From positions 1-64,000 of the forward strand of contig NZ_JAPSLI010000007.1 in the NCBI RefSeq assembly GCF_031180975.1: a stretch of DNA of 64,000 bases. The letters run 5' to 3'. The stretch comes from Microbacterium sp. (GTDB taxonomy: Bacteria > Actinomycetota > Actinomycetes > Actinomycetales > Microbacteriaceae). The notes beneath the pieces are model-generated. The model made no database searches, was not told where the DNA came from, and saw only the letters and a list, made by a program, of their open reading frames with translations. This document shows positions 1-64,000 of this stretch, piece after piece; positions within the stretch are counted from its first letter, which is position 1; each line of letters starts with the position of its first letter. Made by a program: the position numbers and the translations under genes.

Positions 1-89
1 AAGAGCGCGTCGGGCCCGCACTCTACGACACCGGACTCGACGCCGGCGAGGGCCTCTGGCTCAGAACCGGGTGGGCAGGACGATCATGA
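1..89 (+). CDS. C-terminal fragment of an unknown protein
   Basis: The frame beginning at base 3 stays open for 28 codons and stops at TGA 87-89. Its codons mostly end in G or C, as in the real genes of this window, whereas the other two forward frames are rich in Arg and Pro and look non-coding. The visible residues include LYDTGLDAGEGLWLRTGWAG. I do not recognise the family. The gene enters from the left edge, so nothing can be said about its start or domains. Confidence 0.4.
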   Translation, partial: ERVGPALYDTGLDAGEGLWLRTGWAGRS

Positions 90-159
90 CACGCCCGACC
101 CGTCCACACTTTCTTGCCGATAACCCTAACCCCGGGGTGCGCGATCGCCTCCCAAGACA

Positions 160-202
160 GAACCCCCGCGATCCCAGTGTTTCCAGGGGATCGCGGGGGT
201 TT
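160..202 (-). terminator. Hairpin terminator behind tRNA-Ser
   Basis: A 15-bp stem (AACCCCCGCGATCCC against GGGATCGCGGGGGTT) encloses a short loop and lies 8 bp beyond the 3' end of the tRNA on the minus strand. The tail after the stem on that strand is only weakly T-rich. It could also end transcription from the left-hand plus-strand gene. Confidence 0.7.
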
Positions 203-210
203 CACTCTGG

Positions 211-298
211 CGGTGACGGTGGGATTTGAACCCACGGTAGGGGGTTACCCTACACAACTTTTCGAGAGTTGCACCTTCGGCCGCTCGGACACGTCACC
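211..298 (-). tRNA. tRNA-Ser (anticodon CGA)
   Basis: Read on the minus strand the 88-nt sequence folds as a class II tRNA. The acceptor stem is GGTGACG/CGTCACC with G as discriminator. The anticodon arm is CAACT-CTCGAAA-AGTTG, giving anticodon CGA, which reads UCG. A long variable arm (GGGTAACCCCC region) is typical of tRNA-Ser, and the T arm contains GTGGGTTCAAATCCCAC. CCA is not encoded. It stands alone with its own terminator. Confidence 0.97.
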
Positions 299-388
299 GC
301 GGACAAGTTTACGGCACGCGGCCCGTGGGCGCGAATCGGCGCCGATCGGCCGATTCGCCGCGCGCCGCACGCGCGCACCGGCGAGGCC

Positions 389-1435
389 TCACCAGGCGCG
401 AGCGACCTCCGCGTGCGTCCGCAGGATGCCCTCGGTCGTCCCCGCAGGCGCCCGACCGATGCCGCACTCCGTCGCCACCCCGAACTCGTCCACAACCCGG
501 GATGCCGCGGCGATCCGCCGCTCCGCGCCCTCCGGCCCGTCCTCGCGATGCACCAGCCCCAGGTACAGCTCGCGCACCGGGGTCAGGTCGGCCAGCGGCG
601 CGAAGTACGCCTGGTCGTCGCGGTCGATCGGCACCGGCAGGTGCAACCAGCTCAGCTCGCGCTCCGCCGCCGCGATCACCGCATTCGCGTAGCGCACCAG
701 GTTTCCGGCATCCGCGGGTTCGGCGAAGTGCCGCTCCCCCGCATCGCCGTAGCAGAGGTGCACACCCACCTCGACGTCGGCCGGCACGGCATCCACCAGC
801 TCGGCGAGGCGCGCGACGAGACCGTCGAAGGGGTCGCCGGGCCACCACGCGTCCATCACCCGTCCGTATCCGCTGGCGCGCTCGATGATGCCCATCTCGC
901 TGGCGACGTCCCACTGCACGGCCAGATCGTGGTGCGGGATGCCGGTCAGGATCTCTTCCAACTCGCGCCGCATCGCCGCCGCGTACACCGGCTCGATCGC
1001 GGCGCGGTCGTCGCCGCTGAAGAACGACGAGACCACGGCGACGGGCGTCGGCAGCGACACCTGGAACCGCACGCCCTCACCGATCACGCCCTCGTCGCGG
1101 AGGCGACGGAAGATCGCGTACGACTCGAGCGCCGCGGCGGCGTAGCCCAGCGGCGGGAGCTGGATGCCGGCGGCATCCGTCCCCTCGGCGATGCGCAGCG
1201 GCCGCGCGTCCAGCCCGGCGCCGAACGGGATCGGTTGGTCGCCGACGCGCTCCAAGCCCTCGGCCTCGCCGAGCACGTCGGGCTGGAACATGATCCAATG
1301 GAACCGCGTGCCCACCTCGCCGTCGGGGATGCGCCGCAGCAACCCGCCGAGCATCTCGGCGGCGACGCGCATCGTCTTCTCGACGTCGTCGTAGTTCACA
1401 CTTCCCACCAGCAGGGCACCGCGCGGTTCACTCAC
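389..1435 (-). CDS. MetE/UROD-superfamily protein, methionine-synthase-II-like
   Basis: This 348-residue protein starts at GTG 1435. It resembles the catalytic barrel of cobalamin-independent methionine synthase. It keeps an early IPDGEVGTR block (residues 36-44), an H-x-C pair at His226/Cys228 and a late ECGIG with Cys324; in MetE the equivalent His, Cys and C-terminal Cys bind zinc. It is far shorter than MetE (about 750 residues) and lacks the N-terminal folate half, so it is better called a MetE-C-like thiol methyltransferase of unknown substrate. The N-terminal GALLVGSVNYDD is typical of stand-alone actinobacterial members. It is divergent from the oxygenase-like gene at 1516, 80 bp away. 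Confidence 0.7.
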   Translation of the reverse strand: MSEPRGALLVGSVNYDDVEKTMRVAAEMLGGLLRRIPDGEVGTRFHWIMFQPDVLGEAEGLERVGDQPIPFGAGLDARPLRIAEGTDAAGIQLPPLGYAAAALESYAIFRRLRDEGVIGEGVRFQVSLPTPVAVVSSFFSGDDRAAIEPVYAAAMRRELEEILTGIPHHDLAVQWDVASEMGIIERASGYGRVMDAWWPGDPFDGLVARLAELVDAVPADVEVGVHLCYGDAGERHFAEPADAGNLVRYANAVIAAAERELSWLHLPVPIDRDDQAYFAPLADLTPVRELYLGLVHREDGPEGAERRIAAASRVVDEFGVATECGIGRAPAGTTEGILRTHAEVARAW

Positions 1436-1515
1436 CCGATAAGCCTAGCCGCGGCGCCGGCTGGCTGCCGGCCCGTAGGATCGCTGGAGAAACGGATGCC
1501 GGAACGGAGACCGCG

Positions 1516-2289
1516 ATGGGCTTCCTCACCTGTGCCGCCCTGGCCGAGACGGGCTACGTCGTGCTCGACCGCCACGATCAGCAGGCCGACCCGGTCGAGT
1601 GGACCGACCTGGAGTACGTCGGCTGGCGCTCCTCCGGCATCACGCGCTTCGCACCGCTGGCGAGCTACGCCGGCGAGATCGAGTGCAACGGGTTCTGGAA
1701 CCACACTCCCCCGCGCGCCGACCGCGACGGCGTGTGGATCCCGTCCCAGGTCGAGAAGGCCCCGACCCTGGTGCGGCGGGCCCTCGAACCGGGTGCGAAC
1801 GTGGGCCGCTGCCGCGTGATCGAGCTTCAGCCGAACACCTACGCCGACGCGATCTACAACCTGCATCAGGACGACAACAACCGGCTCAACGAAGACGGCT
1901 CCGGATGGGTGGTGCGCGCCTGGTTCAACCTCACCGACGACCCCGACTCGCTTCTCCTGCTGCGCTCCGACCGGTTCGATCCGGCCACCGAGGTGCGGCT
2001 GCCGCTGCACGCGGGTTCGCGGATCATCGTCGACACCCAGCGCTTCTGGCATGCCGTCTGGCATCAGGGCCCCGCGCCGCGCTACTCGCTCATCACCTCG
2101 TGGACATCCGGCCCTGAGCTCGACGCGTACATCGCGGTGAACCACGGCGACCCGCATCCGGCATCCGTGTCGCTGCCCGCCGCGCTGGTCGAGCAGGCGC
2201 AGGCCGAGATGCACCGCCGGATCGAGGAGCGCCGCCGGCTGTTCGAGGCGCAGGGCATCGTGATGGAGCCCCCGGCGCCGTTGAGCTGA
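1516..2289 (+). CDS. Putative Fe(II)/2-oxoglutarate-type oxygenase
   Basis: This 257-residue protein has no close named family that I recognise. It carries an H-x-D pair in YNLHQDDNNR (His117, Asp119), a distal histidine in RFWHAVWH (His179 or His183) and an arginine six residues later in PRYSLITS (Arg189). That is the order of metal and 2-oxoglutarate ligands in the double-stranded beta-helix oxygenases. Start ATG 1516 follows an ACGGAGA ribosome site. The C-terminal 40 residues are Glu/Arg-rich and probably helical. It is divergent from the MetE-like gene. The oxygenase assignment is inference from residue spacing only. Confidence 0.5.
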   Translation: MGFLTCAALAETGYVVLDRHDQQADPVEWTDLEYVGWRSSGITRFAPLASYAGEIECNGFWNHTPPRADRDGVWIPSQVEKAPTLVRRALEPGANVGRCRVIELQPNTYADAIYNLHQDDNNRLNEDGSGWVVRAWFNLTDDPDSLLLLRSDRFDPATEVRLPLHAGSRIIVDTQRFWHAVWHQGPAPRYSLITSWTSGPELDAYIAVNHGDPHPASVSLPAALVEQAQAEMHRRIEERRRLFEAQGIVMEPPAPLS

Positions 2290-2316
2290 GCCCTCGCGGC
2301 GGCACACTCCGTCGGA

Positions 2317-2402
2317 GATGTGGCGCGTATGGTCGCGCGGCGCAATGGATGTGGCGCGAATGGTCGCGTCCGGCTCGGCGAGGCGGCAATGTGCGCCACA
2401 TC
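2317..2402. repeat. Direct and inverted copies of GATGTGGCGCG
   Basis: Two direct copies of GATGTGGCGCGNATGGTCGCG lie at 2317-2337 and 2348-2368, 31 bp apart. A shorter inverted copy, GCGCCACATC, lies at 2393-2402. The inverted copy can pair perfectly over 10 bp with either direct copy, so two alternative hairpins are possible. It sits between the 3' ends of convergent genes and may act as a bidirectional terminator. Confidence 0.6.
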
Positions 2403-2414
2403 GACCGGCGCGCG

Positions 2415-5400
2415 TCAGGTCGCACGCCCTCCGGCGAGGTGCACGACCCGGTCGACCGTGCCCTCCGGCGGCTCGACGTGCGAGATGAGCAGCACCGCCT
2501 GATCGCCGACGGCTCCGAGCAGGTCCCGCAGCAGCGCGTCCGACGCCTCGGGGTCGACCCCCGCGGTCGGCTCGTCGAGCACCAGCACCGGGAAGCCGCG
2601 CAGCAGCGCCCGCGCGAGCGCGAGCCGCTGCGCCTGCCCGCCCGACACCAGCGCGCCGCGGTCGCCGACTCTGGCACCCAGCCCGCCGCGCTCGCGCACC
2701 CAGCCGCCCAGCCCGACCCGGTCGAGCACCGCGAGCAGTTCGTCGTCGCTCGCGGTGTCCTTCGCGAACAGCAGATTCTGCCGGATGTCCTCGTCGAACA
2801 GCTGCGGATGCTGCTCGCACAGCCCCACGGTGCGCCGCAGCGCGGGGCCGGACAGCGCAACGGCATCCGTCCCGCCGATCTCGTACGAACCGTCGACGCG
2901 GAGGAAGCCGACCAGCGCCGCCGCGAGCGAGCTCTTCCCCGCGCCGCTCGAGCCGGTCACGAGCACCCGCTCGCCAGGATGCAGATCGAGATCGACGCCG
3001 CGCAGTGCCGGCGCTCCCCCCGGCCACGACGCCCGTACGTCGCGCAGACGGAGGGGGCCGGATGCCGGGGCGTCGGCGCCTGCGTCGGAGCGCAGCTCGT
3101 CCGGCATCCGGGCGGGGAGGACGTCGACGATCCGCTGCGCGCTCGCCCGCACGCTCCGCCAGGACGCCGCGGCGAGCGGCAGCGCGCCGAACACCTCGAA
3201 CACGGCCATCGGCAGCAGCACGGCGACGACCAGCCAGGGCGCGTCAATCCCGCCCGTTGCGAGATCTGCGGATGCCGCCACGAGCGCCCAGACCGACGCC
3301 AGGCCCGCCATCGCCGAGACGACGCCGGCCGCCGCGGCCTGCGCGAGGGACGCCCTGGTGAGAGTGCGGCGCAGAGCGGCGTCAGCCTGAGTCACCCGTT
3401 CACGTGCGGCGGGTTCGGCGCCGTAGGCGAGAAGCACCTCGAGGCCGCCCAGCCAGTCGACCAGCGACGCGGCCAGTTCGCCGCGATGAGCGGTGATCGC
3501 GCGCTCGGCGCGGGCGCCGAGGATCCAGCCGAGGCCGATGGCCGCCGCGGCCGCGAGGAGGAGGCAGGTCCCGACGGCGAGCGCGGCGGGCGGGGTGAAG
3601 GTCGCCAGGAAGGCGACGGCGCCGACCGCGACGAGAGCCGACACCGCGAGCGGCTGTACCACCCGCAGCGGAAGGTTCTGCAGGTTCTCCACGTCGTCGA
3701 CGAGGATGGCGAGCACCTTGCCGCGATCCGTGCCGCCGAGTCCGGCCGGCGAGAGCGGGATCAGGCGGCGCACCAGGTCGGCCCGCAGCGGCGCGAGGCG
3801 CCCGAGCGCGGCGTCGTGCCCGGTCAAGCGCTCCAGATAGCGGGTGACCGCGCGCGACACGGCGAAGAAGCGCACCCCGACGACGGCGACCGACAGCGGC
3901 ACGAGCGAGTCCACGATCGAGGCCTTCACGATCAGCCAGCCGCTCACGGCGAGGAGGGCGACCGCGGATGCCGCCGACAGCGCTCCCCACACGAGGCCGG
4001 GCACGAACCGGCGCACGGGTGGGTGCGCGAGACGCAGGAGCGAGCGGACGGATGCCGGGGACGAGGCGACGGCCTGGGTCGCTGAGCCCGTCGAAGCGAC
4101 ATGCCTGGACCCTTCGACAAGCTCAGGGACCCAGCCAAGAACACTCCCATCCTGGGCCGCTGAACCTGTCGAAGCGACATGCCTGGACCCTTCGACAAGC
4201 TCAGGGACCCGGCTGTCAACAGCCGATGCAGGCCCGGCACCGACGGTGACGACATGGTCGGCGATCCGCCGGGCGGAGCGGCGGTGCGACACGAGGAGGA
4301 TCGTCGCTCCGGCATCCGCTCGCGCGCGCAGCGCATCCCACAGCCGCGCCTCGGTTTCGGCATCGAGCGCGCTGGACGGCTCGTCCAGCATCAGCACCCG
4401 ACGCGGGTCCGCCGCGTGCCGGTACAGCGCACGCGCGACGGCGACGCGCTGCGCCTGTCCGCCCGACAGCCCGCTGCCCTGTACGCCGAGCCGTTGTGCG
4501 GGGTCCAGGTCGCTGGCGCACGCGGCATGCAGCGCGTCCCGCACCGCGTCCGGGTCCGGCGAGGGATCTCCGAGGGCGACGTTCTCGGCGATGGTGCCGC
4601 GCATCAGTCCGGGCTGCTGTCCGGCCCAGGCGCCCCAGTCTGCCGGGTCGAGGCCGCGCACGTCGACGCCGTCGACGCGCGCCTCCCCGTCGAACGGCGC
4701 CGCTCCGCGCAGCGCCGCCAGCAGACTGGACTTCCCGGCCCCGCTCGGGCCCTCGATCAGCGTGATCGTGCCGGCATCGGCCCGGAACGAGACCGGCCGC
4801 AGCGCTCGCACGCGCAGGTCCTGCACCACCACCCGGCCGCCGACCGTTCGTAACTCAGGAACACCGGGCGCCTCAGCCCCGGAAACCCCGCTTCCCGCCG
4901 CCAGCAAGCCGGTTCTTCCTGAATTGCGAACAGCCCGGGCCCGGTCCAACACCGGGAGCACGCGCGCGGTCACCGTTCGTAATTCAGGAACACCGGGCGC
5001 CTCAGCCCCGGGAACCCCGCTTCCCGCCTCCGAAGCCTCAGTTCTTCCTGAGTTGTGAACGCCGCGCGCCTCGTCCAAGACGGCGAACACGTCCTCCGTA
5101 GCTGCGACACCCTCCGCGGCGGCGTGGAACTGCACGCCCACCTGCCGGATCGGCAGGAACGCCTCTGGTGCCAGCAGCAGCACGAACAGCCCGACCTCCA
5201 GGCTGAGTTCGCCCGACAGCAGCCGGAACCCGACGGCCACGGCGATCAGCGCGACCGCCAGCGACGACAGCAGCTCCATCGCGAACCCGGACAGGAACGA
5301 GAACCGCAGCACCGTCATGGTCTCGCGGCGGTACTCCTCCGCGGTCTGCTCGATCCGCTCGGCGGCGCGCTGCTCACGGCCGAACAGTCGCAGCGTCGAC

Positions 5401-6008
5401 AGTCCCTGCACGGTGTCGACGAACCGTGCGGCCAGCCGCTGCAACGTGCGCCACTGCCGGCGCTGCACGGTGCGGGTGGCCATCCCGATGAGCGCCAGGA
5501 ACAGCGGGATCAGCGGCAGCGTCACCGCTGCGGTCAGGCCGCTCGGCCAGTCCTGCCACCACATCACGGCGATCAGCACCGGTGTCGCGATCACGGTCAG
5601 CACCAGCTGCGGGACATACCGGGCGAAGTAGGCGTCGAGCGCGTCGAGTCCGTGGCCGGCTGTCACCGCCAGCTCAGCACGGTTGCGCCGTGCCAGCCAG
5701 TCCGGGCCGAGACGGGTTATCGCCGTGATCAGCGCCGTCCGCAGTTGCGAGCCCGTCGTCGCCGCGGCGCGCGCACCCGCGGCATCCGACAGCGCGATCA
5801 GCGCACCCCGCAGCAGCGCCAGCCCGACCAGCGCGAGCAGCGCACCGGACACGTCCCGTCGTGCGATGACGCCGGTGATGGCATCCGTCAGCAACCACGC
5901 GAACCCGATCGTCACCGCCGTCTGCACCAGCCCGATCAGAGCGGATGCCGCGAGGAACCCGCGCGCTGCGCGCGCGTACCGCAGCAGACGGGGGTCGACG
6001 GGTTTCAT
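2415..6008 (-). CDS. cydDC: Fused thiol-reductant ABC exporter CydDC
   Basis: This 1197-residue protein joins two half-transporters, CydD then CydC, which are separate in E. coli. They export cysteine/glutathione-type reductants needed to assemble cytochrome bd. Order: membrane domain 1 (about residues 10-300); ATPase 1 with Walker A GPSGAGKSS near residue 420, signature LSGGQAQR and Walker B VLMLDEPSSALD; membrane domain 2 (about 660-930); ATPase 2 with GSSGAGKSS near 1025, VSGGQAQR and VLVLDEPTAGVD. Start ATG 6008 lies 19 bp after cydB, as the last gene of cydABDC. The linkers hold four in-frame palindromic repeats: two 86-bp elements between membrane domain 1 and ATPase 1, and two 52-bp elements before membrane domain 2. 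Confidence 0.95.
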   Translation of the reverse strand: MKPVDPRLLRYARAARGFLAASALIGLVQTAVTIGFAWLLTDAITGVIARRDVSGALLALVGLALLRGALIALSDAAGARAAATTGSQLRTALITAITRLGPDWLARRNRAELAVTAGHGLDALDAYFARYVPQLVLTVIATPVLIAVMWWQDWPSGLTAAVTLPLIPLFLALIGMATRTVQRRQWRTLQRLAARFVDTVQGLSTLRLFGREQRAAERIEQTAEEYRRETMTVLRFSFLSGFAMELLSSLAVALIAVAVGFRLLSGELSLEVGLFVLLLAPEAFLPIRQVGVQFHAAAEGVAATEDVFAVLDEARGVHNSGRTEASEAGSGVPGAEAPGVPELRTVTARVLPVLDRARAVRNSGRTGLLAAGSGVSGAEAPGVPELRTVGGRVVVQDLRVRALRPVSFRADAGTITLIEGPSGAGKSSLLAALRGAAPFDGEARVDGVDVRGLDPADWGAWAGQQPGLMRGTIAENVALGDPSPDPDAVRDALHAACASDLDPAQRLGVQGSGLSGGQAQRVAVARALYRHAADPRRVLMLDEPSSALDAETEARLWDALRARADAGATILLVSHRRSARRIADHVVTVGAGPASAVDSRVPELVEGSRHVASTGSAAQDGSVLGWVPELVEGSRHVASTGSATQAVASSPASVRSLLRLAHPPVRRFVPGLVWGALSAASAVALLAVSGWLIVKASIVDSLVPLSVAVVGVRFFAVSRAVTRYLERLTGHDAALGRLAPLRADLVRRLIPLSPAGLGGTDRGKVLAILVDDVENLQNLPLRVVQPLAVSALVAVGAVAFLATFTPPAALAVGTCLLLAAAAAIGLGWILGARAERAITAHRGELAASLVDWLGGLEVLLAYGAEPAARERVTQADAALRRTLTRASLAQAAAAGVVSAMAGLASVWALVAASADLATGGIDAPWLVVAVLLPMAVFEVFGALPLAAASWRSVRASAQRIVDVLPARMPDELRSDAGADAPASGPLRLRDVRASWPGGAPALRGVDLDLHPGERVLVTGSSGAGKSSLAAALVGFLRVDGSYEIGGTDAVALSGPALRRTVGLCEQHPQLFDEDIRQNLLFAKDTASDDELLAVLDRVGLGGWVRERGGLGARVGDRGALVSGGQAQRLALARALLRGFPVLVLDEPTAGVDPEASDALLRDLLGAVGDQAVLLISHVEPPEGTVDRVVHLAGGRAT
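4081..4210. repeat. Two 52-bp PELVEG-type repeats inside cydDC
   Basis: Near-identical 52-bp copies lie at 4081-4132 and 4159-4210, exactly 78 bp (26 codons) apart. Each contains CCTTCGACAAGCTCAGGGAC and a partly complementary arm GCTGARCCNGTCGAAG. On the minus strand each is read in frame as VPELVEGSRHVASTGSA. Related sequence is seen outside genes at 10059-10190 and 36889-36917, so this is a dispersed genomic repeat and not a protein-specific duplication. Confidence 0.9.
4846..4931. repeat. 86-bp palindromic element inside cydDC (copy A)
   Basis: The ends, GTTCGTAACTCAGGAA and TTCCTGAATTGCGAAC, are inverted repeats matching at 14 of 16 bases. The interior is shared with copy B at 4975-5060. 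It is translated in frame in the linker between the first membrane domain and the first ATPase of CydDC, as part of NSGRT...APGVPELRTV. Confidence 0.88.
4975..5060. repeat. 86-bp palindromic element inside cydDC (copy B)
   Basis: It has the same length and arrangement as copy A, with ends GTTCGTAATTCAGGAA and TTCCTGAGTTGTGAAC. The two copies are 129 bp apart (43 codons), which preserves the reading frame. The codons flanking the elements (VLDEARGVHN and VLDRARAVRN) are also similar, so a segment including flanking cydD sequence was probably duplicated after a first insertion. Confidence 0.88.
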
Positions 6009-6027
6009 GGCTGTCCTTGCGACGGCG

Positions 6028-7053
6028 CTAGTGCACCGGCGCGGCCTCGATCGAGGCGCGCGTGACGCGTTTGCGGAAGACCCAGTACGTCCACGCCTGG
6101 TAGGCGAGGATCAGGGGCATGGCGATCACGGCGGTCCAGGTCATGATCTGGAGTGTGTACGGCGTGCTGGAGGCGTTGGCGATCGTGAGGCTGTTCGCAT
6201 CGGCGAGCGTGGACGGCAGGACGTAGGGGAACAGCGCCGCGAACAGCATCACCACGACCGACAGCACCGACGCGGCTCCGGCGGCGAAGGCCCAGCCGTC
6301 CCGTGACCGCGCCGAGAGCATGACGGCCGCCAGGAGCAGCAGCGCGGCAAGAGCACCGGTGCCCACCACACCGGCGAACAGCGGCGCGCTGCGCCCCGCG
6401 GCGATCCCCACCGTCCAGGCCACAGACACCCCGGCAACCAGGATCGTGGGCACGGCGGCGACGCGCACCAGCATCCTGGCATCCTGCCGCACGCGGCCGT
6501 CGGCCTTCAGCGCGACGAAGCAGGCGCCGTGCAGGAAGAACAGCAGCAGCGTCGCCACCCCGACCAGCAGCGCGTACGGGTTGAGCAGCGAGAGCAGACC
6601 GCCGACGAAGACGTGCGAGGCGTCCAGCGCGACGCCCTGCACGATGTTGCCGAACGCGACGCCCCACAGCAGTGCGGGCACGGCGGATCCGATGACGATC
6701 ATCCGGTCGAAGCGGCGCCGCCACGCGGCATCCTCGCGCTGGTGCCGGTACTCGAACGACACCCCGCGCAGGATCAGCGCGAGCAGGATCACCAGCAGCG
6801 GCAGGTAGAAGCCGCTGAACAGCGAGGCGTACCACTCCGGGAACGACGCGAACAGCACCGCGCCCGCGACGATCACCCACGTCTCGTTGAGGTCCCACAC
6901 CGGGCCGATGGTGTTGATCACCTGGCGGCGCGAGACGTCGTCACGGCCGAGGAACGGCAGGGTCATGCCGACGCCGAAGTCGAACCCGTCGAGCACGAAG
7001 TAGCCGACGAAGAAGAACGCGACGATCCAGAACCAGAGGGTGGCGAGGTCCAT
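6028..7053 (-). CDS. cydB: Cytochrome bd ubiquinol/menaquinol oxidase subunit II
   Basis: This 341-residue membrane protein begins MDLATLWFWIVAFFFVGYFV and holds about eight to nine hydrophobic segments. CydB lies beside CydA and forms the second subunit of the proton-motive, high-affinity terminal oxidase. The FDFGVGM block and a later NETWVIVAGAVLFASFPEWY block are family hallmarks. The ATG at 7053 is chosen because it follows AAGGGA and matches the usual CydB N-terminus, although the frame stays open upstream. It lies 22 bp after cydA and 19 bp before cydDC, so it is in one operon. Confidence 0.96.
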   Translation of the reverse strand: MDLATLWFWIVAFFFVGYFVLDGFDFGVGMTLPFLGRDDVSRRQVINTIGPVWDLNETWVIVAGAVLFASFPEWYASLFSGFYLPLLVILLALILRGVSFEYRHQREDAAWRRRFDRMIVIGSAVPALLWGVAFGNIVQGVALDASHVFVGGLLSLLNPYALLVGVATLLLFFLHGACFVALKADGRVRQDARMLVRVAAVPTILVAGVSVAWTVGIAAGRSAPLFAGVVGTGALAALLLLAAVMLSARSRDGWAFAAGAASVLSVVVMLFAALFPYVLPSTLADANSLTIANASSTPYTLQIMTWTAVIAMPLILAYQAWTYWVFRKRVTRASIEAAPVH

Positions 7054-7075
7054 TTTCGATTCCCTTCTCAGCCGC

Positions 7076-8494
7076 TCAATACACCACTGACGGCACCTGG
7101 GAGGTGCTGTGATCGGGGTGCTCCGCGGTGTCGGGGCCCTTCTGGGCGGCCCGGACGATGAGGCGCACCTCGACCACGGCGAGCGCGGCATAGATGGCGG
7201 TGAAGGCGATCAGCGAGATCAGCACCTCGAGGCCGGAGACTCCGGGGGAGACGCCGTCCTGGGTGGTCATGAGGCTGAACACGATCCAGGGCTGGCGTCC
7301 CATCTCGGTGAACACCCACCCGACGATGTTCGCGCCGAGGGCGAGCGGGAACGACCAGATCGCGGCCTTCCACATCCACGGCGCCGGCTGCTTCTTCGCG
7401 CCGCGGCGGGTGACCCACAGTCCGGCCAGCGCGATGAACGCGTGCAGCATGCCGAGGCCGATCATCCACCGGAACGCCCAGTAGGTGACCCACAGCACCG
7501 GGGTGAACTCGGTGAGGCCGGTCGCCTCGCCGTACCGCTCCGCGTACTCGGCGTTCAGGTCGTTGATGCCGTGCACGCAGCCGTCCAGGCTGTGGTTCGA
7601 CAGCACCGACAGCAGGTACGGCACGCGGATGCTGAACAGCTCGGTCTTCCCGTCGGGCGTGCCGAGCGTGAAGAGGCTGAAGGCGGCGTCCTTTCCGCAG
7701 ACGGTGTTGAACGTCGCCTCCGCCGCCGCCATCTTCATCGGCTGTGTGGCGTACATCGCGAGGCCCAGCTGATCGCCGGTCAATGCGACACCGGCCGCGC
7801 AGACGAGCATCGCCCACAGGCCGAACTTCAGAGCCGGGCGCAGGGTGTCGATGTGCTGCCCGCGCGACAGGTGCCAGGCCGAGACCGAGATGATGACACC
7901 TGCCGCGAACATGAACGCCCCGAAGATCGTGTGCGGGAACGCGGCGAGCGCGACCGGGTTGGTGAGCAGCGCGCCGATGTCGACGAGCTCGGCGCGTTCG
8001 GTGACCGGGTTGTACTCGTAGCCGACCGGGTTCTGCATGAAAGAGTTGGCGGCGATGATGAAGTACGCCGACAGGATGCTGCCCAGCGAGACGCACCAGA
8101 TGGTGGCGAGGTGCAGCTTCTGCGGCAGCTTGTCCCAGCCGAAGATCCACAGCCCGATGAAGGTCGCCTCGAAGAAGAACGCCAGCAGGCCCTCGAACGC
8201 GAGCGGCGCGCCGAACACGTCGCCGACGAAGCGCGAGTAGTCCGACCAGTTCATGCCGAACTGGAACTCCTGGACGATGCCGGTGACCACGCCCATGGCG
8301 AAGTTGATCAGGAAGATCTTCCCGAAGAACCGGGTGAGATGCAGGTACTGCACCTTCCCGGTGCGCACCCACGCGGTCTGGAACAGAGCGGATGCCGTCG
8401 CCATGCCGATCGTCAGCGGCACGAACAGGTAGTGGTAGACGGTCGTCAGACCGAACTGCCACCGGGACAGCACCAGGGGGTCAAGCCATTCCAT
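7076..8494 (-). CDS. cydA: Cytochrome bd oxidase subunit I
   Basis: This 472-residue protein oxidises quinol and reduces oxygen at the b595/d haem site. His21 in VYHYLFVPLTIG matches the axial haem ligand His19 of E. coli CydA, and GRQPW is present in the second half. It is about 50 residues shorter than the E. coli protein, which fits the short Q-loop class common in Actinobacteria. Start ATG 8494 follows a CGAGGAG ribosome site. It is the first gene of cydA-cydB-cydDC, and its 181-bp upstream region is shared with divergent radA. I saw no Rex-type TTGTGA-TCACAA palindrome there. Confidence 0.97.
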   Translation of the reverse strand: MEWLDPLVLSRWQFGLTTVYHYLFVPLTIGMATASALFQTAWVRTGKVQYLHLTRFFGKIFLINFAMGVVTGIVQEFQFGMNWSDYSRFVGDVFGAPLAFEGLLAFFFEATFIGLWIFGWDKLPQKLHLATIWCVSLGSILSAYFIIAANSFMQNPVGYEYNPVTERAELVDIGALLTNPVALAAFPHTIFGAFMFAAGVIISVSAWHLSRGQHIDTLRPALKFGLWAMLVCAAGVALTGDQLGLAMYATQPMKMAAAEATFNTVCGKDAAFSLFTLGTPDGKTELFSIRVPYLLSVLSNHSLDGCVHGINDLNAEYAERYGEATGLTEFTPVLWVTYWAFRWMIGLGMLHAFIALAGLWVTRRGAKKQPAPWMWKAAIWSFPLALGANIVGWVFTEMGRQPWIVFSLMTTQDGVSPGVSGLEVLISLIAFTAIYAALAVVEVRLIVRAAQKGPDTAEHPDHSTSQVPSVVY

Positions 8495-8675
8495 GCGCGA
8501 CTCCTCGCTCTCGATCGGGGGAGTGCGACGCTGCAGTCCGTCGGCCTTGCTTCCATCATCCCAGCGGCCGGATGCCGGAAACCCCCGGTGGCGATAGGAA
8601 TCCCGGATGCCGTCGATAGCGGCGGCGCATGGACGGCGCGGCGGCGGTGTCGGACGGCGCGGGTACCCTGAGGGC

Positions 8676-10043
8676 ATGGCCACCCGTCGACCCGCTCCGC
8701 CCGCTTTCGTCTGCACGGAGTGCGGCTGGACAACGGCCAAGTGGGTGGGTCGCTGCGGCGAGTGCCAGCAGTGGGGCACGGTGCAGGAACAGGCCGCAAA
8801 GACCGGGCTGGTGCGGCAGACGGATGCCGTCGCGCCGGCCGCCGGCCGCACCGCGCGGCCCATCACGCAGATCACCACCGCCGACGCGCCGCGGCGCACG
8901 AGCGGGGTCGGTGAGTTCGATCGGGTGCTGGGCGGCGGGATCGTCCCCGGCGCAGCGATCCTGCTCAGCGGCGAACCGGGGGTCGGCAAGTCGACGCTGT
9001 TGCTGGAGGTGGCCGCGGCCACCGCCCGATCCGGACGACGCGTGCTGTACGCCAGTGCCGAGGAGTCGCCTGCGCAGGTGCGCCTGCGCGCCGAGCGTAC
9101 CGGCGCGCTGCACGACGAGCTGTATCTGGCGAGCGAGACCGACCTCGCCACGATCCTGGGCCACATCGACGAGGTGCGTCCCGACCTGGTGATCGTCGAC
9201 TCCGTGCAGACGGTGGCGTCCGGACTGGTCGAGGGTGCCGCCGGGCAGCCCAGTCAGGTGCGCGAGGTGGCGGCGACTCTCATCCGGATCGCCAAGGAGC
9301 GCGACCTGCCGATCGTGATCGTCGGGCACGTCACGAAAGACGGCCAGGTGGCTGGGCCGCGAGTGCTGGAGCATCTCGTCGACGTGGTGTGCCACTTCGA
9401 GGGCGACCGGCAGACCGCGCTGCGGTTCATCCGCGCGCTGAAGAACCGGTTCGGTCCGACCGACGAGGTGGGCTGCTTCGAGATGACCGGCGCCGGCATC
9501 GCCGAGGTGCCCGACCCGAGCGGGCTGTTCCTCTCGCAGGGCGCCGCCGAGCCGGGCACGTGCGTGGCTATCGCGCTCGAGGGCCGTCGTGCGATGCCGG
9601 TCGAGGTGCAGGCCCTGGCGATCGAGGCGCACGCGCCGAACCCGCGGCGCGTGGTGCACGGACTGGACTCATCACGGGTGGCGATGGTGCTGGCGATCCT
9701 CGAGCGCCGCGCCGGCATCGCGACCTCCAAGCTCGACGTGTACGTGTCCACGGTCGGCGGGGTGCGGTTCACCGAGCCGGCCGCCGACCTCGCCATCGCG
9801 ATCGCCGTCGCCGGTGCGGTGCGGCAGGTGTCGGTGCCGCGTACGGTCGCCGCCGTCGGCGAGCTGTCACTGGCCGGAGAGATCCGTCCAGTGACACAGG
9901 CCGCGCAACGGCGTCAGGAGGCGGCGCGCCTCGGCTATCAGCAGGTGGTCGACGATCGCTCCAGGACGCTGCGCGCGGCCCTGACGGATGTGCGTTCGCG
10001 CGCGACCGCCCGCCGCCGCGAGGACGAGATCCCCGCCTTCTGA
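8676..10043 (+). CDS. radA: DNA repair protein RadA
   Basis: This 455-residue protein is close to the usual 450-460. A C4 zinc finger (Cys13, Cys16, Cys27, Cys30) is followed by a RecA-like ATPase core with Walker A GEPGVGKST at residues 99-107. The RadA-specific KNRFG motif lies near 253-257, followed by a Lon-protease-like C-terminal domain. RadA helps process recombination intermediates by branch migration. ATG 8676 is preceded by GAGGG and gives the standard N-terminus before the zinc finger. It is divergent from the cytochrome bd operon. Confidence 0.97.
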   Translation: MATRRPAPPAFVCTECGWTTAKWVGRCGECQQWGTVQEQAAKTGLVRQTDAVAPAAGRTARPITQITTADAPRRTSGVGEFDRVLGGGIVPGAAILLSGEPGVGKSTLLLEVAAATARSGRRVLYASAEESPAQVRLRAERTGALHDELYLASETDLATILGHIDEVRPDLVIVDSVQTVASGLVEGAAGQPSQVREVAATLIRIAKERDLPIVIVGHVTKDGQVAGPRVLEHLVDVVCHFEGDRQTALRFIRALKNRFGPTDEVGCFEMTGAGIAEVPDPSGLFLSQGAAEPGTCVAIALEGRRAMPVEVQALAIEAHAPNPRRVVHGLDSSRVAMVLAILERRAGIATSKLDVYVSTVGGVRFTEPAADLAIAIAVAGAVRQVSVPRTVAAVGELSLAGEIRPVTQAAQRRQEAARLGYQQVVDDRSRTLRAALTDVRSRATARRREDEIPAF

Positions 10044-10058
10044 TCCCGTGGGGTCGGC

Positions 10059-10190
10059 GGCTGGGTCCCTGAGCTCGTCGAAGGGCCCCAGCCTGAACCG
10101 AACGCCCCCATGCCTGGGTGCTTCGACAGGCTCAGCAACCCAGGCACTGGCGCCCCAGCCCGTCGCTTCGACAGGTTCAGCGACCCAGGA
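10059..10190. repeat. Cluster of three TTCGACAGGCTCAG-type repeats
   Basis: Three related imperfect palindromes occupy most of the space between radA and the next gene: 10059-10093 (GGTCCCTGAGCTCGTCGAAG), 10111-10146 (with TGCCTGGGT and ACCCAGGCA as arms) and 10161-10190. They belong to the same family as the copies inside cydDC. Being downstream of radA and downstream of the minus-strand gene at 10256, they may act as transcriptional end structures. Confidence 0.85.
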
Positions 10191-10255
10191 ACGAAGCGCC
10201 CCGGCACGCCGTGGCTTCGCCGGACTCAAGGCCCGAGGAAACGGACCGCCGACTG

Positions 10256-10666
10256 TCAGGCGTCGAGCGCCTTCAGCAACTCGTCGGGCGCCGCCTGCAT
10301 GGGGTGCGGTCCGGCGATGTCCAGGAAAACGGTCGTGATCGTGTCGCGGTGCGTGGTGAGGAACGCCCGCAGCCAGGCGGGCGAGTAGATGCCGACGCCC
10401 GGTGGCAGATTCGCGGGCTTGTGCTTGGCGTCGCTGAACAGCAGCAGAGCGACGTCCCCGGTCTTCGGGTCGCGGTACGTCCACACCTCACCGCCGTCGA
10501 GGGGGTTGTCGCGCGAGCCGGGCTTGATCAGCGGCACGACGGTGTTGCCATGGCGCAGCGCCAGCGCGACGGCCGCGACGTCCTGCTTCGCGAGTGCCTG
10601 TGCCAGGGCTTCGGACCGAAAGTCCTCAGGTGCCGGCCGCTTCGCTCCGGCCTTCTTCTTCGCCAT
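10256..10666 (-). CDS. Small SseB-like conserved protein
   Basis: This 136-residue protein has a basic start (MAKKKAGAKRPAPEDF) followed by a compact alpha/beta region with VVPLIKP, DVALLLFSDAKH and a C-terminal FLDIAGPHPMQAAPDELLKALDA. The pattern of a short value that sets a level, then a field that reads like a score or threshold, resembles the SseB N-terminal domain, whose function is unclear. Start ATG 10666 follows a weak GGAGCC. It stands alone on the minus strand, flanked by repeats on both sides. The family call is tentative. Confidence 0.6.
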   Translation of the reverse strand: MAKKKAGAKRPAPEDFRSEALAQALAKQDVAAVALALRHGNTVVPLIKPGSRDNPLDGGEVWTYRDPKTGDVALLLFSDAKHKPANLPPGVGIYSPAWLRAFLTTHRDTITTVFLDIAGPHPMQAAPDELLKALDA

Positions 10667-10683
10667 GGCTCCAGCTTATGATG

Positions 10684-10731
10684 GGGCCCTCTCGAGTCCT
10701 CCATTGGGGACTGGGGTACTCGAGAGGGCCC
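10684..10731. repeat. Perfect 14-bp-arm palindrome
   Basis: GGGCCCTCTCGAGT at 10684-10697 and ACTCGAGAGGGCCC at 10718-10731 are exact inverted copies around a 20-base spacer. It lies just upstream of the SseB-like gene and downstream of the membrane protein gene at 10882. No T-run follows the stem on either strand, so it may be a mobile-repeat end or a processing site and not an ordinary terminator. The rest of the 215-bp gap has no supported gene. Confidence 0.8.
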
Positions 10732-10881
10732 TCCAGTTCTCGGAGCGGCGAATGTCGAAGCGCTGGGGACGCTGGATCGACACCACTGGGGATGGCTGCG
10801 CCGCGTATTCGGAGAACCGACTTCTATGGTATCCCAAACCCGGACCGATGTCTGCACCCCCTTGACAACGAGCGAACTCTC

Positions 10882-11526
10882 TCATCGCAGGATGAACTGC
10901 TTCGACTCCGCACTCTTGAAACCGCCGATCTCGACGGCGACGTGATACGAGGCGCCGCCACCGGGTGCCCGCGGGCGGTCCTTCTGCTGGCAGGTGTCGA
11001 CGGATGAGCGGGTGCGGTCCCACACGACGGGGGTGACGCTCTTCACCGACGTCCCGGCCTTGAGCGTGACGATCAGGTCGCTCGGGTCCTCCTGGCAGTC
11101 GGTCGAACGCCACCACACGTCCGACCCGCTCGATACAGCGAACTTCTGCGTGCTGGAACCGACGTTGATGGTGCAGTCCCGGCCGCCCTTGTTCACCAGC
11201 TCGATCGACAGCTTCGGCAGCGCGTCGGGGGCATACGCATCGGCGTCTGTCAGAGCGCGCACTTCGACATCCGTCGCCTCGCACGCCACGATGCGCGGGG
11301 TCGCGGATGCCGTGGGGCTCGGCGACCCGGCATCCGTCTTCTCCGGCGTCGACGACGTCGGCGCCGCACCCGCCCCCGCGGACGGCCGCGGCGTCGAATC
11401 GGATGCCGCCCACGGCTGCGCCACCGCCAGCCAGATCCCGCCGGCCAGCATGGCGATCACGACGAGCAGTCCGGTGAAGACGACCAGCCTGCGGCGACGG
11501 TAGACGGCTGCGGACTGACGGGGCAT
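10882..11526 (-). CDS. Membrane-anchored extracytoplasmic protein of unknown function
   Basis: This 214-residue protein has a basic N-terminus, one membrane segment (about residues 14-36, VVFTGLLVVIAMLAGGIW), a Pro/Ser/Thr/Ala-rich linker (about 42-80) and a C-terminal domain of about 130 residues with four cysteines. The domain fold looks like the beta-sandwich domains of actinobacterial DUF4232-type proteins, judged from KLSIELVNKGGRDCTINVG and a late AVEIGGFKSAESKQFILR. It probably faces the outside of the cell. It starts 9 bp after the ArgA-like gene and may be co-transcribed with it. Confidence 0.75.
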   Translation of the reverse strand: MPRQSAAVYRRRRLVVFTGLLVVIAMLAGGIWLAVAQPWAASDSTPRPSAGAGAAPTSSTPEKTDAGSPSPTASATPRIVACEATDVEVRALTDADAYAPDALPKLSIELVNKGGRDCTINVGSSTQKFAVSSGSDVWWRSTDCQEDPSDLIVTLKAGTSVKSVTPVVWDRTRSSVDTCQQKDRPRAPGGGASYHVAVEIGGFKSAESKQFILR

Positions 11527-11535
11527 GCTTCCAGG

Positions 11536-12036
11536 TTAGAGGTGCTTGAGCATGCGGGTGTTTCCGAGGGTGTTCGGCTTGACGTGCGCGAGGTCGAGGA
11601 ACTCCTCCACGCCCGCGTCGCCGCTGCGCAGCAGCTGCGAGTACACATCGGCGTCGACGATCTGCTCGCCGATCGGCTCGAATCCGCGTCGCGCGAAGAA
11701 CTCCGTCTCGAAGGTGAGGCAGAACAGCCGCGACAGACCGAGACGCCGGGCCTTCTCCTCGAGCTCTTCGACGATGGCGCGCCCGATGCCGTGGTGCAGC
11801 CAGTCCTCCCGCACGAGCAGGGTGCGGATCTCGCCGAGGTCCTCCCACATCACGTGCAGGGCGCCGCACCCGATCAGCTCTCCGGAGGCTTCGGCGACGA
11901 CGAACTCCTGTACCGCTCCGTAGAGCACGGCGAGATCCTTGCCGAGCAGGATGCGCCGGTCGACGAGCGGTTCCAGGAGGCGGTGGATGCCGGGGATGTC
12001 GGCGCTGCGCGCCGGCCGCACGTTGAACTCGCTCAC
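11536..12036 (-). CDS. Amino-acid N-acetyltransferase (ArgA-like GNAT)
   Basis: This 166-residue GNAT-fold protein has the acetyl-CoA loop in DWLHHGIGRAIVEELEE, followed by LGLSRLFCLTFETEFFARRGF. Its length and the IRTLLVRE block fit the short actinobacterial N-acetylglutamate synthases (Rv2747-like) that carry out the first step of arginine synthesis, so that role is likely but not proven. Start GTG 12036 gives VSEFNVRPARS, the normal GNAT beginning. The frame is open further upstream, but that extension is low-complexity. It is followed 9 bp later by the membrane protein gene. Confidence 0.8.
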   Translation of the reverse strand: MSEFNVRPARSADIPGIHRLLEPLVDRRILLGKDLAVLYGAVQEFVVAEASGELIGCGALHVMWEDLGEIRTLLVREDWLHHGIGRAIVEELEEKARRLGLSRLFCLTFETEFFARRGFEPIGEQIVDADVYSQLLRSGDAGVEEFLDLAHVKPNTLGNTRMLKHL

Positions 12037-12192
12037 CCCACCAGCGTATGCGGCGATGCCCCACCGGCTGGAAACCCGGACCATCGTGCGCGCCGCCGGC
12101 GTGTCGGCGCCCGGCACGCCGGCGTGCGGCGCACCCATCCGGGTTTTCGCACCGCGCACCCCCGGGCACGGCATCCCGCGCCCGGCATACGC

Positions 12193-12222
12193 AGAGAGCG
12201 GATGCCGTGGCATCCGCTCTCT
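12193..12222 (-). terminator. Hairpin behind clpC
   Basis: AGAGAGCGGATGCC and GGCATCCGCTCTCT are perfect 14-bp arms around a 2-base loop, 12 bp beyond the clpC stop. No T-run follows. The stem contains the genus-typical CGGATGCC word. Confidence 0.7.
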
Positions 12223-12233
12223 GTGAGGCGTGC

Positions 12234-14756
<2,523 letters not shown>

Positions 14757-14851
14757 GCTGTGACTCCTTTTCGCACGGGGCGAAGCGGCTGTTGCGCCTT
14801 GTAGATCGAGAGTAACGAGCGAGCGGATGCCGGAAGGCCGTGTTCGCCGTC

Positions 14852-14879
14852 GGCATAGCGGGGTTGCTTTTCGTGTCAA
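14852..14879 (-). promoter_or_regulatory. Possible clpC promoter
   Basis: On the minus strand a perfect TTGACA (14874-14879) is followed after 16 bases by TATGCC (14852-14857), about 95 bp upstream of the clpC start. The -10 box is a weak match. A CGC-N5-GC sequence overlaps it, reminiscent of ClgR sites, but it is not a full match. Confidence 0.4.
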
Positions 14880-14907
14880 GTGCGAGGCGGGCTGTCGCCC
14901 CGGTCAC

Positions 14908-15036
14908 CCCCGGTCGTCGAGCGAGGAGCGCCGCGCGGTTCTCGCCCGGTCGTTGAGCGAGGGAGCGCAGCGACCGAGACGAAACGCCCCGCCCCCGGTC
15001 GTTGAGCGAGGGAGCGCAGCGACCGAGACGAAACGC
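14908..15036. repeat. GTTGAGCGAGGGAGCGCAGC repeat, 2-3 copies
   Basis: Two nearly identical copies lie at 14945-14987 and 14994-15036. Each reads GGTCGTTGAGCGAGGGAGCG followed by CAGCGACCGAGACGAAACGC. A degenerate third copy begins at 14908. The outer GGTCG and CGACC make each copy an imperfect palindrome. Together they fill the gap between the decarboxylase stop and the clpC promoter. Another copy lies in opposite orientation at 63255-63293. Confidence 0.88.
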
Positions 15037-15044
15037 GGCTCGGC

Positions 15045-16568
15045 TCAGCGCACGACTTGCAGTGTGTCGATCGCCGGGTCGGCGGCGCCGCGCACGTACC
15101 CGCCGGGGGTGGCAGCGACCCGGCGCAGGAAGCGCACCGCGTCCTCGGTGATCACCTCGCCGGGGAGCACGTTCGGGATGCCGGGCGGGTAGGCCGCGAG
15201 CGCGGCCGCCGAGACCCGTCCCACGGCCTGCGCGAACGGCACGGCCTCGGCGCTGCGCAGGAACGCGTCCCGCGGCAGCATGGCGAGGGCGCCGGGCTCG
15301 GGGATCGCGGTCACCGCGTCCAGGGCGTCGACGTCGGCGGCGGCATCCGGATCCACCGGCAGGGCGTGCAGGGCGTCGACGACGCGGGCCACATCGGGCA
15401 CCACCCCGGGGGCGACGACCGCGACCACGCAGGTCTCGGTGGCGATCTCGAGGTACACGCCGTCGCGCTCCATCAGCAGTTCACGGGCGGTCGGCCCGTG
15501 CACGCCGCCACTGGCCACGTCGATCGACACCCGCAGCGGGTCGACCGCCACGATGTCGTCGAACCGGTCGAACGTGTCGCTGACGATGCGGAAGCGCCCG
15601 CCGCGGCGGATGCGGTCGCGCAGTTCGTCGGCGGCGGCGATGGCGGCGCCGATGCGGTCGCGCCCGGTCTGCAGGGCGTCGCGGGCAAGGTCCAGGGATG
15701 CCAGCAGCAGCGAGCTCTCGCTGGTGGACTGCGTCAATCGGAACGCGCGCTCGACGAGCGGCTCGAGCTCCTCCGCGAACCGACCGTCGCCGAGGTGCAG
15801 CATCGCCGACTGCGTCAAGCTGCCGCCCAGCTTGTGCGTGCTGGAGACGACCAGATCGGCGCCGAGTCGCAGCGGGTTCTCGGGGACGTCCTCGTGGAAG
15901 CCGAAGTGCGCGCCCCACGCGGCGTCGACGATCAGCGGCGCACCCGCCTCGTGCGCGACCTCTGCGAGGCCTGCGACGTCGGCCACGGCACCGAAGTAGC
16001 TGGGCGAGATGACGTAGACACCCTTCGGACGCTCGTGCTCGTCCAGCCGGGCCAGCGCCTCGCGCAGCGCGGCCGGCGAGACGCCGTGGTTGATGCCGAA
16101 CCAGCCGTCGACGGAGGGCTGCACGAACCGCGGCGACAGCCCGCCGAGGATGATGCCGTCGGAGAACGAGGAGTGTGCGCTGCGCTGCGCGATCACCGGC
16201 GCGTCCTGCGCGCGGAAGCCGGCGAGCGCGAGAGCCGCGATGCGGTTCGCCTGGGACGCCCCGTTGGTCAGGAACCAGGTGCGGCGCGCGCCGAACGCCT
16301 CGGCCGCCATCCGCTGCGACACGGCGAGCGGGTTGTCCTCGCCCTTGTCGAGACCGGCGAGCAGCGGCGGCACGTCCTTCAGCAGCACGTCGTGACCGAA
16401 GTATTCGGCGACCTGCGGCACGGCCTCCGGGTCGGCGGCGTGGCCGGGCACATTGAGCCGGACGGTGTCGCGCGCCGCGTAGCGGGCGAGTGCATCGGCA
16501 TACGGCGTGGAGGAGGTCTGCTGCGCCGGCTGGGCGTGCGGGGAGTCGAGGAGCGCTGCGGAGGTCAT
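15045..16568 (-). CDS. Orn/Lys/Arg-family PLP decarboxylase
   Basis: This 507-residue PLP enzyme has the fold-type I (aspartate aminotransferase-like) decarboxylase pattern: LNVPGHAADPEA near the start, the conserved FLTNGASQANRIAAL, a cofactor aspartate in LIVDAAWGAHFGFH, and the Schiff-base lysine in VSSTHKLGGSLTQSA. The Bacillus SpeA-like group, of similar length, decarboxylates arginine or lysine to make polyamines. Which amino acid is used here cannot be read from sequence. ATG 16568 gives MTSAALLD. It is divergent from a LysR gene 83 bp away that probably controls it. Confidence 0.88.
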   Translation of the reverse strand: MTSAALLDSPHAQPAQQTSSTPYADALARYAARDTVRLNVPGHAADPEAVPQVAEYFGHDVLLKDVPPLLAGLDKGEDNPLAVSQRMAAEAFGARRTWFLTNGASQANRIAALALAGFRAQDAPVIAQRSAHSSFSDGIILGGLSPRFVQPSVDGWFGINHGVSPAALREALARLDEHERPKGVYVISPSYFGAVADVAGLAEVAHEAGAPLIVDAAWGAHFGFHEDVPENPLRLGADLVVSSTHKLGGSLTQSAMLHLGDGRFAEELEPLVERAFRLTQSTSESSLLLASLDLARDALQTGRDRIGAAIAAADELRDRIRRGGRFRIVSDTFDRFDDIVAVDPLRVSIDVASGGVHGPTARELLMERDGVYLEIATETCVVAVVAPGVVPDVARVVDALHALPVDPDAAADVDALDAVTAIPEPGALAMLPRDAFLRSAEAVPFAQAVGRVSAAALAAYPPGIPNVLPGEVITEDAVRFLRRVAATPGGYVRGAADPAIDTLQVVR

Positions 16569-16595
16569 GTATCGATGCTCGCCGAGACCCGGTGC

Positions 16596-16620
16596 ATACG
16601 GAATAGCGATTATTCTGTAT
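16596..16620. promoter_or_regulatory. Palindromic LysR-type operator
   Basis: A 25-bp palindrome with a single mismatched pair (ATACG-GAATA-GCGAT-TATTC-TGTAT) occupies the middle of the gap between the divergent decarboxylase and LysR genes. The inner GAATA-N5-TATTC is exact. Its position and AT-rich content suit a LysR regulator site overlapping both promoters. Confidence 0.6.
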
Positions 16621-16651
16621 TTATCCATACCCACTCTTGAACGGATGCCGC

Positions 16652-17569
16652 ATGCTCGACCTCCGCCAGCTGACCGCCCTCCGCGCCATCGCCGAACACG
16701 GCTCGGTGCTCGCGGCCGCTGAAGCGCTCGGCTGGAGCCAGCCCACCGTCGCACACCATCTGCGCGGGCTCGAGCGGGTCACCGGGGCCCCCGTGGTGGC
16801 GAGCTCTCGCGCCGGCACCCGACTCACGCCCGCGGGCCGACTGTGGTTGCCGCACGCGGAGGCGATCCTCGACCGCGCCGAGCGCGCGCGGGCCGACGTC
16901 CGGGCCGCTCTCGAGGACGGGCGACGCCGGGTCCGCTTCGGCATCTTCCCGACCGCGGCGGCGCGCCTGCTCCCCGGCCTGGTCAGCGCGCTGACGGATG
17001 CCGGGCACGATCCGCGCATCTTCGAGGGCGAGCTGCACGAGCTCACCGACCTGCTCGATCGCCTGGCGCTCGACGCCGCGATCGTGTTCGAGCTCCCCGC
17101 CGAGCCGGCGCACGGCGCCGACGGACTGCGCCGCACTCCCCTGTTCACCGAGCGCTTCTCCCTCATCGTGCCCGAGGGGCATCCGCAGGCGGGCGCCGGC
17201 CCGCGCCGGCTGCGCGACTTCCGCGACGATCGGTGGATCCTGGGGATCAGCGACACCGACCCGGGTGACGCCGCGTTGCGCGCGGCCGCCCGAGCCGACG
17301 GGTTCGAACCGCTCGAGGGCCCGCGCAGCGATGACTACCGCGTCGTGGCCGCCTTCGTCGCGGCGGGTCTCGGGATCGCCCTCGTTCCGGAGCTGGCACT
17401 GCCCGGGGGAACGCTGCAGCGCGCCGGACTCGCGGTGGTCGAGTTGCGCGGTGTGGACCTGTCGCGGCAGATCACCCTCGTCACGTCCCCGACGCTGGAC
17501 GAGTCGCTCGTCGCACTGATGTCACGGTCGGCGACCACGTCCCGCACGGGCGAGCAGGCCGGACTGTAA
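16652..17569 (+). CDS. LysR-family transcriptional regulator
   Basis: This 305-residue protein has an N-terminal winged helix with AAEALGWSQPTVAHHLRGLE (about residues 21-40) and a C-terminal periplasmic-binding-protein-like effector domain. LysR proteins usually respond to a small molecule made or used by the adjacent divergent gene, here the amino-acid decarboxylase. ATG 16652 gives the standard MLDLRQLTALRAIAEHGS start; an in-frame ATG 15 bp earlier is also possible. The palindrome at 16596-16620 is its likely site. A separate RpiR gene follows 29 bp later. Confidence 0.92.
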   Translation: MLDLRQLTALRAIAEHGSVLAAAEALGWSQPTVAHHLRGLERVTGAPVVASSRAGTRLTPAGRLWLPHAEAILDRAERARADVRAALEDGRRRVRFGIFPTAAARLLPGLVSALTDAGHDPRIFEGELHELTDLLDRLALDAAIVFELPAEPAHGADGLRRTPLFTERFSLIVPEGHPQAGAGPRRLRDFRDDRWILGISDTDPGDAALRAAARADGFEPLEGPRSDDYRVVAAFVAAGLGIALVPELALPGGTLQRAGLAVVELRGVDLSRQITLVTSPTLDESLVALMSRSATTSRTGEQAGL

Positions 17570-17598
17570 CGTATGTTTCACCAGCTGAGGGGAAGACC

Positions 17599-18480
17599 GT
17601 GACCAACGACATCGAGACCGCGGACGCTCGACCGATCAGCGAACTCGTCCGCGAGTCCCTCGACGCGCTCAGCTCCGGCGAGCGCAAGGTCGGCCGCGCG
17701 ATCCTCGCCAACTACCCGATCGCCGGCCTGGGCACGGTGGCGGAGCTCGCCGAGCGCGCCAGCGTGAGCCCGCCGACCGTCGTGCGGTTCGTCAGCCGGC
17801 TCGGCTTCACCGGGTACCCCGCTTTCCAGAAGCGCCTGGTGCGCGAAGTGCACGAACGGCTCGGCTCGCCGCTCGAACAGTACGGACGCGACGACCTGCT
17901 CTCCAGCGACGGCGACCTGCCCCGCGCCGCGCGCATCTTCTCGGCGAGCATCGCGGCGACGATCGGCGAGCTGCCGCAGAGCGAGTTCGAGCGCACCGTC
18001 GCCCTGCTCGCCGACGGCCGGCATCGCGTCCGGCTGATCGGCGGGCGGTTCAGTCACCTGCTCGCCGAGTACCTGGGGGCGCACCTCATGCTGCTGCGTC
18101 CCGACGTCCAGGTCGTCGACCCCGACGAGTTCGACCGGCTCACCGCCGTGGCCGACACCCGCAAGGGCGACGTGCTGGTGGTCTTCGACTACCGCCGCTA
18201 CGACCCCGAGGTGGTGCTTTTCGCCCGCCGGGTGGCTCAGGCCGGCGCGGAGATCGTCCTGTTCACCGACCGCTGGCTGTCCCCCGCCGCCGATCTGGCG
18301 GCGACGGTGCTCCCCGCCAATGTCGAGGCGCCGTCGCCGTTCGACTCACTGGTCCCGGCGATGGCGGTCGTGGAGACGGTGGTCGCCGGCGTGACCGACC
18401 GACTGGGCGAGACCGGCAGGCAGCGCGTCGAGGCGATGGAGGCCCTCCGTGCCCGGCACCCGGCGGACGGCACGGCCTGA
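17599..18480 (+). CDS. MurR/RpiR-family transcriptional regulator
   Basis: This 293-residue protein has an N-terminal HTH_6 domain with LAERASVSPPTVVRFVSRLGF (about residues 50-70) and a C-terminal SIS domain with VRLIGGRFSHLLAEYLGAHL, normally a sugar-phosphate or ligand sensor. GTG 17599 follows a good GAGGGGAAG site. Its 3' end faces the aminotransferase that closes the 18517-25071 operon, only 36 bp away. RpiR genes next to permease/ligase/aminotransferase operons often regulate them, so it may control this one, although it is not at the promoter end. Confidence 0.9.
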   Translation: MTNDIETADARPISELVRESLDALSSGERKVGRAILANYPIAGLGTVAELAERASVSPPTVVRFVSRLGFTGYPAFQKRLVREVHERLGSPLEQYGRDDLLSSDGDLPRAARIFSASIAATIGELPQSEFERTVALLADGRHRVRLIGGRFSHLLAEYLGAHLMLLRPDVQVVDPDEFDRLTAVADTRKGDVLVVFDYRRYDPEVVLFARRVAQAGAEIVLFTDRWLSPAADLAATVLPANVEAPSPFDSLVPAMAVVETVVAGVTDRLGETGRQRVEAMEALRARHPADGTA

Positions 18481-18516
18481 GCCCGGCTCGCCCGGATCGC
18501 GCGGATGCCGGACGGC

Positions 18517-19860
18517 TCACCAACCGTGGAACGGCGCGATCCGCTCGTCGGTGACGACACCGGTAGCCGCGTCGTCGATCGCGCGCGCCAGGATCTCCGC
18601 GGCGGCGTCCACCGCGTCGGCGGTGATCGTGAGCGGCGGCGTCAGCTCGATCACGTTGCCGCGCACCGGGTACGCCACCACTCCCAGCTCCCAGGCGCGA
18701 TACACCGCCTTGGCGGTGAGGTCGGATGCCGGATGCCGGGACTCGCGGTCGCCCACCAACTCGACGCCGAGCGACAGTCCCCGGCCTCGGACGTCGCCGA
18801 CATGGCGGGCGCCCGGCCGTTCGGTGACGGCGTACCGCTCCAGCAGCGCGCGCAGCTGCGCGCCGCGATCGGACACGTTGGCGACGGCATCCCCCGTCCG
18901 GACGATCTCCAGCACCGCGCGCCCGGCGGCGCACGAGGCGGGGTTGCCGGTGGTGGTCATGAGCGCGGAGGCGATGGGGGCGTCCAGCACGTCGGCGGGG
19001 CCGACAGCGGCGGAGAGCGGCAGCCCGCCGCCCAGCGCCTTGCCGAGGGTGACGACGTCCGGGACGATCCCGTCATACGAGAAGGCGTGCGTGCGCCCGG
19101 TGCGGCCGAGTCCGACCTTCACCTCGTCGACGATCAGCCGCGCGTCGTGCGCGTCGCACAGCCGCCGGAGCCCGGCGAGAAAGCCGTCCGGCGGGACGAT
19201 CACCCCGCCGTCGGACTGCACGGGCTCCACGATGATCGCGGCGGTCGTGCCGCGCACCAGCTCGGCCTCCACGCGCGCCAGCACGTCGTCGACGACCGTC
19301 GCGGCGTCGCCGGTGTGCGGCCGGTAGACGTCGGGATAGGGCAGCAGCACGACATCAGGGTCGGCCGGCACACCGCACGCCACGTGCACGCCCGAGACCC
19401 GCTGCGCCGTCCCGATCCCGCCGTGATACCCGTTCTCGAAGGCGATGATGCCCGGGCGTCCGGTGGCGTGCCGGCAGCCGCGGATCGCCACGTCGTTGGC
19501 ATCCGTCCCGGCGTGCCCGAGGTAGACCCGACGCTCATCGTCGGGCACCCTCCCCGGCACCAGCGCGAGGAGCTCCTCGGCGAGCGCGACCGCCTCGGGG
19601 TGGGTGGCCGACAGGATCGAGGCGCCGGGCGCGTCGACCATGGCGCACGCGACGGCCGCGGCGATGGTCGGCTCGCCGTGCCCGAAGCCGGATGCCGTCC
19701 AGCTGGCGCTCAGATCGATCAGTTCGCGACCGTCCTCCTCGACGAGGGTGTGGCCGCTGCCCGACACGACGGCCAGCGGGAAGAACCGCAGCTTCTCGAC
19801 GCCTGCGATGACCCGCGCGTCGCGGGCGAGCAGCCCGGCATCCGCAGTGCCGGTCGTCAT
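18517..19860 (-). CDS. Class III PLP aminotransferase
   Basis: This 447-residue fold-type I aminotransferase carries the PLP lysine in VTLGKALGGGLPLSAAVG, an aspartate in LIVDEVKVGLGRTG and a substrate-side EPVQSDGGVIVPP. The family includes 4-aminobutyrate, ornithine and diamine transaminases, and the substrate here is unknown. ATG 19860 overlaps the M20 hydrolase stop by 4 bp (ATGA), and it is the last gene of the five-gene operon that starts at 25071. As there is no amine oxidase in the operon, this enzyme probably removes the amino group. Confidence 0.9.
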   Translation of the reverse strand: MTTGTADAGLLARDARVIAGVEKLRFFPLAVVSGSGHTLVEEDGRELIDLSASWTASGFGHGEPTIAAAVACAMVDAPGASILSATHPEAVALAEELLALVPGRVPDDERRVYLGHAGTDANDVAIRGCRHATGRPGIIAFENGYHGGIGTAQRVSGVHVACGVPADPDVVLLPYPDVYRPHTGDAATVVDDVLARVEAELVRGTTAAIIVEPVQSDGGVIVPPDGFLAGLRRLCDAHDARLIVDEVKVGLGRTGRTHAFSYDGIVPDVVTLGKALGGGLPLSAAVGPADVLDAPIASALMTTTGNPASCAAGRAVLEIVRTGDAVANVSDRGAQLRALLERYAVTERPGARHVGDVRGRGLSLGVELVGDRESRHPASDLTAKAVYRAWELGVVAYPVRGNVIELTPPLTITADAVDAAAEILARAIDDAATGVVTDERIAPFHGW

Positions 19861-21104
19861 GCGTCGGCTCCCACCGGGCCGGCGAGGTCGTTGCGGTGGT
19901 GCTCGATGCCGAGCACCCGTTCGGCGGCGGCGAGGTAGCCGGCCATCAACGCCCGCGCGACCGTGCCGACGGCGGCGTCATCCGGCAGGAACCGGGGGTG
20001 GTGCAGCGCGGGCTGCGGGTCCTCACCCGGTGTCCGCACCCCGACGAAGAGCATGAGCGAGGGCACCGCGTCGCAGTAGTAGGAGAAGTCGTCGGCTCCG
20101 AGCGAGCGCATCGGCTGGGCGCCGTCTACGCCCAGCCGGGTGAGCCAGTCGTCGGCACCGGCGGCGAGCGCGACGTCGTTGATCAGGGCGGGCTCCCCCT
20201 CGATGCGACGCACGGTCGCCACGGCGCCGTACGCCTCGGCCGTCCGGCCCGCCATGTCCTGCACAGCCGCGAACAGGGTGGCGCGGTCGGCGGGGTCGGT
20301 GGTGCGCATGGTGGCGAAGATCCGCGCCTCGGCGGGCAGCACGTTCGCGGCGCCCTCCCCCGCGGTCAGCGTGCCGATGCTGATGATCGCCGGGCGGAGC
20401 GGGCTCACCGAGCGGCGGACGACCTCGGGGATGCCGAGCGCGATCTGCGCGATGGCCGCGACGGTGTCGTTGGCCTCGTGCGGGTACGCGGCGTGTCCGC
20501 CGCGTCCGCGCACGCGGATCTCGATCTCGTCGGCGGCGGCGTTGATGAACCCGCCGCCGGACGCCACCGCACCGTCGGGGACGCCCGGGTGGACGTGCGC
20601 GCCGATGACGTGCGCGATCGCGAAGCGGTCGAGCACCCCGGCGTCGACGATGTCGAGCGCTCCCGAGGGGTAGCTCTCCTCGCGGGGCTGCAGCAGCGGG
20701 ACGAGGCCGACCGGCAGCTCGAGGCCGCGCGCGGCGCGCAGCAGCGCCACCAGCGCGGCCTGATGCACGTCGTGCCCGCACGCGTGCATCGCGCCGTTGT
20801 CGGCGGCGAACGCCGCTCCGGTGAGCTCGGTGACCGGAAGGGCGTCGAGCTCGGCGCGCACCGCGATGGCGGCGCCGACGGCGGGACCGATGCGGCCGAC
20901 GGCCCCGGCATCCGCCACCGGCTCGAAGGCGACGACGTCGCCCAGTTCGGCGATCAGCCGATCCGTGGCGGGCCGCTCGTGCCCCGACACGCAAGGGGCC
21001 GCGTGCAGCTCCTCGCGCAGGCGCGCGGCGGCGGGGAGCTCGTGTTCCAGCGCCGCATCCCAGGCCGTGGCGAGTCTGGTGAGGCGGGTGATGGTGGGGC
21101 TCAC
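19857..21104 (-). CDS. M20-family metallo-amidohydrolase
   Basis: This 415-residue peptidase-M20/amidohydrolase carries metal-site residues in HACGHDVHQA, an acidic cluster in LQPREESYPSGA and a later GAHVHPG, plus the dimerisation domain after RGRGGHAAYPHEAND. Such enzymes cleave N-acyl or gamma-glutamyl-like amides from amino acids and amines. GTG 21104 overlaps the upstream amidohydrolase stop by 4 bp (GTGA), and the stop overlaps the aminotransferase start. Given the gamma-glutamyl-type ligase in the same operon, deacylation of an intermediate is a reasonable job for it, but this is inference. Confidence 0.9.
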   Translation of the reverse strand: MSPTITRLTRLATAWDAALEHELPAAARLREELHAAPCVSGHERPATDRLIAELGDVVAFEPVADAGAVGRIGPAVGAAIAVRAELDALPVTELTGAAFAADNGAMHACGHDVHQAALVALLRAARGLELPVGLVPLLQPREESYPSGALDIVDAGVLDRFAIAHVIGAHVHPGVPDGAVASGGGFINAAADEIEIRVRGRGGHAAYPHEANDTVAAIAQIALGIPEVVRRSVSPLRPAIISIGTLTAGEGAANVLPAEARIFATMRTTDPADRATLFAAVQDMAGRTAEAYGAVATVRRIEGEPALINDVALAAGADDWLTRLGVDGAQPMRSLGADDFSYYCDAVPSLMLFVGVRTPGEDPQPALHHPRFLPDDAAVGTVARALMAGYLAAAERVLGIEHHRNDLAGPVGADA

Positions 21105-22231
21105 GCGCTCTCCTCGTCGAGCCGGTAGGCGCGGCGCGCGTTGCGCCAGGCGATGAGCTCGGTGACGCGGGACCGCTCCGAGGCCGGCCAGCCGTCGCGC
21201 TCGGCGAACACGTCGAGCGCCCGCTGCAATCCACGGCGGAACAGCAGGGCTCCGAGGTGGTACAGCTCGGCGGCGCCGAACGCGTCGGAGGAGAACAGGA
21301 TCTTGTGGAACGGCGCGAGCTCCAGCGTCTCGGCGATGATCTCGTCGGAGCGCGAACCGGTGTAGTTGATCGCGAGCCCGACGTCGAAGTACACGTGCGG
21401 GAACACCTGTGCCAGGTAGCCGGCTTCACGGTGGAACGGGTAGCAGTGCAGCAGCATCACCCGGGCGCCGGACTCCCGCGTGAGCCGCAGGAACTCGGTC
21501 AGCAGCAGCGGGCTGCAGCGGTGCAGATCGACGTCGGCGTCGCCGTAGCCGATGTGGAACTGGATGGCGCAGGCGCGGTCGACGGCAGCCCAGAGCAGGT
21601 GGCGGATGATCACCGGGGCGTCCAGGCGCACCGGGTCGCCCTGGGCGATCCGGTCGAGCCAGTTCGCGACGGCGTCGTCGACCTCACGAGCGGAGGGGCG
21701 TTCCGCGGCGAAGTCGAGTCCGATCCGGTAGGCGGCGATCGACTTCACACCGACCGCGCCACGCAGGCGCTCTTCGAGGAGGCCGTCGTACGCCGCGCGG
21801 AAGCCGGCCGCGTCGCATCCGCCGATCACGAGCTCCTCGGCCAGCCGCTCGAGGCGCACCACTTCGAAGGCGCGCGCGTCTGCGGCATCCGCCATCTCGT
21901 CGGGATCGAGGATCTCGTCGCCGCGGTACCCTGTTTCGATGAAGTAGTCGCTGATGCCGGTGGCGCGCAGCAGCCGCCGGCTCGCCTCGGCCCCGCCGAG
22001 CTCGCTGCGGCGGCGCAGGTACTCCTCCGGCGTGGCGAACGGCTCCAGCCCGAGCACCGGGGCGCAGTGGCGCCGGATCGCGAAACCGACCTGGGAGTCG
22101 AAGTGCGTGGTGCCGTCCGGCGCGTCCCAGTCCGACTCCGTGATGAGCGATTCGAAGGCGGCGCGATCGAGATCCGCCGTCGTCACGCCGTGGCAGTGGT
22201 GGTCGAGCAGCGGCACGTCGGATGCCGTCAT
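21101..22231 (-). CDS. TIM-barrel amidohydrolase (FluG N-terminal-like)
   Basis: This 376-residue protein has a metal HxH in LLDHHCHG, a later histidine in IQFHIGYGD, HCYPFHREA and a catalytic-type aspartate in FSSDAFGAAEL. This is the pattern of amidohydrolase-2 family proteins and of the N-terminal half of fungal FluG, whose C-terminal half is glutamine-synthetase-like. Here a glutamine-synthetase-like gene lies directly upstream, 7 bp away, so the pair mirrors FluG in split form. ATG 22231 gives MTASDVPLLDHHCHG; an upstream extension is unlikely because it would run into the previous gene. Confidence 0.85.
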   Translation of the reverse strand: MTASDVPLLDHHCHGVTTADLDRAAFESLITESDWDAPDGTTHFDSQVGFAIRRHCAPVLGLEPFATPEEYLRRRSELGGAEASRRLLRATGISDYFIETGYRGDEILDPDEMADAADARAFEVVRLERLAEELVIGGCDAAGFRAAYDGLLEERLRGAVGVKSIAAYRIGLDFAAERPSAREVDDAVANWLDRIAQGDPVRLDAPVIIRHLLWAAVDRACAIQFHIGYGDADVDLHRCSPLLLTEFLRLTRESGARVMLLHCYPFHREAGYLAQVFPHVYFDVGLAINYTGSRSDEIIAETLELAPFHKILFSSDAFGAAELYHLGALLFRRGLQRALDVFAERDGWPASERSRVTELIAWRNARRAYRLDEESA

Positions 22232-22238
22232 GAACGAC

Positions 22239-23618
22239 TCAGTAGACACGGGCGTACACCTCGCACTGCTCGGCGAGCGAGCGGGCCTGCACCGAGGCGA
22301 ACTCGTCGCGCTTGATGGCCTCGTACGTGGCGAGGAACGCGGGCGAGAACCAGCCGGACACGACCTCGTCGCTCTTGAGGACACTGAGCGCCTCCTCGAG
22401 GTTGCGCGGCAGTTTCGGCAGGTGGGCGTGGCGGTCCTCGAGGTCGAGCTCTCCCTCGACGATCTCGGGGGTCTCGAGCCCTTCGCGCAGTCCCTGCATT
22501 CCGGCGCGGAGGATGAGGCCGAGCAGGATCCACGGGTTGGCGCCGATGTCGCCGCCGCGGAACTCGAAGTGCAGCTGGCGGCTGGGGTCGCGCCCGTCGA
22601 TCTCGTTGGTCGGGCAGATGCGCAGCAAGGCCTCGCGATTCTGCAGGCCGAGGAAGGCGCGCGCGGTCGACCAGTTGTGCGGGGCGAGGCGCAGGTAGCT
22701 CGTCGCGAGCGGAGCGAACAGGGCCGCCATCGCCGGGCCGTGCCTGATGATGCCGGCGGCGAAGCTGCCGGCGAGCTCGGACAGGCGGCCGGGACGCGAC
22801 GGGTCGAACACGAGGGTGTTGCCGTCGGCGTCGTCCAGGCCGAAGTGCACGTGCACGCCGTTGCCGGTCTCGCCGGGGGCGACCACCGGGGCGAAGGTGG
22901 CCTCTCGGCCGTGCGCGTCGAAGATGTCGTAGACGATGTCGCGCACCATGACCGCGCGGTCGGCGGCCGTCACCGGGTCGGAGGGCGCCACGGTGATCTC
23001 GTACTGGTGGCGGCCGTACTCGGGCAGCCAGGTCTCGGGCTCGAGCCCAGCCCGGTTCAGCACCGTCATCAGGCGCGAGCCGATGGGCTCGGCGCGGCGG
23101 AACGCCTGCAGCGAGAACGGGTGGTGGTCGCCGGTGGCGGCGCGGTCCACGAACTCGTGCTCGAAGGAGCAGCGGGTGGTGAGGCCGAACTCGGTGCGCA
23201 GCTGCTCGACGGCATCCCGCAGGAAGGTGCGCGGGCAGCTTTCCCACGGCGAGCCGTCGGTGTTGACGAGGTCGGCGAACACGATGTTCAGCGGCGGGCG
23301 GCCGGGGATGCCGTCGATGCGGGCGAGGGAGGAGAGGTCGGGCTTCAGCCGCAGGTCGCCGGTGGAGCCGTACGGGATGTCGTCGACGATGTGCCCGAGC
23401 GAGCCGATGCCGAGGTTGGCGGGCACCCAGCCGAGCGAGGTGCGCTCGTCGAAGTCGGCGAGGCGCATCGAGCGCCCCTTGGTGCGGGCGGCGATGTCGG
23501 TGGTGGCGACGAAGATCAGCTCGTCCACGTCGTTCGCGGGCTGTTGCGGGTTCGGCATGTCTTCCGTTCCGGTGCTGGTGTGGGCGAGGAGTTGGGTTGC
23601 CTGTTCGATGATGCTCAT
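22239..23618 (-). CDS. Glutamine-synthetase-family ligase (gamma-glutamyl-amine type)
   Basis: This 459-residue protein has the glutamine synthetase beta-grasp plus catalytic domain. Recognisable parts are FEHEFV and LPEYGRHQYEIT (metal glutamates), GNGVHVHFGL (the family GxGxHxH site), and a substrate loop around STARAFLGLQNREALLRICP followed by LHFEFRGGDIGANPW. It is divergent from true GlnA and lies among transport and catabolic genes, so it probably joins glutamate to an amine (PuuA/IpuC-like) instead of assimilating ammonia. ATG 23618 lies 1 bp after the permease stop, indicating translational coupling. Confidence 0.85.
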   Translation of the reverse strand: MSIIEQATQLLAHTSTGTEDMPNPQQPANDVDELIFVATTDIAARTKGRSMRLADFDERTSLGWVPANLGIGSLGHIVDDIPYGSTGDLRLKPDLSSLARIDGIPGRPPLNIVFADLVNTDGSPWESCPRTFLRDAVEQLRTEFGLTTRCSFEHEFVDRAATGDHHPFSLQAFRRAEPIGSRLMTVLNRAGLEPETWLPEYGRHQYEITVAPSDPVTAADRAVMVRDIVYDIFDAHGREATFAPVVAPGETGNGVHVHFGLDDADGNTLVFDPSRPGRLSELAGSFAAGIIRHGPAMAALFAPLATSYLRLAPHNWSTARAFLGLQNREALLRICPTNEIDGRDPSRQLHFEFRGGDIGANPWILLGLILRAGMQGLREGLETPEIVEGELDLEDRHAHLPKLPRNLEEALSVLKSDEVVSGWFSPAFLATYEAIKRDEFASVQARSLAEQCEVYARVY

Positions 23619-23619
23619 G

Positions 23620-25071
23620 TCAGTCCAGGTCCTCCGTGCTGAGGCGGGATCCGATGCGCTCGGCGAGGGCCGGCTTGACGAGCACGATCACCAGGCCGAT
23701 GAGGCACCAGGCGCCGGCGATCCACGGGAAGTAGGTGTACGGCGGCTGCTGCCCGGCGATCTGGATGAAGTACACGTAGCCGAGGAAGGCCAGCCCGAGG
23801 ACCGGGATGATGGCCTCCCACTTCGGGATGGTGGAGCCGCGCTTGAAGGTGTGCCGGATGACGCCGACCGAGGTCATGCCGTACGCGACGACCATGCACA
23901 GCGTGGCGATGGTGGCGAACCAGTAGTACACGTCAACCGAGGTGGCGCCGAACAGGCCGAACGCGACGGCGAGGACCACCGTGAAGATCACGACGAACAC
24001 GGTGCTGTGCACCGGGACGCCCGTCTTCGGGCTGGTGGCGGCGAAGGTCTTCGGGCCGAAACCGTCGCGCGCGAGCGCGAACAGCAGCCGGGACGAGGCC
24101 GCGGTGGAGCTCAGCAGCGACGCGAACGCGACGAGGAAGGCGAAGACCGCGATGAGCACGGCGAACCACTGGCCGATGTAGGTGGACGCGAGCGTGGTGA
24201 GCGTGGACGATGCGCCGGCGAAGGCGGCGATGCCGGCCTCGTCGGTGCCGAAGCCGATCGTCTGCGCGAACATCACGAGCACGTAGATGAGGCCGGCGAG
24301 GATCACTGCCAGCAGCAGGGCGATCGGGACGACCCGCTTGGGGTTGCGGGTCTCCTCGCCGAGCGACGTGCCGGACTCGAATCCCGCCCAGGACAGGAAG
24401 CCGAAGACGGCTGCGGTCATGACCGCGCTGATCGGCGCGTCGCCGGGGAGCAGCACCGACAGGTCGACGCCGGTGGAGACCGGTGCGTCGCCGGTCGCGA
24501 CCCGGACGATGATGACGACGGCGAGCACCACCATGGCAGCGATGCCGAGGAAGCCGATCCCGAGCAGGGTGCGAGCCGTGACGGTCGACTCGCGCACGTT
24601 GAGCAGGAGTGTGAAGACGGCGACGACGACAGGCACGACGACCCAGCTCCAGGCGGGGAGCGTGACGCCGAGCTCGGCCATCATCGCCTCGAAGAACACC
24701 GCGCAGGCGCCCGCGATGCACACGGCGAAGAACAGGTAGGTGCCGAGGAGCGCGAAACCACCGCAGAACCCGGCGCGCGGGCCGAGGGTGGAGCCGGCGA
24801 GCGCGTACACCGACCCCGCGTGGGTGATGTAGCGGGTGAGGCGGATGAAGGCGTAGGCGACGAGCATCGTCCCGATGAAGGAGACGATGAACGTGAACGG
24901 GACCGAGGAGCCGACCAGGCCCGCCACGCCGATGCCGTTGAGGGACATCGCCATGACCGGACCCATGAAGCCGACGGAGATCGCGACTACCTCCCAGAGC
25001 CGGAGGGTCTTGCGCGGTGCGGCGTCGGCACCGCGCGCGAGATCGTGCGGGGGGTGGGTCGTTGACGTCAT
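23620..25071 (-). CDS. APC-superfamily amino acid/amine permease
   Basis: This 483-residue protein has about twelve hydrophobic segments. It begins with the family-typical LWEVVAISVGFMGPVMAMSLNGIG, has GFLSWAGFESGTSLGEETRNPKR in the middle and ends with an acidic tail. APC permeases take up amino acids or amines. ATG 25071 follows GAAAGGTTTCCCCGACG. As first gene of the operon it probably brings in the substrate used by the ligase, the two hydrolases and the aminotransferase downstream. Confidence 0.92.
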   Translation of the reverse strand: MTSTTHPPHDLARGADAAPRKTLRLWEVVAISVGFMGPVMAMSLNGIGVAGLVGSSVPFTFIVSFIGTMLVAYAFIRLTRYITHAGSVYALAGSTLGPRAGFCGGFALLGTYLFFAVCIAGACAVFFEAMMAELGVTLPAWSWVVVPVVVAVFTLLLNVRESTVTARTLLGIGFLGIAAMVVLAVVIIVRVATGDAPVSTGVDLSVLLPGDAPISAVMTAAVFGFLSWAGFESGTSLGEETRNPKRVVPIALLLAVILAGLIYVLVMFAQTIGFGTDEAGIAAFAGASSTLTTLASTYIGQWFAVLIAVFAFLVAFASLLSSTAASSRLLFALARDGFGPKTFAATSPKTGVPVHSTVFVVIFTVVLAVAFGLFGATSVDVYYWFATIATLCMVVAYGMTSVGVIRHTFKRGSTIPKWEAIIPVLGLAFLGYVYFIQIAGQQPPYTYFPWIAGAWCLIGLVIVLVKPALAERIGSRLSTEDLD

Positions 25072-25405
25072 CGTCGGGGAAACCTTTCGTGTCGCGTCCG
25101 CTTCGACGCGTGGGGATCAGTGAACCAAACCGTTTGCGGGTAGATGGTTTTGGCTTGGCTGAAACAGATATTACACATGCGGGTTGCGGATGCCAAGGGG
25201 CGTGTGGGCTGGGTTGGTGCTCGGCGCTCGGGGTTGCGACTCGGCACGGCGGTCACGGGGATCGTCGGGCAGTGCCGCCAGCGTCGGTCGCGTCCTGACT
25301 GCGCACAGCTGCCCCCTCAGGCCGGGGTCGCCCTCGACCGGTCTCGTGTCGCGCGTCACCCCGGATAGCTGCGTTCGTCGCTCCGGGGTCTGGCCGAAAA
25401 AGCGC
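25072..25405. other. 334-bp non-coding region upstream of the permease operon
   Basis: No gene is supported here. The part nearest the permease (25120-25185) is distinctly AT-richer than its surroundings and holds a bulged inverted repeat CCAAACC/GGTTTTGG (25125-25131 and 25146-25153) and the run ATATTACACAT. It is the likely promoter and operator of the five-gene operon. The remainder up to 25405 is GC-rich sequence with no visible feature. Confidence 0.5.
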
Positions 25406-26985
25406 TCAGGCGACCATCGGATGGAATCGTTGCGGTGGTGGGTGGATTCCCGCCCACGCGTACCCGAGCACGGCGCGCCGTCGCAGGACGTAGTGTTCGC
25501 CGCTGGGATGGTGCAGGACGAAGTCGTCTTTGCCGTCGCGGGTGATGCGCCACCCGTTGTGATGCAGGCTCATGTGGTGGAATCGGCAGAGCAGGATCCC
25601 GCGATCGATGTCGGTGCGGCCGCCGTCGGCGCTCCACTCGTCGATATGGTGCGCTTCGCAGTACGAGGCGGGGCGATCGCAGCCGCGCCACATGCATCCG
25701 CCGTCTCGCAGTGCGAGCGCGATGCGCTGTTTGGGTGTGAACAGGCGATGCTCCCGCCCCACGTCCAGCGGATTCCCGAACGAGTCGACGGTGACCGACA
25801 CGGCACCGGTTTCGCACATGCGTTGCGCGACGAAACCGGCCGGAACCGCGACGAGGCCGTCCTCGGTGTGGGCGACCGGCGCCGGGGTGCCGTCGGCGCC
25901 GACCACCTGCACCAGGCGCACCCCCGCCTGCCGTGTGCCGAACACGCTCTCCGCGTCGGCCAGCACGCCCGCGCGGAGGATGTCGAGGAACAGGTCGTAG
26001 GCGAGCTGGTCGTTCGTGCGCGGGTCGTCGATCAGCGCGTCCGCGCGCGCCTTCTCCTCCGAGTCGACGAACCGGGGACCGCCCCGCCGCGGTCGCAGCG
26101 CCGCATCGAACACCGCCGCGAAGAACGCGTCGCCCTCGTCGTCGAACACGATCTTCGCGTGACGCGCACCGTCGGCGTCCCGCCAGGTGCGGAACATCCG
26201 CTTCTCGAGCCGCGCCAGGAACCGCTCCTGCGCCCCCTCCGGGTCGAGCAGGTCGCGGATCGTTCGCGCCGCCGACGCGAGCTCCTCGACCGTGCGCTCC
26301 GCCGCCTCGGCAATCAGCTGCACAGCCGCCTGCGACCACGCCTCACGCCTCGCCCGATCGATCGCGGCACGCTCCTCGAGACAGATGTCATCGGGCAGGC
26401 CGCGCGCAGCGGGCGGTCACCGAGCCCGCGACGGATCGCGTCGTACTGCGCCGTCGTCAACGTCCCCGCCGCGAGCGCGGCATTCAACGGCGCATGCCAG
26501 ACCACCGGCACCTCCGGCCGACCATTCGCGCCTGCTCCAGCATCCGCCCCTGCCCCGGCATCCGCCCCGCCTTCGGCTCCCGCCCCGGCATCCGCACCCG
26601 ACCCAGCATCCGACCCAGCGCCCGCGTCGCCCGCATCGCGCTGGCCGTCCAGCAGCGCCTGACCGACCCGCACATCGCGCGACGCCTCGCCCTTGGTCGA
26701 TCCGGTCACCTCCTGCACGAAACTCGCCGGCGAACGGTGCCCCTGCGACTGCGCGAGCCCGGAATGCCCCGTCTGCCGGGTCGAGCGATCGGCGACGACA
26801 CCCGCCGCCACCACCCGGATCTGGTCCGCGAGACGCGACACCTCGGACGCCTGACGCAGCACCGCGACGACATCCGCATCCGACATCCCCACCATCACAG
26901 CCGTCGCTTCCACCAGCGACGCGCCCTCGCCGAGCCGCTCCCCCAGCGTGGGAATCAGCGACGCGACGTCGGTGAAAACTGCCAT
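25406..26985 (-). pseudogene. DUF222/HNH endonuclease gene broken by a frameshift
   Basis: The first half (start ATG 26985) encodes the DUF222 helical region and a low-complexity Ala/Gly/Asp stretch made from repeats of GCATCCG. The second half encodes the HNH nuclease: CMWRGC, EAHHIDEWSADGG, LLCRFHH and HHNGW. The two halves are in different frames. Adding one C to a C-run near 26393 restores a continuous protein (ACPDDICLEERAAIDRAR...), which is the normal join for this actinobacterial family. Either the gene is inactivated or the base is a sequencing error. Members are numerous in actinobacterial genomes and mostly of unknown role. Confidence 0.8.
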
Positions 26986-27105
26986 AGTTCATGATCGCGC
27001 TGGCCACCGACATTGGCAGGCCTGTTCGCCCCTTCTGAGAGCGCCGTAGGTAACAGATGAGTAACGGTTCCCCCGCTCGCCATCGCCGACCAGAATGGAG
27101 CCATC

Positions 27106-28008
27106 ATGCGTAGCGCATTCACGGGCCTCAGCGCCTTTCCTCTTACTCCGCTGCACGACGACCGCGTCGACGAAGCGGCGTTCATCGGTCTCGTCGAGCG
27201 CCTGGCGGCCGCCGGAGTGGACTCGATCACGGCGCTCGGCTCGACGGGCTCGTACGCCTACCTCACCCGCGAGGAGCGCCGCCGCGTCGCGCAGCTTGCC
27301 GTCGAGCACGCCGACAACACCCCCGTGTTCGTCGGTGTGGGCGCCCTGCGGACCTCGGCGGTGCTGTCGCACGTCGATGACGCGGAGGAGGCCGGAGCTG
27401 CCGGCATCCTGCTCGCACCGATGACGTACCAGCCGCTCACGCACGACGACGTATTCGAGCTGTATCGCACCGTTTCGGAGCACACCCGGCTGCCGATCAT
27501 CGTCTACGACAATCCCGGCACGACGCACTTCTCGTTCAGCGTCGACCTCTACGCGCGGATCGCCGAACTGCCCGGGATCGCGTCGATCAAGATCCCCGGC
27601 GTGCCCACCGATCCCGACGAGGCGCGCCGGCACGTGGATGGCATCCGCGCGGCGCTTCCGGACGGGGTCACCATCGGCGTGTCCGGGGACGCGTTCGCCG
27701 CGGCGGGATTGAACGCCGGGTGCGACGCCTGGTACTCCGTGATCGGCGGGACGCTGCCCTCCCCCGCCTTGACGATCACGCGCGCGGCTCAGCAGGGTCG
27801 CAGCGAGGATGCCATCGCGGAGTCGCAACGTCTCGAGCCGCTGTGGGGCCTGTTCGCGGAGTTCGGCGGCAGCCTGCGGGTGACGGCGGCGATCGCCGAG
27901 CGGCTCGGCCTCGTGCCCGATCGGTGCCTGCCATTGCCGATCCAGGGGCTCACCGAGGCGCAGCGGGCGCGGGTCGCGGATGTGGTGGAAGAGCTCGCGC
28001 TTGCGTGA
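27106..28008 (+). CDS. DapA-family (dihydrodipicolinate synthase-like) lyase
   Basis: This 300-residue TIM-barrel aldolase has the family GSTGSYAYLTREER phosphate/carboxylate loop, a catalytic tyrosine in VYDNPGTTHF, the Schiff-base lysine in IASIKIPGVP and a late GVSGDAF. Class I aldolases of this group include lysine-synthesis DapA, N-acetylneuraminate lyase and several sugar-acid enzymes; the substrate cannot be fixed here. ATG 27106 follows TGGAGCC. The downstream MFS gene overlaps its end and is probably co-transcribed, suggesting import or export of the substrate. Confidence 0.9.
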   Translation: MRSAFTGLSAFPLTPLHDDRVDEAAFIGLVERLAAAGVDSITALGSTGSYAYLTREERRRVAQLAVEHADNTPVFVGVGALRTSAVLSHVDDAEEAGAAGILLAPMTYQPLTHDDVFELYRTVSEHTRLPIIVYDNPGTTHFSFSVDLYARIAELPGIASIKIPGVPTDPDEARRHVDGIRAALPDGVTIGVSGDAFAAAGLNAGCDAWYSVIGGTLPSPALTITRAAQQGRSEDAIAESQRLEPLWGLFAEFGGSLRVTAAIAERLGLVPDRCLPLPIQGLTEAQRARVADVVEELALA

Positions 28009-29221
28009 CGGCGGCGGTCGGGCGGCCGCGCGCGGATCGACTGGCGCGGACGCGCGGGCACCGGGGTGGGCGCTCGCGCGGTACGTGTTCGCGGCGACGC
28101 TGGTGCGCTCGGCCGACGGCGGCGCAGTGGTCGCGATCGTGCTGCTGGCGCACGCGTCCGGCCTTCCGGGGTGGGTGTCGGGGTTGCTCGGCGCGTCGAT
28201 CACCGCCCCGCACGTGCTCGGCCCGTTCATCGCACGACGACTCGACACCGCGCAGGACGGTCGAAAGGTCATCGCCGTGTCGGCCGTCGCCCACGGCATC
28301 CTTCTCGGCATGGCCGGGATGCTGCTGCCGGCGACCCACGCGGTGATTCCGGCGCTGCTGCTTATCGTGTCGGGACTTTTCGGCCCGATGCTCACTGGTG
28401 GGGTGAGCAGCCGCCTGCCGTCGATCGCCGGGCCGTCCGTGAAGAGCCAGCGGCGCGCCCAGAGCTGGGACGTGGCCAGTTACGGGATCAGCGGCACGCT
28501 CGGCCCGGCGGCGGTGGCGTGGATCTCGGCGACGATCGGGCCGCTGGAGGCGACGCTTGCCCTCGCGGCCGCCGCCGTGCTCGGCGCCGGTGCCGTGCTC
28601 GCGCTGCCGCATCAGGGTCCGCCACCCGACCCGAAGGCGGTGCCGTCACCTGCACGCACCCTCATGACCATCTGGCGGTCGGGGCCGCTGCGCCGCACCC
28701 TCGGTCTCACCGTGGTGGTCGCCTTCTCTGTGGCCGCTCTCCCGATCTACGCCGTGGCGATCGCGCCGGGTCTCGGCAGCGCCGCACTCGCCGGGACGCT
28801 GGTCGCCGGCTACGGCGTCGGGAACCTGATCGGATCGGCCGCGCTCATGGTGCGCCCGCTGCACGGTGAAGCCGACCGCCTCACCACCGTCCTGGCGGCG
28901 GTGGTCGCCGCTGCCCTCGTCCTGGTCGTGCTGGTGCCGGGTGTGGCCCCGGCCCTCGCCGCATTCACAGTCGCCGGCGTCGCGAACGCCCTGTTCTTCG
29001 CCGCAACCCTCGCCGCCCGAAGCGAGTACGCACCCGTAGAGGCCCGCGGGCAGGTGTTCATCTGGGTGGGTGCGCTGAAGATCGCCGCCGGTTCGGCCGG
29101 AACTGCGGTGGCCGGGATGCTGATCGGCGGCGTTCCATGGATCGCGATCGTCGGGGTCGCCGCTCTGACCGCCGCCGCCGCACTCGTGTGCGCGGTCGAG
29201 CGGGGGCGGCGGGCGGGTTGA
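27980..29221 (+). CDS. MFS transporter
   Basis: This protein of up to 413 residues has about twelve hydrophobic segments, a conserved loop DTAQDGRKVIAVSAVAHG after helix 2 and a cytoplasmic Pro-rich loop after helix 6. The major facilitator superfamily is clear but the cargo is not. The start is uncertain: ATG 27980 overlaps the DapA-family gene by 29 bp, whereas TTG 28001 has GGAAGAG at a better spacing. It is convergent with the EcsC-like gene, with only 9 bp between stops. Confidence 0.85.
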   Translation: MWWKSSRLRDGGGRAAARGSTGADARAPGWALARYVFAATLVRSADGGAVVAIVLLAHASGLPGWVSGLLGASITAPHVLGPFIARRLDTAQDGRKVIAVSAVAHGILLGMAGMLLPATHAVIPALLLIVSGLFGPMLTGGVSSRLPSIAGPSVKSQRRAQSWDVASYGISGTLGPAAVAWISATIGPLEATLALAAAAVLGAGAVLALPHQGPPPDPKAVPSPARTLMTIWRSGPLRRTLGLTVVVAFSVAALPIYAVAIAPGLGSAALAGTLVAGYGVGNLIGSAALMVRPLHGEADRLTTVLAAVVAAALVLVVLVPGVAPALAAFTVAGVANALFFAATLAARSEYAPVEARGQVFIWVGALKIAAGSAGTAVAGMLIGGVPWIAIVGVAALTAAAALVCAVERGRRAG

Positions 29222-29230
29222 GGTCGGCGG

Positions 29231-30475
29231 TCACTCCCCTTCGGTCTGCTCCGGAACGTCTTGTTCGGCGGGCACGTCGGCCTCTCGCTTCCTCCTGCTC
29301 GAGAACAGCGATGCCGCCTTCTCCCTCGCGCCGTCGGCGAGGCCCGCGATCGCACCCCCGGCGTTCTTGACTGCGGTCACCGCTCGCGCCTCATCCGGGA
29401 TGCCGTCGCCGTCGAGGTCGACCGAGCGGAAGGCGTCCGCAGTCTTGCCCGCTGTGTCTGCCACCGCGCTCCCCGCACGTTTCGCGGCGGTGAGCGCCCG
29501 CGCCTCATCCGGGATGCCGTCACCGTCGAGGTCGATGGGGCGGAAGACGTCCGCGATGTCGCTGACCTTACCCCAGACGTTCTCGCCGAAATCCTTGACG
29601 TTGCTCGCTGCAGCCTCCAGCGCCGCTGCCGCCCGGGACGGCTCGACGTCCCCACGCGGCGCCTTCTCGTAATCGAGGAGCCATTCCGGGAAGCTGGTCG
29701 GCGTCTCGGGGAAGGCCAGTCTGGCCGCTTTGACGACGTCCCGCCCGAACGTGAAGCTGCCGATCCCGCCGATCACGGCGCCGACGCCGAACGGGATGGC
29801 CTTGCCCATGGTTCCCGCGCCGAGCTTTCCGCCGACCTTGATCGATTCGCGGCCGATCGCGATCGTCAGCGGCGCAAGCGCGGACTCGGGCAGCTGTTCA
29901 GTGAGGATCTCTCCCCACCCCTTCGGCAGCGCCTTGCCGACGGCACCAGACGCTGCGCCCTTGACCTGGGTCACGGCTCCGACCCCCGTAGCGGACATAA
30001 CCCACTTGGCGATCTCGCTCTGGGATTTCTGACCCAGCAGCATCCCGAGTACCAGCGGTCGCGCGCGCTCGGGGTCGTCGACCGGCACGCCGTGGAGCTC
30101 GGCGACGGCGAGCACGTAGAGCGCGCTGGTCTCGTAGAAGAACAGCAGATCTGCCACGCCGAGCCCGAGCGCGATCGGGATGCCGACGCCCGGGATGGCG
30201 GCGGATGCGCCCACTCCGCTGCTGGTGATCGTCACCGTCGCCACGTAGCGGCTGTCCAGTTCCCTGAGGAGGTCGGACGGGGTCGCGTTGGGCTTGTCGC
30301 GCCGCACGGCGCGCAGATACTCCTGGACTACCGGCCGCTGCACCGCGATGGCCTTGTAGATCTGGACCCGGAAGCCCTCGCCTTGGACGGCTTCCTTCGC
30401 CTTGTCCGCGACGAACTCCGGGATCCCCAACGTCGTCTGTTGTTCCTTCTCAGAATTGCTCGTCTCATCCCTCAT
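29231..30475 (-). CDS. EcsC-like protein with two EF-hand-type repeats
   Basis: This 414-residue protein has an N-terminal helical region (1-90) and a hydrophobic centre: GVGASAAIPGVGIPIALGLG at about 88-107, then LLFFYETSALYVLAVAELHG. That centre resembles EcsC-family membrane-associated proteins. A further glycine-rich segment lies near 240-260. The C-terminal 130 residues hold two copies of a module with DLDGDGIPDEA (about 30 residues each), the loop of calcium-binding EF-hand or dockerin/thrombospondin repeats, then a charged tail. No signal peptide is visible. It is the third gene of the minus-strand run beginning with the restriction enzyme at 36503, 30 bp after the previous gene. Confidence 0.65.
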   Translation of the reverse strand: MRDETSNSEKEQQTTLGIPEFVADKAKEAVQGEGFRVQIYKAIAVQRPVVQEYLRAVRRDKPNATPSDLLRELDSRYVATVTITSSGVGASAAIPGVGIPIALGLGVADLLFFYETSALYVLAVAELHGVPVDDPERARPLVLGMLLGQKSQSEIAKWVMSATGVGAVTQVKGAASGAVGKALPKGWGEILTEQLPESALAPLTIAIGRESIKVGGKLGAGTMGKAIPFGVGAVIGGIGSFTFGRDVVKAARLAFPETPTSFPEWLLDYEKAPRGDVEPSRAAAALEAAASNVKDFGENVWGKVSDIADVFRPIDLDGDGIPDEARALTAAKRAGSAVADTAGKTADAFRSVDLDGDGIPDEARAVTAVKNAGGAIAGLADGAREKAASLFSSRRKREADVPAEQDVPEQTEGE

Positions 30476-30505
30476 TCCCTCCCCCTGCGCAGATCCGGAT
30501 CCAAC

Positions 30506-31582
30506 TCAGAACCATTTCTTCAGCAGCGTCGCGACGACGCGACGCATCCGCCTTCCGCTCTTCGCGTACGCGGTCTCCAGATCGACCACCGCGCCCTGTC
30601 GCGGGTAGAGACGCCCTTCCATCGAGACGATGGCAATAGGCTCTTCGCCTCGCATCAGCGCCCAGAAATGGCTGTGCGGTTCTCCGTAGATGCCGAGCCG
30701 GGGAGTGGTCGTCAGATCGGCGACGGCCGAAGGGAACCTCATGATCCGTTCGGCACGGAAGGGCTCCTCGCCGGAGGTGTCGACGAACTCGCTCCTGACG
30801 TCCCAGCCTCGGCGGTCGTGCGCGAACAGCGTCGTCGCCGTGGCGAGCAACCTGTAGGAAAGGCTTCGCGAGGTGGCTTTCGGTGTCCGGGCCGGAGGCA
30901 CCAGACCTGCCATGCTCTCGAGTTGGAGCACCCGATGGAAGGGGTCGGCGTCCAGGAGCACATGCTCCCAGCCGGCGGCGAATCCCGGGACACCCTCGAC
31001 CTGAATACTTCCGGCGCGGTTGAGGAGGATCCGCCCGGCGGAACTCGTCGCAGCGGGACTCAGTTGGGCCGGGGCGGCGACACAGAGGATGTCGTACTGC
31101 CCCCCGCCGGGGTGCATCTCGTAGATGATGAGCTCCGGATGCCGCCTCACCACCTCCGCGGCCAGCCACCATGAGCGGGCGAGCACAGCGGGAGGAACAT
31201 CCCACCCCGATACGCCGTTCTCGCCGGACGCGCCACGCAGGCCCCCCTGCTGCGCAGCCGGCGTTCCGATCGTCACTTCGTGCTGCGCTCGCACCTGAGC
31301 ATGAATCTCGACGAGGTCCGGTGGCCCGAAGCCCAGCCGATCATCGTGGAGCACCAGCCAGTTCGGCGAGGTGGACGCCTTGTACTCGGCCCACGTCCGC
31401 AACGGCATCGGAGGCCGGTCGTACATGGCCTTCATACCGCGTTGCTCGAAGGCTTGGCTCTCCGGCGGATAGTAGTGTGCTTCGTCGTCGCCGTCCCCGA
31501 TGGCCCAGACACCGACCGGCTCGAGCCTACCCTTCACAGTCGACCGGACCCGATGAACGAGGATCAGCACCGCGCCGCTCAT
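30506..31582 (-). CDS. Putative TY-Chap2-like peptide-binding protein
   Basis: This 358-residue protein is not a member of a well-known enzyme family. The block LIIYEMHPGGGQYDILCV followed by ILLNRAGSIQV recalls the TY-Chap2 group (YbjN/type-III-chaperone-like folds), which I know from memory as predicted peptide chaperones in bacterial conflict systems; this is a tentative match. A second region near residues 230-330 has RLGIYGEPHSHFWALM and looks like a separate alpha/beta domain. ATG 31582 gives MSGAVLILVHRV. It starts 16 bp after the restriction enzyme and lies 30 bp before the EcsC-like gene, so all three are probably one transcript. Confidence 0.6.
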   Translation of the reverse strand: MSGAVLILVHRVRSTVKGRLEPVGVWAIGDGDDEAHYYPPESQAFEQRGMKAMYDRPPMPLRTWAEYKASTSPNWLVLHDDRLGFGPPDLVEIHAQVRAQHEVTIGTPAAQQGGLRGASGENGVSGWDVPPAVLARSWWLAAEVVRRHPELIIYEMHPGGGQYDILCVAAPAQLSPAATSSAGRILLNRAGSIQVEGVPGFAAGWEHVLLDADPFHRVLQLESMAGLVPPARTPKATSRSLSYRLLATATTLFAHDRRGWDVRSEFVDTSGEEPFRAERIMRFPSAVADLTTTPRLGIYGEPHSHFWALMRGEEPIAIVSMEGRLYPRQGAVVDLETAYAKSGRRMRRVVATLLKKWF

Positions 31583-31598
31583 GCGCGGTACCGGATGC

Positions 31599-34500
31599 TC
31601 ACGGGGTACCCGTCTCGTCGATGACCTCGAACGCGGGAAGCTCCGCGATGAGACGCTGGGTCTCGAGGCTGACCGTGACGAGCGAGCGGATGAGATCGAC
31701 GACGTAGCGTGGGTTGTCCTGCTCGTGCAGCCATGCGTTCGGATCGTTGACGATGCCGGATACCTTGTCGACGGTGATCTTGTAGCGGTCGATCACCCAT
31801 TCCAGTGGGCTACGTCCCCCGACCTTGTACTCACTCTCCGCCTCGGGGATGCCGGTGATCGTGAGGTGGGAGTTGTAACGGATCGCGGTGTGGTCCTTGC
31901 GTGAGACCCAGGACAGCTTTTCGATCCGGTAGCGCTCGAACGGGTCCTCGGGCGCGGCCAGCGTTAGCTCCTCGCCCAGCGGGTACTGCGCGGCCGACTC
32001 GTAGTCGACATGCAGATCGGCGAGGGCACGGCCGATGCGCGCGTACTCGGGGAAACCCTTCACCTGCGGGATACGTGGGAGCATCTTCTGCAGGTCGGCA
32101 GCGTAGGTCTCCCGGTACGTCGGATGGTGCAGGAGAGCGTAGATGCCGTAGAAGATGTCATCCTTCGTAATGCCGTCGCCGTGGATCTTGCGGTATGCAT
32201 CGAGGGTCGCATCGGTGATGTTGTCTACGCGGCGGAAACCGTCGACGACGACGTCGCTGTCGGATGCCACGAGCGCGTCGAGGTTGAGCGCGCCGTCAGG
32301 AGCGGACAACGGTTCCCAGGTGAAACGAGGGAATACCTGGGAATCACCATTGACATGGAGGTCCGGAAGCTGGTTAACCGCCAGCGGGCACCCCCCTCCC
32401 TTGGCGCTTACAGTGATCGCGATGTTGCTGTGCGCTGCACTGGGCGACATCTTGGGAGCAATGCCCCGTGCATCAATCAGTGCGGGATCGAACCAGATCG
32501 TCTGCGACACAAATGGACGATAGGCAACCGATCGCGAGGCTCCCGCGGATCGGTCGATCTGCAAGCCTCGGCGCCGACGGGCATCGAACGTTCGCGACCA
32601 GCTAATCCGGCGAGGGTCGGGCACTGCATCGGGGTTCGCAATGAGTGCATGCATTGCGTCCGCCATGATTTCAACATTGCGAGCGACCGATCGGCTGTCA
32701 AAACCGTAGAGCCACGCGTCGCGGGCGGTGTTGACTCCCATAGCAAAGCTACGAAAAATCGCGCTCGTATCCGCCCTGCCTTTCGACTTCTTATCGCCGA
32801 TTGCACGCCAAGACCCGAAGCGCTCGTCGCGCTGATTGATCCAGTCGCCGGCATCATTCGGAGCGAGGATTTTGAAGCGCGTTCCTGTGATCGATCCTTC
32901 AGCGGCAAGCCGATCAATCTTCTCTTCACGGCTGAGATAGTCGCCGATATCGTGGTAATAAACGCGGGCGCGGCTCACATGAACCGCCCGTTTCACCAGG
33001 ATGGTAATGGCGACCCCAGTTTGAGATCCTTCGCCGAAGATCTTGCCTCCCTCGGCCCGCCAGTTCTTCAGCCGCTGGTTGCCGCGCAAGTTGTACACGA
33101 TGATATCGGAGAACTCGTGATCCCACGATTTGCGAACGCCGTCGGCAGTGCCCCCATCAATGAACCCACTGTTGGATACGAATGCGATCACGCCCCCTTC
33201 CGGGCGCAACCTGTCACTCGCCCAACGGATGGCGCGGTAATAAGAGTCGTACATATCGGCTTTGCGCGTTGCCGTGGATCGCTTCGCATAGGTCTCAGCG
33301 ATCCGCGCATCCGTCAATGCATACTTTGCGTTCTGAGCTCCATCGTTCGCGCTTGACTGTCCTGCCCGGTATGGCGGGTTCATCACGATCACGTCGATGA
33401 GTGCGTTGCGCTGCTTCGCAAGTCGCGCAGTGTTCTCCGGAAACACTCCTCCAGCCAACTGACCGTCACGTTCATCCATGGCGAAGGTGTCAGTCAAGCT
33501 AATCCCTGCGAACCCGCCCCCCGTAGGTTCAATACCATTCTCTGTACAGAGCTCGCGATACACGCTCTCGATGTTCACGGCGGCGATGTAATAGCTCAGT
33601 AGCACGATCTCGTTCGCGAACAGCTCCTGCGTGTACTTCCTCGTGAGATCTTCGGGCTTGACCAGCCCGGTCTGCATCAGGCGGGTCAGAAAAGTTCCGG
33701 TGCCGACGAACGGCTCAAGGATGTTCACCCCCTCGTCGCTCAAGCGCTTACCGAAGTGCTGGTGAAGAGCGACATCCGCCGAGCGCAAGATGTAGTCGAC
33801 GACCTCGACGGGCGTGAAGACGATGCCCATGCGATCCGCGAGCAACGGGAACGCCTTCGTGAAGAACTTGTCGTAGAGCGTGACGAGCATCTGCTGCTTC
33901 GCCCGTACGGAATCGAGGCCGCGGATCCGGTCCGTGACACGCCCGTAGAACGCGTCGAGCGGCTCGCGCTCCCGCGCGAAGGCCGCGTTCTCGTGGAAGG
34001 TCCCGAGTACCTGCTCCATGGCGAGCGACACGGGGTTGTCCTGCGTGAACGACCCCTCCGGGAACATCGCCTCGAATACCGGCTTGGTGATGAGGTGCTG
34101 CGCGAGCAACTCGATCGCCTCGGCCTCCGAGACATCTGGGTTCACGGTTGCGCGCAACGCCTTGACGAACTCATCGAACGGCGCGCGGTCGGCACCGTCG
34201 GCATTGACGTGTGCCGTGATCAGCGCGATGAATCGCTGGGCGATCAGGGCGATGTCGCCGGCCCAGTCGTCCCAGTACATGCGGTCGCCGACCTTGGCGA
34301 CGAGCTTCGCGTAGACCGAGTCCTTCCAGACCTCGGCGCTCGATGTCAGCCCGGGGAGGGTCGGCGCGAGGTGAGACGGCCCGGCACCCCTTCCGCGGTC
34401 CGGCTGCTCCGCGGGCTCGCTCGGCGCGTCGAACGGGGAGCCCTGGCGCGGCTTCGACGACGTGAGATTGAGGCGCTCGATGAGTACCTGCTCCGGCAGC

Positions 34501-36503
34501 TTCCCGGTGTAGGCGGCCTGGTTGATCGCGGTGTCGAGCCGCTCGTCGTGCGCGCGCAGCGCCTGAAGCACCTGCCAGACGACCTTGTAGCGCTCGTTGT
34601 CGTTCAGCGCCTCTTCCGGCGGCACTCCGGCCGGAATCGCGATCGGCAGCACGATGTAGCCGAGCATCTTCTCCGGCGCGCGCCGCATCACGCGACCAAC
34701 CGCCTGCACGACGTCCACCTGGCTCTTGCGCGGGCTGAGGAACAGGACCGCGTCGAGGCTCGGCACGTCGACGCCCTCGCTCAGGCAGCGCGCATTGGTG
34801 AGCACCCGGGCGACAGGACGCCCGTATTGGTCCTGCTCGGGGGCGGCCTTGAGCCAATCCAGCAGCTCACTGCGCTGGGTAGCGTTCATGGTGCCGTCGA
34901 CGTGCTTGGCCTGAACAGTCAGATCATCCGTCGAGTCGTCGTTCTCGATGTTCGACAGGTGTCCTTCGACGAGCGCTTGGAAGTCGCTGGCCACGCCGAT
35001 GGACGTCTTGATGTCCTTCGCGAATGCGACGGCCCGCCGCATCGGCGCAGTATCCGCACCGAAGCCCTCGGCGATCGCACCGGCGTTTCTCTTGGCCAGC
35101 GCGTTCCAGCATCCGATGAGCTTCGCCACGTCGGTCACCGCGAGCTCACGGCCCTCGTGCGCCAACTCCTGCTGCAGAGTCTCGACGATCTCGTCTTCAC
35201 TGATTCCGAGTACGACGACCTTGTAATCGGTGAGCAGACCCTTCCGCACGGCCTCGTCGAAGCCGATGCGGTACAGCACCGGCCCGAACACTTCCTCGTC
35301 ATCCATCGAGACGAGTTCGGCCGACTTTTGGGAGGCCGCGTTCTTCACTTCCGGTGCGAAGATGCGCGGGGTGGCGGTCATGTACACACGCGCGGACGCA
35401 GGGATGATCGCGTTGTCGTGCACCTTGACGAAGTGCGATTCGTCCTCATTGACGAGCGTCACCCCGGTCGTGCGGTGGGCCTCGTCACAGATGACGAGGT
35501 CGAAGGTGTCCCTGCGCAGACGTTGCGCCTCCGCGACGGCTTCTATCGACTGGTAGGTCGAGAAGACGACGGTGAGCCCCTCGTGCTCCTCTTCGACATC
35601 GCCAAGGAGGTTGGCTAGGGTTCGGCCGTCAGTAGTTGCGGGCGCTCCGAGGTCCTCCATCCGGACGCTGGTGAGGTCGTCGTTCTTGCGACGGCCGATG
35701 TTCGAGTCGGACCCTACGGCGAACGCTCGGAAACCCATTTCGGGATCGCGCTCCCGCGACCACTCGTCGAGCGACTGCTGCAGCAGTGCCAGCGAGGGCA
35801 CCATGAAGAGGACCGTGGCGGCACCACCGGCGACCTCGTTGGTCCATCGCTCTGCGAGCTTGAGCGCGGTGAAGGTCTTGCCGGTGCCGCAGGCCATGAT
35901 GAGCTTGCCTCGGTCCTGACCGCGGCCGGGTCTGAGTCCGTCCAGCACCGCTTGCACAGCTTCGTGCTGGTGGGCCCGCAGCGTCTTGACTGGGTGTACT
36001 TCGGGGGCGACCTCGGGCTTTAGTAGTTCGTACGTCGACCAATCGACGGAACTGTGACGAAGCTCGGCGAGCGACACTCTTTGCACTGGCTTCGTGCGGT
36101 TCTTCAGCGCCTCCTCGGCGTTGGCTGACCACGGCGCACTCGTGGTGTCGATGACAAGACCCTCGGTGAACGGGTCCTTGCCCATTGCTTCGAAGAACGA
36201 GTCAAGATCGCCCTTCTGCATGCGGTGGTTCTCGGCGAAGAACTTGACCTGCACGGCGAGCAATCCGCCACCTTGGATCTCCGCCACGAGGTCGATACCG
36301 GTGTCGGGGCGGCCGTTGCGCCCCGGCCAGTCCTTCCACAGCCACACCTCACCCAGGCGCTGTGATCGCAACGAGTCGAGTTTTAGGTAGTGACGTGCGA
36401 GCTGCTCGAGGTAGTTGCCGGCCATTCGCTTGCTGTCGGCGAGGTCGCGGAACTCCGCAAGCAATCCATCGAGCGTGGTCTCGTATAGGCGCTCGTCAGC
36501 CAT
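31599..36503 (-). CDS. Type ISP single-chain restriction-modification enzyme
   Basis: This 1634-residue enzyme combines all activities of an LlaGI/LlaBIII-like system. The N-terminal Mrr-like nuclease has Asp71 in GIDLVA and Gln85-x-Lys87. The SF2 translocase has Walker A ACGTGKT (about 204-210), CDEAH (339-343), MTATPR and QAVGRVMRR. After a coupler come an N6-adenine methyltransferase with LEPFVGTGTFL (near 930) and NPPY (near 1040), then a target-recognition domain. Start ATG 36503 follows a strong GGGGGAGG. GC content falls visibly around 32,300-33,500, in the target-recognition part. It heads a three-gene run and is divergent from an XRE gene. Confidence 0.93.
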   Translation of the reverse strand: MADERLYETTLDGLLAEFRDLADSKRMAGNYLEQLARHYLKLDSLRSQRLGEVWLWKDWPGRNGRPDTGIDLVAEIQGGGLLAVQVKFFAENHRMQKGDLDSFFEAMGKDPFTEGLVIDTTSAPWSANAEEALKNRTKPVQRVSLAELRHSSVDWSTYELLKPEVAPEVHPVKTLRAHQHEAVQAVLDGLRPGRGQDRGKLIMACGTGKTFTALKLAERWTNEVAGGAATVLFMVPSLALLQQSLDEWSRERDPEMGFRAFAVGSDSNIGRRKNDDLTSVRMEDLGAPATTDGRTLANLLGDVEEEHEGLTVVFSTYQSIEAVAEAQRLRRDTFDLVICDEAHRTTGVTLVNEDESHFVKVHDNAIIPASARVYMTATPRIFAPEVKNAASQKSAELVSMDDEEVFGPVLYRIGFDEAVRKGLLTDYKVVVLGISEDEIVETLQQELAHEGRELAVTDVAKLIGCWNALAKRNAGAIAEGFGADTAPMRRAVAFAKDIKTSIGVASDFQALVEGHLSNIENDDSTDDLTVQAKHVDGTMNATQRSELLDWLKAAPEQDQYGRPVARVLTNARCLSEGVDVPSLDAVLFLSPRKSQVDVVQAVGRVMRRAPEKMLGYIVLPIAIPAGVPPEEALNDNERYKVVWQVLQALRAHDERLDTAINQAAYTGKLPEQVLIERLNLTSSKPRQGSPFDAPSEPAEQPDRGRGAGPSHLAPTLPGLTSSAEVWKDSVYAKLVAKVGDRMYWDDWAGDIALIAQRFIALITAHVNADGADRAPFDEFVKALRATVNPDVSEAEAIELLAQHLITKPVFEAMFPEGSFTQDNPVSLAMEQVLGTFHENAAFAREREPLDAFYGRVTDRIRGLDSVRAKQQMLVTLYDKFFTKAFPLLADRMGIVFTPVEVVDYILRSADVALHQHFGKRLSDEGVNILEPFVGTGTFLTRLMQTGLVKPEDLTRKYTQELFANEIVLLSYYIAAVNIESVYRELCTENGIEPTGGGFAGISLTDTFAMDERDGQLAGGVFPENTARLAKQRNALIDVIVMNPPYRAGQSSANDGAQNAKYALTDARIAETYAKRSTATRKADMYDSYYRAIRWASDRLRPEGGVIAFVSNSGFIDGGTADGVRKSWDHEFSDIIVYNLRGNQRLKNWRAEGGKIFGEGSQTGVAITILVKRAVHVSRARVYYHDIGDYLSREEKIDRLAAEGSITGTRFKILAPNDAGDWINQRDERFGSWRAIGDKKSKGRADTSAIFRSFAMGVNTARDAWLYGFDSRSVARNVEIMADAMHALIANPDAVPDPRRISWSRTFDARRRRGLQIDRSAGASRSVAYRPFVSQTIWFDPALIDARGIAPKMSPSAAHSNIAITVSAKGGGCPLAVNQLPDLHVNGDSQVFPRFTWEPLSAPDGALNLDALVASDSDVVVDGFRRVDNITDATLDAYRKIHGDGITKDDIFYGIYALLHHPTYRETYAADLQKMLPRIPQVKGFPEYARIGRALADLHVDYESAAQYPLGEELTLAAPEDPFERYRIEKLSWVSRKDHTAIRYNSHLTITGIPEAESEYKVGGRSPLEWVIDRYKITVDKVSGIVNDPNAWLHEQDNPRYVVDLIRSLVTVSLETQRLIAELPAFEVIDETGTP

Positions 36504-36537
36504 CGACGTCCTCCCCCGCGGCGTGCCTTCCCCGGGA

Positions 36538-36566
36538 TTGGTACTAGTACCCGGGTTTGTTAACCC
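36538..36566 (+). promoter_or_regulatory. Promoter with a perfect palindrome, XRE/restriction divergent gap
   Basis: GGTACTAGTACC at 36540-36551 is an exact 12-bp palindrome and contains ACTAGT, like C-protein boxes of restriction systems. On the plus strand TTGGTA (36538-36543) and TAACCC (36561-36566) are separated by 17 bases, so the palindrome overlaps the -35 of the XRE gene. A second imperfect dyad GGGTTTGTTAACCC overlaps the -10. Confidence 0.5.
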
Positions 36567-36601
36567 TGGCACAAGTTACGGACATTGCAGACGCTTGACG
36601 G

Positions 36602-36877
36602 GTGCCACGCGTCCCCTCCCCAGCCGCCGCTCATATCGGCGCGCGAATTCGCTGGGCGCGGGAGTCGGCGACCATGACTCAAGACGAGCTCGCAGTGGCC
36701 GCGGGCATCGATTCCTCGAACGTCCGCGCTTACGAATCAGGCCGAGCGATGCCCAGCATCCACACCCTGCTGCGCATCGCCCAGGCGCTTCGGACGCCCG
36801 TGTCGCAGTTCCTCGACGAGCTCGCACTCGACATGTTCCCGACGAACCAGGCTGACGCACGGCGTCGGGCCGGCTGA
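36602..36877 (+). CDS. XRE-family regulator, probable restriction-system controller
   Basis: This 91-residue protein is a single helix-turn-helix domain: MTQDELAVAAGIDSSNVRAYESG (residues 25-47) is the Cro/C1-type recognition unit, followed by MPSIHTLLRIAQAL. Small XRE proteins divergent from restriction enzymes often delay or damp nuclease expression (C proteins). GTG 36602 is used; the upstream sequence has only a weak ribosome site and the message may be nearly leaderless, as in known C genes. The palindrome at 36540 is its likely operator. An alternative shorter start is the in-frame ATG at Met25, but that would cut the first helix. Confidence 0.85.
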   Translation: MPRVPSPAAAHIGARIRWARESATMTQDELAVAAGIDSSNVRAYESGRAMPSIHTLLRIAQALRTPVSQFLDELALDMFPTNQADARRRAG

Positions 36878-36888
36878 TCGCTCATGTC

Positions 36889-36917
36889 GGCCCTTCGACA
36901 GGCTCAGGGACCCAGCC
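36889..36917. repeat. PELVEG-type repeat downstream of the XRE gene
   Basis: GGCCCTTCGACAGGCTCAGG then GACCCAGCC matches the family seen in cydDC and behind radA. It lies between the XRE stop and the symporter, 12 bp after the stop codon. Confidence 0.85.
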
Positions 36918-37025
36918 ACGACCCCGCCCCGTCACGATTCGTCATCTCCGGGGCGGGAATTCGCGGCCACTCCTAACGTTGACTCCCATGGCGTGCACCG
37001 TGCGCGCGAACGACTTGGAGTACAC

Positions 37026-38471
37026 GTGAGCAGCAACACTCGCGCCCAGAAGGCGCCCGACACCCGAGGACCGGTCCGCAAGCTGGTGACCTCCTTCGGG
37101 TTCCAGATCATCGCAGCCCTCGTCCTCGGCATCGCCGCGGGCCTCGTCGCCCGCAACCTCGGAGCGACCGCCGAGAACCCGACCGGCCTGTCCGCCACCC
37201 TCGACACGATCGGCAGCTCGTACGTCACGTTGCTGCGCGCGGCGGTCGTCCCGCTGATCTTCACCGCCATCGTGGCGAGCATCTCCAACCTGCGCCGCGT
37301 GCAGAACGCCGCACGCCTCGCCGGACAGACGCTCGTCTGGTTCGCCATCACCGCGTTCATCGCCGTGACCATCGGCATCGTGCTCGGCCTCGTCATCCGG
37401 CCCGGCGCCCGCGCCGGCGACGGCTTGGAGCCCGGCGACCCCTACACGGTCGGCACCTGGTGGAACTTCCTGCTCGGCCTCATCCCGCAGAACTTCCTCG
37501 GCCTCACGGTGAACACCTCGTTCGACCCCGAGGCGCAGGCCGCCACCTCGAGCGTCGGATTCAACATCCTGCAGGTCATCGTCGTCGCGACCGTCATCGG
37601 CATCGCTGCGCTGAAGGCCGGCAAGAAGGCCGAGCCCTTCCTCGTCTTCACCGAGTCGCTGCTGAAGGTCATCCAGCGCGTGCTGTGGTGGATCATCCGC
37701 ATCGCCCCGATCGGCACGTTCGGCCTGATCGGCGCCGCCGTCGTCGAGTACGGCTGGGACAAGCTCACCTCGCTCGCCTGGTTCGCGGGCGCCATCTACA
37801 TCGGCCTCGCCCTGGTGATCTTCGTGGTCTACCCGATCCTGGTGAAGACCCACGGCCTGTCGATCCGGCAGTACTTCTCCGGCGTCTGGCCGGCCGTGCA
37901 GCTGGCCTTCGTCAGCCGCTCCTCGATCGGCACCCTGCCCCTGACCGAGCGCGTCACCGAGCGCAACCTCGGTGTGCCCCGCGCCTACGCCTCGTTCGCC
38001 GTGCCGTTCGGCGCGACCACCAAGATGGACGGCTGCGCCGCCATCTACCCGGCGATCGCCGCGATCTTCGTCGCGCAGTTCTTCGGCATCGAGCTGAACA
38101 TCGTCCAGTACCTGCTGATCGTGATCGTCTCGGTGGTGGGCTCGGCCGCCACCGCGGGCACCACCGGCGCGACCGTGATGCTCACGCTCACGCTGTCGAC
38201 GCTCGGCCTGCCGCTCGAGGGCGTCGGCCTGCTCCTCGCCATCGACCCGATCCTCGACATGGGCCGCACCGCGGTCAACGTCGCGGGCCAGGCCCTGGTG
38301 CCGACCATCGTCGCCAAGCGCGAGGGCATCCTCGACGAGGACCTCTACAACGCACCGCGCAACGGCCTGCCGTTCGCCGACGACGCCGACGAGACGGTCA
38401 CCGACTCGAACGCCGACGAGACGGATGCCGTCGCACCGGCATCCGAGTCGGAGCCCGCAGCAACCCGCTGA
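37026..38471 (+). CDS. Dicarboxylate/amino acid:cation symporter (DAACS/SLC1)
   Basis: This 481-residue protein has about eight membrane segments plus the two re-entrant hairpins of glutamate-transporter-type carriers. Diagnostic residues are SSIGTLPL (hairpin 1), ATTKMDGCA, AGTTGAT (hairpin 2) and DPILDMGRTAVNVAG, which binds substrate and cation. It takes up C4-dicarboxylates or acidic amino acids with Na+ or H+. GTG 37026 follows TTGGAGTACAC. The C-terminal 40 residues are acidic (DDADETVTDSNADETDA). A strong hairpin terminates it. Confidence 0.93.
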   Translation: MSSNTRAQKAPDTRGPVRKLVTSFGFQIIAALVLGIAAGLVARNLGATAENPTGLSATLDTIGSSYVTLLRAAVVPLIFTAIVASISNLRRVQNAARLAGQTLVWFAITAFIAVTIGIVLGLVIRPGARAGDGLEPGDPYTVGTWWNFLLGLIPQNFLGLTVNTSFDPEAQAATSSVGFNILQVIVVATVIGIAALKAGKKAEPFLVFTESLLKVIQRVLWWIIRIAPIGTFGLIGAAVVEYGWDKLTSLAWFAGAIYIGLALVIFVVYPILVKTHGLSIRQYFSGVWPAVQLAFVSRSSIGTLPLTERVTERNLGVPRAYASFAVPFGATTKMDGCAAIYPAIAAIFVAQFFGIELNIVQYLLIVIVSVVGSAATAGTTGATVMLTLTLSTLGLPLEGVGLLLAIDPILDMGRTAVNVAGQALVPTIVAKREGILDEDLYNAPRNGLPFADDADETVTDSNADETDAVAPASESEPAATR

Positions 38472-38488
38472 CGCCGACTCCTCCCGCC

Positions 38489-38527
38489 GAGAAACCACTT
38501 CCCGCTGTCCGCGGGGAGTGGTTTCTC
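38489..38527 (+). terminator. Terminator behind the symporter
   Basis: GAGAAACCACTTCCCGC and GCGGGGAGTGGTTTCTC form a 17-bp stem with one G-T pair and a 5-base loop, 18 bp after the stop. A short T-containing tail follows. Confidence 0.85.
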
Positions 38528-38567
38528 GCATTCACGGCCCCCCTCGCACCACGTCCGCTGCAGGATC

Positions 38568-38603
38568 CGGCATCCGCGGCATCGATCGATGGCGCGGATG
38601 CCG
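38568..38603 (-). terminator. Hairpin behind the Na+/H+ antiporter gene
   Basis: CGGCATCCGCG (38568-38578) and CGCGGATGCCG (38593-38603) are perfect 11-bp arms around a 14-base loop, 35 bp after the antiporter stop on the minus strand. No T-run follows. Confidence 0.55.
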
Positions 38604-38638
38604 CAAACTGGCGCGCACACGGTACGAAACACGCCGGC

Positions 38639-40363
38639 TCACCGCTCGGCGCGCAGCGCGCCCCTCGTGTCGAGCACCAGCTCCTCGGCATCCATCGCGG
38701 TGATGAGCTCGTGCATGACCTCTTCGCTGAGGTTTCCGGCATCCCGCTCGTGCAGCAGCACCTGCCGCCGCACTGCCAGCCACCCCTTCGACAGCGCCAC
38801 GAACTCCTCATACGTCGGCCGCCCGTCCGACTCGCGCGCGCCGCGCTCGGCGTTCGACTCGATCTTCACCAGCCGTTCGGCGAACGCGTCGAACGCCGCC
38901 AGCCGCTCCTCGCCGTGCCGCTGCACCCATTCCCTGCGCATGTCGCGCAGATACGCCTTGCCGACCTCCCGACTGCGCGCCCGCATCGCCTCGATCTGAC
39001 GCGCGTCCTCGATCGCCTCCGCGTCGTCGACCACCCCGAGCACGCGGATCAGCCACGGCAGCGTGAGCCCCTGCAGCAGCAGCGTCCCGACGGTCACCAC
39101 GAACGCGGTCACGACGATGGCGTGCCGCGCGCGCTCGTCGAGTCCCGCCAGATCGGATGCCGCCAGCGCCGTGGCCAGCGTGACCACGCCCCGCATGCCG
39201 GCCCACGAGATGACCGCGTTGTCGCGCCACGACAGCGGCGGCTCGACCAGCCTGCTGCGCAGCTGCTCCTCGGTCAGCGGGTGCGTGCCGAACCTCGCCC
39301 GCGGATGCCGGGCCGCCTGCTCCCGCCAGACATCGACCTTCCCGCTCGCCACCGCGCGCTCCCAGCGGTGCAGCCGGATGCGCTGCCACGCCTGGCCCCA
39401 CGCGTTGGCCGGGTACACGAACAGCGGACGCACCAGCAGCGTGACCAGCAGCACCACGAACGCGAGCCCGATCAGCCCGCCGGCCTCGCCGGCCCCGAGG
39501 TCGGCGAGCACCCGCGGCAGCTGCAGCCCGATGTACGCGAACACGAACGCCTCGAGCAGGAAGTCCGCCGACAGCCACAGCGGCTTCTCCTGCTGGCGGG
39601 TGGTGTAGCTGGTGCGAGGTGCGTTGAACCCGACGAACAGTCCCATGGCGACCACGGCGAGCACCCCCGACCCGAGCAGGTGCTCGGCGATCGCGTACGC
39701 GCCGAACGGCGCGAGCAGCCCCACCGTGCCGTTCACCACCGGATCGTCGATGCGCATGCGCAGCCGGTGCAGTCCGACGCCGAACACCAGCCCGACGGCC
39801 GTACCGATCACCACGGCAAGCACGAACTGCCACAGTCCGTCGCCGACGCTCAGTGTCGCGCCGGCGACGATCGCCGCGAACACCCGGTACAGCGTCAGCG
39901 ACGTGGCGTCGTTGATCAGGCTCTCCCCCGAAAGCACCGTCATCACCCGTCGCGGCAACCCGAGCTTGCGCCCGATGGCCGCTGCGGACACGGCATCCGG
40001 CGGGGCGACGATGGCACCCAGCAGCAGCGCCCCGGGCAGGGTGAGCGACGGCATCACCATCCAGGCGACCAGCCCGACCACCGCGGTCGTGACCACGACG
40101 AGCCCGACTCCGAGCCGGCGGATCTGCGGCATGCTGCGCTTGAAGCTCACGAACGACACGTCCAGCGCCGCCGAGTACAGCAACGGCGGCAGCACGATGT
40201 TCAGCAGCACGTGGCCGTCGATCTCGAGGTTCGGCACGAACGGCAGGAAGGATGCCGCCAGCGCGGCGACCGTGACCAGCAGTGGCGCCGGCCACCCCTT
40301 GCTGCGTGCGATCGCGGCGACCGCGACCGCTCCGACGAGGATGAAGAAGATGCCTGCGTCCAT
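38639..40363 (-). CDS. NhaP/CPA1-type Na+/H+ antiporter
   Basis: This 574-residue membrane protein has about twelve N-terminal membrane segments, with APPDAVSAAAIGRKLGLPRR and GESLINDATSLTLYR, the CPA1 cation-site motif ending in an Asn-Asp pair. A cytoplasmic tail of about 170 residues (KAYLRDMRREWVQRHGEE...) is charged and helical, usual for regulatory C-termini of this group. It exchanges internal Na+ or K+ for H+. Start ATG 40363 gives MDAGIFFILVGAVAV. It is a single gene with no obvious partner. Confidence 0.93.
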   Translation of the reverse strand: MDAGIFFILVGAVAVAAIARSKGWPAPLLVTVAALAASFLPFVPNLEIDGHVLLNIVLPPLLYSAALDVSFVSFKRSMPQIRRLGVGLVVVTTAVVGLVAWMVMPSLTLPGALLLGAIVAPPDAVSAAAIGRKLGLPRRVMTVLSGESLINDATSLTLYRVFAAIVAGATLSVGDGLWQFVLAVVIGTAVGLVFGVGLHRLRMRIDDPVVNGTVGLLAPFGAYAIAEHLLGSGVLAVVAMGLFVGFNAPRTSYTTRQQEKPLWLSADFLLEAFVFAYIGLQLPRVLADLGAGEAGGLIGLAFVVLLVTLLVRPLFVYPANAWGQAWQRIRLHRWERAVASGKVDVWREQAARHPRARFGTHPLTEEQLRSRLVEPPLSWRDNAVISWAGMRGVVTLATALAASDLAGLDERARHAIVVTAFVVTVGTLLLQGLTLPWLIRVLGVVDDAEAIEDARQIEAMRARSREVGKAYLRDMRREWVQRHGEERLAAFDAFAERLVKIESNAERGARESDGRPTYEEFVALSKGWLAVRRQVLLHERDAGNLSEEVMHELITAMDAEELVLDTRGALRAER

Positions 40364-40423
40364 GGCTGCGAGCGTATCGGCCGCCGGTGACGCGGCCTCC
40401 TCCGCACGCGGGATGCGGCCGAG

Positions 40424-42028
40424 TCAGGCCCCCACCGAGCGCTGCCCGCCGACGAACGTGGCGACGACCGGGTTGACCGCCTGTTCCTGCGGCGACAGCG
40501 CGAGCGGGTCGCGCGCGAAGACGGTGAGGTCGGCGACGAACCCGACGCCGATCCTGCCGGTGTCGGATGCCGTACCCGCGGCGACCGCCGGCGCCAGGGT
40601 CATCGCGCGGTACGCCTCGGCCGCCCCGATGGCCTGATCGGGCTGCGTCGGCGCCCGCCCGTCCAGCTCCACCGGGCGGCGCAGCTGCGCGTCGGCGAGC
40701 GACACCCGCGGGTCGCCGACGCCGATCGGCCAGTCCGAGCTCAGCGCGACCTGCGCCCCGTGGTCGAGCAGGTCGCGAATGCGCCAGCCGTGCGCTACGC
40801 GCTCGGGTCCGATCCGCCGGGACCACTTGTCGCTCTGATCGGGACTGGTCAGGCGGGTGGCGTGCGTGGGCTGCAGGCCCGGCACGACCCCCAGCTCGGC
40901 GAACCGCGGCAGCAGGTCGTCGGGAATGGACTCGATGTGCTCGATGCGATGCGGCCCGGCCGCGGCGTGCCCCACCTCGGCGACCACGTCGAGCACGAAC
41001 CGTACGGCGGCGTCGCCGATCGCGTGCGTCGTGGTCGGGATGCCCCGTTCGGTGAAGAACCGCACCGCCGCGCGGTACGCGCCGGTGTCGCGCCACAGTG
41101 CCGCCGCGTTCTCCCCCTGACAGTCGGGGCGCTCGAACCAGGCCGTGCCGTTGTCGGCGGTGCCGTCGAGCATGAACTTCACGCCGGCGACCTGCCAGCG
41201 CCGCCCTCCCCTGCCCTGCAGCGCGACGGCCCGCTCCCACTCCTCAGGCCCCGAATCGGCGGGCACCAGCGGTGACGCGCGCACGCGCAACGGCAGTTCG
41301 CCGTCCACCTCCAGCATGGTCAGCAGCGCCTCCGACGGTTCGTGGAAGTCGAGCGCGTGCAGTCCGGTCAGGCCGCCGGATGCCAGCAGCTCGAGTCCCT
41401 GCCGCAGATGCTGCGCCTGCGTCTCGAGCGGCGCCTGAGGCAGTCGCTCGAGCACGAGATCCATCGCCTGGAGTTCGACGACCCATCCGGTCGGGCCGTG
41501 CTCGTCGGCTATGACCGCGGAGGCGTCCGGGAACGTCTCCCGCCCGGTGAGACCCAGGTCCGCCACGGCGGCGGGACTCACGATCAGCGCGTGGGCGTCG
41601 CGTGTCATCAGCGAGATGCGCGCCCCCGGGAACCACGTGTCCAGGATCCGTCCCTCGGGTTCGCCGGGATACAGGTTCAGGTCGAAGTCGAATCCGGTGA
41701 CCCAGCCGCCCGGCCCAGGACTGGCGACCGCCGGCGCGAGCAGCGCGCGCACCTCGTCGAGGCTGCGCGCCGGACCGAGGGCCACGCTGCCGCCGCGGCT
41801 CAGCGACCCCCACACCGGGTGCGCGTGCGAGTCGACCAGCCCGGGGTAGACGACCGCGTCGCCGAGATCGACCTCGAGGGCGCCCTCGGCCGTCGCCCGG
41901 ACGTCTTCGGGTCTGCCGATCGCGGCGATCCGCCCCGCGGAGACGCCGAGCGCGACCGGCGAGGGGAAGGCGTCCGGCTCGCCGGGGTTGCGGGCGTTCC
42001 CGGCCAGGATGACGAGGTCGACGTTCAC
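40424..42028 (-). CDS. Amidohydrolase family 3 (YtcJ-like)
   Basis: This 534-residue enzyme has the metal pair HAH in YPGLVDSHAHPVWG, a later THAIGDAAVRFVLD and HRIEHIESIP, and an aspartate in ALSSDWPIGVG, the full metal-site set of amidohydrolase-3 proteins. YtcJ-like enzymes hydrolyse N-acyl or lactam-like bonds, and most have unknown substrates. GTG 42028 is chosen because AAGGGATC lies just upstream; an ATG at 42092 lies within the operator region and is unlikely. It is divergent from the TetR gene and the ABC transporter, which probably bring its substrate. Confidence 0.88.
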   Translation of the reverse strand: MNVDLVILAGNARNPGEPDAFPSPVALGVSAGRIAAIGRPEDVRATAEGALEVDLGDAVVYPGLVDSHAHPVWGSLSRGGSVALGPARSLDEVRALLAPAVASPGPGGWVTGFDFDLNLYPGEPEGRILDTWFPGARISLMTRDAHALIVSPAAVADLGLTGRETFPDASAVIADEHGPTGWVVELQAMDLVLERLPQAPLETQAQHLRQGLELLASGGLTGLHALDFHEPSEALLTMLEVDGELPLRVRASPLVPADSGPEEWERAVALQGRGGRRWQVAGVKFMLDGTADNGTAWFERPDCQGENAAALWRDTGAYRAAVRFFTERGIPTTTHAIGDAAVRFVLDVVAEVGHAAAGPHRIEHIESIPDDLLPRFAELGVVPGLQPTHATRLTSPDQSDKWSRRIGPERVAHGWRIRDLLDHGAQVALSSDWPIGVGDPRVSLADAQLRRPVELDGRAPTQPDQAIGAAEAYRAMTLAPAVAAGTASDTGRIGVGFVADLTVFARDPLALSPQEQAVNPVVATFVGGQRSVGA

Positions 42029-42097
42029 GTGTGATCCCTTCGCGTGCGCGGCGAACGCCTCACGGAAGGTGCGTCGTCGCAGGTCGATCATGACATA

Positions 42098-42135
42098 TTG
42101 TCCAATCGGACAACAACTATTGGCCTGGTGGCCAA
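42098..42135. promoter_or_regulatory. Twin TetR operators
   Basis: TTGTCC-AATC-GGACAA (42098-42113) and TTGGCC-TGGT-GGCCAA (42120-42135) are two perfect 6-bp-arm palindromes with the same 4-base spacing. Their centres are 22 bp apart, about two helical turns. They share the form TTGNCC-N4-GGNCAA and lie between the amidohydrolase and TetR genes. Confidence 0.8.
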
Positions 42136-42155
42136 ATTGCGCTACGCTCGCCGAC

Positions 42156-42818
42156 GTGAGCACAGAGAAGAGCCCGCGTCGCAAGCGCCTCACCGCCGAG
42201 GAACGCCGATCCGAGATCGTCGCCGCCGCCGCGCGCATCGGCACCGACGAGGGCCTGGAGCGGATCACGCTGCGCCGCGTGGCCCAGGAGGTCGACGTGC
42301 GCTCCGGCCTCATCAACCACTACTTCCCCGAGGTCGAGGCGCTGGTCGCCACGGCCTTCGCGCACGCCGTCTCCGCCGAGACGCCGAGGCTGTTCTCCGA
42401 CGACGTCGACGACCCGGCCGAGCGGATGGTCGCCTTCCTCGACCACACGCTGGCGCCGGAGAGCCGCGAGATCGGCCGGCTGTGGCTGAACGCGAGGAAC
42501 GTCAGCCGCTACAACGCCAGCCTCCGGCACGCCGTGACCGAGCAGGAGCAGGCGAACAACGCCCGCCTGGTCCGCCTCATCGAGGACGGCGTCGCGGCCG
42601 GCGCGTTCACCTGCGACCAGCCGACCAGGACCGCGCTGCTGCTGCTCGTCCTGGTCGACGCCCTCACCGGCTACTCCAACGAGGAGACGACCGCGACGAC
42701 CCCGCTCGTCGCCGAGCTCGTCTTCGCGACCGCAGAGAAGGAGCTCGGCCTCGCACCGGATTCCCTCGCCTCCCGCTCCACCCAGCTGCCGGCGGTCATG
42801 GCCGCCGCACCCGCCTGA
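42156..42818 (+). CDS. TetR-family transcriptional regulator
   Basis: This 220-residue protein has an N-terminal helix-turn-helix (ITLRRVAQEVDVRSGLINHYF, about residues 38-58) and a helical ligand-binding domain. GTG 42156 gives VSTEKSPRRKRLTAEERRSE, the usual basic arm before the DNA-binding domain. Its stop lies 69 bp before the ABC transporter, and twin palindromes lie just upstream of its start. It probably represses both the divergent amidohydrolase and its own transcript with the transporter. Confidence 0.93.
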   Translation: MSTEKSPRRKRLTAEERRSEIVAAAARIGTDEGLERITLRRVAQEVDVRSGLINHYFPEVEALVATAFAHAVSAETPRLFSDDVDDPAERMVAFLDHTLAPESREIGRLWLNARNVSRYNASLRHAVTEQEQANNARLVRLIEDGVAAGAFTCDQPTRTALLLLVLVDALTGYSNEETTATTPLVAELVFATAEKELGLAPDSLASRSTQLPAVMAAAPA

Positions 42819-42887
42819 CCCCACCCGCTCCGACCGACCCACCCCGCGGCACCGCAGCCGCTCTCGGAACGTACTCGACGGAGAGAC

Positions 42888-43904
42888 ATGACCGACACCT
42901 CGACGACCCGCACCCTGGCGATCCGCCGCGCCGGGCCCGGCCGCGCCTGGGCGTCCGGAGCGCTGTTCGCCGCCCGCCGTCTGCTGGGCCTCGCCGGCAC
43001 GATGCTGCTCGCCAGCTTCGTCGTGTTCGGTGCCCTGTACATCGCTCCCGGCTCGCCGATCTCGTTCCTCACCCAGGGGCGCTCCGTCACCCCCGAGGCG
43101 ATCGCGCAACTCGAACGGCAGTACCACCTCGACGAGCCGTTCCTGGTGCAGTACGCCCGCTGGCTGGGCGGCGTGCTCACCGGCGACTTCGGCCGCTCCA
43201 TCATCTTCAACGACCCGGTGTCCAACCTCATCGGCCAGCGCACCAGCAGCACCGTCCTGCTCCTGATCGTCGCGACGGTGTTCGTCCTGCTGATCGGGCT
43301 CACCGTCGGCCTGTTCGCCGGCCTCAAGCCCGGGTTCCTCTCCGAGTCCGTGCTCACCGTGGCGACCGCCGTGATGGCCGTGCCCGGGTTCGTCGCCGCC
43401 GTGGTGCTCATGCTCGTCTTCTCCGTGCAGCTGGGCTGGTTCCCGACCTTCGGCGCCGGCGATCCCGGGCTGGATGCGCTGTACCACACGCTGCTGCCGG
43501 CCGCGGCGCTGTCGCTCGCCTCCATCGCGTTCGTCGCCCGCCTCACCCAGAGCGCCATCCGCGCCGAGCTCCGCGCCGACCACGTGCAGACCGCCCTGTC
43601 GCGTGGTCTCGCCTATCGATTCGTGGTGCGCCGGCACGTGGTCCGCAACGCCGCCATGCCCGTGCTGACCGTCGCCGGTCTCACCGTGGCGGGCCTCATC
43701 GCCGGCAGCGTGGTGATCGAGCAGATCTTCCAGCTCGGCGGCGTCGGTCAGCTGCTGGTGTCGTCGGTGCAGAAGAAGGACTTCCCCGTCGTGCAGGCGA
43801 TCTGTCTGCTGTACGTCGCGGCGTTCATCGTGCTCAACACCCTCATCGACCTCGCGTACTCGCTGCTCGACCCGCGGGTCACCCTCGGAAAGAAGGCCTC
43901 GTGA
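42888..43904 (+). CDS. Oligopeptide-type ABC transporter permease (DppB-like)
   Basis: This 338-residue protein has six membrane segments. Between an N-terminal LLASFVVFGALYIAPGSPIS and a C-terminal LNTLIDLAYSLLDPRV it carries the inner-membrane permease motif ALSRGLAYRFVVRRHVVRNA, which contacts the ATPases. ATG 42888 follows GGAGAGAC. It overlaps the next permease by 1 bp (TGATG). It is the first subunit of a five-gene system that ends with the lipoprotein at 46682. Confidence 0.94.
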   Translation: MTDTSTTRTLAIRRAGPGRAWASGALFAARRLLGLAGTMLLASFVVFGALYIAPGSPISFLTQGRSVTPEAIAQLERQYHLDEPFLVQYARWLGGVLTGDFGRSIIFNDPVSNLIGQRTSSTVLLLIVATVFVLLIGLTVGLFAGLKPGFLSESVLTVATAVMAVPGFVAAVVLMLVFSVQLGWFPTFGAGDPGLDALYHTLLPAAALSLASIAFVARLTQSAIRAELRADHVQTALSRGLAYRFVVRRHVVRNAAMPVLTVAGLTVAGLIAGSVVIEQIFQLGGVGQLLVSSVQKKDFPVVQAICLLYVAAFIVLNTLIDLAYSLLDPRVTLGKKAS

Positions 43905-44776
43905 TGACCGCCCCGGCCCTCCCCGTCATCGCCGCGGTGGCGCCCCGCCGCCGCCGGACCGCCCGCCTCGCCGGCCTCGGCGTCTCCGGTGCCGTCGCCC
44001 TGTGGACGCTCGTGCTGATCGGTCTGGTCGCCGTCATCGGGCCGCTGGTGGTACAGCGCGATCCGAACGCCGTCGACCTCGGCTACGCCTACTCGCCGCC
44101 CAGCGGATGGTTCCCCCTCGGAGCGGATGCCTCGGGGCGCGACATCCTGACCCGCTTGGTGTTCGGGGCGCAGAGCGCGCTCGTAGGCCCCCTGTTCGTG
44201 GTCGCCATCGCCGCCGTGCTGGGGATCATCCTCGGACTGGTCGCCGTGTGGTTCGGCGGCTGGGTCGACGCGCTCGTCGTGCGGCTGATCGACGCGATCT
44301 TCGCGTTCCCCGGCATCCTGCTCGCCATCCTCGCCACCGCCCTGTTCGGCGCCGGCCTCACCGCCGCCGTGCTCGCGCTGTCCATCGCCTACCTCCCCTA
44401 CATCGCCCGAGTGGTGCGCAGCGCCGCGCTCCGCGAGCGGAACCTGCCGTACATCGCGGCGCTGCGGGTGCAGGGGCTGACCGGATTCGTCATCAGCCTG
44501 CGCCACATCCTGCCCAACATCACCGGGCTCGTCGTCGCGAACGCCACCCTGTGCTTCGGGTGGGCGCTGATCGACCTCGCCGCGCTCTCCTTCATCGGCT
44601 TCGGCGCGCAGCCGCCCGCGGCGGACTGGGGCGCGATGGTCGGCGGCGGCATGGCCGGGGTGCTGCAGGGCGCGCCGAACGAGGCCCTCGCCGCGAGCGC
44701 GGTCATCGTCATCACCGTCGCCGCCGTGAACACGCTCGGCGACCGGCTCGTCACCCGATCGGAGAACAGGGCATGA
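43904..44776 (+). CDS. Oligopeptide-type ABC transporter permease (DppC-like)
   Basis: This 290-residue second permease has five to six membrane segments and the conserved block LGADASGRDILTRLVFGAQSAL. The ATPase contact motif follows as YIAALRVQGLTGFVISLRHILPN. The start ATG overlaps the DppB stop, and the stop overlaps the next ATG by 4 bp (ATGA). Confidence 0.94.
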   Translation: MTAPALPVIAAVAPRRRRTARLAGLGVSGAVALWTLVLIGLVAVIGPLVVQRDPNAVDLGYAYSPPSGWFPLGADASGRDILTRLVFGAQSALVGPLFVVAIAAVLGIILGLVAVWFGGWVDALVVRLIDAIFAFPGILLAILATALFGAGLTAAVLALSIAYLPYIARVVRSAALRERNLPYIAALRVQGLTGFVISLRHILPNITGLVVANATLCFGWALIDLAALSFIGFGAQPPAADWGAMVGGGMAGVLQGAPNEALAASAVIVITVAAVNTLGDRLVTRSENRA

Positions 44777-45834
44777 CCGCGCTGCTGGAGATCGACGACC
44801 TCACCGTCGCCCTGCCGGTCGGCGACGAGCGCCGCACGGTGCTGCGCAACGTGTCGCTGAGCGTCGACGAGGGGCGCACCGTCGGGCTCGTCGGCGAGTC
44901 CGGATCGGGCAAGTCCATGACCGTGCGGGCCATCTCGCGACTGCTGCCTCCTGGCGCGCAGACGACCGGCCGCATCCGCTTCGACGACCGCGAGGTGCTG
45001 GACCTGCGCGGCGAGGCACTGCGACGCTACCGGGCGTCCGACGTGGCGATGATCTTCCAGGACGCCAGGGCGCACACCAACCCGGTGCGCCGCATCGGCG
45101 ACTTCCTCACCGAGTCGATGATCCTCAACGCGCGCACGTCGCGCCGCGACGCCACGCGCCGGGCGATCGAGCTGCTGGAGTCGGTCGGCATCACCGACCC
45201 GGAGCGACGGCTGCGTCAATACCCGCACGAGCTGTCCGGCGGGCTGCTGCAGCGGGTCATGATCGCCGCGGCCGTGGCCGTGCGCCCGCGCCTGATCCTG
45301 GCCGACGAGCCCACCACCGCGCTGGACGTCACCACCCAGGCCGAGGTGATGGCGATCCTGATGCGGATGCAGCGGGAGTACGGCATGGCCATGATGTTCA
45401 TCACGCACGACCTCGAACTCGCCAGCGCGGTGTGCGACGAGACGGTGGTGCTGTACGCCGGAGAGGTCGTCGAGCAGCAGCGCTCCGCGCACCTGCACCG
45501 CGATCCGCTGCATCCGTACACCGCCGCGCTGGTGCAGGCGCGACCCGACATCGCGCACCGCGCGGAACGACTGCTGTCGGTGCCCGGTCATCCGACCACG
45601 GCGTACGAGGCGCCCGAGGGGTGCTCGTTCGCTCCGCGCTGCCGCTTCGTGACGGATGCCTGTCGTGCGACGCACCCGCCGCTGCTGCAGATCGGCGCGG
45701 CGGGGACCAGCCGGTGCATCCGCGCCGAGGAGCTGCGGGGGCGGCTGCTTGCGCCTCCGACCGAAACGGCCGCATCCTCGGCATCCGCCCCCGATCCCGC
45801 ACCCGCGGTATCCGCCGAGGAGGTCACCCGATGA
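44773..45834 (+). CDS. Oligopeptide-type ABC transporter ATPase (DppD-like)
   Basis: This 353-residue ATPase has Walker A GESGSGKS, a signature HELSGGLLQRVMIAAA and Walker B LILADEPTTALDVTT. The C-terminal oligo-HPY region has EGCSFAPRC and a later C...C pattern typical of Dpp/Opp ATPases. The tail is Ala/Pro-rich. It overlaps the partner ATPase at 45831 by 4 bp. Confidence 0.95.
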   Translation: MTALLEIDDLTVALPVGDERRTVLRNVSLSVDEGRTVGLVGESGSGKSMTVRAISRLLPPGAQTTGRIRFDDREVLDLRGEALRRYRASDVAMIFQDARAHTNPVRRIGDFLTESMILNARTSRRDATRRAIELLESVGITDPERRLRQYPHELSGGLLQRVMIAAAVAVRPRLILADEPTTALDVTTQAEVMAILMRMQREYGMAMMFITHDLELASAVCDETVVLYAGEVVEQQRSAHLHRDPLHPYTAALVQARPDIAHRAERLLSVPGHPTTAYEAPEGCSFAPRCRFVTDACRATHPPLLQIGAAGTSRCIRAEELRGRLLAPPTETAASSASAPDPAPAVSAEEVTR

Positions 45835-46646
45835 ATGTCCCGCTGCTGAGCGTCGAAGGACTCACCAAGACCTTCGGGTCCGGGCGCAACGAGGCCACCG
45901 CCGTCGCCGGTGTCAGCTTCGAGCTGCCCGAGGGCGGCGCGCTGGGGATCGTCGGCGAATCCGGCTCGGGCAAGACCACCACGGCCAGGATGATCATCGG
46001 GCTGGAGCGTCCGACCGCGGGCACCATCCGGTTCCGCGGCGAGGACCGCACGAAGCCGGCACGACGCGCCAGCGAGCTGCGCCGCCGCGGTCGCCAGGTG
46101 CAGATCGTGTTCCAAGACCCCTACACGTCGCTGGACCGCCGTCAGCGCATCGGCGACTGCCTCGCGGAAGTGGTCGGCGTGCACTTCCGCCTGAGCCGAG
46201 GGCAGATCCGCGCCAGGGTCGCCGAGCTCGCGGACCTCGTGGGCCTCGACGATCGCCAGTTGCACGCCGTTCCGGGTGCGCTGTCGGGCGGGCAGAGGCA
46301 GCGCGTCGCCATCGCCCGCGCCCTCGCCGCCGAGCCCGAGGTGCTGATCCTCGACGAGGCGGTGTCGGCACTGGACGTGTCCATCCAGGCGCAGATCCTC
46401 AACCTTCTCGCCGACATCCGCAGCGCACGGGGCATCAGCTACCTCTTCATCAGCCACGACCTCGCCGTGATCCGGCAGGTCACCGACCACACGATCGTGA
46501 TGCGTCACGGCCAGGTCGTCGAGCAGGGACCCACCGGCCAGGTGCTCGACACCCCCGCCCACCCGTACACCCGCCTGCTGCGCGACAGCGTCCCGCAGGA
46601 CGGGTGGGACCCGCTCGCGCTCGACCTCGGCGCGGGCATCCGCTAG
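45831..46646 (+). CDS. Oligopeptide-type ABC transporter ATPase (DppF-like)
   Basis: This 271-residue second ATPase has GESGSGKTTTARMI, GALSGGQRQRVAIARALAAEP and LILDEAVSALDVSIQAQ. It is shorter than DppD and lacks the C-terminal extension, as usual for DppF partners. The start ATG overlaps the previous stop. Together the two ATPases power the permeases at 42888-44776. Confidence 0.95.
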   Translation: MNVPLLSVEGLTKTFGSGRNEATAVAGVSFELPEGGALGIVGESGSGKTTTARMIIGLERPTAGTIRFRGEDRTKPARRASELRRRGRQVQIVFQDPYTSLDRRQRIGDCLAEVVGVHFRLSRGQIRARVAELADLVGLDDRQLHAVPGALSGGQRQRVAIARALAAEPEVLILDEAVSALDVSIQAQILNLLADIRSARGISYLFISHDLAVIRQVTDHTIVMRHGQVVEQGPTGQVLDTPAHPYTRLLRDSVPQDGWDPLALDLGAGIR

Positions 46647-46681
46647 ATCCCACCACCACCGCACTCACACAGGAGCCACCA

Positions 46682-48337
46682 ATGTCACCCACCACCTCGC
46701 GCCGGCTCCTCGGCGCACTCGCGCTCGGCGTCGCCGGCGCGCTCTCCCTCGCAGCGTGCGCGGGCGGTCCGCCGCCGAAGCCGGCGACCACCGACGGAAA
46801 CGGCTACGAGCTGACCACCTGGACGCCGAAGCCCACCGCCGAAGTCGACACGATCTCGTGGAATGTGTTCCAGGGCGAGCCGTGGACGCTGAACCCGTTC
46901 ACCTCCGCCGACTACGCCCCGAACATGATCAACTCCAACATGTGCGAGACGCTGCTGCGTCAGACGCCGGAGTTCGAGATCGAGCCCAACCTCGCCGAAT
47001 CGTTCGAGAACCCCGACCCGCTCACCTGGGTCTACACGCTGCGGGACGACGTCACGTTCTGGGACGGCTCGCCGATGACCGCCGAGGACGTCGCGGCGAC
47101 CATGAACCACAGCCTGACCGACCCGACCTCGTTCCAGCACTACCTGTTCAGCACGGTGGAGTCGATCACCGTGACCGGGCCGCTCGAGGTCACCGTCAAG
47201 ATGAAGACGCCGAACTACCTGTTCCACGACCAGCTGGCCAGCTACGCCGGCGTCGTCATGCAGAAGAAGTTCATCGAGGCGCACCCCGACGACATCGGCA
47301 CCCCCACCGGCGGGCTGATGTGCACGGGTCCGTTCCAGTTCGAGGAGTGGAAGCAGGGTGACTCGATCACCCTGACCCGCTACGACGGCTACTGGAACAA
47401 GGAGCTGATGCCCAAGACCAAGCAGCTGAAGTTCACCTTCCTCACCGACAACACCGCGATCACCTCCGCGCTGCTCTCCGGTGAGATCGACGGCACGTAC
47501 GCGCCGCCGGCGGCATCCATCGGCCAGCTGCGCAAGAGCGACGAGGGCACCCTCTCGTTCGGTCCCGCCCCGCTCGTGGTGTCGCTGTTCTACCCGAACC
47601 CGGAGGGCGCCATGAGCGACCCGGCCATCCGCAAGGCGCTGCAGGCCGCGATCGACTGGAAGGGCATCGCGGAACAGGCGTTCGGCGGCGTCGGCGGACC
47701 GGCCGCGCTGCAGACCGCGGACGCCTCGTTCGGTTTCGCGAAGGAAGAGCTCGACGCCCTCGCCGAGGAGTACGCCACCACCGGCGAGCCGGACATCGAG
47801 ACGGCGAAGAAGGAGCTGGAGGCGGCAACCCCGGAGGCGCTCGCCAAGACGATCACGATGGTGGTCCCCGAGCAGGCCGAGACCCAGCAGCTCGGTGTGG
47901 CGGTGCAGGATGCCGCGGAGAAGCTCGGCCTCGACTTCGACCTGACCGTCGTGCCGGCCGCGACGTACACGAACTACCTGTACGACCCGGCCACCCGCGG
48001 GGCGACCGACATCCTGTACACCACGTTCTGGCCGAACATCCCCGACCCGCTGGACTGGATGATGATCACCGCGGTCACCGGCGGCTCCTTCAACCCGTAC
48101 GGCTACTCCGGCATCGACGAGGGCTTCGCCAAGGCCATCGCCACCGAGGACGAGGACGAGCGGGCGAAGATCACCGCCGACCTCGAGCGGAAGCTGCGCG
48201 AGGACCTGCTGCCGATGACCCCGGGCATCCGCCAGGACAACACGGTGTGGCACAACGACCGCATCACCGGCGCCCCGGCGGCGTTCGACTACACGTTCTA
48301 CCCGTGGGCGGCGCACCTCGGCGGAACCGGCGACTGA
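46682..48337 (+). CDS. ABC transporter substrate-binding lipoprotein (family 5)
   Basis: This 551-residue family 5 solute-binding protein has a lipobox LSLAAC with acylated Cys26 and the family-5 hallmarks LAESFENPDPLTWVYTLRDDV and FWDGSPMTAEDV. It captures peptides, or other ligands of this family, outside the cell. ATG 46682 lies 35 bp after DppF with AGGAGCC upstream. A strong terminator follows. With the YtcJ-like hydrolase across the promoter, an amide or peptide-like ligand is plausible. Confidence 0.95.
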   Translation: MSPTTSRRLLGALALGVAGALSLAACAGGPPPKPATTDGNGYELTTWTPKPTAEVDTISWNVFQGEPWTLNPFTSADYAPNMINSNMCETLLRQTPEFEIEPNLAESFENPDPLTWVYTLRDDVTFWDGSPMTAEDVAATMNHSLTDPTSFQHYLFSTVESITVTGPLEVTVKMKTPNYLFHDQLASYAGVVMQKKFIEAHPDDIGTPTGGLMCTGPFQFEEWKQGDSITLTRYDGYWNKELMPKTKQLKFTFLTDNTAITSALLSGEIDGTYAPPAASIGQLRKSDEGTLSFGPAPLVVSLFYPNPEGAMSDPAIRKALQAAIDWKGIAEQAFGGVGGPAALQTADASFGFAKEELDALAEEYATTGEPDIETAKKELEAATPEALAKTITMVVPEQAETQQLGVAVQDAAEKLGLDFDLTVVPAATYTNYLYDPATRGATDILYTTFWPNIPDPLDWMMITAVTGGSFNPYGYSGIDEGFAKAIATEDEDERAKITADLERKLREDLLPMTPGIRQDNTVWHNDRITGAPAAFDYTFYPWAAHLGGTGD

Positions 48338-48348
48338 GCGCACACACT

Positions 48349-48385
48349 GGAAGGGAGGTCGCCCCGTGTGGGCGGCCTCCCTTTC
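48349..48385 (+). terminator. Terminator behind the ABC transporter operon
   Basis: GGAAGGGAGGTCGCC (48349-48363) and GGCGGCCTCCCTTTC (48371-48385) form a long GC-rich stem, followed by TCTGTTCTC. It lies 11 bp after the lipoprotein stop. Confidence 0.85.
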
Positions 48386-48426
48386 TCTGTTCTCCCGCGG
48401 CATCGGCCGCGCCGGACGCCCTGGGG

Positions 48427-48717
48427 TCAGCGCCCGGCGCGGGAGTCGCCGAGCTCCTCGCGCAGCCCCGCGTTCTCGTCCTCGAGGTCGAGCACCCGGC
48501 GGATGCCGGCGATGTTGATGCCCTCGTCACGCAGGTCGGTCACCCGGCGCAGGCGGGCGATGTCGTCGTCGCTGTAGCGGCGCGTCCCGCCGTCGCTGCG
48601 CGACGGCGTCAGCAGTCCCTTGCTCTCGAACAGGCGCAGCGTGGCCTCGGGCACGCCGGTCAGCTGCGCCGCGACGGCGATCCCGTACACCGGGGTGCTC
48701 GACTCGCGTTCCACCAT
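48427..48717 (-). CDS. MerR/HspR-like regulator
   Basis: This 96-residue protein is a MerR winged helix: VYGIAVAAQLTGVPEATLRLFESKGLLTPSRSDGGTRRYSDDD, cut here as AAQLTGVPEATLRL and GTRRYSDDD, then DEGINIAGIRRVLDLE. This matches the HspR-type repressors that control actinobacterial heat-shock genes. There is no C-terminal ligand domain. ATG 48717 follows CGAGGAAATCTGC; GTG one codon later is an alternative. It is divergent from hsp20, 131 bp away, and probably represses that gene. Confidence 0.88.
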   Translation of the reverse strand: MVERESSTPVYGIAVAAQLTGVPEATLRLFESKGLLTPSRSDGGTRRYSDDDIARLRRVTDLRDEGINIAGIRRVLDLEDENAGLREELGDSRAGR

Positions 48718-48738
48718 GCAGATTTCCTCGCTCAGATC

Positions 48739-48767
48739 TTGAAATTCATCTCGATTTGACCTATAAC
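48739..48767 (+). promoter_or_regulatory. hsp20 promoter with inverted repeat
   Basis: TTGAAA (48739-48744) and TATAAC (48762-48767) are 17 bases apart, a near-consensus housekeeping promoter about 80 bp before hsp20. Part of the same sequence forms an imperfect inverted repeat, TTGAAAT-N8-ATTTGAC, that overlaps the -35 and spacer and could be the binding site of the divergent regulator. Confidence 0.65.
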
Positions 48768-48848
48768 AAATCTACACCCTGGGATGCAGATATGGCATCT
48801 CCCCGACACCGCCCCCACCAGGGGCCCGCACGAAAGGAGAACACACAT

Positions 48849-49271
48849 ATGGCTATGACATTCGATCCGATCAGTCAGCTCGACCGTTTCGCGGCGAGCG
48901 TGCTGGACTCCGTTCGCGCACCGCGCGTCATGCCGGTGGACCTGTTCCGCGACGGCGACCGCTACGTCCTGACAGCCGACCTTCCCGGCATGGACCCGGG
49001 TTCGATCGACGTCGATGTCGACGGTTCGCTGCTGTCCATCCGCGCTCAGCGCACGGGCGACTCCCGCGAGGGGGTCCGCTGGCTCGCACGCGAGCGCAAC
49101 GCCGGTACGTTCCTGCGCCAGTTCACGCTCGGTGACGGCCTGGACGTCGACGGCATCAGCGCCTCGTACGAGAACGGCGTGCTGTCCGTGGTGATTCCGG
49201 TGAGCGAGCGGGCGAAGCCGCGCAAGATCACCGTCGAGTCCTCCGGCAAGCGCGAGGCGATCACCGCCTGA
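48849..49271 (+). CDS. Hsp20-family small heat-shock protein
   Basis: This 140-residue protein has an N-terminal arm (DPISQLDRFAASVLDS), the alpha-crystallin domain with YVLTADLPGMDPGSIDVDV and the C-terminal IxI/V-like anchor in VLSVVIPVSE. It forms oligomers that hold unfolded proteins. ATG 48849 follows AAAGGAGAA. It lies under a near-consensus promoter opposite the HspR-like gene and is followed by a DUF2795 gene 84 bp later. Confidence 0.95.
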   Translation: MAMTFDPISQLDRFAASVLDSVRAPRVMPVDLFRDGDRYVLTADLPGMDPGSIDVDVDGSLLSIRAQRTGDSREGVRWLARERNAGTFLRQFTLGDGLDVDGISASYENGVLSVVIPVSERAKPRKITVESSGKREAITA

Positions 49272-49355
49272 TCCGAAGGTCGCACCGACCGGGGTGGGAC
49301 CGGGCGCCCCCGGCCCCACCCTCTCCCGCCCGCATCGCACTGGAAGGAGAACACG

Positions 49356-49598
49356 ATGGCCCCGTCCCCCACCCTCGATCGCTTCCTCGCCGGTATGGAG
49401 TATCCCGCCACCCGCGACGACCTGCTCCGCGAGGCGGCGCGCGACGGACTCCCCTCGAGCGATGTGCACGCCCTCGCGGCTCTCGCCGACCAGAGCTACG
49501 GCGCGCGCTGGATGGTCCGCCGCGCCCTGGCATCCGCCGACCGTGTCCGCGAGACGGACCCGACGCCGGCCCCGGCAGCGGCATTGGCCGCCGCGTAG
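49356..49598 (+). CDS. DUF2795 small protein
   Basis: This 80-residue protein has the DUF2795 pattern: FLAGMEYPATRDDLLREAARDG followed, in parts, by LAALADQSYG and an Ala/Pro-rich end. Members are common in stress-linked actinobacterial loci and have no assigned activity. ATG 49356 follows a strong AAGGAGAAC. It is read in the same direction as hsp20 and is probably co-transcribed; a hairpin closes the unit at 49614. Confidence 0.85.
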   Translation: MAPSPTLDRFLAGMEYPATRDDLLREAARDGLPSSDVHALAALADQSYGARWMVRRALASADRVRETDPTPAPAAALAAA

Positions 49599-49613
49599 CG
49601 GACACACGAACGT

Positions 49614-49648
49614 GCGCCCCCGCGGGCTCGTCCCGCCCGCGGGGGCGC
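49614..49648 (+). terminator. Hairpin closing the hsp20 unit
   Basis: GCGCCCCCGCGGGC and GCCCGCGGGGGCGC are perfect 14-bp arms with a 7-base loop. It lies 15 bp after the DUF2795 stop and has no T-run. Confidence 0.75.
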
Positions 49649-49699
49649 CAGGGCGTCCGCGCGGGAATGCCGGCGTCGCCGACGCGGTTGCATTCCGCG

Positions 49700-50743
49700 A
49701 TGAGCATCCCCGCGCTTTCCGTCCTCGACCTCGTCCCGGTCCGCACCGGCCAGACCAGCGCTCAGGCGGTGACCGCCTCCCTCGCTCTCGCGCAGCGCGC
49801 CGACGAGCTGGGCCTGCGCCGCTATTGGTTCGCCGAGCACCACAACATGCCCTCGGTGGCATCCACCGCACCGCCGGTGCTGATCGCGGCCGCGGCCTCA
49901 CGCACCCGCCGGATCCGCGTCGGATCCGGCGGCGTCATGCTGCCCAACCACGCCCCGCTCATCGTCGCCGAGCAGTTCGCCGCGCTCGACGCCATCGCCC
50001 CCGGTCGCATCGACCTCGGCATCGGCCGCGCACCCGGCAGCGATCCCGTCATCACGCAGCTGCTGCGCGCCTCCGGCGCCGCCGGCGATGTCGAGCGGTT
50101 CCCCACGCACGTGCAGGACATCGCCCTGATGCTCCGGCCGGAGGGCGCGACCGTGCAGTTCACCTCGGGCGGCGAGTATCAGGTGAGGGCCACGCCGTCG
50201 GCATCCGGCGCTCCCGAGATCTGGCTGCTCGGGTCGAGCGACTACTCCGCGCAGCTCGCCGCCTCGCTCGGGCTGCCGTACGTGTTCGCCAACCACTTCT
50301 CCGGGCACGGTCTCGAGCGTGCCCTGCAGCTGTACCGCCAGGAGTTCCGCCCCAGCGAGACGCTGTCCGAGCCGCGCACCTTCCTCACCGCGAACGTCGT
50401 CGCGGCCGGCACCGCCGAGGAGGCGCACGAACGCGCTCTGCCGCAGCTGCGCATGATGGCTCGGCTGCGCACCGGCCGTCCGCTCACCGCCCTGGAGACG
50501 GTCGAGCAGGCCCGTGACGGGCTGGCCGCGGCGGCGGATGCCGATGAGCAGCGCCTCATCGACGGCATCCGCAGCACCTGGTTCATCGGCGAGACCGCCG
50601 CCGTCGCCGCCGATCTGGCGGCGTTCGCCGACCGCCACGGCGTGGACGAGGTGATGATCTCGCCGGTGGCCGGCGCGTACGCCGACGAGCCGCTGGATGC
50701 CGCACCGGGCCGCGTGCAGACGCTGGAGCAACTCGCCTCCTGA
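49700..50743 (+). CDS. Luciferase-like flavin-dependent oxidoreductase
   Basis: This 347-residue TIM-barrel monooxygenase begins with LSVLDLVPVRTGQ and RYWFAEHHNMPSVASTAP, carries GSGGVMLPNHAPLIVAEQF and IDLGIGRAPGSDP, and ends with VDEVMISPVAG. These are the flavin and substrate blocks of the LLM class, group 1. Such enzymes use reduced FMN from a partner to oxygenate small substrates; none is indicated here. ATG 49700 gives MSIPALSVLDLV. A hairpin at 50752 separates it from the next gene. Confidence 0.93.
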   Translation: MSIPALSVLDLVPVRTGQTSAQAVTASLALAQRADELGLRRYWFAEHHNMPSVASTAPPVLIAAAASRTRRIRVGSGGVMLPNHAPLIVAEQFAALDAIAPGRIDLGIGRAPGSDPVITQLLRASGAAGDVERFPTHVQDIALMLRPEGATVQFTSGGEYQVRATPSASGAPEIWLLGSSDYSAQLAASLGLPYVFANHFSGHGLERALQLYRQEFRPSETLSEPRTFLTANVVAAGTAEEAHERALPQLRMMARLRTGRPLTALETVEQARDGLAAAADADEQRLIDGIRSTWFIGETAAVAADLAAFADRHGVDEVMISPVAGAYADEPLDAAPGRVQTLEQLAS

Positions 50744-50751
50744 GCGCAGAA

Positions 50752-50779
50752 CCGGTGTGGGACACTCATCCCATACCGG
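50752..50779 (+). terminator. Hairpin behind the LLM oxidoreductase
   Basis: CCGGTGTGGGA (50752-50762) and TCCCATACCGG (50769-50779) pair over 10 of 11 bases around a 6-base loop, 8 bp after the stop. Confidence 0.65.
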
Positions 50780-50846
50780 CGCCGCGCCGCCCGTCGTGAC
50801 GGCGACGCGGCGACGGCACCCGATCCCGGCTTCGAAGGAGAAGTCC

Positions 50847-51242
50847 ATGAGCACACCCGATCCGGATGCCGTCGCCGCTGCGGCATCCGCCATCGTCGAG
50901 GCGTTCGCCGCCACCGACACCGACCGCTACTTCGCCGCCTTCGCCCCCGACGCGACGTTCGTGTTCCACACCGAACCGCACCGGCTCGACAGCAGAGCCG
51001 AATACGAGAAGCTCTGGGCCGGGTGGCTCGCCGACGGCTGGCGGGTGACGTCCTGCACCTCGCACGACCAGCATGTCCAGGTGTTCGACGGCGGCGCCGT
51101 GTTCAGCCACACCGTGCACACCTCGGTGCAGACGGCCGACGGCCCGGAGTCGTACCGCGAACGCGAGAGCATCGTGTTCACTGTGGGCGACGACGACGCT
51201 CTCGTCGCGGTGCACGAGCACCTGTCCCCCCTCGGCGGCTGA
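50847..51242 (+). CDS. NTF2-like/SnoaL-type small protein
   Basis: This 131-residue protein is a single cone-shaped NTF2-like domain: AIVEAFAATDTDRYFAAFAPDATFVFHT, in parts AATDTDRYFAAF and PDATFVFHT, then a strand-rich half ending LVAVHEHLSPLGG. Members are either small enzymes or ligand-binding proteins. ATG 50847 follows a strong GAAGGAGAAG. It precedes an NCS1 permease by 33 bp in what looks like a short operon with the cyclase-family gene. Confidence 0.85.
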   Translation: MSTPDPDAVAAAASAIVEAFAATDTDRYFAAFAPDATFVFHTEPHRLDSRAEYEKLWAGWLADGWRVTSCTSHDQHVQVFDGGAVFSHTVHTSVQTADGPESYRERESIVFTVGDDDALVAVHEHLSPLGG

Positions 51243-51275
51243 CCCGAGCCCGCCCTCACCGAAGGAGCCACACCG

Positions 51276-52655
51276 ACGTCGCTCTACTCCCGCCTCGAGC
51301 AGCGGCTCCAGGCGCAATCCGACGCCGCGGGGCCGGTCCGCGGCACCTACTCGACCGGTCGGCTGTTCATGATCTGGCTCGCCGCGAACCTCGTGGTCAC
51401 GACCCTGCTGACCGGCACGCTGTTCATCCCCGACATCCCGTACGGGCTGGTGCTGCTGCTGATCGTGGCGGGCACCGTCGCCGGCGCCGCTGTGCTCGTC
51501 GCGGTGGGCACCATCGGGCGCCGCACCGGCCTGCCGACCATGGCGCTGACCCGCGGACCGTTCGGCACACGCGGCAGCCTGCTGCCGGTCACCGCCAACA
51601 TCGTCATCCTGATGGGGTGGAGCTGGGTGCAGGCGATGCTGGCCGGCCTCGCGCTCGACCACATCGTGCAGACCTTCACCGGCTTCTCCAGCCCGGTGCT
51701 GTTCGCCGTGCTGTGCCAGACCGTCGTGGTGATCCTGGCGATCTTCGGGCACGCCGGAGTCGCACGCGTGGAGCCGTGGTTCGCCGTCGTGATCCTGGCG
51801 ATCGCGGCGTACATCTTCATCGTCGCGTTCACCTCGTTCAGTCCGGCGGACTTCGCCGCGATCGAGCCGACTCCCGAACCGTTCTACTCGGCGGGGCTGG
51901 TGTTCGACGTGGTGCTCGCCACCGCGATCTCCTGGACGGTGCTCGCCGCCGACTTCAACCGGTTCGCCGGCAGCACGCGGGCAAGCATCGTCGGGTCGGG
52001 CGTGGGGTACACGCTGTCCACGGTGATCTCGATGTCGCTGGGCGCGACGGCGATGGCGTACGTGATCCTGCGCGGCGGGGAGGCGATCCCGTTCGATCCG
52101 GTGACGATCATCCAGCCGATCGGCTGGGTGTTCGGCGTCGCGATCTTCCTGTCGGTCATGGCGACCAACACAATGGTCGTCTACGGCATGGTGACCACGA
52201 CGGTGAACGCACTTCCCGGCACGCACATCCGGTTCCTGCCCACCGCCCTCGTGCTCGGGGCCATTTCGATCGTCGGTGCGACGTTCTTCGGGCTGCTGAA
52301 CCAGTTCACGACGTTCCTCGTGACGACCGGCGCGCTCTTCGCCCCGATCTTCGCGATCATGATCGTCGACTACTACGTGATCAAGCGGTCCGCGTACGAC
52401 CACGACATCCTCCGCTCGAGAGGCGGGCGGTACTGGTACACGGGCGGGGTCAACTGGCTCGCCGTCGGCTCCTGGGTGATCGGCGCCGTGCTCGCGTACG
52501 TGTGGGCGTACGTCTGGCCGCTGCCGTTCGGGTCGACCGCTCCGGCGTTCATCGTCACCTTCCTGGTGTATCTGCTGGTGTCGTGGCCGGGCCGCCCGAA
52601 GGACGCGGTCGCCCCGATCGGGAACCTGGCCGAGTCGACCGCGCCGGGAGCCTGA
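51276..52655 (+). CDS. NCS1-family purine/pyrimidine permease, ACG start
   Basis: This protein has about twelve membrane segments with GRLFMIWLAANLVVTTLLTG, GTRGSLLPVTANIVILMGWS-type helix 3 and DYYVIKRSAYDHDILRSRGG, typical of NCS1 nucleobase/cytosine and allantoin carriers. No ATG, GTG or TTG exists between the previous stop (51240) and ATG 51369. ACG 51276 lies at the right spacing from GAAGGAGCC, and the 31 codons after it are well coded (TSLYSRLEQRLQ...). I therefore place the start at ACG, giving 459 residues. The alternative, ATG 51369, has no ribosome site and would drop the N-terminal segment. Confidence 0.85.
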   Translation, partial: TSLYSRLEQRLQAQSDAAGPVRGTYSTGRLFMIWLAANLVVTTLLTGTLFIPDIPYGLVLLLIVAGTVAGAAVLVAVGTIGRRTGLPTMALTRGPFGTRGSLLPVTANIVILMGWSWVQAMLAGLALDHIVQTFTGFSSPVLFAVLCQTVVVILAIFGHAGVARVEPWFAVVILAIAAYIFIVAFTSFSPADFAAIEPTPEPFYSAGLVFDVVLATAISWTVLAADFNRFAGSTRASIVGSGVGYTLSTVISMSLGATAMAYVILRGGEAIPFDPVTIIQPIGWVFGVAIFLSVMATNTMVVYGMVTTTVNALPGTHIRFLPTALVLGAISIVGATFFGLLNQFTTFLVTTGALFAPIFAIMIVDYYVIKRSAYDHDILRSRGGRYWYTGGVNWLAVGSWVIGAVLAYVWAYVWPLPFGSTAPAFIVTFLVYLLVSWPGRPKDAVAPIGNLAESTAPGA

Positions 52656-52659
52656 GCCG

Positions 52660-53298
52660 GTGGCGCTGCGGGACCTGAGCCATCCGATCCGCGACGGCAT
52701 GATGGTGTACCCGGGCGACCCCGCGGTGAGCGTCGGCCCGGCGCTGACGCTGGCCGCGGACGGCGTCGCCGTGGCGCGGATCGGGATGGGCTCGCACACC
52801 GGCACGCACGTCGACGCCCCGGCCCACACCGTGCCGGGCGGTCGCACCATGGCGGACGTCCACCTGGATGAGCTGGTGGGAGACGCCGTCGTGCTGCGCG
52901 TGCCGACGGCCGCGGAGGGTCGGCCGTACGGGTGGGACGAGCTCGTCTGCGAGGGCGGGGTGCCGCCCGAGCTGCCGCCGATCGTGATCATCGACACCGG
53001 GTGGGCGCGGTGGTTCGGCGGGGAGCGCGCCCTGCGGCATCCGTTCCTGCGCCCCGACGCCGTACGCGAGCTGATGCGGCGGGGGATGCGCGTGCTCGGC
53101 GTCGACACGCTGAGTCCGGACCCGACCGATGCGGCGAGCGTCGACTTCCCGGTGCACGAGGTCGTGCTCGGCGGCGACGGCCTGATCGTGGAGAACCTGC
53201 GCGGCCTGGAGGACCTGCCGCCGCGCGTGCGGGTGGGGTTCTTCCCGCTGCGGCTGGACGGCGACGGCGCGCCGGTGCGGGCGGTGGCGTTTCTGTAG
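52660..53298 (+). CDS. Cyclase-family (kynurenine formamidase-like) hydrolase
   Basis: This 212-residue protein has the family signature HTGTHVDAPAHTVPGG (near residues 46-61), metal residues H, D and H within it, and a later DTLSPDP...FPVHEVVL pattern. Known members hydrolyse N-formylkynurenine or cyclic ureides. GTG 52660 lies 4 bp after the permease stop, so the two are co-translated. A permease for nucleobase-like compounds beside a cyclase-type hydrolase suggests uptake and ring or formyl hydrolysis of the same compound, but the substrate is unknown. Confidence 0.9.
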   Translation: MALRDLSHPIRDGMMVYPGDPAVSVGPALTLAADGVAVARIGMGSHTGTHVDAPAHTVPGGRTMADVHLDELVGDAVVLRVPTAAEGRPYGWDELVCEGGVPPELPPIVIIDTGWARWFGGERALRHPFLRPDAVRELMRRGMRVLGVDTLSPDPTDAASVDFPVHEVVLGGDGLIVENLRGLEDLPPRVRVGFFPLRLDGDGAPVRAVAFL

Positions 53299-53395
53299 CG
53301 TCGTTCGTCCTGCACCGCAGAGCGGGTGCGGCGAGTTCTCCCCAGACGCTGGGAACGAGCGGATGCCGGACAGCCGACCCCTTCATGATGGGTCG

Positions 53396-54322
53396 ATGCG
53401 CCACCGCGTCCCGCTGCCCGAGCACCTCGGATCGTCGTTCGTGGTGGCCGACGCGCGGGCGGCCGGGGTGGGACGGTGGCGTAGCAGCACGCCGGATCTG
53501 CATCGTCCGTTCCGCGGGGTGCGTTCGGTGGCGGTGCCGGACACGTTCCTGTCGACGGTGCGCTGCTACCAGCCGCGGATGCTGCCCCACCACCGGTGCG
53601 TGGGCTGGACGGCGATGCGGCTGTGGGGTCTGCCGGGGTGCCGGCGGTGGACCAGCACCGAGCGCGTCGAGATCGCGGTGCCCCGTGATGCGGCGCCCCC
53701 GCGCGGACCGCGCGTGAAGGGCCGTCGCCTCGACGCGGGGCGCGCGCAGACCTGGAAGGTGCACGGCACGCCCACCGTCGACCCGATCGCCGCGCTGTTC
53801 ACCGTCGCCCGTGAACTGACCGTCGACGAGGCGGTCGTCGTGATGGACGCCCTGTTGACCGCAGCGGACAACTACCCGGGGCTGCTTCCCGGGCGGCCTG
53901 CGTTCACGCGAGCACAGCTGGAGAAGCGGCTCGCGCAGTGGCAGAGGTTTCCCGGCTCGGCCACGATCCGCGACGCGTTGCCGCTCGCCCGGGAGAGGGT
54001 CGAATCGCCGAAGGAGACGGAGACCCGGCTGATGCTCGTCCGGGCCGGACTCCCGGAGCCGGTCGTGCAGCACGAGGTGTGGGATGGTGCCCGGCTGATC
54101 GCACGGCCGGACCTGTCGTATCCGGACCTGAAGATCGCCATCGAATACGAGGGGGACGGGCACCGCACCGATCCGGCGCAGTGGCGGCGCGACATCCAGC
54201 GTCAGCGCGACCTCGAGGACCGGGGCTGGATCGTCATCCGTCTGACACAGCGCGACCTCCGCGAGGGGCGGGATTCTCTGCTCGCTCGCGTCCGCGGGGC
54301 GATCGCTTCGCGCACCCGCTGA
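53396..54322 (+). CDS. DUF559 nuclease-fold protein
   Basis: This 308-residue protein has an N-terminal helical region with a short winged-helix-like part and a C-terminal DUF559 domain (Vsr-like PD-(D/E)XK fold) with RPDLSYPDLKIAIEYEGDGHR split here as PDLKIAIEYEGDGHR, then WIVIRLTQRDL. The aspartate and glutamate spacing of the nuclease fold is present. The family is common in Microbacteriaceae, with no proven role. ATG 53396 gives MRHRVPLPEHLGSS; in-frame ATGs upstream exist. It is a single gene downstream of the cyclase operon. Confidence 0.85.
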   Translation: MRHRVPLPEHLGSSFVVADARAAGVGRWRSSTPDLHRPFRGVRSVAVPDTFLSTVRCYQPRMLPHHRCVGWTAMRLWGLPGCRRWTSTERVEIAVPRDAAPPRGPRVKGRRLDAGRAQTWKVHGTPTVDPIAALFTVARELTVDEAVVVMDALLTAADNYPGLLPGRPAFTRAQLEKRLAQWQRFPGSATIRDALPLARERVESPKETETRLMLVRAGLPEPVVQHEVWDGARLIARPDLSYPDLKIAIEYEGDGHRTDPAQWRRDIQRQRDLEDRGWIVIRLTQRDLREGRDSLLARVRGAIASRTR

Positions 54323-54429
54323 GCGCCGCCGCGCCCGGCATCCCGGCATCCAGGCATCCGCTCATGGGAGCCGAACGCAGGCGCGAGCGCCTCCCCACCA
54401 GCCTTACGCTCCCACGCTAAGCCCGCGTT

Positions 54430-55371
54430 CTACGCTTCCGGCTCGCCGGCGATCAGGCCGCGCAGCCAGTCGCGGGCCTCGACGAACACCTCGTCGGCGT
54501 AGCGTTCCGGGTACTGCACGATGCGGCGGTCGGCGCGCGGATACGACCCCAGGAACACCACGCTCGGGCTGAACCGGCGGATGCCGAGGACGGCATCCGC
54601 CATCCGCTCGTCGAGGATGTGCCCGTCGGCGTCCAGCACGAACCGGTATCGGCCGAGCTCGTCACCGATGGGGCGCGACTCGATGAGCGACAGGTTGATG
54701 CCGCGCGTCGAGAATTGCTCCAGCAGCTCCAGCAGGGCGCCGGGGTGATCCTCGGGCAGCTCGACGATCAGCGAGGTCTTGTCGGCGCCGGTCGGCTCCG
54801 GCGGCCGGGTGGTGCGCGTGACGAGCACGAAGCGGGTGACCGCGTTCTCGTTGTCGCCGATGTCCTCTGCCAGCACCGCGAACTCGTGGTGGCGGACGAT
54901 GCCGGGGGCGGCGATCGCCGCCTGCGCGGGCAGGGTGCCGTCGAGGATGCCGAGAGCGGATGCCACATTGCTGGCCGCCGGGACGTGCGAGTGCCGGGGC
55001 AGGTGCCTGCCGAGCCAGCCGTGGCACTGCGCGTACGCGACCGGGTGCGCCGCGATCACGTCGACGTCGTCGAGCGCCGTACCAGGGGCGCCGAGAAGCA
55101 CGAAGTTCACCCGGACCAGGTACTCGCCCACGATCCGCAGACCCGGCTTCGTGGCGAGTGCGTCGAGGGTGGTGGAGACCCCGCCCTCGACGGAGTTCTC
55201 GATCGCGATCATGGCCGCGTGGCTGCGTCCCTCGAGCACGTCGGCGAGCGCCTCGCCGACGTTGTGCACGGGCCGCCAGTCGTGTCCCCTGGCCTCTGGC
55301 ACCTGGTCGAGCGCGGCTTCGGTGAACGTTCCGGCGGGGCCCAGGTAGCTGTAGGTGCGGCGTTCGGTCAC
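54430..55371 (-). CDS. pheA: Prephenate dehydratase
   Basis: This 313-residue enzyme converts prephenate to phenylpyruvate in phenylalanine synthesis. The N-terminal catalytic domain begins YSYLGPAGTFTEAAL and carries the catalytic TRF in AVTRFVLVTR; the C-terminal ACT domain has ESRPIGDELGRYRF, the allosteric phenylalanine site. Length fits stand-alone actinobacterial PheA without a chorismate mutase part. GTG 55371 gives MTERRTYSYLGP. It is divergent from pgm, 130 bp away. Confidence 0.96.
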   Translation of the reverse strand: MTERRTYSYLGPAGTFTEAALDQVPEARGHDWRPVHNVGEALADVLEGRSHAAMIAIENSVEGGVSTTLDALATKPGLRIVGEYLVRVNFVLLGAPGTALDDVDVIAAHPVAYAQCHGWLGRHLPRHSHVPAASNVASALGILDGTLPAQAAIAAPGIVRHHEFAVLAEDIGDNENAVTRFVLVTRTTRPPEPTGADKTSLIVELPEDHPGALLELLEQFSTRGINLSLIESRPIGDELGRYRFVLDADGHILDERMADAVLGIRRFSPSVVFLGSYPRADRRIVQYPERYADEVFVEARDWLRGLIAGEPEA

Positions 55372-55501
55372 GGCGCCAGCCTAGTCGGCCGCGCGGGCAG
55401 CTTCGTCCCGGCCGGATGCCGCACGACTGCGACGCGCGGCGAGGCCGAAACATCCATGCTCCGATGGTGCGCATTCGCCGCGCGCGGGGCAGACTATCCG
55501 C

Positions 55502-57145
55502 ATGACGAGCCGTGCCGGCCTCCCCGCGGAGGAAAAAGACCTCATCGACGTCGACGAGCTGATCGCCGCCTACTACGACCGCCGCCCCGATCCGTCGGTC
55601 GCCGCGCAGCGCGTGGTGTTCGGCACCAGCGGTCACCGCGGCTCCGCGCTGTCGTCCAGCTTCAACGAGGACCACATCCTCGCCACCACACAGGCCATCG
55701 TCGACTACCGCCGCGAGCAAGGCATCACCGGTCCGCTGTTCCTGGGCCGTGACACGCACGCGCTGTCGCTGCCGGCCGAGCGCAGCGCGATCGAGGTGCT
55801 CATCGCGAACGGCGTGGACGTGCGCGTCGACTCGCGCGACTCGTGGGTGCCGACGCCCGCGCTCAGTCACGCCATCCTCGCGTACAACCGCGGCCGTACG
55901 ACATCCGACTCCGACCGGGCCGACGGCATCGTCGTCACCCCCAGCCACAACCCGCCCCGAGATGGCGGATTCAAGTACAACCCGCCGCACGGCGGCCCGG
56001 CCGACACCGACGCCACCGGCTGGATCGCCGCCCGCGCCAACCAGTTGATCGAGGCGGGCCTGGAGGGCGTCAAGCGCACCCGCTACGCCGACCTCGATGC
56101 CGACGCGATCGGCGAGTACGATTTCCGCGACGCCTACGTGCGCGATCTGCCCTCGATCATCGACGTCGAGGCGATCAAGCGTGCCGGCGTCCGCATCGGG
56201 GCCGATCCGCTCGGCGGAGCCTCCGTCGAGTACTGGGCGCTGATCGCCGAGATGCACGGCCTCGACCTCACCGTGGTGAACCCCGAGGTCGACCCGACCT
56301 GGCGGTTCATGACGCTGGACTGGGACGAGAAGATCCGCATGGACCCGTCGTCGCCGAGCGCGATGGCGTCGCTGGTCGCGAAGAAGGCCGATTACGACGT
56401 GCTCACCGGCAACGACGCGGATGCCGACCGGCACGGCATCGTCACGCCGGATGCCGGGCTGATGAACCCCAACCACTACCTGGCGGTCGCGATCGACTAC
56501 CTGTTCTCGCACCGCACCGACTGGCCGCGGGATGCCGCGATCGGTAAGACCCTGGTGTCATCGATGATCATCGACCGGGTCGCCGAGTCGCTCGGCCGCC
56601 GGCTGCTCGAGGTGCCGGTGGGGTTCAAGTGGTTCGTGCCCGGCCTGCTGGACGGGTCGGTGGCGTTCGGCGGCGAGGAGTCGGCCGGTGCGTCGTTCCT
56701 GCGCATGGACGGCTCGCCGTGGTCGACCGACAAGGACGGCATCCTGCTCTGCCTGCTCGCCGCGGAGATCCTCGCGGTGACCGGCAAGACCCCGTCGGAG
56801 CGCTACCGCGAGCTGGAGGAGGCGTTCGGGTCGTCCGCCTACCAGCGCGTGGACGCCGCGGCCAGCCCCGAGCAGAAGGCGGCGTTGTCGAAGCTGGCTC
56901 CGGATGCCGTCAGCGCGACCGAACTGGCCGGCGAGCCCATCACGGCGAAACTGTCGCACGCCCCCGGCAACGGGGCGGCCATCGGCGGCCTGAAGGTGCA
57001 GACCGAACACGCGTGGTTCGCAGCCCGCCCGTCCGGCACGGAGGACGTGTACAAGCTGTACGCAGAGAGCCTCCGCGGCCCCGAGCACCTCGCCCAGGTG
57101 CAGGAGGAGGCGCGGGCCGTCGTATCGGCGGCGCTGGGCGGCTGA
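55502..57145 (+). CDS. pgm: Phosphoglucomutase (alpha-D-glucose type)
   Basis: This 547-residue enzyme interconverts glucose 1- and 6-phosphate. [18 protein letters not shown] is followed by the phospho-serine loop VTPSHNPP, the metal loop [10 protein letters not shown] near residue 303, the sugar-specificity loop [11 protein letters not shown] and the phosphate-binding [14 protein letters not shown]. These are the four catalytic segments of the alpha-phosphohexomutase family, and length matches E. coli Pgm. ATG 55502 gives [14 protein letters not shown]. It is a single gene, divergent from pheA. Confidence 0.97.
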
Positions 57146-57163
57146 GCCGCACGGCCCGACCCT

Positions 57164-57249
57164 TCACACTTCGGGGGTCGGATTCACAGCTGACGGACGA
57201 TTCCGGTGAGAACGTCCGACAGGTGTCATCTCGACCCCCGAAGTGTCAC
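57164..57249. repeat. 86-bp long imperfect palindrome
   Basis: ACACTTCGGGGGTCG (57166-57180) and CGACCCCCGAAGTGT (57232-57246) are perfect 15-bp arms. Inside them ACAGCTGACGGACG and CGTCCGACAGGTGT pair at 12 of 14 bases. The whole element can fold into one long stem and lies between pgm and the 3' end of the ABC ATPase gene. It differs in sequence from the other repeat families of the window. Confidence 0.85.
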
Positions 57250-57307
57250 GTACGACGCGGAACGCCGCGAGGCGCGAAGCAGTGCGCGGGGCGGCTGAGG
57301 CGCGCTG

Positions 57308-58093
57308 TCAGTCGCCGCCCGGCGACCCCAGCAGTTCACGCACGCGGCTGGAGATCCGGTGGAACTCCGGCGTCTCCAGCACCGCCGCGTAGTCGCGCTC
57401 GGCGGGCAGATCGACCCGGTGCTCCTCGAGGATGCGGCCGGGCCGTGGGCTCATCACGATGACGCGGCTGCCCAGGTACACGGCCTCGGCGACCGAGTGC
57501 GTGACCAGCAGCACCGTCGTGCCGGTGCGCGCCCAGATCCGGTTCAGCTCGACGTTCATCTTCTCGCGCGTGAGCGCGTCGAGGGCTCCGAACGGCTCGT
57601 CCATCAGCAGCACCCGCGGCTCGTGCAGCAGCGCGCGGCACAGTGACACGCGCTGCTGCATGCCGCCGGACAGCTCGTGCGGCAGGGCCTTCTCGAAGCC
57701 GGTCAGGCCGGTCATCTCGATGAGTTCGTCCGCCCTGCGCTGCGCCTGCTTCATGTCCAGACCGCGCATCTCGGCCTGCAGCAGGATGTTCCCGCGCACA
57801 CTGCGCCACTCCAGCAGCGCCGCACGCTGGAACACGTAGCCGATGTCCTGCCGGGGGCCGGTGACGTCCTCGCCGTTCAGGCGGATCCGTCCCCCGCTGG
57901 GAAGGGTGAGCCCGGCGACCGCCTTCAGCAGCGTCGACTTGCCGCAGCCCGACGGACCGGCGATCGTGATGAACTCGCCCTGCTGCACGTCGAGGTCGAC
58001 GCCCTCGAGCGCGGTCACACGGCCGCGCTTGGAAGCGAAGGTGATCGAGACGTCGGCGATCTCGAGGGCCGCCGTCGTGGTCTGCGTCGTCAT
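57308..58093 (-). CDS. NMT1-type ABC transporter ATPase (TauB/SsuB-like)
   Basis: This 261-residue ATPase has Walker A GPSGCGKSTLLKAVAGL, a signature HELSGGMQQRVSLCRAL and Walker B LLMDEPFGALDALTR, features of the nitrate/taurine/sulfonate branch. ATG 58093 follows AGGAGG 9 bases upstream; the longer upstream frame is discarded. Gene order is permease (60059), binding lipoprotein (59180), then this ATPase, all in one direction. Confidence 0.94.
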   Translation of the reverse strand: MTTQTTTAALEIADVSITFASKRGRVTALEGVDLDVQQGEFITIAGPSGCGKSTLLKAVAGLTLPSGGRIRLNGEDVTGPRQDIGYVFQRAALLEWRSVRGNILLQAEMRGLDMKQAQRRADELIEMTGLTGFEKALPHELSGGMQQRVSLCRALLHEPRVLLMDEPFGALDALTREKMNVELNRIWARTGTTVLLVTHSVAEAVYLGSRVIVMSPRPGRILEEHRVDLPAERDYAAVLETPEFHRISSRVRELLGSPGGD

Positions 58094-58139
58094 GTGCGTG
58101 GCCTCCTGTTGCTGCTGCACCGGCATCCGCTCTTTCCCG

Positions 58140-59180
58140 TCACTCGCCGGGTGCGAACGAGGCGTCGAAGTACGTGTCGATGTCGCCGTCACCGGAGATC
58201 AGGCCCGCTTCGGCGAGCACCTCGAGCGTGGCCTGCCAGTCCTCCTCGGCGTTGGTGCCCGGCGCCTCCCCCTCTGTGGCGGGGGTGCTGAGGAGCTTGA
58301 CCGTCTCCTGCCACTGGTTCAGCAGCACGTCCTTGGCCGGCATCTGCGGGTCCTTGCCCTCCATCGACGCGACCGCGGCCTCGGGGTCCTCCTGGGCGGC
58401 GGCGAACGCCTCCGACGTGGCGGCGACGAGTTCCTTCACCAGCTCGGCGTCGTCCTTGATGGTGTCGTTGTGTGCGATCAGCCCGTTGCTGAAGAAGTTC
58501 AGACCGGCATCCGAATAGCGCAGGTAGCTGACGTCCTTGCCGCTCTTCGCGGCGATGTTCGGGCCCTGGTCGTGGGCGAAGCCGATCAGGCCGTCCACCT
58601 GGTCCGACAGCATGGCGGCGACCTTGCCCGCGGCGTCGAGGTTCTGCTGCTTGACGTCGGACTCCTCCAGTCCGACCGCCTCAAGGTACATCGGGAACGT
58701 GGTGGTCGGCGCGTCACCGGCGGACACCGCGATGGTCTTGCCCTTGAGGTCCTTGGGGTCCTCGATGCCGGAGTCCGAGAACACCTGCACCGCCGACGGC
58801 GTGGTCTGCAGGAAGACGCCGACGCTCTTGATGGCGACGCCCTTGTCGATGTTCGCCAGCACGGCGGGGGTGTCGGCCCAGCCGAAGTCGACCTGCTTCT
58901 GCCCCACGGCCTGCGCGGTCTTGGTCGAGCCCTGACCGGCCTTGATCGTCAGGTTGATGCCGTGCTCCTCGAAGATCCCCTGCTCGACGCCGTAGTAGAA
59001 CGGGGCGTGCTCGCCGTACGGGTACCAGTTGAGCATGAGCGTCACGTCGGTGAGCTCACCGGAACCTCCACCTGAGCCGCCCGCCTCTCCGCCCGGGGAC
59101 GAGCCGCCACAGCCGACGAGGGCGAGGGCGGAGGCGGTGACGACGGCGATGGTGCCGAGGACGGATGCTGACTTCTTCAT
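58140..59180 (-). CDS. NMT1/THI5-like ABC substrate-binding lipoprotein
   Basis: This 346-residue lipoprotein has lipobox ALALVGC with acylated Cys24, followed by a Gly/Ser-rich linker. The binding domain has the NMT1 hallmark MLNWYPYGEHAPFYYGVEQG and GQGSTKTAQAVGQKQVDFGW. Such proteins bind pyrimidine precursors of thiamine, riboflavin-like or related nitrogen ring compounds. Start ATG 59180 gives MKKSASVLGT. It is read together with the permease and ATPase of this cluster. Confidence 0.93.
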   Translation of the reverse strand: MKKSASVLGTIAVVTASALALVGCGGSSPGGEAGGSGGGSGELTDVTLMLNWYPYGEHAPFYYGVEQGIFEEHGINLTIKAGQGSTKTAQAVGQKQVDFGWADTPAVLANIDKGVAIKSVGVFLQTTPSAVQVFSDSGIEDPKDLKGKTIAVSAGDAPTTTFPMYLEAVGLEESDVKQQNLDAAGKVAAMLSDQVDGLIGFAHDQGPNIAAKSGKDVSYLRYSDAGLNFFSNGLIAHNDTIKDDAELVKELVAATSEAFAAAQEDPEAAVASMEGKDPQMPAKDVLLNQWQETVKLLSTPATEGEAPGTNAEEDWQATLEVLAEAGLISGDGDIDTYFDASFAPGE

Positions 59181-59207
59181 CAGTTCTCCCAGTGTGTTCG
59201 GTACGCG

Positions 59208-60059
59208 TCAGAGACGCACTGTGGCGGCGGCGACGTCGCGCTTGGACGCGTGCCAGGGGATCAGAAATCGTTCCGCGATCTGGATGATCGCGAACAGGAG
59301 CACACCCATCAGCGACATGATGATGAGCGCCGCGAAGAGCATGGCGGTGTCGAGGTTGCCGTTGGCCTGCAGGATCACGTAGCCCAGGCCCTCGTTCGCG
59401 CCGACGAACTCGCCGACGACGGCGCCGGTGACCGCGAGGGTGGCGGCGACCTTCAGGCCGGAGAGCAGCTCCGGCAGCGCCGCGGGCAGGCGCACCTTCA
59501 GGAACGTCTTGAAGCGGCCGGCGCCCATCGTGGAGGTGAGCTGCAGGATCTCCGGGTCGACCGACCGCAAGCCCGCGAGGCCTGAGATCACGACCGGGAA
59601 GAAGGCCATCAGCACCGCGACCAGGATCTTCGGCGAGGTGCCGAAGCCGAGCCAGACGATGAACAGCGGGGCGATCGCAATCTTCGGGATCACCTGCGCG
59701 AAAAGGATGACCGGATACAGCGTCTGCTCCAGGCCGCGCGAGTACACCATGATCACCGCGACGAAGAGGCCGACGACCACGGCGATGACGAATCCGACGA
59801 TCGTCTCGTAGGTGGTCACCCAGGTGTGCTGGGCGAGGTACGCCGCGTTGTTCGCGAACGCCGCCCAGGTGTCGCCCGGCGACGGGATGATGTACGGCTG
59901 CACCCACTTGAGGGCGGTCACCACCCACCACACGATCACGAGGGCGATCACGAAGACGACCGGATGCCAGTTGCGCGCCCACCAGCGACCCAGGGCGTTC
60001 TGCTCCGCGCCGCGGTTCTGCGCGACCGCGAGCGTCATGGTGGCGTTCGGTGCGGACAT
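59208..60059 (-). CDS. NMT1-type ABC transporter permease
   Basis: This 283-residue permease has about six membrane segments and the TauC/SsuC-type loops IPSPGDTWAAFA, FGTSPKILVAVLMAFFPV and KVRLPAALPELLSGLKVA. ATG 60059 is selected by AAGGAGCCTG just upstream and gives MSAPNATMTLAVAQ. It is the first gene of the three-gene transporter; an inverted repeat at 60095-60112 lies in front of it. Confidence 0.93.
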   Translation of the reverse strand: MSAPNATMTLAVAQNRGAEQNALGRWWARNWHPVVFVIALVIVWWVVTALKWVQPYIIPSPGDTWAAFANNAAYLAQHTWVTTYETIVGFVIAVVVGLFVAVIMVYSRGLEQTLYPVILFAQVIPKIAIAPLFIVWLGFGTSPKILVAVLMAFFPVVISGLAGLRSVDPEILQLTSTMGAGRFKTFLKVRLPAALPELLSGLKVAATLAVTGAVVGEFVGANEGLGYVILQANGNLDTAMLFAALIIMSLMGVLLFAIIQIAERFLIPWHASKRDVAAATVRL

Positions 60060-60094
60060 CAGGCTCCTTGACATCTTCGTCGTGGCATCGATTT

Positions 60095-60112
60095 CGGGAA
60101 AGCGTATTCCCG
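60095..60112. promoter_or_regulatory. Inverted repeat upstream of the NMT1 transporter
   Basis: CGGGAA-AGCGTA-TTCCCG has perfect 6-bp arms and lies 36 bp before the permease start, inside the otherwise gene-free space between glycerate kinase and the transporter. It is a candidate operator; no regulator is assigned. Confidence 0.4.
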
Positions 60113-60214
60113 TCGGTACAGCGAGTGTATGTCGCGCGTCGCGAGGTGTCAATTCGCGGACACGGCGACGGGCGGCCGAGCCACCGGAGGCGGCTTCACG
60201 CGTCGCGCGGGTGT

Positions 60215-61318
60215 TCAGCGGCCGCGGGCGAGCAGCTCGCCGGCGGCGCGCAGCCACCGACCCGGGTCCGTGAGGGACGCCTCGGCCGAACCAGCCAAGT
60301 CGGTGAGCGAGGCGGATGCCGCGAACAGCGACGTGTCCGCATCGGGCGCGATGCGCCCCGCGACGAGCAGCGCACGCGCCCCGGCGTTCCCGGCAAGGCC
60401 TGCGACGAACGAGGGGACCTTGCCGTCGCCGGACTGCCCGTCGTACGACCCCTCCCCGGTGATGACGATGTCCGCCTCCGCGACGGCGCCCGGCAGGTGG
60501 ATGAGCCGGGCGACCTCGCCCGCGCCGGGGAGCAGCCGTGCTCCCCATGCGAGCAGCGCTCCCCCGACGCCCCCGGCGGCACCGGCGCCCGGCGTCGCCG
60601 CGTCGAGGCCGAGCAGGGCGGCGAGGCGTTCGAGGGCGGCGTCCACCGTGGCCCGGTCCTGGCCGTCGACGAGCCCCTTCTGCGGACCGAACACCGCGGC
60701 GGCGCCGCGGGGGCCGGTGAGGGGGTTGGTCACGTCGGTGAGCACGAGGGTCTCCGGCGCGCGGCGCACCGCCGACAGGTCGATCGAGTGGATCCGGCCG
60801 AGCCCCCGCGCTCCGCGCGGCACCTGCTCGCCGTTCTCGTCCAGGAACCGTGCGCCCAGCGCGCGCAGCATCCCGGTGCCGCCGTCCGTCGAGGCGCTGG
60901 AGCCGATCCCCAGCACCAGCCGCGACACGCCATGATCCATGGCCGCCGCGATGGCCTGGCCGAACCCGGTGGAGTCCGCGTCGAACGGACGCAGATCGTG
61001 CAGCAGCTCGATCCCCGAGGTGGAGGCGAGGTCGACCACCGCGGTGCCGTACGGCGCCTCATCGGATGCCGGAAGCAGCAGCCAGTCGGCATCCACGGCG
61101 TTGCCCGCCGGGCCCTCGACGCGCACCGGCATCCGCCTCGCACCTGGTACCGCCGCCTCGAACGCGGCGACCGTCCCCTCGCCGCCGTCCGCCATCGGGC
61201 GCAGCACGAGGTCGGCGGCGAGGTCGACCGCGGCCCAGCCGTCGGCGATGGCCTGCGCTGCGGCGGCAGCGCCGATCGAGCCCTTGAAGCTGTCGGGGGC
61301 GATGACGACCCGGGTCAT
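60215..61318 (-). CDS. Glycerate kinase
   Basis: This 367-residue type-1 glycerate kinase has the family opening VVIAPDSFKGSIGAAAAAQA, a middle GIGSSASTDGGTGMLRALG and later TGEGSYDGQSGDGKVP. It phosphorylates glycerate with ATP. ATG 61318 follows the strong AAGGAGG, and the LacI stop overlaps its start by 4 bp (ATGA). It probably finishes a pathway served by the two sugar isomerases upstream. Confidence 0.93.
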   Translation of the reverse strand: MTRVVIAPDSFKGSIGAAAAAQAIADGWAAVDLAADLVLRPMADGGEGTVAAFEAAVPGARRMPVRVEGPAGNAVDADWLLLPASDEAPYGTAVVDLASTSGIELLHDLRPFDADSTGFGQAIAAAMDHGVSRLVLGIGSSASTDGGTGMLRALGARFLDENGEQVPRGARGLGRIHSIDLSAVRRAPETLVLTDVTNPLTGPRGAAAVFGPQKGLVDGQDRATVDAALERLAALLGLDAATPGAGAAGGVGGALLAWGARLLPGAGEVARLIHLPGAVAEADIVITGEGSYDGQSGDGKVPSFVAGLAGNAGARALLVAGRIAPDADTSLFAASASLTDLAGSAEASLTDPGRWLRAAGELLARGR

Positions 61319-62346
61319 GGCGCCTCCTTCCGTGGGGGCGTGCTGGCGCGCACCAGCACTTCGAGGGGGGCCTCGGATTGCGTCCACTCCCCGTCGACGG
61401 CGGCACGGAACGCCTGGTATCCGAGGTCGCTGAGCGGCACCCGCACCGTGGTGAGCTGCGGCGTGACGTCACGACTCACCGGCACGTCGTCGAACCCGCA
61501 CACCGCGATGTCCTCCCCGACGGTGCGCCCGCCGTCACGGATCGCGGTCATGGCGCCGATCGCGACGACATCCGACAGCGCGAACACGAGAGTGCCGGGC
61601 TCAACTCCTTCGGCGAGCGCGGCGGCCATCATCTCGGCGCCGGACTCGTGCTCGAAGCCGCCGCGGTGGATGCGCAGGATCTCGCCCCCACCGGCCTGGA
61701 ACCCGGCGGAGAAGCCGCCGAGGCGGTCGTCGGAGGTCCGCACGCCCTCGGCGGCGCCCAGCCCGATCGCGCGGCGGTAGCCGAGGGAGGCCATCTCGCG
61801 GCCGAGCTGCTCGGCGCCGTCGCGGTTCCCGATCGTGACGCTCCGTTCGCCGCCGGGGCCGAACGTGACCGTCCGGGCGCCGAGCGCGCGGAAACCGGCC
61901 AGCTCGGAGACGGTCGCGGCCTCACTGTCGCCGGTGCGCGACGCCGCCAGGATCACGCCGCGCGGACGCTGTCCGCGCAGGGCGCGCAGGATCCGCGCCT
62001 CGCGCGTGAGATCGCGTTCGGTGATCGCGATGGTGACGATCAGCCCGTGCTCGTCAGCGCCGCGTGCCACGCCGGAGGCGATCAGCCCGAAGTACGGGTC
62101 GGCGATGTCGGCGACGAGCAGAGCGATCACGGCCGAGGTGCCGCGCGCGGTGGCCTGGGCGGACAGGTTGGCGGTGTACCCCAGCTCGGACGCGGCGCGC
62201 TCGACGCGTTCGCGGAACGACTCGGCGACCTTGCGCTCCGAGCCGTTCAGCACCCGCGAGGCGGTGGCCAGCGAGACTCCGGCGGTGCGCGCGACGTCGT
62301 GCAGCGTCGGCGACGACGGGCGTAGGCGGCGCGGGTCAGCAGTCAT
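61315..62346 (-). CDS. LacI-family transcriptional regulator
   Basis: This 343-residue protein has an N-terminal helix-turn-helix (LHDVARTAGVSLATASRVLNG, about residues 15-35) with a hinge helix and a C-terminal periplasmic-binding-like domain ending in VPLSDLGYQAF. LacI regulators sense sugars or sugar acids. ATG 62346 gives MTADPRRLRPSSPTLHDVA. It overlaps glycerate kinase by 4 bp and is the likely controller of the glycerate/isomerase genes. Confidence 0.95.
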   Translation of the reverse strand: MTADPRRLRPSSPTLHDVARTAGVSLATASRVLNGSERKVAESFRERVERAASELGYTANLSAQATARGTSAVIALLVADIADPYFGLIASGVARGADEHGLIVTIAITERDLTREARILRALRGQRPRGVILAASRTGDSEAATVSELAGFRALGARTVTFGPGGERSVTIGNRDGAEQLGREMASLGYRRAIGLGAAEGVRTSDDRLGGFSAGFQAGGGEILRIHRGGFEHESGAEMMAAALAEGVEPGTLVFALSDVVAIGAMTAIRDGGRTVGEDIAVCGFDDVPVSRDVTPQLTTVRVPLSDLGYQAFRAAVDGEWTQSEAPLEVLVRASTPPRKEAP

Positions 62347-62393
62347 GACCCGAGCATATCCAGCGGGGGGGCGGGTGGAAGTGAGGCGTTCAG

Positions 62394-62442
62394 GTCGCGA
62401 AGAACGCCGCTCCGCGGCATCCGAAGCGGCGTTCTCCGCGAC
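62394..62442 (-). terminator. Hairpin behind the sugar isomerase gene
   Basis: GTCGCGAAGAACGCCGCT (62394-62411) and AGCGGCGTTCTCCGCGAC (62425-62442) pair over 17 of 18 bases. It lies 12 bp after the isomerase stop at 62455 on the minus strand, before the LacI gene. Confidence 0.8.
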
Positions 62443-62454
62443 CCGGGCACCCGT

Positions 62455-63219
62455 TCACGCATCGGTCGCGAGCCAGCCCCGCAGCGTCGCCGCCTCGGCG
62501 GCGAGCAGCGCGGGATCGTCTTCTGGCACGAACTCCAGCAGCGCGTCGCGCGGCGGATGCGGAGCGGATGCCGCCGCGGCGAGCGCACGGCGCCACAGCG
62601 CGGCCCGCTCATGCAGACGCAGCCGCTCGCCGCGCGGCCACCACGAGAACACGTGCACCGCGCTGACGTGCGCGGCGATCGCGTCGTACTCGGCGAGGGC
62701 GACGTCGTCCGCGGCGCCCACTGTCGGCTGCCAATACGCCGACAGGGCGGGCGAGCCGACCTCGTCGAGCAGCCGCAGCGTGCTGGGCGGTGTGTCGGCC
62801 AGCGTGCCGCCGTGGTATTCGAGAGCGAGCCCGATCCCCCGCGCGGATGCCGCGGCGCAGGCGTCCCGGAGCCGCGCGGCCGTGTCCGCCCAGTCCGCGT
62901 CCGACGCCTCGGTGGAGCCGACCGTCCCCGCCCACACCCGCACCCGGTCCGCGCCGAGCGCCTCGGCACTGTCGAGCACGGGGGTGATGTCCTCCCCCGT
63001 GCTCGCCCGGAAGTACGAGCCGTACGAGCACACCGCGAGTCCGGCATCCGTCGTCGCCGCGGCGACCACCGCGGCGCGCTCGGGGTCACCGGGCGGCACG
63101 TGCAGGTCGCCGCCCCACTCGATCACCTCGAGTCCCGCCTCGGCGGCCACTGCGACGACCTCCTCGGCCGCGAGTTGCCGGAACGTCACCGAGCACAGTC
63201 CGGGCCGGATCTTGGTCAT
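62455..63219 (-). CDS. Sugar phosphate isomerase/epimerase (xylose isomerase-like TIM)
   Basis: This 254-residue AP-endonuclease-2-type barrel has EVIEWGGDLHVP, GLALEYHGG with a metal glutamate, YWQPTVG in the middle and HVFSWWPRG in the C-terminal part. Members isomerise ketoses, hydroxypyruvate or inosose. The substrate is not determined, but glycerate kinase nearby suggests three-carbon acids or sugars leading to them. ATG 63219 gives MTKIRPGLCSVTF. A similar second isomerase follows beyond 63352. Confidence 0.88.
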   Translation of the reverse strand: MTKIRPGLCSVTFRQLAAEEVVAVAAEAGLEVIEWGGDLHVPPGDPERAAVVAAATTDAGLAVCSYGSYFRASTGEDITPVLDSAEALGADRVRVWAGTVGSTEASDADWADTAARLRDACAAASARGIGLALEYHGGTLADTPPSTLRLLDEVGSPALSAYWQPTVGAADDVALAEYDAIAAHVSAVHVFSWWPRGERLRLHERAALWRRALAAAASAPHPPRDALLEFVPEDDPALLAAEAATLRGWLATDA

Positions 63220-63254
63220 GATTTCATCCTGTCTCAAGTCGCGTTCAGGAAGGG

Positions 63255-63293
63255 GCGTTTCGTCTCGGTCGCAGGCTCCCTCGCTCAACGACC
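63255..63293. repeat. Inverted copy of the GTTGAGCGAGGGAGC repeat
   Basis: GCGTTTCGTCTCGGTCGCAG followed by GCTCCCTCGCTCAACGACC is the reverse complement of the family at 14908-15036. It fills part of the gap between the two isomerase genes. Confidence 0.85.
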
Positions 63294-63351
63294 GAGAGTC
63301 GAGCGCCCGCGGGCGTCCTCCCTCAACGGACCGGGAGGTGGGCGACCGGGG

Positions 63352-64000
63352 TCAGCGATCGAGGTGCGGGGTGATCGTCTCGGCGAAGGATGCCGCGGTG
63401 CGGGCCACCACGGTCGCCGGATCGTCGGACCAGATGTCGGCGTTGAAGATCTCCACCTCGATGTCGCGGTCGTAGCCGGTCGCGATCACGGCACGCGTCA
63501 GCGACCCGAAGTCGATGACGCCGTCGCCCATGTAGTGCCGCGACAGCAGCACGTCGGCCGGGAACGGCGTCTTCCAGTCGCACACCTGGTAGGTGGCGAT
63601 GCGCCCTTCGCGACCGGCGCGCTCGATCTGCTCGAACACCTGCGGGTCCCACCAGATGTGGAAGGTGTCCACGGCGGCACCCACGACGGCCGCGTCGAAG
63701 TCGGCGGCGATGTCCAGTGCCTGGCCGAGCGTCGACACGACGGCGCGGTCCGAGGCGTACATCGGGTGCAGCGGCTCGATCGCCAGCGTCACCCCGGCCG
63801 CTTTCGCGTCGTCGGCGAGCGCGCCGATGGCGTCGCGCACGCGCTCGCGGGCGCCGATGAGGTCGCGGGACCCGTCCGGCAGACCACCCGCCACCAGGAC
63901 GAGCACCGCGGTCGACCCCTCCGCGCCGGCGGCCGCCAGGGTGGCGGTCTCCTCGATCGCGCGGCGGTTGTCGTCCAGCGCGGCGGTGCGCTCCGGACCC
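63352..64000 (-). CDS. Second sugar isomerase/epimerase, 5' part outside the window
   Basis: At least 215 residues of a TIM-barrel isomerase are visible. LAIEPLHPMYASDRAV holds a metal glutamate, VDTFHIWWDPQ holds an Asp-x-x-His, and VEIFNADIWSDDP holds a later glutamate. These are the metal ligands of xylose-isomerase-like hydroxypyruvate isomerase and related enzymes. The frame remains open to the right edge (upstream residues include NRRAIEETATLAAAGAEG), so the start lies beyond 64000. A GTG at 63906 would cut the barrel and is not the start. Confidence 0.88.
   Translation of the reverse strand, partial: GPERTAALDDNRRAIEETATLAAAGAEGSTAVLVLVAGGLPDGSRDLIGARERVRDAIGALADDAKAAGVTLAIEPLHPMYASDRAVVSTLGQALDIAADFDAAVVGAAVDTFHIWWDPQVFEQIERAGREGRIATYQVCDWKTPFPADVLLSRHYMGDGVIDFGSLTRAVIATGYDRDIEVEIFNADIWSDDPATVVARTAASFAETITPHLDR

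Follow-up and report, generated by a model that had tools for sequence, protein, structure and literature searches.

Type ISP restriction-modification (R-M) enzymes such as LlaGI and LlaBIII methylate self DNA and cut unmodified phage DNA, as is established for these two enzymes. The TY-Chap2 family is predicted, in the available part of its description, to bind peptides in ARG-centred systems, where restriction-endonuclease-fold genes occur among the variable partners (PMC9503650). Among regulators, controller (C) proteins are, in the extracts available, small XRE-type proteins found by R-M genes with a conserved operator (PMC6237814, PMC4824078), and the C gene is "encoded immediately upstream" of the restriction gene and co-directional with it (PMC12255303). 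Similar extracts present BrxR/CapW as regulators recurring beside many defence systems (PMC9122601), and RptR as one found mostly beside type I R-M genes (PMC12255303), each with a conserved site.

The locus considered here lies in a window of 64,000 nucleotides, the whole stretch of Microbacterium sp. DNA analysed. It holds a run of three genes, encoding a type ISP enzyme, a TY-Chap2 protein and a protein first labelled EcsC-like, behind a divergent gene for an XRE-type regulator. We think it likely that this run is a composite which occupies a defence hot spot of the chromosome, the lasting part of the hot spot being the XRE gene with a two-way operator switch. The enzyme resembles LlaGI and LlaBIII in domain order and in sequence over the full length, and differs from them in being followed by two further payload genes and preceded by a divergent XRE switch. 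With ARG-centred systems, as far as the available part of PMC9503650 describes them, the locus shares the TY-Chap2 family; unlike them, the run has no ADP-ribosylglycohydrolase, phosphatase or Nudix/WYL regulator, and its TY-Chap2 protein carries an extra N-terminal region and stands behind whole R-M enzymes. Indeed, an ADP-ribosylglycohydrolase match was found in none of the four proteins of the run (beyond the run, selected neighbours were searched).

The XRE protein is like C proteins in being a small HTH_3/XRE protein with an R-M neighbour and a conserved putative operator, in line with its match to the PADLOC Control_protein model (2.5e-7). It differs from them, on the extracts available, in that its gene is divergent from the ISP gene instead of co-directional (PMC12255303), and in that one switch precedes payloads of several types. 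Within the same extracts, it is unlike BrxR/CapW in having 91 aa, HTH matches only and no WYL domain, and unlike RptR in that the 34-bp element is without a TAGCTA repeat; it is set apart from both by payload exchange at one chromosomal site. A published description of the ISP/TY-Chap2/EcsC-like set, or of the XRE-operator switch, was not found among the matches listed in a search that had preprints and most subscription papers outside its scope.

Layout of the locus and the type ISP enzyme

The gene calls of the earlier note were borne out by the ORF list. All three payload genes lie on the − strand, the ISP gene at 31599–36503, the TY-Chap2 gene at 30506–31582 and the EcsC-like gene at 29231–30475, with gaps of 16 bp and 30 bp between them. 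The XRE gene (36602–36877, + strand; HTH_3, 9e-14) is divergent from the ISP gene, and the perfect 12-bp palindrome reported between the two, GGTACTAGTACC (36540–36551), is read directly from the sequence, with variants kept across loci. Beyond the XRE gene lie two genes that form the right-hand anchors of the hot spot, one for a sodium:dicarboxylate symporter (36993–38471, + strand, PF00375), found on the XRE side at other operator loci, and one for a Na+/H+ exchanger (38639–40363, − strand, PF00999). On the payload side, a DUF222-type gene (25406–26985, − strand) consists of two overlapping ORFs, with PF02720 in the 25406–26323 part only; this gene is a payload neighbour in related loci, and it is a single ORF in L118, L120, L124 and L126. 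DHDPS- and MFS-type genes lie between it and the EcsC-like gene in the window. The amino-acid permease gene (23620–25071, − strand, PF13520) is of a kind that adjoins the EcsC-like copies of genomes G748 and G757. A consensus scan of 28900–37100 gave no promoter- or terminator-like site on the − strand, and one promoter-like and three terminator-like sites on the + strand, which is not above shuffled sequences.

The restriction enzyme is indeed a complete single-chain ISP enzyme, as had been proposed. Its reading frame of 1634 aa is free of stops, and the Pfam domains Mrr_cat_2, ResIII, Helicase_C, ISP_coupler and Type_ISP_C follow one another in this order; Mrr nuclease, SF2 helicase, coupler, methyltransferase and target-recognition parts are thus present in one chain, in line with the PADLOC match (PDLC03597, 2002 bits). 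The motifs GTGKT (206), DEAH (340), GTGTF (934) and NPPY (1042) were found, and the N6_Mtase and Eco57I matches stayed under the Pfam cut-off although NPPY and GTGTF are there. The start used, the ATG at 36503, has the ribosome site GGGGGAGG ahead of it; the frame at its longest begins at 36572. A sequence search relates the protein, over most of its length, to the solved structures of LlaBIII (4xqk) and LlaGI (5ffj).

The XRE regulator, its putative operator and the exchanged payloads

The proposed XRE switch proved to be real and more general than first thought, standing before several payload types. A conserved putative operator of 34 bp (36541–36574, + strand), drawn from a 10-locus alignment, overlaps the palindrome and occurs once in the window, against none in 100 shuffles. 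With at most three mismatches it was found in 18 of the 247 genus genomes, in one copy each, and the reversed-pattern control gave none; together with G609 and G620 (four mismatches), this makes up the 20 operator loci compared here. Viral contigs, searched with one exact pattern, did not contain it. The XRE start follows the operator at 27 nt in 19 of the 20 loci and at 28 nt in G757. From the sequence and this fixed spacing, a leaderless XRE promoter is predicted (36567–36595, + strand), with a −35-like TGGCAC (36567–36572), 17 nt, a −10-like GACGCT (36590–36595) and then 6 nt to the GTG start.

Payloads at the 20 loci comprise eight ISP enzymes, one ISP remnant, five systems of the T5orf172/Eco57I type, one type III Mod, one DrmD-like helicase, one BrxC with PglX and one HmaBC, one locus having no payload and one being unresolved. 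At 13 of these loci, the XRE side carries the genes of the window's right-hand flank; seven had no right-hand anchors visible, one of them through a contig end. This comparison of loci shows a putative switch that is kept in sequence and spacing beside unrelated payloads, the payload varying by species, and shows each of the window's three payload genes occurring without the others. Some observations count against a resident switch that receives exchanged payloads. The HmaBC genes of G672 face the operator, and are not operator-driven for that reason, and another ORF lies between the operator and BrxC in G764.

As judged from sequence, XRE ancestry does not follow payload. A single clade for the ISP-linked XREs was rejected (AU p 1.8e-5), and mean XRE identity was 58.0% within payload types (38 pairs) and 59.2% between them (40 pairs). 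The tree left out G618 (broken frame) and carried payload labels for 13 intact loci only, these being withheld from the remnant-based loci G757, G764 and G672. Against the same reading, the tree, built on 91 columns, has no strongly supported branch, and the XREs closest to that of the window are ISP-linked (G757, 77%, ISP remnant; G587, 67%, ISP), which inheritance of the XRE together with the ISP enzyme would fit too. In the genomes compared, the XRE gene and the putative 34-bp operator are a portable switch.

The TY-Chap2 protein

The assignment of the 358-aa protein to TY-Chap2 was confirmed by PF22553 (194.5 bits against a cut-off of 27, E 2.9e-57, residues 135–356). The extra N-terminal part, roughly 105 residues long, was aligned in 7 of 12 rows. 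Compared with known structures in view of the two TY-chaperone folds expected of the family, the AlphaFold2 model (mean pLDDT 80.5, pTM 0.66) gave no Foldseek match at 0.001, and its best VIA match, to a Mediator subunit, was weak (Z 6.7, rmsd 4.1, 94 residues). The gene starts 16 bp behind the ISP gene with no clear ribosome site, and its translation is therefore probably coupled to that of the ISP enzyme.

A search of genome contigs with a single sequence gave nothing and an alignment-based scan gave 10 loci; rows L010 and L013 (wrong orientation) were dropped from alignment A1. The 18 loci compared left out L104 and the ARG-type loci L079–L082 and L084–L086, and further search hits from genomes G053 and G174 stood outside this set. 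Class-wide, the protein (P0002) found one more genome of 394 at 1e-8, a count based on five candidates scored per genome and hence no proof of rarity. Neither TY-Chap2 nor the EcsC-like protein had a match in viral contigs.

In 4 of the 18 loci the gene stands directly behind R-M genes, overlapping or abutting three unrelated R-M types: the ISP gene of the window, the T5orf172/Eco57I-type operon of G620 and G760, and the type I HsdR gene of Microcella (L101). The independent pairings number only three, because G620 and G760 have one R-M type in common. The proteins of the window, G620 and G760 form one clade, their enzymes being unrelated; its support was 97/97 in a tree that left out four long-branch rows and 93/96, under the program's star, with all 18 rows. 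An R-M gene is not directly ahead in the other 14 loci, which counts against an accessory role, and several loci sit in conjugative or insertion-sequence surroundings. Placement by chance only was weakened as an explanation by the clade and by the direct adjacency to three R-M types. Our best reading of TY-Chap2, whose function we infer, is that of a portable R-M accessory.

The EcsC-like protein

The label EcsC-like did not hold, since the 414-aa protein matched no EcsC model of Pfam or NCBIfam up to E 0.1; likewise, 12 aligned members, the window's included, matched no Pfam EcsC model up to 0.01. PADLOC matches were to PDC-S29 (5.3e-7) and PDC-S30 (0.0045) only, and residues 187–258 are weakly similar to the PDC-S29 candidate, at 27.4 bits only. 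Of the membrane-type character claimed earlier, there is one stretch of borderline hydrophobicity (at residue 94, where the Kyte-Doolittle mean over 19 residues peaks at 1.85); of the calcium-loop repeats, two DxDxDG loops are found in the sequence of this loop-tailed protein, whereas EF-hand matches stayed under the Pfam cut-offs. Structure prediction from one sequence gave a pLDDT of 40.1, and this model was set aside.

A close copy was found in 6 of the 247 genus genomes at E<=1e-47 (the window's and five others), and the window's protein is apart from the core homologue in the tree (100/100). In three genomes, close copies mark the far edge of the hot spot, one of these placements being inferred across contigs, with the caveat that payload and EcsC-like gene are on separate contigs in G748. 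They also adjoin type I R-M genes in G691 and DISARM genes in G803. G757 has a cut-short close copy behind its ISP remnant, in the same order as the window, and the two genes would thus have been together before the species of the window and of G757 split. Among the 13 family ISP loci, two (G091, G118) have the single core homologue within about 1 to 2.5 kb of the ISP gene; this proximity favours some ISP-EcsC tie, and could also be explained by insertion into a busy glycan locus, which these surroundings appear to be on reading the sequences. No defence neighbour was evident by eye in three of eight loop-tailed loci (G049, G064 and G686, the last grouped with these copies on pairwise scores only).

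Discussion

The earlier note suggested that the TY-Chap2 and EcsC-like proteins add to the ISP enzyme a second layer that is tied to it and is possibly abortive or acts on the membrane. Such a dedicated set would account for the tight spacing on one strand, for the order kept in G757, for the close EcsC-like copies that neighbour type I R-M or DISARM genes and for the core homologue near two family ISP genes; we nevertheless hold it to be highly improbable, as the complete set was found in 1 of 247 genus genomes, the window's own. At the 14 other genus ISP loci, tblastn found neither partner (TY-Chap2 0/14, EcsC-like 0/14), and TY-Chap2 was found at none of 13 other family ISP loci (the downstream side of family locus G066 being cut by a contig end). 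TY-Chap2 and a close EcsC-like copy had no other joint occurrence in the loci fetched. A conserved three-gene system was rejected on this co-occurrence, and the trio looks, by gene content, like an assembled set and not like one conserved machine.

The downstream genes do occur without an ISP enzyme, as the note had expected if the link were chance, yet the link is not mere chance. Were both genes unrelated cargo behind the ISP gene, their close spacing would be operon packing; the TY-Chap2 loci that are not directly behind R-M genes, the conjugative and insertion-sequence surroundings, the DHDPS- and MFS-type genes beyond the EcsC-like gene, and the loop-tailed copies lacking an evident defence neighbour would all be in line with this. 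We consider such hitchhiking unlikely, given that TY-Chap2 genes overlap or adjoin R-M genes of three unrelated types and that the copies behind the XRE switch are one clade despite the enzyme change. Of the proposed tie to the ISP enzyme, a recurrent R-M neighbourhood stands and a dedicated machine is not supported.

We therefore return to the composite occupant with a lasting switch. By binding the operator, the XRE protein would repress its own leaderless promoter as well as that of the payload; after entry into a new host, the payload would then be produced first and be throttled as XRE accumulates. By analogy with LlaGI and LlaBIII, the ISP enzyme would methylate self DNA and cut unmodified phage DNA. 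TY-Chap2 would most likely bind peptides as an accessory and help the large restriction protein to fold, keep it stable or hold it in check; given its occurrence with unrelated R-M types, it should not depend on one enzyme fold. For the EcsC-like gene, the most likely role is that of a defence-associated passenger of the site, transcribed from the same promoter, with an effector role possible. A bolder version, which we offer tentatively and would not yet bet on, joins two proposals: that one XRE with its strictly spaced operator persists at the site and controls swapped-in methylation-guided systems (ISP, T5orf172/Eco57I R-M, type III R-M, DrmD-type and perhaps BREX), and that TY-Chap2 is a general restriction-enzyme chaperone outliving its original enzyme.

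The locus illustrates that a single-genome reading can make a composite operon look like a new system. If the proposed explanation is true, TY-Chap2 would be a lead on the folding or restraint of large restriction proteins of any type, and the safe exchange of toxic methylation-guided systems, an old question, would become directly testable. Bacteria would then lower the risk of acquiring a new restriction system by means of a resident, already tuned switch.

Recurrence of the Three-Gene Run

The four genes lie where the earlier note had placed them, as ORFs read in the window, and the intergenic gaps of 16 and 30 bp reported for the run were exact. On the reverse strand, Pfam, PADLOC and sequence comparison with solved structures identify P0003 (31599-36503) as a full-length type ISP restriction-modification (R-M) enzyme. 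It is followed by P0002 (30506-31582), a TY-Chap2 protein (194.5 bits, Pfam), and by P0001 (29231-30475), a protein of 414 aa with two DxDxDG loops, for which the proposed name EcsC finds support in no Pfam or NCBIfam model. The XRE-type regulator P0004 (36602-36877) lies on the forward strand. A consensus scan detected no terminator-like site on the strand of the run (reverse). G+C content was 64.5% over the run, versus 71.5% and 71.3% in its two 10-kb flanks, as expected of acquired DNA. Nearby, a DUF222-type gene (25406-26985, reverse strand) consists of two overlapping ORFs; it is a single ORF in related loci, L118, L120, L124 and L126 among them.

Recurrence of the three genes as a set, put forward earlier as a check of their link, was not borne out. 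In a census of 247 genus genomes (the window's own counted in; one per species, sampled from larger groups), where distant copies may escape the initial search, ISP relatives were found in 15 genomes (E 1e-150), close EcsC-like copies in six (E 1e-47), TY-Chap2 in eight (E 1e-8), and all three only in the window's genome. ISP and TY-Chap2 are both present in G794, on separate contigs, and tblastn of the fetched loci found neither a TY-Chap2 nor an EcsC-like gene at the other genus ISP loci (0/14). In 199 family genomes, sampled likewise, ISP turned up in 14 and TY-Chap2 in 9; an EcsC-like homologue of some kind, mostly one per genome, was present in 149. No TY-Chap2 was seen at any of the other 13 ISP loci from the family, the downstream side being cut by a contig end in G066, and a core EcsC-like homologue lies ~1 to 2.5 kb from ISP in two of them, L067 (G091) and L070 (G118). 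In these two loci, from two genera, ISP carries a divergent XRE gene. In L097 (11647-18616), the ISP gene is followed by an AAA_13-type gene matching PADLOC PDC-S06 (4.8e-178), and starts like that of this gene, read by eye, come after ISP in L066 and L139-L141.

A Proposed Shared Switch With Exchanged Payloads

One shared element aligns in the intergenic stretches of the window (36541..36574), seven related ISP-linked loci and two TY-Chap2-bearing Eco57I-type operons. Allowing up to 3 mismatches, this operator pattern occurred in 18/247 genus genomes, one copy each, and the reversed pattern, used as a control, in 0/247; adding G609 and G620 (4 mismatches) gave a set of 20 loci. The 34-bp element of the window is that of G760 base for base, the XRE proteins being 53% identical. 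The element lies 27 nt from the XRE start codon in 19 of the 20 loci (28 nt in G757), and a -10-like RACGCT stands 6 nt upstream of that start in 16, with one or two changes in the other four. Such spacing would fit the geometry of a leaderless transcript.

The payloads behind these 20 operators, where gene names were in some loci read from the sequences, were ISP (8), an ISP remnant (1), T5orf172/Eco57I type (5, one a variant), type III Mod (1), a DrmD-like helicase (1), BrxC and PglX (1, with another ORF between operator and payload), HmaBC (1, its genes facing the operator, with a methylase remnant alongside), none (1) and unresolved (1). The window's right-hand flank genes, a sodium:dicarboxylate symporter gene and a Na+/H+ exchanger gene, stand on the XRE side in 13/20, which indicates that most operator loci are one site. 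In L166 (G672; ~9279-9749), the HmaBC locus, the remnant beside the operator is a 45-residue piece that shares 93% identity with the small methylase found in the Eco57I-type payload, as if such a payload had been replaced there. Related GmrSD-type genes accompany the switch before ISP in L121 (G609; 6229-13457) and after TY-Chap2 in L135 (G760; 8614-11949).

Judged from these sequences, XRE ancestry does not track payload type. Holding the ISP-linked XREs as one group gave an AU p of 1.8e-5 on a short, weakly resolved tree, and mean XRE identity was 58.0% within versus 59.2% between payload types. The ISP enzymes of the window and G381 are 81% identical and their XREs 54%; the window's XRE has more in common with the XREs of G692 and G644 (65%), which have Eco57I-type payloads, than with the G381 protein. 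Its nearest relatives are in G757 (77%) and G587 (67%), both with ISP.

TY-Chap2 and the EcsC-Like Protein

Among 18 distinct loci gathered for the window's TY-Chap2 subfamily, four have this gene directly behind a co-directional R-M gene, within 16 bp or overlapping: behind ISP in the window, behind the T5orf172/ResIII protein of an Eco57I-type system in G620 and G760, and behind HsdR in Microcella pacifica (L101). Since G620 and G760 have one system in common, these amount to three pairings. On plasmid pNOCA01 of Nocardioides sp. JS614 (L094, 7983-9673), TY-Chap2 shares 4 bases with an overlapping REase-ARP/PDDEXK_13 nuclease gene; tcmP and, a few genes away, drmC lie upstream. A ZorB gene lies downstream of TY-Chap2 in Flavimobilis, and L097 has an ISP gene 2.8 kb away on the opposite strand; others have relaxase, recombinase or transposase-like gene neighbours.

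In the TY-Chap2 tree, the window's protein groups with those of G620 and G760 in one clade (97/97 with four long-branch rows left out, 93/96 with all 18); in a separate alignment, the N-terminal region aligned in 7/12 rows. The three genes share the XRE switch in front of them and their enzymes are unrelated, so TY-Chap2 has gone with, or followed, the switch rather than the enzyme. Its location behind three unrelated R-M types suggests that TY-Chap2 is a general accessory of restriction proteins; most likely it would fold or guard the enzyme, and next most likely restrain the nuclease. Section 3.8 of PMC9503650 places TY-Chap2 in ARG-centred systems and predicts peptide binding. The arrangement it describes is that of L082 (8507-10767) and L085 (6439-10197), where a TY-Chap2 of another subfamily has neighbours that, by eye, resemble ADP-ribosylglycohydrolase and Nudix genes.

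A 13-row tree split the EcsC-like core homologues (6 rows, one per genome) from the loop-tailed copies (7 rows) with 100/100 on both sides, and made the copies of the window and G757 sisters (95/95); pairwise scores grouped G686 with the loop-tailed copies, which were seen at eight loci. In G757 and G748, the copy occupies a position equivalent to the window's, adjoining an amino-acid permease gene and, in G748, also a DUF222 gene. G757 has a shortened EcsC-like gene and retains an ISP piece (residues 14-61, 67% identity, E 2.7e-15) between the operator and an insertion sequence. The switch of G748 is on another contig, which ends within the payload, and the flanks suggest a link between switch and EcsC-like copy. 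A type I HsdMSR operon lies ~160 bp from the copy in G691, divergently, and the copy of G803 is flanked by a GmrSD_N gene and by genes with DrmD and methylase matches; by eye, no defence neighbours were evident in G049, G064 and G686.

Regulators common to many defence systems are described in PMC9122601 (BrxR/CapW) and PMC12255303 (RptR). Compared with what is described there, the present case differs in its XRE protein, its long operator with fixed spacing, and a payload swapped behind the switch at one site. On the comparisons made here, the three genes are best read as a composite occupying a site of defence exchange, of which the switch would be the lasting part.
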